From assembly GCA_003194525.1 (NCBI GenBank), contig NBIV01000365.1:1-51378 (forward strand): a stretch of 51,378 nt of DNA, read 5' to 3'. The position numbers and the translations under genes are program-made. Shown here piece after piece: positions 1-51,378 of the stretch (its first letter is position 1; each line of letters begins with the position of its first letter). The notes beneath the pieces are model-generated. The model ran no database searches. It was not told where the DNA came from and was given only the letters and a program-made list of their open reading frames with translations. The DNA is from Gracilariopsis chorda. Lineage: Eukaryota > Rhodophyta > Florideophyceae > Gracilariales > Gracilariaceae.

Positions 1-1441
1 TGGTGGTTGTACTCCCTTGCGGGGGCTGCCCGCTGTGCGGTATAATGTCCCTTAGCAGGGTGTTCGGCGATAACTCCGGCGTTGCCGTGCGCTGTGATAG
101 CGGCCGCTGCTCATGCGGGAAGATATCACTCAAGAGGGTGTGCAGTGCCATGGTTTTCACCGGCAATTCATTCCCCATTGGGGCAGGTTCAATTTCCGCT
201 TTCGCGGTATTGCGGGCGAACCGCCAGTCGGCGGGGGACTTGGGCTCCGCCTTCGCGGTTGAGCTCACCAACCGCGAGTTTGCGGGAAGATGACCGCTCC
301 TGCGCAACCGGCATTTCCACAATCCCCTGGGGGGTCCCGTGCGACACGGTGATTGGGTGGCAAACCGCCTCCCTGCCAGGCGCACGAGCGCTCTGCACCA
401 TACGCTCCGGCGATGCCGTGGTGTCCCCGGCTACTGACGGGTTGCCTGGGGCTAACTCCGGTACACCGGTATTTTGGTCAAAATTCCCCTTTGGGGGGTG
501 CCGGGCAGGTGCCGATGACACCCTTTTCAGGGGCTTGGCCGCTAAGTGCGGTGCACCGTCTCCACCCGGAGGAGCAGCGTCCAGTATGACCGGTTTCGAG
601 CGTGCGATGGCGGGCGCTTTTTCCGAGTTCCTCGGTTCTTCGCCGCAGCGTTGCGGGGGTCGGCACAAATTATTCCCCAGAGCGGGGGCTTCGATTCCGT
701 CGACGACGGGAGGTGTTTCCGGCGCTTGCACGCCAGGGCCTGAAGCTTCGACTGCGGCTTGGCTGCCTTTTTCCCCAAGAGGGGTGTGGGTATTTCCCTG
801 TGAGGCTGGCGTATCTGGGCGCCTCTTCTCCGCAGGGCGCGGGTCTGCTGGACCTAATTGAACCGCTTCCCTGGGGGCTTCCGCCAATGGCGGCTTCGAT
901 GCATCTCTCTGCCCAGGGATTGGGGGCAATCGTCACCATACTCCCTTATCGGGGATCCTCCCCTGACAGGGGTGTGCGGGTAGTTGCGCTTCAACTTCCC
1001 GTGTAGCACGGTATATTTCCCGCGTTTGTGGCGATGCCTCTGGGGATGGATCGGGCGATTGCATTTCCGCTGCTGCGGTATTGAAGGGAGGCTTCTCGTT
1101 TTCCCGTGACAAGCGGTGTACTTGCCGCTTTTGCGGGGCCTGCGCGTCTGGTTCCTGTTGCACAGCACTGCCCGGGAACGGGGGATTAGTGTCGCGTGAC
1201 ATACTCCGTGCTCCACGGTCAGTGTTCCGTATGTTACGGTGTGTTTCCCGTTGCGGCGGCGATATCGTTCCTCGAAAACGAGTGTTCTCCTCCCCCTCCT
1301 TAGACAGAGCGGGGGGATAAGGGAGAATATTCCCGCCTGGCGGGTGTAAATTCGCGCCAAGGGGGCGGGCGTGGTAGAGGCTGGCGCTGAGAGGCCCGAA
1401 TTACCCGGCTGAGCCGGTGAGTCCGACAGGGTCGGTAGATC
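1..1441 (-). pseudogene. Element A Pol: proline-rich linker toward the chromodomain, broken
   Basis: In B the same interval joins integrase to a chromodomain. Here the open frame is fragmented (best piece 929-189, minus), and predicted residues are Pro/Arg/Gly/Ala-rich without a recognised domain. The DNA is GC-rich and crowded with short perfect inverted repeats such as 30-40 (CCGC TGT GCGG) and 49-60 (CCCT TAGC AGGG). Confidence 0.6.
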
Positions 1442-2869
1442 TTAGAGTCCCCGGCTGGGATGTGGTAGTACCGTAGGCCTAGTACTCCTGGATGATTCCA
1501 GTGTTGCAGAATCCGTAGAAACGGGGTTGCCTGGACCCAGGACTACCTCTGACGAGGGAGGAGGGGCAAAGACAACACGATCACGGGAAATCCGTTCGTG
1601 CGTGTCGCCCATCTCTACAACGACAGTGTCCGTGTTGACGGAGATGACCTTGAATGGTCCATCCGCCACAGGCGAGAGTTTATGGCGCTTCTCCCGTTCC
1701 GGGTTGTAGTACTCCTTCCTGATGAAGACATAGTTATTCGCTCGAATCGGGGACGGTTTCCCTCGCAAGCGAGCATCAAAATCCCGCTTGTAAGCAGCTT
1801 GGGCCCGTGCCATAGACTTCCGCGCAGCGGGGACCAGCTTGGAAAGCCATTGCTTTCATTGCTGCCAGTAGATACCCACTGATGCGAAATTGTCCAACGT
1901 AGCTTGGGGTTCCAGCGCTACAGGGGGGGGTGTTCTAGATAGAACCAACTCGAATGGCGAAACTCCGGTATTCCGGTGTACCTGCGTGTTGTACGCGTTG
2001 GTTACCGCATCATAGCACATGTCCCAGTTCTTTGGGTGGTCTGCGACGTAGGAACGTAACGACGCGAGTAACGTCCGGTTTAACCGTTCAACTTGCCCAT
2101 TACACTGGGGGTGGTAGGTAGTCGTGAACAAGTTCTTGACATCCAGGATGCGACAAACATCCTGGAAGAACTTGCTCACGAACTGTTTCCCGTTATCGGA
2201 GAGCACCTCCACAGGGGGACCATAGACGAAAATCCAGTGCGTCACCAGAGCCTGGGCCACCGTGAGAGCGGTTATCCTCCGAAGAGGGACAGTCCGTACC
2301 AGCTTAGAAAAGCGGTCGGTAATGACAAGTAGAAACTTTCTTCCACGTTTTGTGGTGAGTAGTGGTCCGAGAAGATCAATTGCCATAAACTCGAGTGGCG
2401 CCCTTGCGGGGAATAGTTTCATCTTCTTCGCATTTTTGGAGAGTTTGACGCGATTCATCGCGCATTCGCTACAAAACCGCACAGTTGCGTAGCAATCCAC
2501 AGCCATTGCGGGCCAATAGAAATCCCTTCGCAGGGTTAGGTAGAGTTTCCTCCCACCTGGGTGACCTCCAATGGGGGCGTAGTGTGATAGATGTAACACC
2601 CGCGATTGCAGGGAATGTGGTACCACAATCTGTGGGCGGGTTTCAACCTTCCGTACGAGACAGCCTTTGTCGTTTACCCCGAAAGGGAGATCTTCACCAC
2701 CGTTAAGACGGGCACGAAACCTCGTGCAGAAGGGGTCACCGAACTGTTCTCGGATCATCTCTTCCGGTGATACCCGTACAAAGTTTCCCGGTAGCGGGTT
2801 CTCAGATTCATCTCGCGATGCGAGTAGTTCGTCAAAGTCAGCATCCTCGTCCCAGTTTTCTGGCCCAAC
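1442..2869 (-). pseudogene. Element A Pol: integrase core and C-terminal module
   Basis: This continues the frame of the preceding entry after TAG. It has an H-H-C-C zinc domain (HYAPIGGH to FCSEC), then a catalytic core with the first Asp in MAIDLLGP, the second in LSDNGKQF and the Glu in NGQVERLNR, so D-D-E is complete. TGA 1856-1858 interrupts just after the core; B has the same TGA. After it the frame resumes with a GPF-type C-terminal module (LSPVADGPFKVI). TAA 1442-1444 then closes it, where B has a sense codon. Confidence 0.83.
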
Positions 2870-5683
2870 CTAGACGGCACATTCCGGATCACCCGGGTCT
2901 ATGGCCATGAAACATAGGACTTCATCATCCTCCGTTGGGAGTGCTTCCCCACTTGTGCGTAAACGCGACAGGGCGTCGGCTTGGGTGTTCTGCGCGCCCT
3001 TTTTATAAATGACTTGAAAGTCATATTCCGCGAGGCGCAGTCTCCAGCGCATGAGGCGTCCCGACGGGTCGGAGATATTCATTACCCACCTCAATGAGGA
3101 ATGATCCGTGTACACGGTGAAGTGAACTCCCATAAGGTAGGGGCACAGAGTGGTCATCGCCCATACGACGGCGGGGCACTCCTTCTCCGATACGGAGTAG
3201 TTCTGCTCATGAACAATGAGCGAGCGCGACCAATAACCAATTGGGTGTCGTTCCCCCTCGGGGGTGGTTTGAAAAAGAGCACACCCGACTTGGTAGTCCC
3301 TCGAGTCCGTATCTACGGAGTATGGCAACCCAACTTTTGGGAGATGTAGGATTGGTGTTGATGTGACAGCCTCCTTCAAGGAGTTAAATGCTTCCGATTG
3401 CTCGGGCGTAAATGTTCCCAGTTTTGGGGGGTTCCCCTTTCGCAACAACGCGTTCAAGGGCGCTGCAGTATCCGAAAAGTTCGGGATAAACCGTCGATAG
3501 ACGTTGACCAGCCCCAGAAAGGAGCGCAGTTCCGTTTGAGTACGGGGGTCTTTCGCCTCAACGAGGGATTTGACTCGAGCTTTCTCGATCGCTAACCGTC
3601 CAGGACGGATAATGTGACCCAGATACTTCACAGTATCTGTGAAAAACTCGCATTTCCTCAACTTGAGGGTAGTTCCCGCATCGCGGAGTACGGTCAGCAC
3701 GTCTCGGACGTGAGTAAGATGGTCGTCCAACGAGTTGGAGAAGATGATAATATCATCAAGGTAGACCAGACAGCTCCGCCACTTAAAGCGGTTGAGTAGA
3801 ATATCTACTGCACGCTGAAAGGTGGCGGGGGCGTTGGTTAACCCAAATGGCATCCGCTTGAAGCGGTACGTTCCTGCGTGGCAGGTGAATGCGGTTTTGT
3901 CGCAATCCTCCTGTCTGAAAGGTACTTGCCAATATCCCCAATTGGCATCAAGGGCCGTGAACACGGTGGCGTCTCCAAGGGAGTCAATGCACTCGTCCAT
4001 ACGAGGGATAGGGTACATGTCCCTAACGGTCACGGCATTGAGCCGGCGGTAGTCGACACAGAACCTCCAGGTTCCGTCGGACTTTAAAGCCAGTACAACT
4101 GGGGATGCCCAGGGTGATTGAGCGGGCTCAATCACAGCTGTGCGGAGCATCTTGTCCACTTGGGACTGCTCCTCTTCCCGAGCTTTCGGACCTGCCCTGT
4201 AAGGGGGTTGTGCAACCGGTCGCGCACCGGGGATTAAATCGATCCGGTGTTCCGTTGCATTAATCTCGCCAAGCGAGCCATCCCACATTGTGGTAAATTC
4301 CCGTAACATGGTACGGAGTTTGTCGCGGTGCGACTCTGGCACGTGGCTGAAGTCCAGCGCTTCAAGTGCTTTTTCCAGATCAATCCGGTCGTTGCTCGAT
4401 GGAGCATTGTCCTGTGGAACAGGTGTGGTTCGCAATTCCGAGTTACTCGGTATGTTCGACGCTGAAGTAGCGGTTTCCTCCCCCTCCCTAGACTTGACAT
4501 CTTCGGACGGTGGGGCGAACTCCTCAGAAGAGGTGGTAACTCCGAGTACATCGGCGGCTTTCATCTTTGTTGGCAGCATTCCCATAGGATAGGGGGTTAA
4601 ACTCCCAATTACCTGGTGTTTTACCAGATACTGGGGGTGTTTGCCAAGGTTGGCAACCAATATCCGGAGAGGAACATCCGGGGAAATGTAGACAATTCGA
4701 TTAGCCAGCGCCAGCTGGGATTTTTCGTACAACGAGGCGAGGGGTTGTATAATCCGAAGACCGTGTTGACGGGAGTTTACCTGCACCCAGACTTGGGACT
4801 CAGCCGGTATAGAAACCGAGGCAGCGACGCGGAGCTTGGTGGACTCACGGGACGCGGGCGGTGGTTCCTGCGCAGCAGGGAGCGGAACTTGTTTCCGAGA
4901 AGGCCGCTTTAGCGGCCGGCGAACAATCGGAACCGACGATCCGTCGTCAAGTTCTACACGCCTGAGGCGGGGCCTGATTGCGTCGACAAATCTGTCGCAG
5001 TAATCACATCCCAGTATGACTGGTGCTGCCAATGAACGGCAAACGATGAAGTCCAACTTCACCACAAAGGTACCAAGTCTCATGACGAGGTCCACTGTGC
5101 CCACCGTTTGTAACGGATTGTTGTTCGCATCCGAAATGTCGGGGACCGCGTCAGAGCGGATAAGCGACCGCACAAGCGGGGGTAACAATGATTCCACAAC
5201 AAAGTTGGGGCCTGCACCTGTATCCAGGACCGTGAGAAACCACACCATAAACTGGGGATCAAGGCCAAGGTCGGCATAGACCTTATATTTGCGTTTGGCC
5301 AAGACCAAGACTCTACCGGGAATCCGCGGATTTTTACTCCGTATCCACGGGCGACGCAACACGCCGAGGTGCGCAGAGTCCGCGTCAGCGGTGTCTTTCC
5401 TCGAGAAGACTTTCACCGGGGAGCGAGGCGAGGACGCCTCGGGCGCCAACAGCCTCTTGTCTGAGGACACCTCTCCCAAAGGGGAGACTCCCTCAGTTAG
5501 TTTTCCGCCTTCGGCGGTGGGTTTTTTCCTCGACAATGAGTGCTTCATCCCGTTGACGGGGGTTTCTATCCGCATAAGCGGGGGTTGCAACGGATGGTTG
5601 CGCAATCTCCCGAATCGGGGTGTATGAAGCTTGCCGCGCACGCGGGGTCTGTGGTAGGGAATGGGAAAAGTCCGTTTTAGCAC
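2870..5683 (-). pseudogene. pol: Element A Pol: aspartic protease, reverse transcriptase and RNase H
   Basis: This 937-aa frame is closed by TAG 2870-2872, where B has GAG. The N-terminal part overlaps the knuckle segment in another frame. The protease has active-site motif LDTGAGPN. The reverse transcriptase has the WRFCVDYRRLN and MPFGLTNAPATFQ blocks and the catalytic YLDD box (LVYLDDIIIF). The RNase H domain includes YSVDTDS and the YTDHSSLRWV segment, followed by the tether QADALSRL. All catalytic motifs are intact; the nonsense codon separates integrase. Order and motifs are those of the Ty3/gypsy group. Confidence 0.85.
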
Positions 5684-6212
5684 GGAGGTAGGAAGCCGTC
5701 GGGACGGAACGTTTCTCCTCTGGAGTGAGGGCCTCGTAGTTTGCCACCACCTTGGCCATATCCTTCAGTGAGCAGATACACTGAGGGTAGGTATATCCAT
5801 GGGCATAACATAGGTGGTAAATGAGAGCCAACACCGCGACACGCGGATTATTATTCCGAGTATCGGAGAAGCGAACCGCAGGGCGGGTGTCAGTCCATCC
5901 AGGCCGTTGATAACCGGATTGACCGTTTGAAAACGGGAGTCGTTGGGGTTGAACCCGACTGTTACAACCGTACAAAACGGGGTCTTCCGTTCCCGTATCA
6001 CGGGTCATCTCCGTCGTTGACGGCAAATCACTGGTGGGTATCGACACACCATCCCCCTGCACTAAATGCACGGTATCAAATCCCTGTCCAGGGTTCCCAT
6101 CCGCGGTGAGCGGGAGAGAGGAAGCTTCGCTTTCCAGCAACAACGCCTTGGCGGATTTAGACCGATTGTTCGGAGTTCTTGCACGAAGTGCATCCCCTTC
6201 CGCTCGGGTGGG
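5493..6212 (-). pseudogene. Element A nucleocapsid (zinc-knuckle) segment downstream of the gag stop, knuckle mutated
   Basis: This stretch lies in the same frame as gag, separated only by its TAA, and is open to 5493. The equivalent of B's CX2CX4HX4C knuckle is here LCYAHGYTYPQC, with the first Cys and the His both changed to Tyr, so zinc binding should be lost. It can be translated with gag only by stop suppression or if the TAA is a lesion. It overlaps the start of the pol frame. Confidence 0.6.
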
Positions 6213-7670
6213 TTAGACCAGCTCGAGATAGGTGATCCTCCGCTTGTCCTCCCGACAACGGGTAACTGAACTCCGGATTGCCGGGTCAAGACCATCGATG
6301 AACATGGTACTGCGCTCCCCAGCGGGGTATACCTTACCACATCTGTGGAAAGCCTTGTTAAGGCGCACTGAGTAATCGGTCTCGGTCTCTGCAGCACGCT
6401 GGCGTGTATCTCGCAAAGCGAGGATAGCCTGCTGAATAGCGGTGTTGGTGGCGTAGGAGCGCAGAAGGTACTGCACAGCCTCCGGCCAGCAAGTAACTCC
6501 TCCCTCAGAGGCACGAGAAGATCCTGTGACAGAGTTGTATTGGTCATCCGCCATTCCCCGTAAGAAATACGGTAAAGCCAAATAGGCTTGTCCCTCATTC
6601 ATACCGAGGATATCGGCCTCCACTACGAAGCGGGATAAGAAATCCAGTACTAAGACTGGGTCCTCTTCAGTAAAATACTGGTTGCAGAGCGAGAGCTGCA
6701 TTCGCTTAATGCATTCTCGCACATTTCCTGTACCACGGGGCGTACGTCCAAGTGACGAGTCTTCGAGCCGGTAGTACCGGTATGATAAAAGATTCCGGTA
6801 ATCCGGGTTTGTCGGTTTCAATTCCCGGAGACCGGGGTGTTTTCTCCTCTTCTGGCGGGTTCGGATCGCACCTTCAGTGGCCGATGACCACTTCGAGCGG
6901 GAGGAGTAGCCTCGCTTCTCGTCCTCCGAGTCGGAGTCCGAGGAGCTCGAGCTAACCGAATGGTTTCGAGATGAGTCCGAAGATGTCGAAGAATCGGAGT
7001 CCGGATATTTTCGGTGGTGTTTCCGTCGATGACGGCGTTTCTTCTTCCCAGCAAGCTGGTCGTTGTGCGATGCCTCGTTTACTGGATCATCCGGGGATGG
7101 TTTGTCCATGAGGACGAACTGCTCCAGCGTCTCCAGGCGGGCACCAATCCGATCAAATCGGGCTTCAACTCCTTCGATGAAGGTGGCGGGTTGTCCCAAA
7201 CTCTGCAACACGGAGTTGACGTCAGACCGTAAAATACGGAGTTTCTCGGCAACCTCCTTTACGGGGGTTGCCAAGACCACCTCTTGGAGGGATTTTAGTT
7301 CCCCTACAAGGGTGTCATGGGCGGTCCACAGAGCGCGGACCTGGGATTCCAGGGAACTCCCCTCGGGGGTGTTATCGCCCGTTCCACAGGGGCTTGAAGC
7401 CGCGACAGCGGGAGCAAGCTGGTGTGCCTGGGGCACTGCGGCAACAGCCGGAGTCGGTGCTGCATTCCCCTGCGGAGGTGATAACGAGGGCAAAAGGAGG
7501 TTCCGGGGTTCTCGGTCGGGGGTATCATTCCGCAATGAAGCGGCGCCAGCATGGATGGAACTTGTCCGTATAGGTATACGGGCTACGAACCGAACTTCGG
7601 AAGTGTCCGCGTTCTCCCGGGAGCGACTACGCATAACCACTGGCTCCGCATCGGAGGTATTTCTCGACAT
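6213..7670 (-). CDS. gag: Element A Gag (capsid part), 485 aa, intact
   Basis: This is the structural polyprotein that assembles the virus-like particle. It starts at an ATG about 90 nt past the primer-binding site. After a disordered Ser/Pro/Ala-rich N-terminus comes a probable coiled coil (around residues 110-190). A Lys/Arg-rich stretch (KKKRRHRRKHHRK) follows, then a Ser/Asp tract, then a retrotransposon gag capsid domain over the last 180 residues, with a YFTEEDPVLVLDFLSRF-type segment and a closing GLDPAIR motif. It ends at TAA 6213-6215, before the zinc knuckle. The same TAA is present in B. The frame stays open for 720 nt after that stop. Confidence 0.85.
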   Translation of the reverse strand: MSRNTSDAEPVVMRSRSRENADTSEVRFVARIPIRTSSIHAGAASLRNDTPDREPRNLLLPSLSPPQGNAAPTPAVAAVPQAHQLAPAVAASSPCGTGDNTPEGSSLESQVRALWTAHDTLVGELKSLQEVVLATPVKEVAEKLRILRSDVNSVLQSLGQPATFIEGVEARFDRIGARLETLEQFVLMDKPSPDDPVNEASHNDQLAGKKKRRHRRKHHRKYPDSDSSTSSDSSRNHSVSSSSSDSDSEDEKRGYSSRSKWSSATEGAIRTRQKRRKHPGLRELKPTNPDYRNLLSYRYYRLEDSSLGRTPRGTGNVRECIKRMQLSLCNQYFTEEDPVLVLDFLSRFVVEADILGMNEGQAYLALPYFLRGMADDQYNSVTGSSRASEGGVTCWPEAVQYLLRSYATNTAIQQAILALRDTRQRAAETETDYSVRLNKAFHRCGKVYPAGERSTMFIDGLDPAIRSSVTRCREDKRRITYLELV

Positions 7671-7759
7671 GAGAAAATACCGTTACGACGGAAAACGATC
7701 ACGGAACTTCCGATGAATGAAAACAAACCTCGTAAGAGGGAAAACAAAAACCGATTCTC

Positions 7760-7772
7760 GGTCGTGAGACCA
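7760..7772 (-). other. Element A primer-binding site
   Basis: Three bases inside the 5' LTR the minus strand reads TGGTCTCACGACC, the expected start (TGG, complement of tRNA CCA) for tRNA-primed minus-strand synthesis. It differs at one base from the sites of B, D and G (TGGTCTCCCGACC). Confidence 0.8.
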
Positions 7773-7775
7773 CTT

Positions 7776-8589
7776 TGTGGTGCAATGACCCAATGGGGAA
7801 AAACACCGAAAGACGTTCGGGATCTTCCTCTCACGAGGTGAACCCAGTTGGGTAGAGCCCTCCCAGAGGTGTCACGGCGAAGCCGGTTTGTAAGACCAGG
7901 GACACCTGTCACGACTTGCGCAGGGAGGTGAAGGCGAAGAATCGGTATCCACGTGAGCGAGGTGTGATCCTCAGTAGAGGTATGTTTCCACGTAAGTGGG
8001 GAAGTGTGAGCGGGTGCACACAGGAAGGGCCGCGGGTAGCGGGATGTACTACCTTGAAAGGGGGAAAGGAGGAAGACTGGGCGAGGGTGAGTCGCGAGAG
8101 CGACGAACAAATACGGCAATGCCGGTGGACAGGACTCCCTATACAAGGCGAAACACCAATGTGATTGGAACAATTATATTCCCAAGGATGGGCCTCTTTA
8201 GATGTGCAAAGGGGTTAGATGTCCCGTGGTTCACGGCGTTTCCCTCCAAGGAGGAGTAGAGCACGCGCGCAAGCGGTAACAACTAGAGCCAATTCCCCAG
8301 GTTGGGGTCCCTTGTTGGGGAAGGTTTACTGGAGCGACGGCAGTGCGCCGTCGCACTAAGTACTAGCTTCCCAGAAATGGGTGTGAAAATAATAATTAAA
8401 AGCAATTAAAATACTCCAAATTCCGTGGCAACATCCACTACTGTGGCCAACCGCCATGTGACCCAAAACCGTGTCCCACGTGTCCATACCCACCATTGTG
8501 GGGCGTAGTTCATATACACATTACACAACCGATAATATCGGGAAAACGATCAAGTACCAGGAATCTCTCCCTGAGGGCGCTGCACTTCA
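7776..8589 (-). repeat. Element A 5' LTR (814 bp)
   Basis: Its boundaries come from comparison with two other copies in the window (24839-25665 and 35396-36210). On the minus strand it begins TGAAGTGCA and ends TTGCACCACA. It contains a CACGTG box at 8477-8482, an AT-rich stretch near 8385-8420 that is the likely core promoter, and a hairpin at 8334-8354. In the AT-rich stretch and around 8000-8130 it matches B's 3' LTR and not B's 5' LTR, including their shared differences in sequence and length. Confidence 0.93.
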
Positions 8590-11500
8590 CTAGAAGTCAG
8601 AAGGTTGCTACCGCATATAGGCCTGGAAGTATCAGAAGACTAAAAGTTGTGGTGTTGAAGCTACTCAGAACGAGAGTCAACCTACTGCTAGACTCTGGAG
8701 CGTTTCCAAACGTTCTATGTACTTTACTAATGAAAGAACTAATACTTTCACTAGAAGCAACCACTAGGAAGATTAAAGTCGTCAATGGAAGCTTTAGTGT
8801 AGTACAAGGTGGTTTCAAAGACGTTTTCGTGCTGTTCGGTGAGTCGAGAACTCTACTAAACTCTCTGGTTGTGGATTCCCCACCGGTGGATATGATTATT
8901 GGTTCCCGAACCTTGGAGGACATTCAAGCTTGCATTGACATGGGAAAGCGTACTGTGACCGTGAATATAAAAGAAAAAGAATTTGTACTAGATCTAGAGT
9001 ACCATGAACGTATCCCAGATAGGGAAGGATCGGAGACCGATAGTGAGGATTTCACCTCAGGGTCAGACATATATATAGAGTCTTCCAGTTTTGAAAGTGA
9101 CAAGAATAAGGAGGTTGTTGTTGCTCTTGCGAAGGAGATCGAATCCCACCAGATGATGAATGGTGAGGGTGAATAGGAAGAGACCATCCCCCAGCTCTTA
9201 GAAGAAGATGAAGATAGTGATAGTGAGGAAAAAGAGTAACATGTGCTGAGACATTCCGAAGAGTAGCAAGCTTTAAAATCCGCATTACTTGTGACAAAGG
9301 TCAAGCATCTCTCGAAAAGCGCACAAATGCAGTTCTCTGCAAGACTGATAGACTCCAAGGCCGTTGCTTGGTCTTTGGAAGACCTTAGAACTGCTGATGT
9401 CCCAATCAGGCATTCTTTCCAGCTGAAGGATCCAGAATCTTTAACGTTTTGTGCAAGACGTCTCCCACCGCGACATAGTTATGTGGTGAGAAAAGAGATT
9501 GATAAAATGCTTCTTGCAGGAATCATCAAACGATCAACCTCTGCCTGGTCCTTCCCTATTGTAATCAGAACAAAAAAAGACGGAAGCCCCATATTTTGCG
9601 TGGACTTCCGTGCATTGAATTTCAAGATGAAGTCCGATCTTTGGCCATTACCGCGCATAGAAGAAGTGTTTGATGACATTCGAGGATCTTCGATGTTCAC
9701 AACTTTAGATTTGTTTTCAGAATATTGGCAAGTAAAGATGGCCGAAGATTGTAAAGAGATGACTAATTCTATCTACAGATTCGATACATTCAACTTATGT
9801 CATTTGGATTGATGAATCCACCTGGTATCTTTCAGAGGATGATAGACGCCGTGTTGACAGACTTATCCTTCGTTCAGGTCTACTTGGATGACTTCATCAT
9901 CTATTCCGATAATATACAGCATAGCCTGATGCATTGCGAAAAGTAATCGGCAGAATAGCCTCGCATGGGTGGCAGATTAAGCTGGATAAGTGTAGTTCTG
10001 CGCAGCCTCGAGTGAAGCTCTTGGGACATATCATCGATAAAGTAGGAACAGCGACGGACCCAGAAACGATCAAAGCTATACAGGAAGCTTCACGTCTAGC
10101 CTCCGCAACAGAACTAAGAAGTTTCCTTGGACTGGCCAGTTACAATTGACGGTTTATACCTAGGTCTGCTGAAGCATCCGCTGCCTTGTATGAAGCAAAG
10201 TCACCAAAGAAAAAGTAGCTATGGCCCCCATAAAAGTACGTAGCCTTCCTGAATCTCAAGGCGAAGTTGGTGAACCCCGCCTGTTCTGAGATTTCCAGAC
10301 TTTGATGAGCCCTTCGTAGTTGAAACTGACACTTATGCATCCACTGTGTTGCTAGGGGCTGTTCTTTCTCAGAAAAGAGAAGACAAACTACACCGAGTAA
10401 AGTTCGCGGGACGTACGATGACAGCAACTGAGAAACGCTACTCAGCCTGCTAGCGCAAGGCACTAGCAGTCATCTTTGCATTGAAAAAGTTTCGTGTTTA
10501 CTTGCTGTTCTCTCTCTCATTCACACTCATTACTTATCACCAGGCTTTCAGTATGCGCTTAGGAAACGAGCTATTCATGGGAGACTTGCAAGATGGATGG
10601 ATTTTCTTTCAGAGTATGAGTTTGAGATGAAGAGACTGCTTGTCACGTATAGAAGTATCTGCAGAACAGGAGACCGACGAAGCCGTACTGGCAGATTCCA
10701 CAGAAGAATCAATGTTCGAAGACTTAGAATACTGTCTTTTTGATACAGGGAATTACATATTGGAATTGACATTGAATGCTAAGGATTCTCTCGAACGTCC
10801 TAAGAATAATAAAAACGCTAAGAACTATATGGTGGGGAGCGGAAGGCTCTTTTTCAGGATGTAGAAAGAGTCTCTAGTGATAACAGGAGTAAAAACCCGA
10901 CTGCAGATCTTAAGAAGTTTTCATGATGATATGGGACACTGGGACATTTGCGGTGCCTAGAAATTCGTATTACAACGCTATTGGTGGCCGGGAGTATACC
11001 GGCATGTTGCAAAGTACGTAAGCAGCTGTGATGGATGCCAGCCGGGAAAGAATATCCCGAGGTATCGAACTACGCTCTGATATCCTTTAACGGGCTTATT
11101 TCATTCGTTTTCAATCGATTATGTTAGACCCACGACAGCTCGGAAGAATCGATTTAAGTTGGTGGGAGTGGAGCATGTAAGAGGTTGGCCGATAGCAAAG
11201 GCCACGCCAAAATCTACCGCCAAAGAAGTGATCGAGTTTCTAGAAGAACATATCGTGGCTCCATTTGACCCGCCTCGTATCGTAATCGCTTACAATGGTA
11301 CCAGCTTCACTGCAAAAGCTCTGTCAGAATTCAAAAAAACTTCACGGTCTAACTTGAAAGACGGTGATGGCATATGCACCAATGTCGAATGGCAGAGCCA
11401 AACGAGTGATTGGCATTTTTAAGAAGTCAATGAAAAAGAGCATCTTAGAATGCCCAGCGCCTTGGGGCAAGGTTTTGCAGAAGGTACTTTATGGATGCAG

Positions 11501-11920
11501 GCGTCGTCACCTGAAGAATGGACCCTCTCCATTTGAATTGTTGTATGGTGTTCCCCCACGTATGTCCCAAGATGGCCCGTCTGCTTTCGTGATAAGCGGT
11601 GGCGACTTATATTGTGTAGTGGAATTCGAGTGTGATTCGCGTCAAAGGGCCACGCGAGCCCTGAAGCACGCAAATTTCCAACAAGCAGTTAAGGATAAAG
11701 TCTTTCACGCAGGAAATGAAGTGCTAGTAGCTCTAGGAGCAAGTAGGAACAAAGAAAAGAAATGTCCCCTGTTTACACCCAAGTTCTATGGTACTTGTAC
11801 GATCATTAGAGCTAAGCATCCTGCTTATATTCTAAGATCAAGGCATTGGAAGATAAGCAGGAGTCTTATTCACGCTCATGTCCTTGTCTCATATGTGTGA
11901 AAACCGACAATTCTCAAGAC
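8590..11920 (+). pseudogene. Element E, pol half: decayed Ty3/gypsy protease, RT, RNase H and integrase
   Basis: Several broken frames in order carry a protease (LLDSGAFPN near 8690), reverse transcriptase (VIRTKKDGSPIFCVDFR at 9291-9812, frameshift, then an intact YLDD at 9881-9892), RT connection (KLLGHIIDK, 9934-10149), RNase H (ETDTYAST near 10320) and integrase (11100-11900). The integrase has lost catalytic residues: IAYNGTSF where SDNGT is usual, and NGRAKR where the Glu is expected. Base composition is more AT-rich than A or B. The first E base abuts A's LTR. The missing gag half lies at 36211-37770, and the protein frame is continuous between the two when one TCTAG duplication is removed. 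Confidence 0.8.
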
Positions 11921-12005
11921 TTGAAGGGAAGGTGAAAAATGATGAATAATGGGTTAAAGGAGTACAGCATAAAAATTTGATATATGAATCTAGAAAAGCA
12001 CATGC

Positions 12006-12931
12006 TGTGAAGCAATATTGCTAGGGGGGAGATCCTCCCAAGGCCTTCGCAGTCTTGCACTCTTGTGAGGTACGCGCACCGACAGGCCCGTCCGTACCAA
12101 AAGGTGTTAGGGTGGAAACCCGAGGTGGCTTCCGGCTATACCGACAGAGTTGATAAGGAAAATCAGGTTACCAGCTGGTCAACGTAGTGCACAGGTCCGT
12201 TTGAGTGGTGTCCTCGTTCACGGAGAATCCACAAAAGGAGAAAAGAAAAAAAGGGAGAAACCAAAAGAGAAGGTACAACCCGAAGGGTCGTGCGGAAGGT
12301 CGAAAGAGACCCAGCGTTGGGGGGTGTTTCTTGCTCAACCAGCACGGCAAAACTGAATACTGAGTCAAACGGCTATCTGTTCCCACAATATAAAGTAACC
12401 AAAACGGTAAAAACAGAGAACGCTGGGCGAACTAACGGGTTAAGACAGAGAAGTGGTTCTTGGTGATACTGTGGGAGTGAGTATAACGTGACCAAACGCG
12501 GTGAAACCCCACCAGGAGTCGGTCACATCGCGCAGGCGATGACCTCAAAGCCAAGTGACAGCTGGTTTTTACTTCAGGGTGAAACGGCAAGGCCGTCCTG
12601 CCTTAAGGACTATTGGGTGACAATAAATTAAGAATACTACTACTGTAGTGTGCCATAATTGTGGTCCACACACTTGTTTCACTTGGTGGCGCTGCCGGCC
12701 GTGGCACAATACGACAAGTGTGAATCATGCCAACCATGAATAATATGCGTACCCTTGCCACCACAGAAATCACCCACAAAGGTTCCAAAAATACCAATTA
12801 AAATTCATATCGAATTTCACCCAATATTTCCGAGGTTCCACTCATACCTGAGTTGACCCGGTGCCACATCGGTATTGAACCATTCATGATCCACCTCGCC
12901 TAGCGGATATCTGCGCACGCATTGCTTTACA
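12006..12931 (-). repeat. LTR H: probable solo LTR related to element C's LTR
   Basis: On the plus strand it starts TGTGAAGCAAT and ends ATTGCTTTACA, comparable with C's TGTGGTGCAAT and ATTGCACTACACA. Length (926 bp) is close to C's 916 bp. Shared blocks include CTTGCACTCTTG near 12054 and ACCCGAAGGGTCGTGCGGAA near 12280, and an AT-rich block lies near 12620. The flanks CATGC (12001-12005) and GATGC (12932-12936) match at four of five bases, fitting an old target duplication. No internal sequence is attached. Confidence 0.55.
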
Positions 12932-13239
12932 GATGCATGTATACAATTTTTGCGCAGTTTATTGACTCAATACATAAGGGTTGAAGGACTAGCGATTGAT
13001 GAAGGAGCGTAATGGAGTACTATAGCATCCCCCTCACAGTTTGACGCATGCCTACTGCGACGCTCGCTGTGGTTATTGCGACGATGACGGTGTGCTAGGA
13101 GTTGCTTTTTGGTGTTAGAACCAGTTTTCGGATCTCCGACACATACATGAACGTCGAGCCATCACCAACGCAATCTTCCCACATAGCTCAAGCCGGTAAG
13201 CCTCAGCACAGTCCAGAATGTGTTTTCGTTACGTATCGA
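12932..13239. other. Unassigned spacer between two LTRs
   Basis: I see no convincing coding sequence, RNA gene or repeat here. Short frames read as low-similarity shadows. Confidence 0.4.
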
Positions 13240-13791
13240 TGTTATACAGTGAGATCTGACAACATGCGCAGTGCAACGCGCGCTGGACCAATTGATCAGT
13301 GTGCCACGTGGGTTACAGTGGCTAAGTAATTAGTTTACTAATTTATTTAATTATTTTAGATAGGTATTGACACTCGGCTACTGTGGTGTGGGGCCATGCC
13401 ATTAGGGCCGGCCCCAACGTATGCCACGTAGCTGAGTACACCTGAGGATGAGCCTCGCTCACCCTTGAGGTGGGTACAGTGATCCCTCATCAAGGACGGT
13501 AAAGGTAAGCACCTCTTGGCTAAGTGTGATACCAACTGGTTTCTTCAATCCACCTTTTGGTTTCGCTGAGAGTATTCAGGCTTTTCTAACCCGTGTGCGC
13601 CGTACTACCAACATTACTAATTGGTTACAGTAGGCCCACCTGATATCTTGCGCCACTAGTGGTTTTATGCTGCCACACCCATTTGGCTACCCAGCTTCCA
13701 CCCTTCAGGTCGAGCCTTCGTCGCGCTCCCGTCAAATGTTTTCCAAACGGACTACCCCACTGGCACTTGACACCCAATTGGTTGTACCACA
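13240..13791 (+). repeat. LTR G, plus orientation, 5' type (followed by a primer-binding site)
   Basis: The right end is firm: TTGTACCACA, then three bases, then TGGTCTCCCGACC, exactly the LTR/primer-site layout of B. The left end at TGTTATACAGT is inferred from D's LTR start (TGTAGTACAAT) and from the distance to the CACGTG box (13305-13310), so it is less certain. An AT-rich core promoter lies at 13327-13362. No plus-strand gag follows; the sequence runs into the 3' end of element D in the opposite orientation. Confidence 0.6.
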
Positions 13792-13794
13792 TTT

Positions 13795-13809
13795 TGGTCT
13801 CCCGACCTA
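13795..13809 (+). other. Primer-binding site of orphan LTR G
   Basis: TGGTCTCCCGACCTA, identical over 15 bases to the sites of B (25669-25683) and D (20601-20615). Confidence 0.75.
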
Positions 13810-13881
13810 ATGTAGAGGAAAATAGAGCGAGCGGCGCGGCCAAGAGGCAGATTGCCGATGCACCGTGGCACGCGCGCGTCC

Positions 13882-14151
13882 CTATTGGCCAGAGGCGTTT
13901 CGGGGCGCCTTAGCAGTGAATCTGTGGTCAGGGATACGCCCTTTTCGGAGATTGTGCTCCATGTAGCGCATTTTGGTCCAATAGCGATTAATAAAATCCA
14001 CCGGGATATTTTCAGGCGGTATCCACTGGTCTTCCTCCGGGCCATAGCCATACCAGCTGAATTTGTAGAGCATCTCACCTTTTTCGTCAAGGCCAGCGGA
14101 GACGATGCGGTATATGACATATTTGCGGCGGTGCTGCTCTGTTAAATACAT
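13882..14151 (-). pseudogene. Element D chromodomain (C-terminus of Pol)
   Basis: The domain reads YVIYRIVSAG, then LYKFSWYGYGPEEDQWIP and a PENIP-type helix start. This is the aromatic-cage layout of integrase chromodomains, which direct insertion to marked chromatin. It aligns with C's domain at 50161-50505 and B's at 33150-33370. It is a retrotransposon part, not a host HP1-type gene. Confidence 0.75.
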
Positions 14152-14745
14152 GTTCTCGAAGGCTGCATAGCCGTCGTCTGACGAGACAGTTTTGCCGCCC
14201 CATTCTCCATGGTTTGTTCCTCGGAGCGCGGCATGTTGCGCCGATTCTTAGGCAATGGCACCCTGTGGACCCACTTTATTGACCTGAGGACCAACATGGT
14301 CAGCGGTAATGCGTGTATCCAGCGATGCCGCCAAGGTCGTCGGTCTGGATGGTAATGGCAGCCTTGATGGGGCTGCTTCGACCACTGGAGTGCTTGAGTG
14401 CGGGGCGGGAGGTGGTGGCGTCAGAACTCGTAGAGATGTGCGCACAACGGCCTGCGGTACGCTCGCACTTCCGGTAGGGTGGTGCATTGCTCCGACTGAC
14501 GGGCAAGGTGACATGGACACGCGTTCAGTCGACACAATATCCTGAAGGCCTTGCTCTGTCGTACCCGTATGGACAGTGGACGTGATAATCCTATATGTTC
14601 CGCTGGACCAAGGTACCAACTTGGCCGCAGTGTCTTCGGCCTCGTGTTCTTCCTCGGGTGGCCGTTCCAAATGGACATAGTCCCCTGGGAAAAACTCTGG
14701 CACAAACCAGATGGCCTAACCAAAGTCCGCTTTGTAGCGCTTCTT
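14152..14745 (-). pseudogene. Element D integrase C-terminal module and linker
   Basis: Frame 14703-14248 begins with PEFFPGDYVHLERP, a typical start of the integrase C-terminal module, and continues into a Pro/Ser/Thr-rich linker. It is shorter than the linker of A and B. Confidence 0.55.
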
Positions 14746-14748
14746 CGC

Positions 14749-15846
14749 TTAGTGCAAATGGGTCTGGGCGGCCTTCAGGATAGAATCGATTCGCTTATGC
14801 AAATACCTTTTGTCCTGAGCTGACGTCATCTCGCCAGGAACTTCCTGAAGGATGCCTGTATCCTGTAGGTCTACCATGTAGGGCGAAGGCACCTGGAACA
14901 GGGTAAGAGCAAAGTGTGTCGTACCCGTGGACCTATGAACTTGATTATTGTAGGCATAGACCAAAGGTTGAACGTAATCGTCCCAGTCCAACTGGTGCTC
15001 AGCCACGTAGTGGCTCAACCTAGAGGTCAGCGTCCTATTAACACGCTTAGCTTCTCCATTGGTCTGCAAGTAGTTGGCGGTAGTAAGGAGGTGTTTTAGA
15101 CCTACGGCCGAGCACACATGTTCGAAGAACTTGGAGACACATTGTGGGCCATTGTCATTCAACAGATATAAAGACAGACCCTACGGGTATATCCAGTGGA
15201 ACAGAAATGGCATGGAAACATCAGTTGCCGTGGCGGCCCGTAAGGGAATAGCACACGTCATCTTGGAAAACCTGTTGGTAATAACCAAGATGAAGGAGTG
15301 CCCATGGGTCGATTTAGGGAAAGGTCCTAGGATGTTCATGGCAACGAATTCCAAAGGTCCTAGGATGTTCATGGCAACGAATTCCAAAGGTCCTGCCACA
15401 GGGAATAACTTAAGCTATCCCTGTTGCAGCGCTCGTGTCCCCCAATTTTTACCGCATGCTGCGCATCGCCGTGCGGTCTCCATTACATCATTGGCAATGA
15501 AAGGCCAATAGAGGAATCTCCTTAAGGTCTGATACATTTTCGTCCTGCCTGGGTGGCCAGAAAACCGAGGGTAATGAGCTAGGTATAGAAGACTTGCCTG
15601 AAGGGCCTTTGGAAAAACCCGCTGTAGTGCCCTATCAAGTGCAGAGTGGCGGCACAATATTCCTTGACGGTCATAATCAAACAAGCAACCAGGGGTCCCG
15701 ACTGCAGTAGCCCACTGTACACACTTTCCATCACCCTTCTGGGCCGCGAGGAATTCCTCGAGGAATATGGGGGTGAGGTCTCCTACTTCTGCTTCGGCCA
15801 CGTGGACTTCCAAGGATGGGTCCTCCCAGTCAATAGTGCATAACAT
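14749..15846 (-). pseudogene. Element D integrase zinc domain and catalytic core
   Basis: 15846-15415 holds the H-H-C-C zinc domain (HYPRFSGHPGR to CAACG). 15399-15181 holds the start of the core, damaged by an in-frame 33-bp tandem duplication (15323-15355 and 15356-15388); both copies read MNILGP where A has a catalytic Asp. 15162-14749 keeps the second Asp (NDNGPQ) but has NGEAKRVNR, with Lys where the catalytic Glu belongs. The enzyme should be inactive. Confidence 0.78.
15323..15388 (-). repeat. 33-bp perfect tandem duplication in D integrase
   Basis: Two identical 33-base units (15323-15355, 15356-15388) add 11 residues in frame to the catalytic core. Confidence 0.9.
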
Positions 15847-15861
15847 GACCTTAGGTTCTTC

Positions 15862-17170
15862 TTAACTCCCTTGGCTAGTGGTAATGTCTCCTACCAGGTC
15901 ACCCATTTCTGGATCATCGTCCGCATCCTGTAGACCGTCCCATATGGCGGGAATCTCATCGTCCAATGGGGTTTGATCCGTGCCATCGGTCAGGATACAA
16001 GATAACGCATCGGCATCTTGGTGCTCTAAGCCAGGCCTATAGGTAGCCTCATACTCAAATTCGGCCAACCGGAATTTCCAGCGGGCCAAACGGGATGATG
16101 CATCGATCATTTTCAAAAGCCATCGGAGGCATTGTGATCTGTGCTAATGGTAAACCTAGTACCCTCTAGGTAAAGTTGCAGCTGTAAAAGTGACCAGAAA
16201 ATGGCCGAAAATTCTCGTTCGGACGTGCTGTATTTCCTTTTGTCCTTCGTTAACGAACGGCTCCAGTATCGAATCGGTCGATAGTCCTTCGGAGAATCTT
16301 GCTCTTGGAGCAGCGCGCATCCAAATTGGGTTGCCGAGGCATCCGTATCAAGGACGTAAGGTTTGTTTGCCCTGGGCAAGAACAAGATTGGGGGGTTTAC
16401 TAAATGGTCCTCGAGGCCCTCGTAGGCTTCGAACTGCTCGTATGTTAGGTCATCAAATTCCGAAGGGGTCCTTTTCTTGAGCATCTCGTTCAGCGGAGGC
16501 GCAATCTTCGCAAACCCAGCGACAAACCTTCGGTACACATTGCATAAACCTAAAAAGGATCGCAGTTCCGTGTGGGTCTTCGGGGGTTTCGCATCCCTAA
16601 AGACCTTCGTCGTAGTTTTCGCTACCTGGACCTTACCAGATAAGACCACGTGGCCAAGATAGTTCACAGAGGGCTGGAAGTAAAAACAATTCCTCAGCTT
16701 TAGAGTGACACGGTCCTGCTAGATTAACCTTAGGACAGCCTCCACATGAGTGAAGTGTTCACCAACGGACCTCGAAAAGATGATTACGTCGTCCAAGTAG
16801 ACCAGGGCAAACTTCCATTTCACCCTGGATAGTATGATATGCATTGCCCGCTAGAAGGTAGCCGGTGCGTTCATCAGTCCGAAGGGTATACGCGTGATTC
16901 GGACCAATCCCTCGTGGGTCGTAAAGGTAGTCAAAGGCTTAGCCTTGTCGTCCATTGGTACTTGCCAGTAGCTGCAATTTGCTTCCAACATGGTAAGAAC
17001 TTGTGCCTCCCCCAGGGAATCAAGACAGTCATCCATCCTCGGAATAAGATAGGTGTCCCGTTTGGTCAATGCATTGAGCTTACGTTAATCAATGCAAAAC
17101 CGTACGGTACCATCTTTCTTGTCCACATGGACAAAAAGGCTTGCCCATTCGGCCTCATTGGGTGGGGCAC
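15862..17170 (-). pseudogene. Element D reverse transcriptase and RNase H
   Basis: 17069-16851 carries RT residues (TYLIPRMDDCLDSLG and IPFGLMNAPATF). The YLDD region near 16780-16805 is in a broken frame. 16667-16113 carries the connection and RNase H (HTELRSFLGLCNVYRRF, YVLDTDASATQFGCALL, YWSRSL). 16116-15862 carries the tether (DADALSC). Several frameshifts and stops separate the pieces. Confidence 0.8.
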
Positions 17171-18313
17171 GTTCAGTTACTCCGGCGTTCCGTATCTTCT
17201 CCATATCTTTCGCCCCTATTTCTCTTCCTTTCAGGCCTTTCCTGTAAGTGTGCTGTTACTGCGGCGTGGCTCCATCCTTGAGGTACATGCGGTGTTTCCT
17301 CGCATCTATCTGTCCCATTTTGCCACTCCACATTCCGGCTAAGTCCTTTATGAGCTAATGACCTCTTTCCTGTAAGGCTCAAAATCCTCACCGAGGTTAC
17401 CTCCGTTCTCCCAATTAGCCATTGGTTCGCTACTCGACGGTAGGTTTCCGAGCTCACCCTCCATAAAGGCCACTGGGGCAGGTAGGTTAATTTCAACTAC
17501 TGTACCTTTGAGCAGCCTGGTGGGTTTGTACGGAAATTGCTCACTCGTACCCGCGAATGGCCTATTTGGTACAACATCCATCACTCCATTGGCCCTTAGC
17601 GATAAATGCTTCGTGACCAGCTTGGGTTGATTCTGCAAAGACAAAAGACCTGAGGATTCGCACACATCAGCGGCCGCCACTTGGGTCATCGGTGGTATTA
17701 CTATCGCCTTGGCCAAGCGTAGCTAATTGGACAACGTCCGCTTGGGGAACCTCGGTCTTGAAAGGGTGGCTTCGGGTCCGGGGCGTGCTCTAACAATGAA
17801 CAATGGCGGTCCTCGATGGAATGAAACTTTCCTTTGGCCAGGATAGATAGCTATAACATATCTATCATTAAAACTGGCCCCTACGATACCCTCTGCCTCC
17901 AGGTTCAGACATACAAGAAACCAATTCCTGACCTTCAAGTGACCCAATTGGATGTAAGTCGGGATGATCCCGGGGATATCAATTGTTCAGCGTGACGCGA
18001 CCGTCACCCTTGGCGACTTCCACTCCTGCAGCATCCTATCCCAGCCCATGTACCAGGTTTGGGCTTGCATCCCTGTCCAACACGGCAATGAAAGTCTGCG
18101 TGGTGTTCGTTTCCAGTCCAAGGGTCCCGGTTACTTTATAATTCTCCTTCCGTAGGACACCTACTGCGTCCTCAAGGTCTTCCCACTGGTCTACGGCGTA
18201 CGCCTGACTGACGTCCCGATGATTTCCGTCCTTCGGTTCTAACTTTCTCTTCTCCTCTAGGGTCTTCCGAACCGGAGTACTGACGCAATAGATGTTAGAA
18301 GAGCTGCACGCCT
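17171..18313 (-). pseudogene. Element D protease region, heavily decayed
   Basis: By position this interval should encode the protease and the spacer to RT. Frames 17716-17348 and 17947-17723 look like the flanks of a gypsy protease, but I find no intact D-S/T-G active site. Confidence 0.45.
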
Positions 18314-18763
18314 CTATGCTTCCCTCCGGTCATTTTCCTGTGTCTTCAGTGCCACAGGATTGTTCTGATGGTCAGGGTGCTCGAGCGCATCGGCAGGCTC
18401 GTCTAGCATACTGACCTGAGTTTGCTGCACGGAATTCGTAAGGGATGTTACATACCTTGACCTCCCCGGAGTCTCTGTGGTTCTCTGGTTAATTGACCTT
18501 CGGTAGTAGCCTTCCGCGCAGCGCATCTGATAGTTCTCCCCCGTTCGGACCATGACAGTCTTACGGATTTCCTCAGGCATAAATTTGACGCAGTCACATG
18601 GACAGGCCACGGACAGGCAAATGAAACACGGCTGATTGGACTTCGTAAAAATATCCTTCCGCGGCGCCACTGGAGAAAATTTGAGAGCAACCGTAGCAAA
18701 TGGTGTGGTCGTCCCTGAGGTCAGAACCGATGGTGCACCAGACAAGGCCGGAGAGTAGCTCAC
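18314..18763 (-). pseudogene. Element D nucleocapsid-like segment
   Basis: It contains CFICLSVACPCDC at the place where B has its CX2CX4HX4C knuckle; the His position is Cys, so the site is probably degenerate. It overlaps the gag remnant by a few bases in another frame. Confidence 0.5.
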
Positions 18764-20263
18764 CGTGAGTGCGCCTGCAGCTTCAGAGTGTCCATAGGCT
18801 GAGTCAGTATCGGTCCGTGACTTGACCAGATGGGCACTTCCTCCCTTCGACAGGGGTCTGTGCGTCCCCTGGTATCCACATCACCCGCACGGCGGGAGGT
18901 CCTATAGGTCTTCCGGTACCCTTTGGCGAACCTCACCAGCTGACGTAGCGAAAGTTCCGGATGGGCGGTGTAGTGATTACTGACGTGAGTCCGTATGGCT
19001 GGTAACAGACCTGCGATAAGGTATCGCTTCAGCAGACCTTCGGAAAACACGTTTCCGCAACGGCAGGCACGTGTCTCAAGTTGGTCAGCAAAGTCCGTTT
19101 TGGTCACATTGGAACCTTGATGGTATCCAATGACGTCCTGATAGGCATCCATTATGTGGCCATCGGAGGCATGGGTCTCCAATACATAGTGAACGACCTC
19201 AGGGTAGGTTCATTAAAGCTCCCTCTGACAAGCATGTACAGGATTGGCTGAGCCAGATATCTTAGCAACCATATGGTTTTCCTTTGACCACTGAGTAGGA
19301 ACTGAAATAGGAACATTGCAGCTCCTTCATCGATACCGTTCTGGTCACAGGCCACTTGGAACGAACTGCAGAACCTAAGGACTTCAATGGGATCCTTCCC
19401 AGAACACTTGTCCTGGATAGTCACTTGCATCCTCTTGGCCAACCTAGCAATATTCTTGGCGACCGATGAGGTGTATCGGTTGGACCGTCCCACAGGCGGT
19501 ACCTGTTCACGTCTAAACCCTTCTAGAAAAGCTCATTAGTCATGGCCAATGGTCCGAGGCGTCGAACGTCTGCCTCCTCCGCATCTGTATCGGAGGTGCT
19601 GGAGGAGTCCGAATGGTCGTCATCACTTGAGTCCGAGTGGTCTCTCTTCCGACGGCTCGACCTCTTTGACCTTCGCTTACTCTTCTTTTTCCTCTGGTAT
19701 ACGGCACTTCCATAGTCCCTCAAGACAGGCTTTTCACTGACCCGATGGTATTCTGCGGCATGCCCAATGCCGTATTGACCAATGGGCTGATCTTCCGCCC
19801 GGCCTCTCTGTCTCTGAGGTCTCTCTACCCCAGGCCGTTGATGTTCCAACGGACGTTTCTGATGGTTTACCAGGCAAGGGGGTAATTCTGAAGCTGCGCC
19901 CTGGGATCCGGTCTGGTCTGTCCGATGGAAAACTGACGGTCTACTTTGAGAAACAGCTCTAGAGCTGCCAAATTGGCCTACCTGGCGTGTGATTTCCCCG
20001 TAAATGGTCGTGGCGATTGACTCTACTAGTACATCCGAGTGAACGACCAGAGGAACTAGTCGGTGAGGCAACATGAAGAGGCGTTTGCAAAGTGCCCTAT
20101 CCAACCGGTCTCTTACAAATTGCTCCACTTGTTCTTCACACCAAGAACGGAGTTGCAGCCATAGGAGAGTGGCAACCTCGTCCACCATTTGGGCATTGGG
20201 GGCGAGTGGGGCTGGGTCCTGACGCTGTAGTTCAATATTTATTTGGTCGGCCGACTGGTTCAA
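18764..20263 (-). pseudogene. Element D Gag, broken by frameshifts
   Basis: 20263-19523 is the N-terminal part, ending in a basic patch (RRSKRSSRRKRDH) and a Ser/Asp tract like that of A and B. 19493-19152 and 19182-18760 carry the capsid domain (KDPIEVLRFCSSFQ and LKRYLIAGLLPAIRTHV), which aligns with A's EDPVLVLDFLSRF and MFIDGLDPAIRSSV. Frames shift between the pieces. Confidence 0.7.
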
Positions 20264-20600
20264 CTGTTCGACCCAGTCGCGAAGGCGGGCGACAAATGGC
20301 GAACCTCAGATGAGTCGTACGGATTTGTCCACTGGGTCAATTGTACGTCCATCAGAACGGCTGCGCGTGCTCCTGTGGTCACTTGCACTGTCCCCTTGGG
20401 CGGGTACCGGTGCAGGAGTGTCCGAAGTGGCCACGGCTGCTGGGTTCCTTGTTGGACGTCTGTTGTGGGGTGGGGGTGTTGGTTATCCATGAGGTGAAGT
20501 TTGCTTTCAGGTCGGAAACGACGACAAGTAGTCCAATGGTAGAAGTCCTATTCGATTTCTTTCGGTCTGAAAATTCTAAATGGCATTTCTTGTAGGTTTA

Positions 20601-20615
20601 TAGGTCGGGAGACCA
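20601..20615 (-). other. Element D primer-binding site
   Basis: The minus strand reads TGGTCTCCCGACCTA, two or three bases inside the 5' LTR and about 340 nt upstream of the gag start. Confidence 0.75.
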
Positions 20616-20618
20616 GAT

Positions 20619-21144
20619 TTAGTAGAATACTAGTCCAAAGGCCAAGTGGGGAAGTTGTACCTACTAGGGGTAGCGGTGGCAGAGTACCAGCCACTCGGTT
20701 GACAGGCCACTGGGGTGTAGTTGTGTCTTGGGCATCTTTTGACGTGCAGTCGCAATAAGAGGGCGTAGTCTGAGGTCCGTACAGGTCGGGCGCACTCGTA
20801 ACGATGGCTTAAAAGCCTGTGTCCACTGGAAGCTTGGGGGCGAGTAGAGGACGGAGGTGGTGCTTGCTTTTACTCCTCAGTGGCCGGCTGCACTCGAGCC
20901 AACTAATATAGTCGGCTAGCTCTAGAACACCAGTAAATACTACTAAAAAATTAAATAGAATACTATAATATTCCACAGTGCACTTTACGGCAGTGCCAGG
21001 TCCACCGGACGTCACACTTCAGATCACCATTATCTCTGACCCACGTGGCTAATATTGACACGTGCTGGTAGGGCTCTGGTCCTTCGTCCACCGTTTCGGC
21101 ACTCCAGCTTGCCAGTCATCTGACATTAGAGCTATTGTACTACA
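20619..21144 (-). repeat. Element D 5' LTR (about 526 bp)
   Basis: The start TGTAGTACAATAG at 21144 and the end beside the primer site give the limits; the last bases (TTCTACTAA) are eroded relative to G's TTGTACCACA, so the inner edge is uncertain by a few bases. Two CACGTG boxes (21042-21047 and 21059-21064) lie upstream of an AT-rich block at 20934-20975. Confidence 0.6.
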
Positions 21145-22120
21145 GGTAACCCGTCCGGTTTTTTCTACTACCTCGAAGGCGCCATTGACTGCTTACACGT
21201 GATCGGGTTTACTGAGGCTCCGGACGACCCATGTCTTTTTATGAAACACAAGTCACCCACCAACTACACCATCATTTGTCTCAATAGCGACGACTATGTA
21301 GTCCCCTAAACCACCACCAGCAACATCGACAGCCTGTTCTCATAGCTCTCAAAAAAGTACAACATCCGCCGAACTGGCACATCGACAAGATACCTCGGAT
21401 GGACAATCATCTACACTGATCATGATGTACATATCAGCCAGCCTAACTACATAAAGCAAGCTCTTGCCTTTGCCTAGCTTTCCACTTGCAATCCTTCACC
21501 GTCCCCCCACGATTTGAAAGCCAAGTTTCACTGCCTTATGGACAACAAGACACTTTTATCCAGCCTCAATGACCTTTACCGGCAAATTTTCGGTACTCTC
21601 CGATAGGTGACGGATTGTACTCGACCTTTTATCGCCTATGCCGTATTGTGCCTTGGCCATGCGTCTCAGAACACCACAGTTTGACATTGGAACCTTTTGA
21701 AAGACGTTCTGAGGTACCTCCAAGGCACAAAAGAAAATGGCACACTTTTCCGTTACGTTCGTGAGTCAAACTCTGCACAACTATTATTTACGACCTATGC
21801 CGACGCTGACTTTGCTACAGACCAAACTAACAGGAAATCCATACCAGACTTAATCTCCATGTTCTGCGACCACCCGATTTCTTTGGCCTCCTGTCAACAG
21901 TCTTGCGTGGCACTCTCAACTGCCAAATCAGAATACACTGCCACCACATCAGTCGTCCAAACTACTTTCTTTCTTCGGTGCACGCTGCACTTTTTTCATC
22001 TCCTCGACCCCTGCCCCTCTCTTGTCCTAGTCGACCACCCATCGGGTCTTGTTATCGGTCAAAACACAGGACACTCAAAACGCCCCGAGTTAATTGACTC
22101 AGGGTATCATTAGATCCGAG
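21145..22120 (+). pseudogene. Ty1/copia pol fragment (late RT and RNase H)
   Basis: Broken frames read in order: FTEAPDDPCLF and CLNSDDYVV (copia RT end), TSTRYLGWTI, then 21697-22113 with MKDVLRYLQGTKENG, TTYADADFATDQTNRKS and ALSTAKSEYTATTS, the classical copia RNase H blocks. No LTR, integrase or gag of this element is seen. It abuts D's LTR on the left. Confidence 0.85.
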
Positions 22121-24430
22121 ATCACCTTCAACGCGACGATATTAAGCTTGAATGAGTCCCATCAGCCCACACCCTGGCTGATGTATTCACAATACCCACG
22201 AGACGGGTTACTTTTCTACGTTTCCGCCCGACGTTGCACATATAATCTTCCGAGGCTGCCTTTTGTACTCTCCAGCATCAGCTGGTGTGTTTTTCACAAC
22301 CCAAACGGTCATGAACGTGAAGATTCGAAAGGGTGTCGAAGAGCGCCTCTCACAGAGTCTGTTGTCACATGTAGCCAGGGCACACCTTAGCCGCGGCCAC
22401 CTATTACACTTAAGCTTGAAGCCAACTACACCTTAGTAAACTTCGAGCCATCGGCTCCTTCCATACCGTCATCACAAATTCGAGCTTCATCGCTCTTTTC
22501 ATAACTCTCGCACGAGCTCCTTCTCACATAGTTCAGACCTGTCCAGTTTGTTAGCACGTTGGCGGTTGTTTCATTTCGTGACAGTTGGAGTTTTTCGCAT
22601 CCTGAGGGGTATCGAATGGACGCAAAATTACGCGGCGCCAACTGACCACCGACAACTTGGAGGAGTGCCAAGCAGCCTTTGCGAACAGTGTTGGCCTGCT
22701 CCCACATCGAGATTTTGGCCAGCCCAGCTACAGTGAGGCATCTCCTGCAGCAACCAAAAGTTGCCCCACTACACCCCTCCGTGGGGTTTTGTAGCCTAAC
22801 GCTGCAGTGCACTTCAAAAACTTCGTTCCTACCCGATCAACCGCTTCAGGCGGATGTGCTTTGTTTGAAAAGATTGCAGCCTACTGACGCTCACTCTCAG
22901 CCCTTGAGTCTTCTCCATGAACTTCAGTCACCTGATCGGGACGTACCAGTACGGCATATCCATGCGGAGGAACTGTCACAACTCTATTTTTCGTTCTAAA
23001 TGTCGAACCAATCCTACAGTAGACCATATATCTGTCAAAACAGCACCGATCAACGCAGTCGATGGTATAACACTTATTCAAATCTCGCGGCGCGCCCTCC
23101 ACAGCTTTCGTACTGCATATTACTGCATTTCAATTCCGGTTTTTAATGGATCTCAGACCAAACGACTTCTGGTCGACTACTATTTGTCTTCCAAACTGTA
23201 CCTTCGCTATACGCAGTGAGCGAAAAAGGGTGTTTTAACGGGAAGGATAGAGACAAACAACTGTTACATTTGCGCAAGAGAGTGTTCCAACCACACAAAA
23301 AACAACGCAGAAGCTTTGCATCTCTCTGGAGCTGATGACGTAATATTTCTCAGTGCTTTGGTGCATCTTGTTCCTCACAAGTTTTTGCAGCTACTAAACC
23401 ACACTGCCCGCGCTTTTTCACCCCATCTATACTCCCTTTGGCATCTGAAAAGCTATATTTCGACATAACTGTTCGCTGATCGTATATATGAGAGTAGGGC
23501 GCTTCGTTTTTATTGCAGTTGTGACATTGATGACCACTTATTTGGATCATCTGGAACGTGGCGAGAAGTGGAGGGATGTGCAGAAGGCGCAGAGCCCAAC
23601 CCACCGTTCGATCAGCATTTCATTGAAGAAGTTTTGGAGATATTTGAAACAAACGTGCGTAAACCCCAACCGTACTCGCTGCGCTCTTCTTCCTGTTTAA
23701 AAGTCATATGGTGTCGAAACTTTACAAACCGCATTTCGTCGCAAGCTGTGCTGCTAGTAAAGATACCTCTCGGTTGTGTTTCATTCAAGTTACAAAAAAG
23801 TTTCTTTGCGACGCATTTGCCTACTAGAGGTCACGGATTCCAGCCACTTGGAATTGTTATATGACGAAACCGCCAATATCTGCTTAAGAATCCTTCCCCA
23901 GCAGACGTCGAAATCCTTTAAATGACTTGGATAGCGGAATCTTGTCGCAGACTGTCATCTGTTGAGCTGATACTGGTTGGTTTTCGAATTGATTTTCTGG
24001 CAGAACTTCGCAGCGATACCAGCCCTTCTGATGAACTTCGAGGCATTTCTTTTTCAGACTTTTGACCTACGTAATGCAGTGCACCGCGTTCATGTCTAAT
24101 CCTATCCGTGGATTTCGACTACAGAGTCCTCCGTCATTCCGCTATCGGAATCACTTTGAGAGGTTTGAGAGGAGGCAGAGGGACTCTCTTCCCCTAGCTG
24201 CCTGCCAACCTCACCTCTTCGTCGGGACTGATCTGCAGCATCCGTGGTATGCACTCCCTCATTCATTAAAATACGATTGCTGCAGATGCCTGCGCTGCAA
24301 TAACAACCGATACCATGGATTGTTCTCCTTCGACAGGAGCAATGCAGGGTGCTGTAATCCCCCTTGCATCTGCATATGCTAAAAACCGAGCTTATTTCTT
24401 TCTGAAGATCAGTTACATCTTCCTCTTTCT
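22121..24430. other. Unassigned sequence, no recognised gene
   Basis: Only short frames occur on both strands (for example 22426-22812 minus, 22679-22999 plus, 23568-23864 plus). None shows a motif I recognise, and stops are frequent in all frames. It may be a decayed transposon or a host pseudogene. Confidence 0.35.
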
Positions 24431-24838
24431 CTAGACCCGTGGTCCCGTTTCGTGTGTATCCCCAGTAGATGCTGCAGCCATCCAATTTAGCAGCAGACAA
24501 ATCGTCTGCTTATGCATCATTCCAATACTTTCCAATGACAAAAGCAACTGTTCTAGAATGAAGAGCAATCTGTTGGGCTGGTGGGACCAGCCCTGAAACT
24601 GAAGCTGCGTTGTCCAGTACAAATCGACGATCATCCTTTTTCCAATCTGGTGTTCCGACAAGGAACGGAGTAGCAAATATCTTCTTCAATTATGTGATCA
24701 TATCTCCTTCCTTCATCGCTTGTAGCCATACCTTCTCTCTCAGATCCCTCGCCATTTCTTCCTTCTCTTGAACGGATCTTAATTCTGTTAAATCTTTTCT
24801 GCTCAAGTATGAGAGTCTCATGAGAGTCTCATACTTTT
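24431..24838 (-). pseudogene. Unidentified coding-like remnant interrupted by element B's 5' LTR
   Basis: Reading leftward from the LTR edge, the minus strand gives a charged helical stretch (LTELRSVQEKEEMARDLREK) to about 24690, then after a stop a second frame 24676-24431. Codon usage looks protein-like but I do not recognise the family. If the inversion described in the findings is real, the rest of this gene lies left of element A, outside the window. An 11-bp direct repeat (ATGAGAGTCTC twice, 24809-24830) sits by the junction. Confidence 0.35.
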
Positions 24839-25665
24839 TGAAGTGCAACGCCCTCAGGGAGGGATTCCAGGTACTTGATCGTTTTCCCGATATTATCGGT
24901 TGTGTAGTGTGTATAGGAACTACGCCCCACAATGGTGGGTATGGACACATGGGACACGGTTTTGGGCCAATTGGCGGTTGGCCACAGTAGTGGATGTTGC
25001 CACGAAATGTGGAGTATTTTAGTTAATATTATTTATTATTTTCACACCCATTTCTGGGAAGCTAGTACTTAGTGCGACGGCGCACTGCCGTCGCACCAGT
25101 AAACTTTCCCCAACAAGGGACCCCAACCTGGGGAATTGGATCTAGTTGTTGCTGCTTGCGCGCGTGCTCTACTCCTCCTTGGAGGGAAACGCCGTAAACC
25201 ACGGGACATCTAACCCCCTTGCAGATCGAAAGAAGCCCATCCTTGGGAGTATAATTGTTCCAATCATATTGGTGTTTCGCCCTGTATAGGGAGTCCTGTC
25301 CACTGGCATTGCCGTATCTGTTCGTCGCTCTCCCGACTCACATCGTCCTCTCTTCCTCCTCTTCGCCCTTCCTTTTCCCCCTTTTTAGGGTAGCACCTCC
25401 TGCTATCCGCGGCCCTCGTGTGCGCATCCGCTCACACACCCCCACTTACGTGGAAACATACCTCTACTGAGGATCACACCCCGCTCACGCGGATACCGAT
25501 TCTTCGCCTTCACCTCCCTGTGCGAGTCGCGACAGGTGTCCCTGGTCTTACAAACCGGCTTCGCCGTGACACCTCTGGGAGGGCTCTACCCAACTGCGTT
25601 CACCTCGTGAGAGGAAGGTCCCGAACGTCTTTCGGTGTTTTTCCCCTTTGGGGCATTGCACCACA
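24839..25665 (+). repeat. Element B 5' LTR (827 bp)
   Basis: It begins TGAAGTGCAACG and ends TTGCACCACA. It differs from B's 3' LTR and A's 5' LTR in the AT-rich block (25020-25042) and in an altered, longer stretch near 25340-25400. The CACGTG box of the other copies is CACATG here. A 9-bp perfect hairpin with a 5-nt loop (25073-25095) lies just downstream of the AT-rich core promoter, so it would fall at the 5' end of the RNA. Confidence 0.93.
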
Positions 25666-25668
25666 AAG

Positions 25669-25683
25669 TGGTCTCCCGACCTA
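25669..25683 (+). other. Element B primer-binding site
   Basis: TGGTCTCCCGACCTA, three bases after the LTR. The matching tRNA 3' end would be TAGGTCGGGAGACCA; I cannot name the tRNA. Confidence 0.85.
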
Positions 25684-25770
25684 GAATCGGTTTTTGTTTT
25701 CCCTCTTACGAGGTTTGTTCTTATTTACCGGAAGTTCCGTGATCGTTTCCCGTAGTAATGGTATTTTCTC

Positions 25771-27228
25771 ATGTCGAGAAATCCCTCCGAAGCGGAACCA
25801 GTGGTTACGCGTAGTCGCTCCCGCGACAACGCGGACACTTCCGAAGTTCGGTTCGTACCCCATATCCCTACACGGACAAGCTCCAGCCGTACTGGCGCCG
25901 CTTCATCGCGGAATGATACCCCCGACCGGGAACCCCGGAACCTCCTTTTGCCCTCGTTATCACCCCGGCAGGGGAATGCAGCATCGACTCCGGCTGTTGC
26001 CGTAGTGCCCCAGGCACCCCGGCCTCCTCCCGCTGTCACGGTTTCAAGCCCCCGTGGAACGGGCGATAACAACCCCCAGGGGACTCCCCTGGAATCCCAG
26101 GTCCGCGCTCTGTAGACCGCCCATGACACCCTTGTAGGGGAACTAAAATCCCTCCAAGAGGTGGTCTTGGCAACCCCCGTAAAGGAGGTCACCGAGGAAC
26201 TCCGTATTTTACGGTCTGACGTTTACTCCGTGTTGGAGAGTTGGGGACAACCCGCCACCTTCATCGAAGGAGTTGAAGCCCGATTTGATCGGATTGGTGC
26301 CCGCCTGGAGACGCTGGAGCAGTTCGTCCTCATGGACAAACCATCCCCGGATGATCCGGTAAACGAGGCATCGCACAACGACCAGCTTGCTGGGAAGAAG
26401 AAACGCCGTCATCGACGGAAACACCACCGAAAATATTCGGACTCCGATTGTTCGACATCGTCGGACTCATCCCGAAACCATTCGGTTAGCTCGAGCTCCT
26501 CGGACTCCGACTCGGAGGACGAGAAGCGAGGCTACTCCTCCCGCTCGAAGCGGTCATCGGCCACTGAAGGTGTGGTCCGAACCCGCCAGAAGGGGAGAAG
26601 ACACCCCGGTCTCCGGGAATTGAAACCGACAAACCCGGATTACCGGAAGCTTTTATCATACCGGTACTACCGGCTCGAAGACTCGTCACTTGGACGTACG
26701 CCCCGTGGTACGGGAAAGGTGCGAGAATGCATTAGGCGAATGCAGCTCTCGCTCCGCAACCAGTTTTTTACTGGAGAGGACCCAATCCTAGTACTGGATT
26801 TCGTATCCCGCTTTGTAGCGGAGGCCGATATCCTCGGTATGAATGAGGGACAAGCCTATTTGGCTTTACCGTATTTCTTACGGGGAATGGCGGATGACCA
26901 ATACAACTCTGTCAGAGGATCTTCTAGTGCCTCTGAGGGAGGAGTTACTTGCTGGCCGGAGGCTGTGCAGTACCTTCTGCGCTCCTACGCCACCAACACC
27001 GCTATTCAGCAGGCTATCCTCGCTTTGCTAGATACACGCCAGCGTGCTGGAGAGACCGAGACCGATTACTCAGTGCGCCTTAACAAGGCTTTCCACAGAT
27101 GTGGTAAGGTATACCCCGCTGGGGAGCGCAGTACCATGTTCATCGATGGTCTTGACCCGGCAATCCGGAGTTCAGTTACCCGTTGTCGGGAGGACAAGCG
27201 GAGGATCACCTATCTCGAGCTGGTCTAA
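25771..27228 (+). pseudogene. Element B Gag, one nonsense codon
   Basis: It has the same length and domain order as A's Gag. A TGG codon is TAG at 26113-26115; otherwise the frame is open to the shared TAA 27226-27228. It has the basic patch KKKRRHRRKHHRK followed by a Ser/Asp tract (about residues 210-250), then the capsid domain. Confidence 0.85.
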
Positions 27229-27945
27229 CCCACCCGAGCGGAAGGGGATGCACTTCGTGCAAGAACTCCGAACAATTGGTCTAAATCCACCAAGGCGTTG
27301 TTGCTAGAAAGCGAAGCTTCCTCACTCCCGCTCACTGCGGATGGGAACCCTGGACAGGGATTTGATACCGTGCATTTAGCGCAGGAGGATGGTGTGTCGA
27401 TACCCACCAGTGATTTACCGTCAACGACGGAGATGACCCGTGATACGGGAACGGAAGACCCCGTTTTGTACGGTTGTAACAGTCGGGTTCAACCCCAACG
27501 ACTCCCGTTTTCAAACGGTCAATCCCGTTATCAACGGCCTGGATGGACTGAAACAGGCCCTGCGGTTCGCTTCTCCGATACTCGGAATAATAATCCGCGT
27601 GTCGCGGTATTGGCTCTCATTTGCGACCTGTGCTATGCCCATGGCCATACCTCCCCTCAGTGTATTTGTTCACTGAAGGACATGGCAAAGGTGGTGGCAA
27701 ATTATGAGGCCCTCACTCCTGAGGAGAAACGTTCCGTCCCGACGGCTTCCTACCTCCGTGCTAAAACGGACTTTTCCCATTCCCTACCACAGACCCCGCG
27801 TGCGCGGCAAGCTTCATACACCCCGATTCGGGAGATCACGCAACCATCCGTTGCAACCCCCGCTTATGAGGATAGAAACCCCCGTCAACGGGATGAAGCA
27901 CTCGTTGTCGAGGAAACCAACCCACCGCCAAAGGCGGAAAACTAA
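27229..27945 (+). pseudogene. Element B nucleocapsid segment with intact CCHC zinc knuckle
   Basis: It is in frame with gag after the TAA. CDLCYAHGHTSPQC is a canonical CX2CX4HX4C knuckle for RNA packaging. It ends at TAA 27943-27945, 18 nt before the visible start of the pol frame. Expression past the gag stop would need readthrough. Confidence 0.65.
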
Positions 27946-27962
27946 CTGAGGGAGTCTCCCCT

Positions 27963-29143
27963 TTGGGAGAGGCGTCCTCAGACAAGAGGCTGTTGGCACC
28001 CGAGGCGTCCTCGCCTCGCTCCCCGGTGAAAGTCCTCTCGAGGAAAGACACCGCTGACGCGGACTCTGCGCACCTCGGCGTGTTGCGTCGCCCGTGGATA
28101 CGGAGTAAAAATCCGCGGATTCCCGGTAGAGTCTTGGTCTTGGCCAAACGCAAATATAAGGTCTATGCCGACCTTGGCCTTGATCCCCAGTTTATGGTGT
28201 GGTTTCTCACGGTCCTGGATACAGGTGCAGGCCCCAACTTTGTTGTGGAATCATTGTTACCCCCGCTTGTGCGGTCGCGTATCCGCTCTGACGCGGTCCC
28301 CGACATTTCGGATGCGAACAACAATCCGTTACAAACGGTGGGCACAGTGGACCTCGTCATGAGACTTGGTACCTTTGTGGTGAAGTTGGACTTCATCGTT
28401 TGCCGTTCATTGGCAGCACCAGTCATACTGGGATGTGATTACTGCGACAGATTTGTCGACGCAATCAGGCCCCGCCTCAGGTGTGTAGAACTTGACGACG
28501 GATCGTCGGTTCCGATTGTTCGCCGGCCGCTAAAGCGGCCTTCTCGGAAACAAGTTCCGCTCCCTGCTGCGCAGGAACCACCGGCCGCGTCCCGTGAGTC
28601 CACCAAGCTCCGCGTCGCTGCCTCGGTTTCTATACCGGCTGAGTCCCAAGTCTGGGTGCAGGTAAACTCCCGTCAACACGGTCTTCGGATTATACAACCC
28701 CTCGCCTCGTTGTACGAAAAATCCCAGCTGGCGCTGGCTAATCGAATTGTCTACATTTCCCCGGATGTTCCTCTCCGGATATTGGTTGCCAACCTTGGCA
28801 AACACCCCCAGTATCTGGTAAAACACCAAGTAATTGGGAGTGTAACCCCCTATCCTATGGGAATGCTGCCAACAAAGATGACAGCCGCCGATGTACTCGG
28901 AGTTACCACCTATTCTGAGGAGTTCGCCCCACCGTCCGAAGATGTCAAGTCTAGGGAGGGGAGGAAACCGCTACTTCAGCGTCGAACATACCGAGTAACT
29001 CGGAATTGCGAACCACACCTGTTCCACAGGACAATGCTCCATCGAGCAACGACCGGATTGATCTGGAAAAAGCACTTGAAGCGCTGGACTTCAGCCACGT
29101 GCCAGAGTCGCACCGCGACAAACTCCGTACCATGTTACGGTAA
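27963..29143 (+). pseudogene. Element B Pol: protease part
   Basis: The protease motif is LDTGAGPN, with ILGCDYCD later. A one-base loss in a G run near 28963 (B has four G where A has five) shifts the frame, and TAA 29141-29143 stands where A has GAA. The stretch contains very regular inverted repeats, for example 28525-28540 (GGCCGCT AA AGCGGCC) and 28786-28801 (TTGCCAA CC TTGGCAA). Confidence 0.83.
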
Positions 29144-29152
29144 TTTACCACA

Positions 29153-30570
29153 ATGTGGGATGGCTCGCTTGGCGAGATTAATGCAACGGAACACCGGATC
29201 GATTTAATCCCCGGTGCGCGACCGGTTGCACAACCCCCTTACAGGGCAGGTCCGAAAGCTCGGGAAGAGGAGCAGTCCCAAGTGGACAAGATGCTCCGCG
29301 CAGCTGTGATTGAGCCCGCTCAATCACCCTGGGCATCCCCAGTTGTACTGGCTTTGAAGGCCGACGGAACCTGGAGGTTCTGTGTCGACTACCGCCGGCT
29401 CAATGCCGTGACTGTTAGGGACACGTACCCTATCCCTCGTATGGACGAGTGTATTGACTCCCTCGGAGACGCCACCGTGTTCACGGATCTCGATGCCAAT
29501 TGGGGATATTGGCAAGTACCTGTCAGACAGGAGGATCGCGACAAAACCGCATTCACCAGCCACGCAGGAACGTACCGCTTCAAGCGGATGCCATTTGGGT
29601 TAACCAACGCCCCCGCCACCTTTCAGCGTGCAGTAGATATTCTACTCAACTGCTTTAAGTGGCGGAGTTGTCTGGTCTACCTCGATGATATTATCATCTT
29701 CTCCAACTCGTTGGACGACCATCTCACTCACGTCCGAGACGTGCTGACCGTACTCCGCGATGCGGGAATTACCCTCAAGTTGAGGAAATGCGAGTTTTTC
29801 ACAGGTACTGTGAAGTATCTGGGTCACATTATCCGTCCTGGACGGTTAGCGATCGAGAAAGCTCGAGTCAAATCCCTCGTTGAGGCGAAAGACCCCCGTA
29901 CTCAAACGGAACTGCGCTCCTTTTTGGGGCTGTTCAACGTCTATCGACGGTTTATCCCGAACTTTTCGGATACTGCAGCGCCCCTGAACGCGTTGTTGCG
30001 AAAGGGGAACCCCCCAAAACTGGGAACATTTACGCCCGAGCAATCGGAAGCTTTTAACTCCTTGAAGGAGGCTGTCACATCAGCACCAATCCTACATCTC
30101 CCAAAACTTGGGTTGCCATACTCCGTAGATACGGACTCGAGCCACTACCAAGTCGGGTGTGCTCTTTTTCAAATTTCAAACCACCCCCGAGGGGGAACGA
30201 CACCCAATTGGTTATTGGTCGCGCTCTCTCATTTTTCATGAGCGGAACTACTCCGTATCGGAGAAAGAGTGCCTCGCCGTCGTCTAGGCGATGAACACTC
30301 TGCGCCCCTACCTTATGGGAGTTCACTTCACCGTGTACACGGATCATTCCTCATTGAGGTGGGTAATGAATATCTCCGACCCGTCGGGACGCCTCATGCG
30401 CTGGAGACTGCGCCTCGCGGAATATGACTTTCAAGTCATTTATAAAAAGGGCGCGCAGAACACCCAAGCCGACGCCCTGTCGCGTTTACCCACAAGTGGG
30501 GAAGCACTCCCAACGGAGGATGATGAAGTCCCATGTTTCATGGCCATAGACCCGGATGATCCGGAATGTG
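29153..30570 (+). pseudogene. Element B Pol: reverse transcriptase and RNase H
   Basis: The RT is intact in sequence (WRFCVDYRRLN, LTNAPATFQ, LVYLDDIIIF). RNase H begins YSVDTDSSHYQVGC and is broken by a 7-bp insertion near 30170 (TTTCAAA repeated) and by TAG 30285-30287, where A has TGG. The frame then runs through TVYTDHSSLRWV to the tether QADALSRL. Confidence 0.87.
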
Positions 30571-31975
30571 CCGTCGAGGCTGGGCCAGAAAACTGGGACG
30601 AGGATGCTGACTTTGACGAACTACTCCCATCGCGAGATGAATCTGAGAACCCGCTACCGGGAAACTTTGTACCGGTATCAGCGGAAGAACTGATCCGAGA
30701 ACAATTCGGCGACCCATTCTGTACGAGAATTCGTGCCCGTATCAACGGTGGTGAAGATCTCCCTTTCGGGGTAAACGACAAAGGCTACCTCGTACGGAAG
30801 GTTGAAACCCGCCCACAGATTGTGGTACCTCATTCCCTGCAGTCGCAGGTGTTACATCTATCACACTACGCCCCATTGGAGGTCACCCAGGTGGGAGGAA
30901 ACTCTACCTAACCCTGCGAAGGGATTTCTATTGGCCCGCCATGGCGATGGATTGCTACGCAACCGTGCGGTTTTGTAGCGAATGCGCGAAGAATCGCGTG
31001 AAACTCCGCAAACATGCGAAGAAGATGAACCTATTCCCCGCAAGGGCGCCGCTCGAGTTTATCGCGATCGATATTCTCGGACCACTACTCACCACGAAAC
31101 GTGGAAACAAGTTTCTACTTGTCATTACCGACCGCTTTTCTAAGCTGGTACGGACTGTCCCTCTTCGGAGGATAACCGCTCTCACGGTGGCCCAGGCTCT
31201 GGTGACGCACTGGATTTTCGTCTATGGTCCCCCTGTGGAGGTGCTCTCCGATAACGGGAAACAGTTCGTGAGCAAGTTCTTCCAGGATGTTTGTCGCATC
31301 CTGGATGTCAAGAACTTGTTCACGACTACCTACCACCCCCAGTGTAATGGGCAAGTTGAACGGTTAAACCGGACGTTACTCGCGTCGTTACGTTCCTACG
31401 TCGCAGACCACCCAAAGAACTGGGACATGTGCTATGATGCGGTAACCAACGCGTACAACACGCAGGTACACCGGAATACCGGAGTTTCGCCATTCGAGTT
31501 GGTTCTATCTAGAACACCCCCCCCTGTAGCGCTGGAACCCCAAGCTACGTTGGACAATTTCGCATCAGTGGGTATCTACTGGCAGCAATGAAAGCAATGG
31601 CTTTCCAAGCTGGTCCCCGCTGCGCGGAAGTCTATGGCACGGGCCCAAGCTGCTTACAAGCGGGATTTTGATGCTCGCTTGCGAGGGAAACCGTCCCCGA
31701 TTCGAGCGAATAACTATGTCTTCATCAGGAAGGAGTACTACAACCCGGAACGGGAGAAGCGCCATAAACTCTCGCCTGTGGCGGATGGACCATTCAAGGT
31801 CATCTCTGTAAACACCGACACTGTTGTGGTAGAGATGGGCGACACGCACGAACGGATTTCCCGTGATCGTGTTGTCTTTGCCCCTCCTCCCTCGTCAGAG
31901 GTAGTCCTGGATCCAGGCAACCCCGTTTCTACGGACTATGCAACACCGGAATCATCCGGGAGTACTAGGCCTACG
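30571..31975 (+). pseudogene. Element B Pol: integrase
   Basis: It has the zinc domain (H-H then FCSEC) and core Asp residues in IAIDILGP and LSDNGKQF, with the Glu in NGQVERLNR. A one-base loss in a C run near 30872 (four C, five in A) shifts the frame. TGA 31589-31591 after the core is shared with A. The C-terminal module LSPVADGPFKVI follows in the same frame. Confidence 0.85.
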
Positions 31976-33370
31976 GTACTACCACACCCCAGCCGGAGAC
32001 TCTCAGACGTACCGACCCCGTCGGACTCACCGGCTCAGCCGGGTAATTCGGGCCTCTCAGCGCCCACCCCTACCACGCCCGCCCCCCTGGCGCGAATTTA
32101 TACCCGCCAGGCGGGGAATGTTATCCCTTATCCCGCCGCTCCGTCTAAGGAGGGGGAGGAGAACAGTCGTTTTCGAGGAACGCTATCGCCGTCGCGACGG
32201 GAAACACGGAACACTGACCGTGGAGCACGGAGTATGTCACACGACACTAATCCCCCGTTCTCGGGCAGTGCTGCGCATCAAGAACCAGACGCGCAGGCCC
32301 GGCAAAAGCGGCAATTATACCGTGCTACACGGGAGGTTGAAGCGCAACTACCGCACACCCCTGTCAGGGAAAAAGGCAGCCAAGCCGCAGTCGAAGCTTC
32401 AGGCCCTGGCGCGCAAGCGCCGGGAACGCCTCCCGTCGTCGACGGAATGGAAGCCTCCGCTCCGGGGAATAATTTGCGCCAACTTCCGCAACGCTGCGGC
32501 GAAGAACCGAGGAACTTGGGAAAAACGCGCGCCATCGCACGCTCGAAACCGGTCGTACCGGACGCTGCCCCTCCTCACGGAGACGGTGCACCGCGCTTAG
32601 CGGCAAGGCCTCTGAAAAGGGTGTCATTGGCACCTGCCCGGCACCCCCAAAGGGGAATTTTGACCAAAATACCAGTGTACCGTAGGTAGCCCCAGGCAAC
32701 CCGTCAGTAGCCGGGGACACCACGGCGTCGCCGGAACGTATGGTGCAGAGCGCTCGTGAACCTGGCAGGGAGACAGAACGCTTACCAATCACCGTGTCGC
32801 ACGGGACCCCGCAGGGGATGTCACAAACGCCGTTCCAGCATACGCGGCAAAGACCCTGCAAGCTCGCGGTTCGCGAAGAAGACCGCACTCGCGGAGTTCA
32901 AGTCCCCCGCCGACTGGCGGTTCGCCCGGTCTACCGTGATGACGAGAACAACGACGCTCCTCTGGGGAAGAACGTGGCGTTAAAAGAACGTGACGCCAAA
33001 CACCCTCTTGAGGGATATCCTCCCGCACGAGCAGCGGCCGCCACCACAGCGCACGGCAACGCCGGAGTTATCGCCGAACACCCTGCGAAGGGACATTATA
33101 CCGCACCGCGGGGAACCCTCACAAGGGAATAAAACCACCACCCGGCACGGGCGGCAGGTCTACGAACGAGAGTTCGTAGTAGACCGACTTATCGGACACA
33201 CCTGGGACCAGGATGGTATTCTACAATACCGCGTCCGCTAGTACGGATATGACCCCAGTGGGGATACGTGGGAGCCAATTGAACACCTCCCACGATCGCA
33301 GGTCCTGCGATACCACCGTCAAACGGGAACTGCAGCCCCAGCCACGCTGGTTAGTGCCCAAGTCGGGTAA
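31976..33370 (+). pseudogene. Element B Pol: about 400-residue linker and C-terminal chromodomain
   Basis: After the integrase module comes a Pro/Arg/Ala-rich, apparently disordered linker, with TAG at 32687-32689 (GAG in A) and further shifts. The chromodomain (EFVVDRLIGHTWDQDG, YGYDPSGDTWEPIEHLPRS) follows, interrupted by TAG 33239-33241 at the position of the conserved Trp. The stop is TAA 33368-33370, right after LVSAQVG; C ends LGMAQVG at the same point. A linker this long between integrase and chromodomain is unusual. Confidence 0.75.
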
Positions 33371-33557
33371 CGTTGCCGCGCGAGCGGAGGCAAATAAGAA
33401 AGGATAGCAAGGGAAAGTCCGTCCAAGACGGGGAATCCTAATTGGAAATCACCGTCTGAGACGGGAAAGATTACCTAGTGGAGCAGCAAGCTCCATACTA
33501 CACCACACTAACTGGCATAGCCAGGGAAGGAACACCAGGAAACTGGACAAAAGGGGC
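33371..33557. other. Spacer between convergent ORFs of element B, hairpin-rich
   Basis: It lies between the pol stop and the stop of the antisense ORF. It holds several perfect inverted repeats (for example CCGTC CAA GACGG near 33420 and CCGTCT GAG ACGG near 33450), and I see no gene. Confidence 0.5.
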
Positions 33558-35339
33558 TCACTCTTTGCGGTCGCTTGGGGCATAACCACCAGCGAGGCGG
33601 TAGGCCAACGCGTCCGCCATAGTGGTGACATCCCCAGATACCTCGGCAGCGCTCAGACCGGCACCCCGGAGAAAACGTGCGATGATCTCGTTTTCATTCG
33701 CCGTCACCCCGCTGGGGATAGAAGGTCCGGCACTCGCCGCCGAAGGGTCAGCAGCCGGCTCGGCCAGAGATACCCCCTCTGGGAAAGCTTCCGCGCTAGC
33801 GCCGGGTTCCTCTACGTCCATCTCCCCGGATTCTTCCGGTTCGTTATCGACCATTGGGTCATCCCCGCCGTATGCGCGGTAGTAGTCGTCAGAATCGACG
33901 TACCCCACAGGGTGGTCTTCCGGCACATGCCGGGGCGCATCGCGAAGCTCACGCGCCTCCTCGGAGGAAATTTCCCGGAACCCCTAGGGGTCGAAGTAGA
34001 TAAATACCCCGCAAGGGCGGTGTTTCTACCCAGTCCCGGACCACCGGTGTTACCGCTGCTGCCATCCAGATGACCACTTTGCTCCAGCGGGACCTCACTC
34101 CAGCTAACGCTGTCGATGTACCCAAGTAATTGGAGGACCTCTTCATTGTTGGCCTGGCCCCCAAGGGGGATGCGAAGATCCAAATTGCGGATCGCTGCCC
34201 GCACACGCAGTGGAAGGAACCAGAGACGAAACTGGTCGTACGCCTCGTTGAGGATATAAGCCGCAGCGCGAGCCGCCCACTCCGTAACCACTACGGACCA
34301 CAACCCCGACCGGGATCCTGCATGAGCAGCGAAACGAGGTACGTAAGTACCGGCAGGAGTTCTATGTAGCACCCCGGCAGGCTTCATGGAAGCGCCACCA
34401 CTCGGGGAGTGCTACATACTGACCTAGTCTGTGAGGCGGCGCAATCCGCTCTATCTCCACGTCTTGATACGGGATGAAATACCCGAATCGGGATCGCCAA
34501 CGCCGCTCGTAGCGGATGAATTTTTGGAGAAAGTTGGACCGGTATTGCCGGGGAAGATACCTGAACTCCGCCCGAATAATCTGTCGCTCCCAACAAAGGG
34601 CTTCTTGCCACGCTGTGGGGAAATTCCTCCAAGCGAGGGTCTCGAGGCGGAACAGGTTCTCGCCGTACCCAATCTCCCCGCGAGTGCGGAAGTGGCTAAC
34701 GTCGAAGCCAAACTCCGGTGGGACCGGTAAATCGAATGGAGCCCGGCTCTGCCGTTGGTAGGCCATGCGCGTCAACGCGGTCTGCGCCGCAGCGACGGTC
34801 TCGCCCGAATTCCTTCGGAGGTGGTGACGCGGAATCGCAATCCGGTGATGCCAATCCCACGATGTGGTGACTGCTCTGGGCAGATCCCCCGAAAGGGTGT
34901 CTGAGCCATCCGCATAAGCGGTGACCAATCTCTCATTGAGGACAGCGACCGGGTGAAACCACGGGGCAAGGCGCAGGCGCGACGCGTGATTCCGATTCAT
35001 CGGGTTGAGCCTCACCAGGGTGTTGTAGGTTGGCCAGTTGAATGCCGGAGCGGTTCCGGAGGATCCCACCGAAGGTGTTAGTGCGAAGGGATGGTCGGCT
35101 GCAGCAGCCACATTCCCCGGTTGTACCGGATGTCGATCGCCCTGAGGCAGGGGAACTGACCGGAAACCGGTGGTGTATCGCCCGAGAGGCCTCGGAGGTT
35201 GGCTGTGGTTGTTGATGTTGTTGTTGTTCATTTCTCCCTTTTCGAGGGTGGCTGTTGTTGTTGTTTGCGCGCTCGTTGACTCTGGTGTAGAGGGGTTTAC
35301 CGGAGAACCGGAGACAGAGCACGCGCTTTTATCACTCAT
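33558..35339 (-). pseudogene. Antisense ORF of element B, unknown family, two frameshifts
   Basis: It starts at ATG 35339, 57 nt from the 3' LTR, and runs against pol. Three frames in order (35339-34362, 34387-about 33990, 33926-33558) match consecutive parts of C's antisense ORF. Shared blocks include APWFHP, FDVSHFRTRGEIGYGENL, RAEFRYLPR, RSRFGYFIPYQ, EWAARAAAYIL, IRNLDLRIPLG and a late DDPMVD. The N-terminus is Ser/Thr/Asn-rich; the centre is rich in Arg and Trp and probably folded; the C-terminus is acidic then Ala-rich. I see no signal peptide, membrane span, zinc motif or known enzyme motif. Conservation across two diverged elements argues it is a real gene, broken here. Confidence 0.75.
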
Positions 35340-35383
35340 TTTCGTCTGGGAATCCTCCGCTTCCGCGGTCGTTTTCCCGTCTT

Positions 35384-35395
35384 AGGGGGGGGATA
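35384..35395 (+). other. Element B polypurine tract
   Basis: AGGGGGGGGATA directly precedes the 3' LTR and would prime plus-strand DNA synthesis. Confidence 0.8.
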
Positions 35396-36210
35396 TGAAG
35401 TGCAACGCCCTCAGGGAGGGATTCCTGGTACTTGATCGTTTTCCCGATATTATCAGTTGTGTAGTGTGTATATGAACTACGCCCCACAATGGTGGGTATG
35501 GACACGTGTGACATGGTTTTGGGTCAATTGGCGGTTGGCCACAGTAGTGGATGTTGCCACGAAATGTGAAGTATTTTAGTTGCTTTTAATTATTATTCTC
35601 ACACCCATTTCTGGGAAGCTAGTACTTAGCGCGACGGCGCACTGCCGTCGCACCAGTAAACCTTCCCCAACAAGGGACCCCAACCTGGGGAATTGGCTCT
35701 AGTTGTTACCGCTTGCGCGCGTGCTCTACTCCTCCTTGCAGGGAAACGCCGTGAACCACGGGACATCTAACCCCTTTGCACATCTGAAGAGGCCCATCCT
35801 TGGGAATATAATTGTTCCAATCACATTGGTGTTTCGCCCTGTATAGGGAGTCCTGTCCACCGGCATTGCCGTATTTGTTCGTCGCTCTCGCGACTCACCC
35901 TCGCCCAGTCTTCCTCCTTTCCCCCTTTCAAGGTAGTACATCCCGCTACCCGCGGCCCTTCCTGTGTGCACCCGCTCACACTTCCCCACTTACGTGGAAG
36001 CATACCTCTACTGAGGATCACACCCCGCTCACGCGGATACCGATTCTTCGCCTTCACCTCCCTGCGCAAGTCGCGACAGGTGTCCCCGGTCTTACAAACT
36101 GGCTTCGCCGTGACACCTCTTGGAGGGCTCTACCCAACTGAGTTCACCTCGTGAGAGGAAGATCCCGAACATCTTTCGGTGTTTTTCCCCTTTTGGGGCA
36201 TTGCACCACA
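35396..36210 (+). repeat. Element B 3' LTR (815 bp)
   Basis: TGAAGTGCAACG to TTGCACCACA. It carries CACGTG at 35503-35508 and the hairpin at 35631-35651. It agrees with A's 5' LTR at the sites where B's own 5' LTR differs. It is followed by TCTAG, the reverse complement of the CTAGA beside A's 5' LTR. Confidence 0.93.
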
Positions 36211-37770
36211 TCTAGTATTCTTCACGAACAGTTTTGAGTCTGTCTTTTGGCCTCCTTGGCATCTCAACGGAGCAGCTGTCCAAACGTGAGCCCACTTGAA
36301 GCATTTGCCAACTTGATAAGTACATTGTGCCGTCTTATTAGGTCTGTAAATTCCCCTTTTCGGGCTTTCTTCTTTTTTGGCCTTCTTTTGAGCCGGTTTG
36401 CAAAGTTTGGGCTTAATCCTCTTTGGACTTAAAAGACCCTTCGTTATGTAAATGACAGGACCCGGTGGAGGACCTACCAACTCTTTTCAGGCCATTCTTC
36501 CTGTCTTAGGCTGCTTTGGTAGTGCCTTTCCTTCAGCATCTCTCTTCTTAAACCTGACTACCACCTCCTCTTTGGTCTCTTTCGTGACTATACCCACTAT
36601 GTATTCTTTACCTTTTCCAGATTTTTTCGGTTTGTCCTCTTCTAAATTCATGTTTGTGCTATTTGCGGAGACCACAGGCTGTGGCATCTGCGGTCTAGAA
36701 CAACGAGTAGCTTCTGAGCGCGCTACCGTTTTACATTGTGTGCATCTAATATTTGTGTTTTGGTTCTTGTAACAGTAATTTGAAGCATGGATTGGCTTGT
36801 GAAAGGACGAATAGACGCGAAAATTTATATCCTCGTTCGACATTTTATTCTTCTTGACGAAGAGCGTGAATATGGTACCTTATAAATCAGATTCTTCACT
36901 TTGTTTTCCAGTGGCTCCAAAGTTTGTTCGGGACGATGGAGAATCCTCAGGGCATGAGTTTGTTTAGCATGTAATTTTTCCTTTCCCGGTAAAGGCTTGG
37001 CTGAAAATCTCTCGGCATTGAATATAGTCCAAAATGATACGTTTAAGCGACCAATAGACACTAACATCTTTAAAACACAAATAACAGGCCATGTTCATAT
37101 ATTTCTTGAATGCATTTCTCAGGAACTCGAACTTAGCTTCATTATTGAAATTAAAATTCTGAAAAGCGACACTCATATCTGTCAAGGAAAACGCTATGCC
37201 GAAACAAAGACTGCGCTCCATGGCTTTTAGAATGTATTCGTCTAGACTGACAACTCTAAAAAATTTTTCGATGGTAATTTGCTTCAAGTTAGCCTAATCA
37301 TATGCTTCTTTATTGAAATATTGCTTATATGTTTTATTATCGTTATAAAATTGTTACGGTTTTGTTGCCAAAGAAAGCAAGAGCCATGTTGCATTATCTG
37401 AATTATTCGTATTTATGCCTTTAATATTAGACAGGTACAAGAAGAAATTGACGTAGTCTGAGTCAGGTTCACCACTGAACACAATTGCTGAAGACAACGA
37501 AATCGTTTTGAAAAGGCACTCATGGAAAGTACCATGAAAGCAACGAAAGCACCTTGCGTCTCCCCCTCGGATGTGAAGGGGCGAGAGGCCGGTTCTTATT
37601 GACTTTGGCCCTCGGGCGAGATCGTCGGAGGGCGAATTAGATTTCTTTGTAGGAACTGGCGTGCCATACACGCCAGTAAGGCATGTCCACGTGGACAGCC
37701 TTTCTAACATTTTGTTATTCTTGTTTTCCAGTTCTGAAGTCCAGCGTGATGGGTCCTTTCCTGAGGACAC
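36211..37770 (-). pseudogene. Element E, gag half (decayed Ty3/gypsy)
   Basis: Minus-strand frames 37770-37354, 37287-36964, 36843-36487 and 36480 to the LTR edge at 36211 read as successive parts of a Gag. There is a SGEPDSDYVNFFLYLSN segment typical of the capsid N-domain, then EAKFEFLRNAF, then a Cys-rich region (CTQC, later CFKW) and basic stretches. The last frame reaches the LTR edge at a codon boundary and resumes without a shift at 8590-8594 in the pol half. No 5' LTR is evident between 37770 and the host gene. Confidence 0.6.
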
Positions 37771-37997
37771 CCTGTCTTAACGGGGTGCAAAATCTTAGCC
37801 CTTTACCTCTGGTAGCCGACCCAACACACACTTGATAGCCTGCCGGTTACGGTGCGCCCCTTCGACCATTTCGACACTCCTGCAGTCAGTTCCAGCAGTC
37901 TCCAATAACAAAACACTCGGGATCCCCCGACTGCTGTTTCTTGGTGTGCCAGAACCGCCGTTCCTCTCTGTTCTCCGACCGTAGAGCTTGCAGCACA
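37771..37997. promoter_or_regulatory. Presumed promoter and 5' leader of the deubiquitinase gene
   Basis: Only 227 bp separate the transposon gag remnant from the host start codon, so the promoter must be short or lie in transposon sequence. I see no clear TATA element. Confidence 0.35.
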
Positions 37998-39368
37998 ATG
38001 ACGGGCTCCCCCGTGACTGTATCAGTCAAGTGGAAGAAGGAGATCTTCACCGACATCCAGATCGATCCCGATGAAACCCCACAGGTCTTCAAGTCCCAGC
38101 TTTGGACACTAACAGGCGTTCCTCCAGAGCGTCAAACGATCATTGGTTTCAAAGGCGGAAAGCTCAAGGATGACGCCGAGTGGTCTGCGCTCGGCCTCAG
38201 GCCTAATATGAAGCTTATGCTACTGGGCACCCCGGATGAATCTCGGTTGGCTCCTCCCGCCGAGCTGCCCAAAGTCCGCAATGACTTGGACGTTGATGCT
38301 GACGACGAAAACTATCAACCTCCTGTCGCTGGCCCCCCAGGCCTGCTGAATCTTGGAAACACATGCTATATGAACTCTACTATTCAGTGTCTCAACGCAG
38401 TTCGCCCGTTGGTCAAATCGCTAACGACATATACCGGTCGCCCTGATGCGATGAACCCCGCGGAGAAGCTTGCCGCCGGCCTTCGTGAGGTTTTTGGGCG
38501 TCTTAAGGCCACAGATATTGCAAGCATTAATCCAATTAGGTTCTTGGCCGTTTTGCGCCAGGTCAACCCTCAGTTTGCTGAAAGAAACAACCGCGGCATT
38601 TTCATGCAACAGGACGCTGAAGAGTGCTGGGGAGAAATCCTATCTCGCCTTTCTACAGCCCTCAAACGCAATGGCGAGGAAAACCAAGTCGATAACCTGT
38701 TTGCGATCAAGATGCGCGGTGAAGACAAATGTGACGAATCTGAAGAGCGCATCAACAGACAGGAAACAGTTCGTGCCCTGAAGTGCCATATATCAAAATC
38801 TGTCAATCACCTTCCGCAGGGTATCAAAGAAGGTCTTGAGGAGAAGATCGAAAAACAAAGCGATGCATTAGAGCGCTCTGCGACATGGACTCGTACCAAT
38901 CGAATTGACACTCTGCCTCCGTTCCTTGTTGTTCAGTTTGTAAGGTTCTTTTGGAAGCCGACCGAAGGCGTAAAGGCAAAGATTCTGCGTAACGTCTCAT
39001 TTCCCGTCGTGCTTGACGTCTTTGATTTCTGTACCTCGGAGCTTCAAGAGAAACTTAGGGCCAAGCGTGACGCAGTGCGAGCACTCGAGTCTTCCTCTGA
39101 AACCACAAACACTGGTATCAGCGATGATGATGAAATTGTACCTGCAGAAACAGGGAACTACGAGTTGTGCGCAGTACTTACACACCAGGGAAGAGCGGCT
39201 GACTCCGGCCACTACGTTGCATGGGTGAAGGACTCTGGATCGAAATGGTACAAGTTCGACGATGATAAGGTGTCCATTCAAACGGAAGAAGATGTCAAGA
39301 AGCTTTCGGGTGGGGGTGATTGGCACATGGCGTACATGTGCCTGTACAGAGCAAAAAACACCGTGTAG
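37998..39368 (+). CDS. USP14: Ubiquitin carboxyl-terminal hydrolase of the USP14/Ubp6 type, 456 aa
   Basis: A proteasome-associated deubiquitinase that trims ubiquitin from substrates on the 26S particle. Residues about 5-78 form a ubiquitin-like domain (VSVKWKKEIF, then GFKGGKLKDD), the part that in this family binds the proteasome base. The USP catalytic domain begins GLLNLGNTCYMNSTIQCL with the nucleophile at Cys123, has the QQDAEECW box, and ends with the His box (GRAADSGHYVAWV, His405) and KWYKFDDD (Asp421 region). Length is slightly below human and yeast members (about 495). The ATG at 37998 is chosen because the domain starts there; the frame is open 57 nt upstream without another ATG. 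No introns are visible. Confidence 0.94.
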   Translation: MTGSPVTVSVKWKKEIFTDIQIDPDETPQVFKSQLWTLTGVPPERQTIIGFKGGKLKDDAEWSALGLRPNMKLMLLGTPDESRLAPPAELPKVRNDLDVDADDENYQPPVAGPPGLLNLGNTCYMNSTIQCLNAVRPLVKSLTTYTGRPDAMNPAEKLAAGLREVFGRLKATDIASINPIRFLAVLRQVNPQFAERNNRGIFMQQDAEECWGEILSRLSTALKRNGEENQVDNLFAIKMRGEDKCDESEERINRQETVRALKCHISKSVNHLPQGIKEGLEEKIEKQSDALERSATWTRTNRIDTLPPFLVVQFVRFFWKPTEGVKAKILRNVSFPVVLDVFDFCTSELQEKLRAKRDAVRALESSSETTNTGISDDDEIVPAETGNYELCAVLTHQGRAADSGHYVAWVKDSGSKWYKFDDDKVSIQTEEDVKKLSGGGDWHMAYMCLYRAKNTV

Positions 39369-39372
39369 TAAA

Positions 39373-40521
39373 CTAGGTATGTCTAAGAGCAACGAATCTA
39401 ACCACTGGGCGTCCGTCATCTAAAGTACATTCCTCATCTCGCAGTACTGTGAAGTTGTGTGCCTCACCAAATACCTCTCGCAGCTCACCTCGGCGCAGCA
39501 TTTGTGATTGTTTTGTTGGTGACCCGAACTTCTCACACCCGGTGAGAAAATGCTCATACACTATAATTCCACCTGGTAGAACGCCTTCATGCAGGATATC
39601 TAGCACTCCACGCCGCAAGAAACGCACAACTAGCATCACGCCAGATGCATGACTGCGCAAAAAAGCACGATCTTCAGAGAGATTTGCTCCGAACGTGCGG
39701 ACCAACGGGTAAACTTTGCCGCCAAGATGACAAGATGGTAGAAGCGGATGATACTGATTTCTCATGCAAAACTGGGTGGCTTTATTGATCAAGTTGGTAT
39801 CTCGATCCACAGCAGTGACGGAAAAGCCAGCGCCAGCAAGAAAAGCAGCATCACGTCCGCTACCGCAGCCAATATCAATCGCAGTTCGTGACGTATTTGC
39901 ATAGAAACGTGGTAATTCTTCAATCACAATAGGAGCGGGAGCCCATAACGCACGACTTGGGCCACTAGACTTGGGAAGATCTCTGACGTCCTTCTCATCA
40001 AGATGAATAGGAGTCGGATAACCTCGGCATTTCAGTTGTGTTGAAATACTATAGAATCTGTCCCAATCAACGATAACAGCTATATGCGGTTGCGTTGAAA
40101 CTGCTGGAAGTTCGTTTAGTCTCGACTCCACCCCAAATTCTTCGCTGAAGGGGAAATTTGATGCATATGCCACATGCTGCCTCACAAATTCCGTTTCAGA
40201 TCGGAGATCAAGTAAAGGAGGCTTTCGCTCTATCGGCAGATCTCTGAAGACAGTAATCCATTGGGACTTAGTCCATGAATTCTGTCTTTGGTCACTTGAA
40301 TTTCGTAACCCCATTCGTTGAAGACGACCGAAAGCTCGGAAAGGCAAGTAAAGCACTTGTTCTCCAGGACCTTTGTGTCGAAATGTCGTGCTGCGATCAC
40401 GACCAGCAGCTTTCCCATAGAAGGCGAGTACAAGGGTAGCAGCAACAGCGGCGACTAATGCAACAGAGCACGGTGAATGTCGTAAATGGGCGCTGACACA
40501 GCGACGGAAACGATCGCGTAA
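39373..40521 (-). CDS. Rhodanese-like plus class I SAM-dependent methyltransferase, start uncertain
   Basis: The frame is open from 40521 to TAG 39373-39375. The first part holds a hydrophobic stretch (ALVAAVAATLVLAFYG), possibly a membrane anchor or targeting signal. A rhodanese-like domain follows (PLLDLRSETEFVRQHV), apparently without the active-site Cys (IVDWDRF at that place). Then comes a methyltransferase with motif I AIDIGCGSGRDAAFL, an acidic VTAVDRD strand end, and PGGIIVYEHFL. The methyltransferase half resembles the TehB-like group; the substrate is unknown. No in-frame ATG occurs between 40521 and Met near 40314, so the true start may be in an upstream exon, or 40314 may be used. 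Its stop lies 4 bp from the USP14 stop. Confidence 0.78.
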   Translation of the reverse strand, partial: LRDRFRRCVSAHLRHSPCSVALVAAVAATLVLAFYGKAAGRDRSTTFRHKGPGEQVLYLPFRAFGRLQRMGLRNSSDQRQNSWTKSQWITVFRDLPIERKPPLLDLRSETEFVRQHVAYASNFPFSEEFGVESRLNELPAVSTQPHIAVIVDWDRFYSISTQLKCRGYPTPIHLDEKDVRDLPKSSGPSRALWAPAPIVIEELPRFYANTSRTAIDIGCGSGRDAAFLAGAGFSVTAVDRDTNLINKATQFCMRNQYHPLLPSCHLGGKVYPLVRTFGANLSEDRAFLRSHASGVMLVVRFLRRGVLDILHEGVLPGGIIVYEHFLTGCEKFGSPTKQSQMLRRGELREVFGEAHNFTVLRDEECTLDDGRPVVRFVALRHT

Positions 40522-40688
40522 TTAGGACATTGTCCGTTGTGCGCCAAAGGAGGCGAAAAGGTAGGTTTGAGGGCGTATTTATGAGCCCACAGCAGAGCAG
40601 AAGGGACTCAGTAAAAGCTCCATTGACCCAGTTGCCATTAACTCACATCCCTTGTTGAACTGGTAGCAATCGCTGTGCATTCGCAATT

Positions 40689-41230
40689 ATGGGAGCTGCT
40701 AACAACGCTGGGCCGATCAATTCGAAGCCAAATAAGCCGGAAGTGTTCAGCGGCAATCGTGATTTCCTGATTGTCAACACTTGGCTGTGCAAAGTAGATC
40801 AATAATTCAATCTTGTCCAGCTCTCTAACGGAAATGTGATACTGAGTGACGAGAATCGTATATCTTTTGCAACTACTTTCCTTACAGACACGGCCGCAAT
40901 TTGGTGGTACACGGATTTGAAGGCTAATGCTTTGCCTCACACGTAGGAAGAGTTTACTACAGCTATCAGACGCAGATTTGTTCCAGAAGACCATAAACGC
41001 CGTCCAAGCGACACTTTAGGTTCTTGCAAACAAGCAAAAAGTGTTACGGACTATTTTTCACGCTTTCGGAACATTGTTTTGACTGTTCCAGACATGAGCT
41101 CAAGATAAAAATGGAAAAAGTTTGTAAGTGGGCTAAAACCCAAAATTAAGTTCGACTTCCGTAAAGCAAACTGCTTCGAATTTGAAACAACCAAATAAAT
41201 TGCCATGCGTACTATAGCACAGTAGGAGGA
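40689..41230 (+). pseudogene. Element F Gag remnant (Ty3/gypsy)
   Basis: From ATG 40689 the frame reads KPEVFSGNRDFLIVNTWL, then TDTAAIWWYTDLKANALP and AIRRRFVPEDHKRR. After a shift it reads SVTDYFSRFRNIVLTVPDM and KWKKFVSGLKPKIKFD, the normal order of a gypsy capsid domain. Several stops and one frameshift interrupt it. It begins about 170 bp from the methyltransferase gene's 5' limit. Confidence 0.72.
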
Positions 41231-41929
41231 TCTTAGTTTTGGTGGTTCATCTATTGAAAGTCATTACGGTGGTTCTTCAAGTATCGAAACTCCTAAATTT
41301 ATGAAATGCGGCAAAACTAACGTTTAACAAAGTAGATTAATTATACAAAGCCTTGACCAGATAAAAAAAGGAATGACTGTTTCACTTGTCTTAAAACTTT
41401 GTTTCGTCTGTAAAAGCATCATAAGAGAAATACAGACTCTTTCTTCTTTGTCACTATATTTATTACTGATCTGATTGAATCCAATAATATGTAGTCTGAT
41501 AGCTTGGGAAACGAAAATATCCTTGCAATTTTTAAAAGAGAACTTAAAAAGAACTTTTTGTTTCAAACGCGACGGTTTCTGCCCAGAAACCTAGTGGTAC
41601 TGCTATTTCTATTTGTGATATAATCTTTTCTTGGACCGAAAGTTTAAATTACTTTTGGTTTATATTTTGAAAGATGATAGGTGTACTTTCAATGTTTTTT
41701 GGACAGTTTTGCGGAATGGTGCAAAGGCGAACTTCAATTTAAGCTTACTCTAATACACTTAAATCACTGTAAGTATTGTTCTGAAGAGATTGCGACTGAA
41801 CTTGCAAGTCGGACTGTTGAAGTCAGGAATCACATATTTACAGGAACATGAGTGGTTGTGGATTCTCGTTACGACGTTTTTTGGGTATGCTATCAATCGC
41901 TATGTAACATCCTGACACTGATAACCATC
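41231..41929 (+). other. Element F middle region, degraded
   Basis: AT-rich with many stops. A possible zinc-knuckle relic (CFTC near 41384) is the only hint of coding. By position it should hold the nucleocapsid and protease. Confidence 0.35.
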
Positions 41930-43690
41930 AGCGAACAATGGCAGTCACTAGACGCATTTTGCAGGCGCAAATGGGTGCCTGCTTACAGCTGCTGTGCGTC
42001 AAATCGCTTCGTGTGAAACTCTTCCGGAGCTGTCCATGTAGCACAGCGATATACCATACCTTTTCAGCCGCCCGTCATGCTGCAAAAGCCAATCCAATGA
42101 GCCTCCCTCTCTTTTACTAAGAAAGAAACCATCCTCTCTAATGCCGACGCGGATCTTTGTTACATATTGAACGAGTTTGAGGACGTCTTTAAACAGGAGC
42201 TGCCCGCACGGCTGCCGCCAGAGCGCAACGTTGAGCATAGCATTGACATTCTCTTGTGGTCAAAACCGCTGTAGCATACGCTTTACCAGCTGTCGCCAGC
42301 AGAGTTGGTTGCAACTCAACACTACGTCGAGCAACTTCTCAAGTCGGGTAAGATTGGCCCTAGCCAATTACCTTATGGTACCCCTTCGTTTTATGGAAAA
42401 ATGGTGGTGGGCTTGGCGGCATAGTACACTAAAGCGCTCTGAACCGTATCAAAAAGCGTAACAGGGCTCTGATTCCTTGCTGTGACGAAATATTTTCGAT
42501 AGATTGGGCCAGGGCTCGACCTTTTCCAAGCTGAATCTGAAGAACGGCTTCCATCAGATACGCCTTCGTCCTAGGGATATTGAAAAGACGGCATTGGGCA
42601 CTAAGTACGGTCAGTTCGAATATTTAGTGATTGCTATTGGTCTTTGCACCTCTCCACAACAACTTCCCAGGGACTTATGAGCGTTTTCCAAGACTACATC
42701 GATCGCTTTCTGGTGGTGCACATCGACAATATACTCATCTACAGTCATACATGCGAGGAGCATCTCGAGCATGTCCGTTCGGTTCTACAGCTGCTTCGAG
42801 AACATAAACTCTATGCGTCTCCACAGAAGTGGGACTTCCGGAAGTCCGAAACAGAGTTTCTTGGCATGATTTTCAGTCGCGCTGGATTCGAGTTCATCCT
42901 GAACAAACGAAGGTTATCTCCAACTGGCCTAACCCTCGGACGATAACGGAGCTACACACTTTTGTTGGTATTGTACAGCTTTTCCGCTGCCTTATCCCTT
43001 GCTTCTTGGAACTTGCAGCCCCATTGACTCCTCTCGTGCAGAAAAGTTCTGGCATTGGGGCCTGGGATGACGCCGCATCTGCTGCCTTTTGTGATTTAAA
43101 GTCCGCGCAGTTCGTGCCCCCTGGGCGTATGCCTCCGGACTGAGAAAGGCCGTCTCGTGTTCACATCCATGCATCGCAAACTGGGGTGGGCGCCACCCTC
43201 ACCTAACTTGATGATTCTGAAGGTGACAGGGCTATCGCGTACACGTCGCGCACGTTAACTGTGACCGAACAGAATTCTAAAGCCAACGAACGCAAACTTC
43301 TTGGCCTCCTCTTTGCTTTCATGGGAGTTCGCTGTTATCCTGAGGCTTCCACCTTCGAATCGAGTTACCGACAATCAAGTTGCTCAGCATTTCTTGCCCA
43401 AAAAGACCCTCAACACTCGGGAGGCCTGTTGGTTGGACACGCTCACCTCTTTAATATATGTGAATTGAATCTTCAGAGGGGGTGGATACACCTCCTTGGC
43501 GACGTCTTGTCTCGTATCCCGCCCAGTGTTGAGTTAAAGAACTTAATTTCTAGCGCAAAACCGTTCTCTGTTCAACGCAGGAAGCAGAAAAAGTCTTTGA
43601 AAGAGGTTTTGAAGTTGGCAACAGTCTTGGAAAGGAACCACCACAGTATCACAAGATCAGCCAAAGCTTAGCAAAAGAAATTCACTCGTA
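41930..43690 (+). pseudogene. Element F Pol remnant (RT and RNase H)
   Basis: EFEDVFKQELPARLPPERN near 42170 marks the RT N-terminus. 42644-42946 carries HIDNILIYSH, where the catalytic box should read YxDD, so the active site is lost. Then come LEHVRSVLQLLREHKLY, TELHTFVGIVQLFRCLIP (42829-43143) and RNase H traces to about 43520. The element is unlike A-D in sequence and has no recognisable chromodomain. Confidence 0.75.
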
Positions 43691-43969
43691 TCAAGTAGGA
43701 TTACTTTGTTTATATAAAAAAGGTAAGTGAATCTGGAAGAGATGGAGATGACCCAGATATTTTCGACAATCCCGAATTCTTTGAAGAAGTTCGTGAACTT
43801 GAGGGTAGAAAATCCCGCCACAATCCACCGGCCGTATTTGACAGCGAATTGGGAAGCAGCAAAGTAGATTCGACTCTAACCAGTTCGCGGAAGTGCAAGA
43901 GACAGATTCATACTTCGTGTGATGCAATACTCTGAAAAGGGGAGCGACACACGAGGGTATTTGAGATTC
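43691..43969 (+). other. Unassigned, possible tail of element F
   Basis: A short acidic frame (GDDPDIFDNPEFFEEVRELE) is open here, but I cannot place it in a family. Confidence 0.3.
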
Positions 43970-44520
43970 TCCTATGTACCATAGCAACAGTAAACAGAGC
44001 CAACTCAGTTGGGCGCGCTATTCGGGCGGAACTCCTAGGCTCACCGTCCCGACGGGCGTTCAGGTGTACGGTATATACCGGAAAAAGGTTGCAAGAAAGC
44101 GCAAGACACCAAAAACGAACACCGGTAAACACAGGAGTGTTACCTGTATGAGGGGAAAGTAGGTAAGGGTTAAGAATAGGCAATGCGGGTGGAGATGACG
44201 TTGGGTGTGCGCTTCGAGATGCCACGAGGTGAAATAACTAGTCCCGCACCAGAAGCTGGCCCTCCAAAGAATTTTGCCAAGTACCAGGGGTTCCTGAGTC
44301 AGAGCCAAACACTCAGTTGTTTTGTTTACCTTCCCGTGACATGGCGCGGCTGCAAATCTAAGTATTGGTGGTGTAGGTCCGCTGTCAAGCGGTCATAATT
44401 AGAATAGCTAGTCAAAAATAGACTTATCCCAAAATATTACGTGCAAACACCAATACACGTGTGTTTAGATTGACAAAGTTGCAAGTGAAATAATAAATAT
44501 TGAAACATATGCAATTAGCC
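43970..44520 (-). repeat. Possible LTR remnant, minus orientation
   Basis: It shares with A's LTR a CTCAGTTGGGCG-like box followed by G/C-rich inverted repeats, and has a CACGTG box (44456-44461) near AT-rich sequence. Both ends are vague. Confidence 0.35.
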
Positions 44521-44588
44521 TCGAAAGCCAGTAATTAACCTCATATTCATATATCGAGCTAATACGCCACGGTGAAGAACTCATTTAT

Positions 44589-44762
44589 ATGAGTTGCATC
44601 ATGCGAGAGCCTCCCGCAAACTCGTTGCACTACAATTGGGTTGTTGAGTCAGTTTTGGAGGACGCCAAACAATGTCAACGTTTATTGGAAGGGATGAAGA
44701 AAAGCAATGAAGAAAAAGCGAAGATAGGAGCTATCATGGAACGTCTTGTAGATAACATTTGA
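44589..44762 (+). CDS. Small ORF, 57 aa, hypothetical
   Basis: ATG 44589 to TGA 44760-44762. The protein is mostly charged and helical (NWVVESVLEDAKQCQRLLE, then KKSNEEKAKIGAIMERLVD), suggesting a short coiled coil. It lies in AT-rich sequence between transposon remnants. It could be a host microprotein, one exon of a larger gene, or chance. Confidence 0.3.
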   Translation: MSCIMREPPANSLHYNWVVESVLEDAKQCQRLLEGMKKSNEEKAKIGAIMERLVDNI

Positions 44763-45149
44763 AGTAAATCTGCCAATTTTTGGATTACATAATAAAGGAG
44801 TGCATTGCGCTGTCTTTTCCGTCTACTTTTTTCACTTTTCACTTCATTTGAATCAATGCACTAGTCTTGAGAAAGATATACATCGTCACCGTCTCTATAA
44901 TCAATTCAAAAATTTTGCAGAATAACGCAAGCAGTTGGAACGGATAATTCATTGTCGTCTTCATGATGAATACGAAACACTGTCCTCAAGATAGGAAAAA
45001 TGCACTTGAGCATAGCAGATGTATACCGCACTGGTTTTCTTGTTTGCAAAAACAATTGAATTCCATGTTTTAAGAACAGGAGTACGTGCCATTCCTGATT
45101 TGCACGAGCTTTTCATCATGTTGATATCAAGACGAAACGCGCAATTTCC

Positions 45150-45560
45150 CACAAGATATGTTCATATGCTTACCCCTGCAATATCTAGATCCGGAATTTC
45201 TCCAACCAGCCTTGTACCGTCATCGATGTTCTTCTTCAGAGTGTAGTTCTGAAAGATAGAAGAATCACCATAAACCCCCAGGCGGCCAATGTATGTGTAG
45301 AGAAAATATCTATTAGCACTGAAGACCGCGAACAGGACAATGCTCAGGAACCATTTGTTGTTACGGTACTAGTAGTAATGGTCCCCAGGACACATTAACC
45401 ATAAAATATGTGTACTATCAGCAGCTCTACACCAATACGGTAATCTTCTGATCTCTTGGAAACCATTTATCACGTTCGCGACTTCTGATTCCGTACGGGG
45501 TAGACACAAGTTCTTTCCCATATGATTAGCAATAGCACAGCTAACAATTTTCACGTCTAT
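45150..45560 (-). pseudogene. PIF/Harbinger transposase fragment (DDE nuclease part)
   Basis: The minus strand reads NGFQEIRRLPYWCRAADSTH, where GAIDGTHI is usual. It continues through CPGDHYY, stop, YRNNKWFLSIVL and GRLGVYGDSSIFQNYTL to DDGTRLVGEIPDLD. This is the spacing of the Harbinger nuclease, including the D-S-x-x-F block. The catalytic Asp position is altered and a stop interrupts it. No terminal repeats were identified. Confidence 0.6.
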
Positions 45561-46449
45561 GTTTATGCAGCTTCACCCTATCTCCAGTTGAGGTGTCACG
45601 GCGTCACATGTTGCACCGCCAACATATATAAAAAATGATGCAACTTCAATGTTATTTGGAATAGGTTTGCGGTAGTTAGTGACATTTTTGACTGAATTAA
45701 GAAAAAACACCAAAAAAGCTGCCCCAATAGAGTTAGAGCAACGTTAAACAATGCTTTCGATGCCCCACTATCCATGAAACTAGGCTGCAGTACATATGTC
45801 TCAAACCAAAGTTCACCATTGCGGCTATGCATCCACTGTCAGTGCAGCACCGATTCTCTTTTCTTAGTTTCGGTATCGGTCAGGATCAATTCACTATTTT
45901 GTACACCATTAAATGCTGCGGTATATTGAAAATCATCTTCGAGAATGTGGAGGACATAAAACGTACAGCCACCAACGTCTTGACAAAGAAAGAATGACGT
46001 AAAACATATAACTCACACGTCCGCTGCTAGCAGACTTTAGTATCCCAAGATTCGCGTATTATTTCCATATAAGTAAATCCTAATCTTTCAGGTGGCCAAG
46101 AAGGACTCCCGGCAGATTCGTATGCCAAATACTTTTCCTTTAAGAAAGGTTCCACCGCGCAAACATGGGCTTCTCACATATTTCAGAAGCCCATGTGATA
46201 ACAGTACATACAGTGCGCGCAATTCCCTTAAACACACGCACCAAACTGCCCATGGAAGGGTTTCAAGTGTGCCAGTATGACACTAATCACAATTGAATAA
46301 GAGAAAAAGGGTGCCAAAACTGATTGCTGTAGGCATTCATACCAGTTCCCGTTTCATACGGACTACATGTATTAATCTTAAAGCGAAACAGTTTTAAGCA
46401 CGCCAAATACGTAGTGACACATACTGTAAAAGTGTACATCTTTATTGTT
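45561..46449. other. Unassigned AT-rich sequence
   Basis: No recognisable gene. It contains a perfect 12-bp inverted repeat with a 10-nt loop at 46163-46196. Confidence 0.4.
46163..46196. repeat. Perfect 12-bp hairpin
   Basis: ACATGGGCTTCT, ten bases, then AGAAGCCCATGT. Confidence 0.8.
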
Positions 46450-47019
46450 TTAGTACTTTATACCACCACCACGCTTGTTCATCACAGCCAACAAACGTCT
46501 AAGAATGGATCGATACAGTTTTTACATGTAGTCTGCAGAAAAACTGCGCCATACAATTAGAATAGAGTCCTTGAGCACTCCGACACTCTCAAACTGCTTT
46601 CCATTGGCATAGGCCTTCCTATCCATTGGTCCCCAGACATTTTAAATTATGTTTAGATCTGTAGACTTAGCAGGCCAAGACAAAAGGCGAGCCTGATGTC
46701 CGAGTACCCAATTTCTAATATAGTTCGAGCGATGAATTGACCCACCGCCCTGTTTAAAATTTAGGTTGACATAGGTCCAAAGATTTCTACAGTCCAAGGC
46801 AGTAAACCCACCTCTAATGTATCACATTACTTCTTAGAATCCTGAATGACGGTCAAAAACATCAAATCACTGACACCATAAAATGAAAAAGCACCCCATA
46901 CTATGACTGAATTACCTCCTCCAAGACTGGATGACAAGTGCCAGGGCTCCGTTCCCAAACCATGCCAATATTACCACAGACCATCTGGACCATCAGAGTT
47001 GACCTTCTTTTCATCCGAG
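46450..47019 (-). pseudogene. Tc1/mariner transposase, C-terminal half, cut by element C
   Basis: The minus strand starts at the LTR edge with SDEKKVNSDGPDG, then YWHGLG, GGGNSVIVWGAFS, SIHRSNYIRNW, HQARLLSWPAKSTDLNI and NVWGPMDRK, ending NKRGGGIKY. These are the consecutive blocks of a Tc1/mariner DDE transposase; the final PxxSPDLNPIE-like block is PAKSTDLNII. Several stops and shifts show it is dead. The N-terminal half should lie on the far side of element C. Confidence 0.82.
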
Positions 47020-47935
47020 TGTGGTGCAATCCCGGTGTGGGAAAGGCACCCAAGGCAGCTCGAAGCCTTGCTCTCTTGGAGAGGTAGGCCCAGCTGGGTA
47101 GAGCCCTCCGTGTCCCGTATGACGGGTGTAACTCCGTCGGGAGCCTGGATGTACCTCGGAGGTTTAGGGGTTAGAACGGGTCGGAACCACGGCTGGTCCG
47201 GAAGTAGCCTGCGAACAGTGGAACAAAAGAGGGAAAGGGACCACCCGAAGGGGGCGTGCGGAAAGCGGGAACAGACCCCGGAGGGGGGGTGCCGATACAC
47301 ACACACGAACACGCACCGCGCGGCGGTTAGGGGATATGAGGGGAAGGGATGGTCTCACGGTCTCACGACACACGTCGGTAATATCAATACCCAAAAATGG
47401 GGCGGAGATAGGGCCTGTACGGGCGGTCACACGACAACAACGAATACCACGAGTGGTCACAACCCACTGGGTACGACGAGCACGGTCTCCTCGGTGGTGC
47501 GAGTCGGGTGAAACTATCGGGCAAGCGGTGTACCTCCGCGAGGAGTTAGACACTTCGCATGGCGAATAGAGTCAGAGCCGAACTCTTGTTACTTTTCTTG
47601 GTGAGCTCGCCGCCGTGCGGCCGACGCTCAAGTACTAGCTCAGTGCAGTACAGTAGGTAGTGCACTAGCCTAAGTAAAATTAACCCCTAAACTATACTAA
47701 AATAAGTAGCCGTTTTGGGCCTCCTGGTCGGGGCTGTAGCCACGTGTCCACCACCCTTGCCAGGCAAGTACCACAAAATATGAATGTTCCCATAACCACC
47801 CTGGGTAACCCGACCGCTAATTAGCCCGGTAAACGGGGGCTAAAATTCATGCATCCCGCTTCATCGCTCGCACCGAGTACACCTCAGATATGAGTTTCAC
47901 CATCGCCCGTACGCGGGAATGTATTGCACTACACA
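47020..47935 (-). repeat. Element C 3' LTR (916 bp)
   Basis: The outer edge is fixed by the resumption of the mariner frame at 47019, the inner edge by the polypurine tract. On the plus strand it reads TGTGGTGCAAT to ATTGCACTACACA, giving near-perfect inverted termini. CACGTG is at 47741-47746, AT-rich core promoter sequence at 47675-47705. Confidence 0.85.
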
Positions 47936-47948
47936 TCCCCCTCCTTAA
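47936..47948 (-). other. Element C polypurine tract
   Basis: The minus strand reads TTAAGGAGGGGGA directly before the 3' LTR. Confidence 0.75.
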
Positions 47949-47983
47949 GGGCCGAAAAAGAACGTGAGTATAGGCGTGAGGAG

Positions 47984-49824
47984 ATGAGGCGCGAGGGTAT
48001 AAATAGTCCCGACAAGGGAATCGACGAGATACCGGTCCCCCGTACCAACACGGTTACAACTGATCAACCCTCAGTACCTTCTTCAACAGACTCTGCGCCC
48101 CTCTCTACTATGACCAACACTCCGTTTTCGAACAACCCGCCTGCGGGCGCCCCGCAGGGGACTTCCGCGAGCGGACAACCTTCCTTCGCGACGCCGGGGT
48201 CGTGGGTTCGTCACCCAACCTCTGGGTTCCTCTCCTTGCCTCTGCCTGGAGGATCGTCTCATGTTCCAACCTTGGATGCCTCGGATGCCGCGAGTATCGC
48301 CGCCTGGAATTCCGCTCAAGCGATACCGATCACTGCGACCGCCGCCGGCTGGGTGTCACCATCGACAATTTGGGCCCGCAATCCCCGGGAAGACGCTCTC
48401 CTCTTTTCGCGTGCGCCCTGGTTCCACCCACATGGGTTTCCGACTCGGACCTCATCGACTCCTATGTGGAGGAGGGCGAGCTCCCAGGGGGACTAGGCCG
48501 GGATATGGTCGACTCCTTCGACTGGAGGACGCGTATCGCGGTAGAGCCACAGTTCCTCGCACGGAAGCGCACCAGATATGGTTTCGAGACGCTGAATGAA
48601 GCCCGTGCCGGGATGGCCAAGGTCGCCTACGACCGTCTCGCCCGCGCGAGTTATCCGGATGAGCTGATACCAACGGAATACAGCTTTGACCTCTCGCGGT
48701 ACCGTACCTACGGTGAAGTCTCATACTGCGAGAACCTTGCTGCCTACCAGCCATCTACACCGTTCCGGTCCACTCCAATAGAAGCCGGGATGCTCCTCTG
48801 GAGGCGCCCAATTCTGCGTGCAGAGTTCCGATATCTTCGTCGTCCGAATCATCGCGGATCCTTCTTCGACCGACTCCGGTTTGAGCGAAAGGCGCGCTCC
48901 CGCTTCGGGTTCCTGGTACCATACCAAAATCTCGAGGTCGAGAGGCTCCGTCCATCCGCGATGCGCGGCCGGTATGCACCTCTTCCCCATTGGTGGAGCA
49001 GGTTCGAAGTCCCGAGGGGATGCTTTGCGGAGATGCCTCCGTGCCTCAGCTACATCGGTTCACGATTAATCAACAATCCGGATTCCGGTTACTGGACTCT
49101 CTTCCTCGCCGAGTGGGCTGCTCGCGTTGCCGCATTTCTCCTCTGGGAGGTGTACGACAAGAACCGTCTGTGGTACATTCCTCCTCACTTACGCCAGGTT
49201 ATCCGCCGATTGGATCTCTATATCCCTCTGGGATCCGAAGCCAATGTGGATGAGCTTCAGTGCCTTCTGAACACCATCAATATGGTTAACTGGGATACAG
49301 TCCCAGTCTCCAACGTCCCTGACGATGAGCCTTCCAGGCATGATCGCTCTCCAGGCCGGAGAAATCCAAACGCTGGCAACTTCGTCTTCTATGACCCTTG
49401 GGAGGTATCCGTGACTTCACGGGCTCACGCGCTAGCGTTACGCGATGTACCACGCTCCGTTCCGCGAGGCCACCCGGTTGGGTTCATGTTTTCCGATGAC
49501 TGGCACGGTTCCTACGAGGATGATCCAATGGTGGATGACGACCCCGATGAGGTGGAGGAGGCCGTAGCCCCGGTAACGGCGATGGTCGACGATCTCGACG
49601 GATCCGGCCAGCATGTGGCTGCTCCAGATGGCTGGAATATGGCCGCCAGTGCGGCTGCTTCTCCGTCTACCGCATCTCCGGTCCCCGTGGACCCTCAGGC
49701 CGTTGCCCTCAGGGCTCACCTCCAGTCCATTGGAGTGGTTGCGCCTTCCAACCTCACCAGCGTGAGCGAGTTATTGGCTTTCGCGTCTGCGAACTACCAA
49801 CCGCCAACGAGCGGCTCATCCTAA
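47984..49824 (+). pseudogene. Antisense ORF of element C, homologous to that of B, one frameshift
   Basis: The first ATG is at 47984, 49 nt from the LTR. The first frame runs to 48496 with a Pro/Ser/Thr-rich N-terminus and the block APWFHPHGF. The second frame (within 48202-49824) takes over near 48430 and continues to TAA. It contains FDLSRYRTYGEVSYCENL, RAEFRYLRR, RSRFGFLVPYQNLEVER, EWAARVAAFLLWEVYD, IRRLDLYIPLG and DDPMVDDDPDE. Apart from the single shift the second frame is open for over 450 codons. Total about 610 residues. Family not recognised; the role within the retrotransposon is unknown. Confidence 0.78.
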
Positions 49825-50160
49825 GTCAGGATCCTGGACCGTGGCACGCACACCTTATATAGGTTAGCGCTTAACGCTCCATATCTTGTGGTAAACGACT
49901 TCCTTCTTCTATATCCGTATGTCCGGACTCTTCTTTTTCTTCTTCATAGCATCTTCATGCTGGACCGCTAGGCGGTATTCTTCATTAAACCGTTACTTCG
50001 GTCGGACCGCTAGGCGGTGTGACGTCCAATGACCATTGGTTTCCCTATCCAGTCCATTACTTCGTGTAACCTTCTGTAGCCAGATCTCTTCTTGTGTCCT
50101 CTTCTCTTCGGAGACTTCTCTTCCGTCTTCGGAATCTTCTGCATAGTGCAGTGTATCGTC
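49825..50160. other. Spacer between convergent ORFs of element C, with a duplicated palindrome
   Basis: GGACCGCTAGGCGGT occurs at 49962-49976 and 50004-50018. Each has a 5-bp inverted repeat (ACCGC TAG GCGGT). It lies where transcripts of pol and of the antisense ORF should both end. Confidence 0.6.
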
Positions 50161-50505
50161 CTACCCAACCTGGGCCATGCCCAAAGTGGATGGGAGTGGG
50201 AACCGCGTCCGGCGGTGGTAGGTTATCACCTTGGAACGAGGAAGGTGCTGAATGGGCTCCCATGTGTCCTCTTCCGGGGAGTATCCGTACCATCGGATTT
50301 GGTAAAACCACACTCCTTTGGAGTCAAGAACATGATCCACGATGTGGTCAACGACAAACTCCTGGTCGTACGTAGCCGGCTCCTGACCCGTCATGGCAGG
50401 GCTTAAGGGGAGAACCCTGTGAGGGGACTTGCCTGAAATTGGCGCGACCCTGCGGGCAAAGTCAGCTTTCCTCGACGCTGCGAGTGCTGGGACTTGATAC
50501 CGCAT
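50161..50505 (-). CDS. Element C chromodomain, C-terminus of Pol
   Basis: The 115-residue frame contains EFVVDHIVDHVLDSKG, IRWYGYSPEEDTWEPIQHLP and ends LGMAQVG. Aromatic-cage positions (Tyr/Trp) are present. It aligns with B's chromodomain, where the Trp is a stop. Confidence 0.78.
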   Translation of the reverse strand: MRYQVPALAASRKADFARRVAPISGKSPHRVLPLSPAMTGQEPATYDQEFVVDHIVDHVLDSKGVWFYQIRWYGYSPEEDTWEPIQHLPRSKVITYHRRTRFPLPSTLGMAQVG

Positions 50506-51378
50506 TGCAGTCTTTCCGCTTCCTAATCCTCTCCTTGTGAGGGGGGGGCCTTCCGTTCTAACCGGATTCCCCTATTGACTCGCAGCTCGCGAGCTCTTCT
50601 CCCACGCGACCCGTGCAACTCTGGTGAGTTTGACCGTTCACGGTGAGGGAGGCGGTTCACTACGGTTCCGACGCCAGGAGGCGGATTGCCATGCATCACA
50701 CACTGTGATTGGCTGGCCGCTGGCGGCAAGTGTCGCGCGCGGTCTTTCCACGACGCGGGTCTTGACTGTACTCCTGACGCCGGCCGGCGGTATGTACGTG
50801 TACACCTTTCCACGGTTTGGAACTTCGGGCTTCGTCCGCGTGACAGTGGCGTCACAGTGTCCATTTGTGGGGCTCTGCGGTAACGCACGCAGTGTCAACC
50901 ACACTCTCCGTGTCCGCGGTTGCTTTTCAGCTCACCACGAAACTGGTTATGACCGAGGTTGTATGTGCTCCGTGCTCGGAGATATCATTCGCCACATTAG
51001 TGACCACACCGAGTCCGGTTCACTACTTCCTCCTTCGCTACCCAGCGACTCGCTCGACAGGAGTGCATCCGGGTCCGCGGAGACGGCCTTCTCGCTTCGC
51101 GATGCGTTCAACTCCTCCCTGCTCCGGGGGTGCTCATCCGACAATGCCGTATGAAACGGGACACCGTCCGACGCCGGAGCTTCCTTCCGCGATGGCGCGA
51201 TCGATTCCCGTCCCTCCCCCTCCTTACGTGAGAGGGCGGTGGGTTCAGGCTGAAGGACCTCCGCGGGCGGAGTAACGGTTAGGCGTTTGGGGTCAAGCGT
51301 GCGTTTCACGATACGCGCGGCGCGCTCAACCGGTTGATCGGCAATCGGAAGATCCGAGAGTCCCCGTTCCGGGTGCGG
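50506..51378 (-). pseudogene. Element C Pol linker, broken
   Basis: Fragments 51309-50947 and 50888-50523 are Pro/Ser/Arg/Glu-rich and without a recognised domain, matching in position the long linker of A and B. The frame of 51309-50947 is the same as that of the chromodomain. Confidence 0.5.

Follow-up and report, generated by a model that had tools for sequence, protein, structure and literature searches.

Here we report that a chromosome segment lying between two oppositely oriented LTR retrotransposons, A and B, has very probably been inverted by recombination between them. The window analysed here is the whole of contig C365 (51,378 bp), and the assembly searched comprises 91.3 Mb in 1081 contigs. 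A and B are homologous copies in opposite orientation, one at each end of a segment, S (8590..24838), which is inverted relative to its outer flanks and holds the pol half of a broken gypsy element (E), a gypsy relic and a remnant that we call G. Such an inversion had been put forward in an original prediction made from the window alone, and it is supported by a second contig, C246, on which A's other LTR is of the predicted kind, four of five flanking bases agree and the broken remnant resumes. In the searches of genome DNA described below, the best 40 of 62 to 1766 candidates were scored per query (the remnant G query gave five in all), and "best other copy" denotes the best among the scored copies in each search.

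Two opposed elements and their exchanged target sites

Element B (24839..36210, plus strand) is a full-length LTR retrotransposon of 11,372 bp, with a 5' LTR of 827 bp (B5, 24839..25665) and a 3' LTR of 815 bp (B3, 35396..36210), both on the plus strand. Its Pfam domains (RVT_1 and RT_RNaseH_2 within 29153-30238, rve within 30941-31588) follow the order RT, RNase H, integrase that is characteristic of Ty3/gypsy elements, its LTRs are of the form TG...CA, and 5-bp target duplications are found in its family. Between its integrase and 3' LTR, B also carries two antisense ORFs of 191 and 325 aa (33812-35339, minus strand) without a Pfam match. The stretch 33300-35300 is 92-95% identical to 39 other places among the matches listed, and the two ORFs may possibly represent an extra gene of B's family.

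Element A, also of Ty3/gypsy type, occupies 1..8589 on the minus strand as an inverted match to B. Its 5' LTR (A5, 814 bp) lies at 7776..8589, minus strand. Only the 5' part of A is present in the window, as C365 begins inside the element; its 3' end is therefore off-window and became the subject of the key prediction. We found that C246 (112,336 bp) also ends inside element A, and that the remainder, including the 3' LTR, is at C246:103512-112336, overlapping window positions 1-5732 (5.73 kb). Over a 1200-bp stretch (1590-2789) C246 is identical to the window, and over positions 1-1500 and 4190-5389 it matches at a rounded 100% and in each case scores 29 bits below the self-match; for 1-1500 the next scored copy is at 95%. 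The last 230 bases of C246 differ from A by no substitutions and two single-base gaps, and from B by seven substitutions and three gaps. Although the two contigs are thus slightly different in two of the three compared stretches, a single element A running across C246 and C365 is the most likely reading of these comparisons.

A 5-bp target duplication appears to be the habit of this family. Six LTR loci were inspected, four of them solo LTRs and two of them 5' LTRs with adjoining interior; the duplication was perfect in three of the four solo LTRs (L003, L004 and L005) and absent in the remaining one, L007 (C135:127208-127796), which has the mismatched flanks CCATA and AAATT and is possibly another product of ectopic recombination.

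At the outer end of A's 5' LTR, the bases CTAGA (8590..8594), which make up one half of the target-site duplication made by the element that interrupted E, are the exact reverse complement of TCTAG (36211..36215), the other half, which follows B's 3' LTR. B's own left flank is CTTTT (24834-24838), unlike its right flank, so that the flanks are as the original prediction had described them. Beside the first of these sites lies the pol half of E (8590..10989 at least, plus strand), with a weak protease match and the start of RT; its end is near the limit of the fetched relatives. Beside the second lies the gag half (36211..37702, minus strand). When the two halves were searched separately, they were found adjoining with an overlap of exactly 5 bp in 28 of the 39 other pol places listed, and a gag place lay less than 2 kb away on the same contig and strand in 31 of the 39. 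Among the 11 places where the 5-bp overlap was not seen, seven lacked, among the matches listed, a gag place sharing their contig and strand, three had gag alignments that ended early (extrapolated overlaps of 33, 11 and 11), and in one the gag place was at a distance of 11 kb. As the halves meet elsewhere with a 5-bp overlap, E is best viewed as a single old copy split at the duplication CTAGA; the earlier observation that its two halves flank B3 and A5 is borne out by their match to contiguous E copies. E's own LTRs were not found: once A and B had been masked, comparing the window with itself listed no repeat. Elsewhere, C43:289626-303955 holds three E-family places about 6.72 kb apart on one strand, with the look of a tandem array.

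The site at the other end of S tells the same story from the second contig. Remnant G (24238..24838, plus strand) ends against B's 5' LTR and has four other matching places in the assembly, at 86-91% (C82, C157, C268 and C118). Its last five bases, CTTTT (24834..24838), make up half of A's original target-site duplication. It had been predicted that A's 3' LTR would be flanked on its left by AAAAG and that the remnant, then delimited as 24431-24838, would resume beyond it. The five bases outside A's 3' LTR on C246 are AAAGG on the plus strand (that is, CCTTT), which agree with AAAAG at four of five positions; the exact predicted flank joined to the LTR edge is absent from C246 and has three matches elsewhere. 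Left of A's 3' LTR the remnant does resume: on C82, which carries an empty site, the window's part of G matches at 36 of 40 bases up to 24838, and the C246 flank, turned round, then takes over at 99 of 121 bases (E 1e-32) with a 5-bp overlap. The C82 site reads CCTTT as C246 does, against CTTTT in the window, which places the single mismatch on the window side. The outcome that would have spoken against an inversion, an A 3' LTR and flank like A5 and TCTAG, was looked for on C246 and did not occur.

The target-site duplications thus appear exchanged, exactly in the case of CTAGA/TCTAG and at four of five bases in the case of AAAGG/AAAAG, with the 5-bp register taken from empty sites. Together, the registers at the E site and the G site indicate that both target sites have been split and exchanged between A and B, as an inversion requires. 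We rejected a flank match by chance, since the E site and the G site each line up with empty sites elsewhere in a 5-bp register.

LTR types and tracts shared by A and B

The LTRs are of mixed type in both A and B. A5 and B3 share many diagnostic sites against B5, including the lack of a 14-nt block, and the K2P distances follow the same division (A5-B3, 0.037; A5-B5, 0.087; B5-B3, 0.084). A tree of nine LTRs gave the split of A5 plus B3 moderate support (SH-aLRT 91.1, UFBoot 92). As read from these comparisons, B's two LTRs are shown to derive from different elements. On C246, A's 3' LTR (outer edge 103512) is of B5's type, as had been foreseen, matching B5 at 97% over the full 822-base query; as it is of full length (823 bases), it carries the 14-nt block missing from A5 and B3.

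The finding that A5 matches B3 and not B5, which had been offered as independent evidence, stands as regards the diagnostic sites, the block and the distances, but it says less about partnership than was supposed. A distance of 0.037 is typical within an LTR type, and the C3 copy is as near to A5 (0.035) as B3 is, so the likeness is mainly a subfamily signal that does not by itself name A as the partner; we rejected it as sufficient proof. Likewise, six other copies outscore C246 against B5 among the scored copies, and the pairing of A's 3' LTR with B5 is, on these scores, one of type and not unique. A comparison of the first 1.27 kb of the 5' interior with two type-2 elements (L006 and L008) gave no signal of interior chimerism: A has 71 and 67 differences from them and B has 64 and 59, B being slightly the nearer of the two. 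Chimerism of A and B is thus seen at the LTRs only, with no switch point demonstrated in the interior on this comparison.

A more specific connection between the two elements comes from their internal regions. Across A's first 7.4 kb, 291 of the 7385 aligned sites distinguish A from B, and these differences are strikingly sparse in two tracts. Tract X (1641..2338 in A, 31109..31806 in B) is identical over 698 of 698 bp, while none of the 37 other scored copies exceeds 97%. Tract Y (about 4206..5406 in A) shows eight differences in 1200 sites; with 4190-5389 as the query, matched at 28053..29251 in B, B scored 99% and 2121 bits and the best other copy, of 37, scored 97% and 2021 bits. When the A-B differences were shuffled (400 shuffles for each window of 400, 800, 1200 and 1600 sites), stretches so poor in differences never arose, and the fewest found in any 1200 sites was 22, against the eight observed in tract Y. 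Shuffling assumes even constraint, so the comparison with other copies carries more weight. Both tracts point to an exchange of DNA between A and B themselves.

Apart from tracts X and Y, the two elements are 5.2% apart and look like ordinary members of their family. For A's 5' half, B ranks only 10th of the 39 other scored copies, and the matches listed for that half of A and for the 3' half of B revealed no subfamily link that could be used. The original description of A and B as "sister" elements does not hold in general on these comparisons. Neither, probably, is the 16.2-kb extent assigned to the inversion, with ends at 8590 and 24838. This is the distance between the LTRs; the tracts place the breakpoints, and with them the crossover, probably inside the elements, so that some 23-30 kb would have been flipped (28.8-30.2 kb for a crossover in X, 22.7-25.1 kb for one in Y).

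Tracts X and Y also provide a relative date for the exchange versus the insertions. LTRs that would have arrived together have diverged by a K2P of 3.7% for the insertion at the E site and about 3% for that at the G site, whereas tract X has no differences in 698 sites (a rough 95% upper bound of 3/698, or 0.43%) and tract Y has 0.7%. Set against one another, and with equal rates assumed, these values indicate that the last exchange between A and B was much younger than the insertions.

Apart from E and G, segment S contains a gypsy relic (13885-16718, minus strand) that matches an integrase zinc-binding domain, RNase H and, weakly, a chromodomain, and a weak PCIF1_WW match near remnant G (23469-23861). 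No intact host gene was recognised in S among the 22 of 35 listed ORFs (at least 95 aa) scanned, whole or in part, against Pfam, and thus a functional effect of the flip is not apparent. Outside S, and adjoining E's gag end, two ORFs on opposite strands lie within 37941-40356. One, of 475 aa (37941-39368), is a ubiquitin-specific protease ORF whose relatives are named ubiquitin carboxyl-terminal hydrolase 14 or 6; the top match is at 92%, and among the best 120 of 2899 the highest-scoring match with a named organism belongs to Agarophyton chilense, at 76% over 80% of the query. Given this match to Agarophyton, a genus of florideophyte red seaweeds, the host is apparently a red alga. The other ORF is methyltransferase-like.

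Alternative readings and proposed history

Three other accounts of these observations deserve consideration. B might be an unrelated inter-element recombinant, with no inversion having taken place and its flank match to A due to chance or to an insertion hot spot. The LTR subfamily signal, which alone does not identify A as the partner, would allow this, and L007 suggests that such recombination has occurred elsewhere in the genome. Nevertheless, two base-exact coincidences would have to have arisen independently, one at the E site and one at the G site, each in the right orientation; we regard this account as refuted in substance and scarcely credible.

A second account places the flip in the assembly and not in the DNA: the true order would be G-A-G ... 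E-B-E, and the assembler would have switched elements in a stretch identical between A and B. The same swapped flanks would result, tract X is an exact 698-bp repeat of the sort needed, and the assembler evidently failed in A, where C365 starts and C246 ends and where the two contigs are not quite the same. On the other hand, B is crossed whole by its contig, and elements 5.2% apart outside the tracts should be resolved by long reads. C246 follows A through X, Y and about 0.3 kb into A-like sequence, so that both contigs would need to have taken the same wrong path (although the reads were possibly shared). In addition, the tracts are specific to A and B, suggesting a real exchange, and the scored assembly matches include no second copy of E pol, E gag or G that is nearly identical. 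We consider an assembly flip quite improbable, and infer that the DNA itself, not only its assembly, is inverted.

It is also conceivable, though unlikely, that the A-B pair is a recurrent inversion switch, with both orientations present in the sample or the species through repeated crossovers and conversions. The two tracts seem to differ in age (0/698 and 8/1200) and so suggest at least two exchanges, both contigs break inside A as disagreeing reads might cause, and recurrent inversion at inverted repeats is known from yeast chromosome XIV, as described in the available text of PMC9731477. If this were so, the segment may still invert in the species, or indeed in the individual that was sampled, and the breaks in A would be explained. 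However, contig breaks are ordinary in 11-kb repeats, one crossover and one conversion would account for the tracts, and the assembly holds no second arrangement: we looked for a hidden second haplotype and saw none, the nearest other copies among the scored matches being at 81% for E pol, 76% for E gag and 91% for G.

Based on these observations, we favor a single inversion and propose the following history. Two elements of one Ty3/gypsy-type family would first have inserted some 16 kb from each other and facing opposite ways, one of them in remnant G (duplication CCTTT/AAAGG) and the other within gypsy element E (duplication TCTAG/CTAGA). Long afterwards, these copies may have aligned as inverted repeats, and a reciprocal crossover in their internal regions, most likely in or beside one of the A-B-specific tracts, would have inverted everything between. 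Each element would thereby have become chimeric, its two LTRs coming from different parents; the duplications would have been swapped, and the flipped segment would have taken with it one half of G and one half of E, leaving the other halves outside. The other tract may best be explained by a gene conversion of its own, or a further exchange, between the same pair. Because there are two tracts and not one, either X or Y could represent the crossover and the other the conversion, and it is also conceivable that the crossover lies elsewhere in the elements.

Comparison with known inversions

The mechanism proposed here is already known, and the A-B case is another instance of it. By title we found no red-alga report of retrotransposon inversion by ectopic recombination, a weak negative given that most subscription literature lay outside its scope. 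What the present case offers is a base-resolved example of LTR retrotransposons apparently inverting a chromosome segment, in which predictions made from one contig could be checked on a second.

In plant LTR retrotransposons, disagreeing LTR pairs and conversion tracts reveal exchange after insertion (PMC7251063), and discordant LTR pairs and conversion tracts are likewise what we describe for A and B. That study treats LTRs, solo LTRs and dating, and the word "inversion" is absent from its main text, as available. A 24-kb flip/flop inversion polymorphism on Saccharomyces chromosome XIV lies between homogenised repeats (PMC9731477, in the text available), and resembles the A-B case in the size of the inversion and in the homogenised repeats; there, however, the repeats belong to a family of host genes and each orientation is documented, whereas here they are retrotransposons and one orientation has been seen.

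The closest of these likenesses in structure is with the Galileo-generated inversion 2z3 of Drosophila, for which the accessible text of PMC2775673 describes opposed copies at the breakpoints, exchanged duplications, chimeric copies and an origin by ectopic recombination. Opposed copies and exchanged duplications are present here as well, with chimeric copies at the LTRs only. Galileo belongs to the DNA transposons and makes 7-bp duplications, and its inversion was compared with non-inverted chromosomes; the inversion that we propose, of probably some 23-30 kb, would be the work of an LTR retrotransposon family with 5-bp duplications and is known from the inverted state alone.
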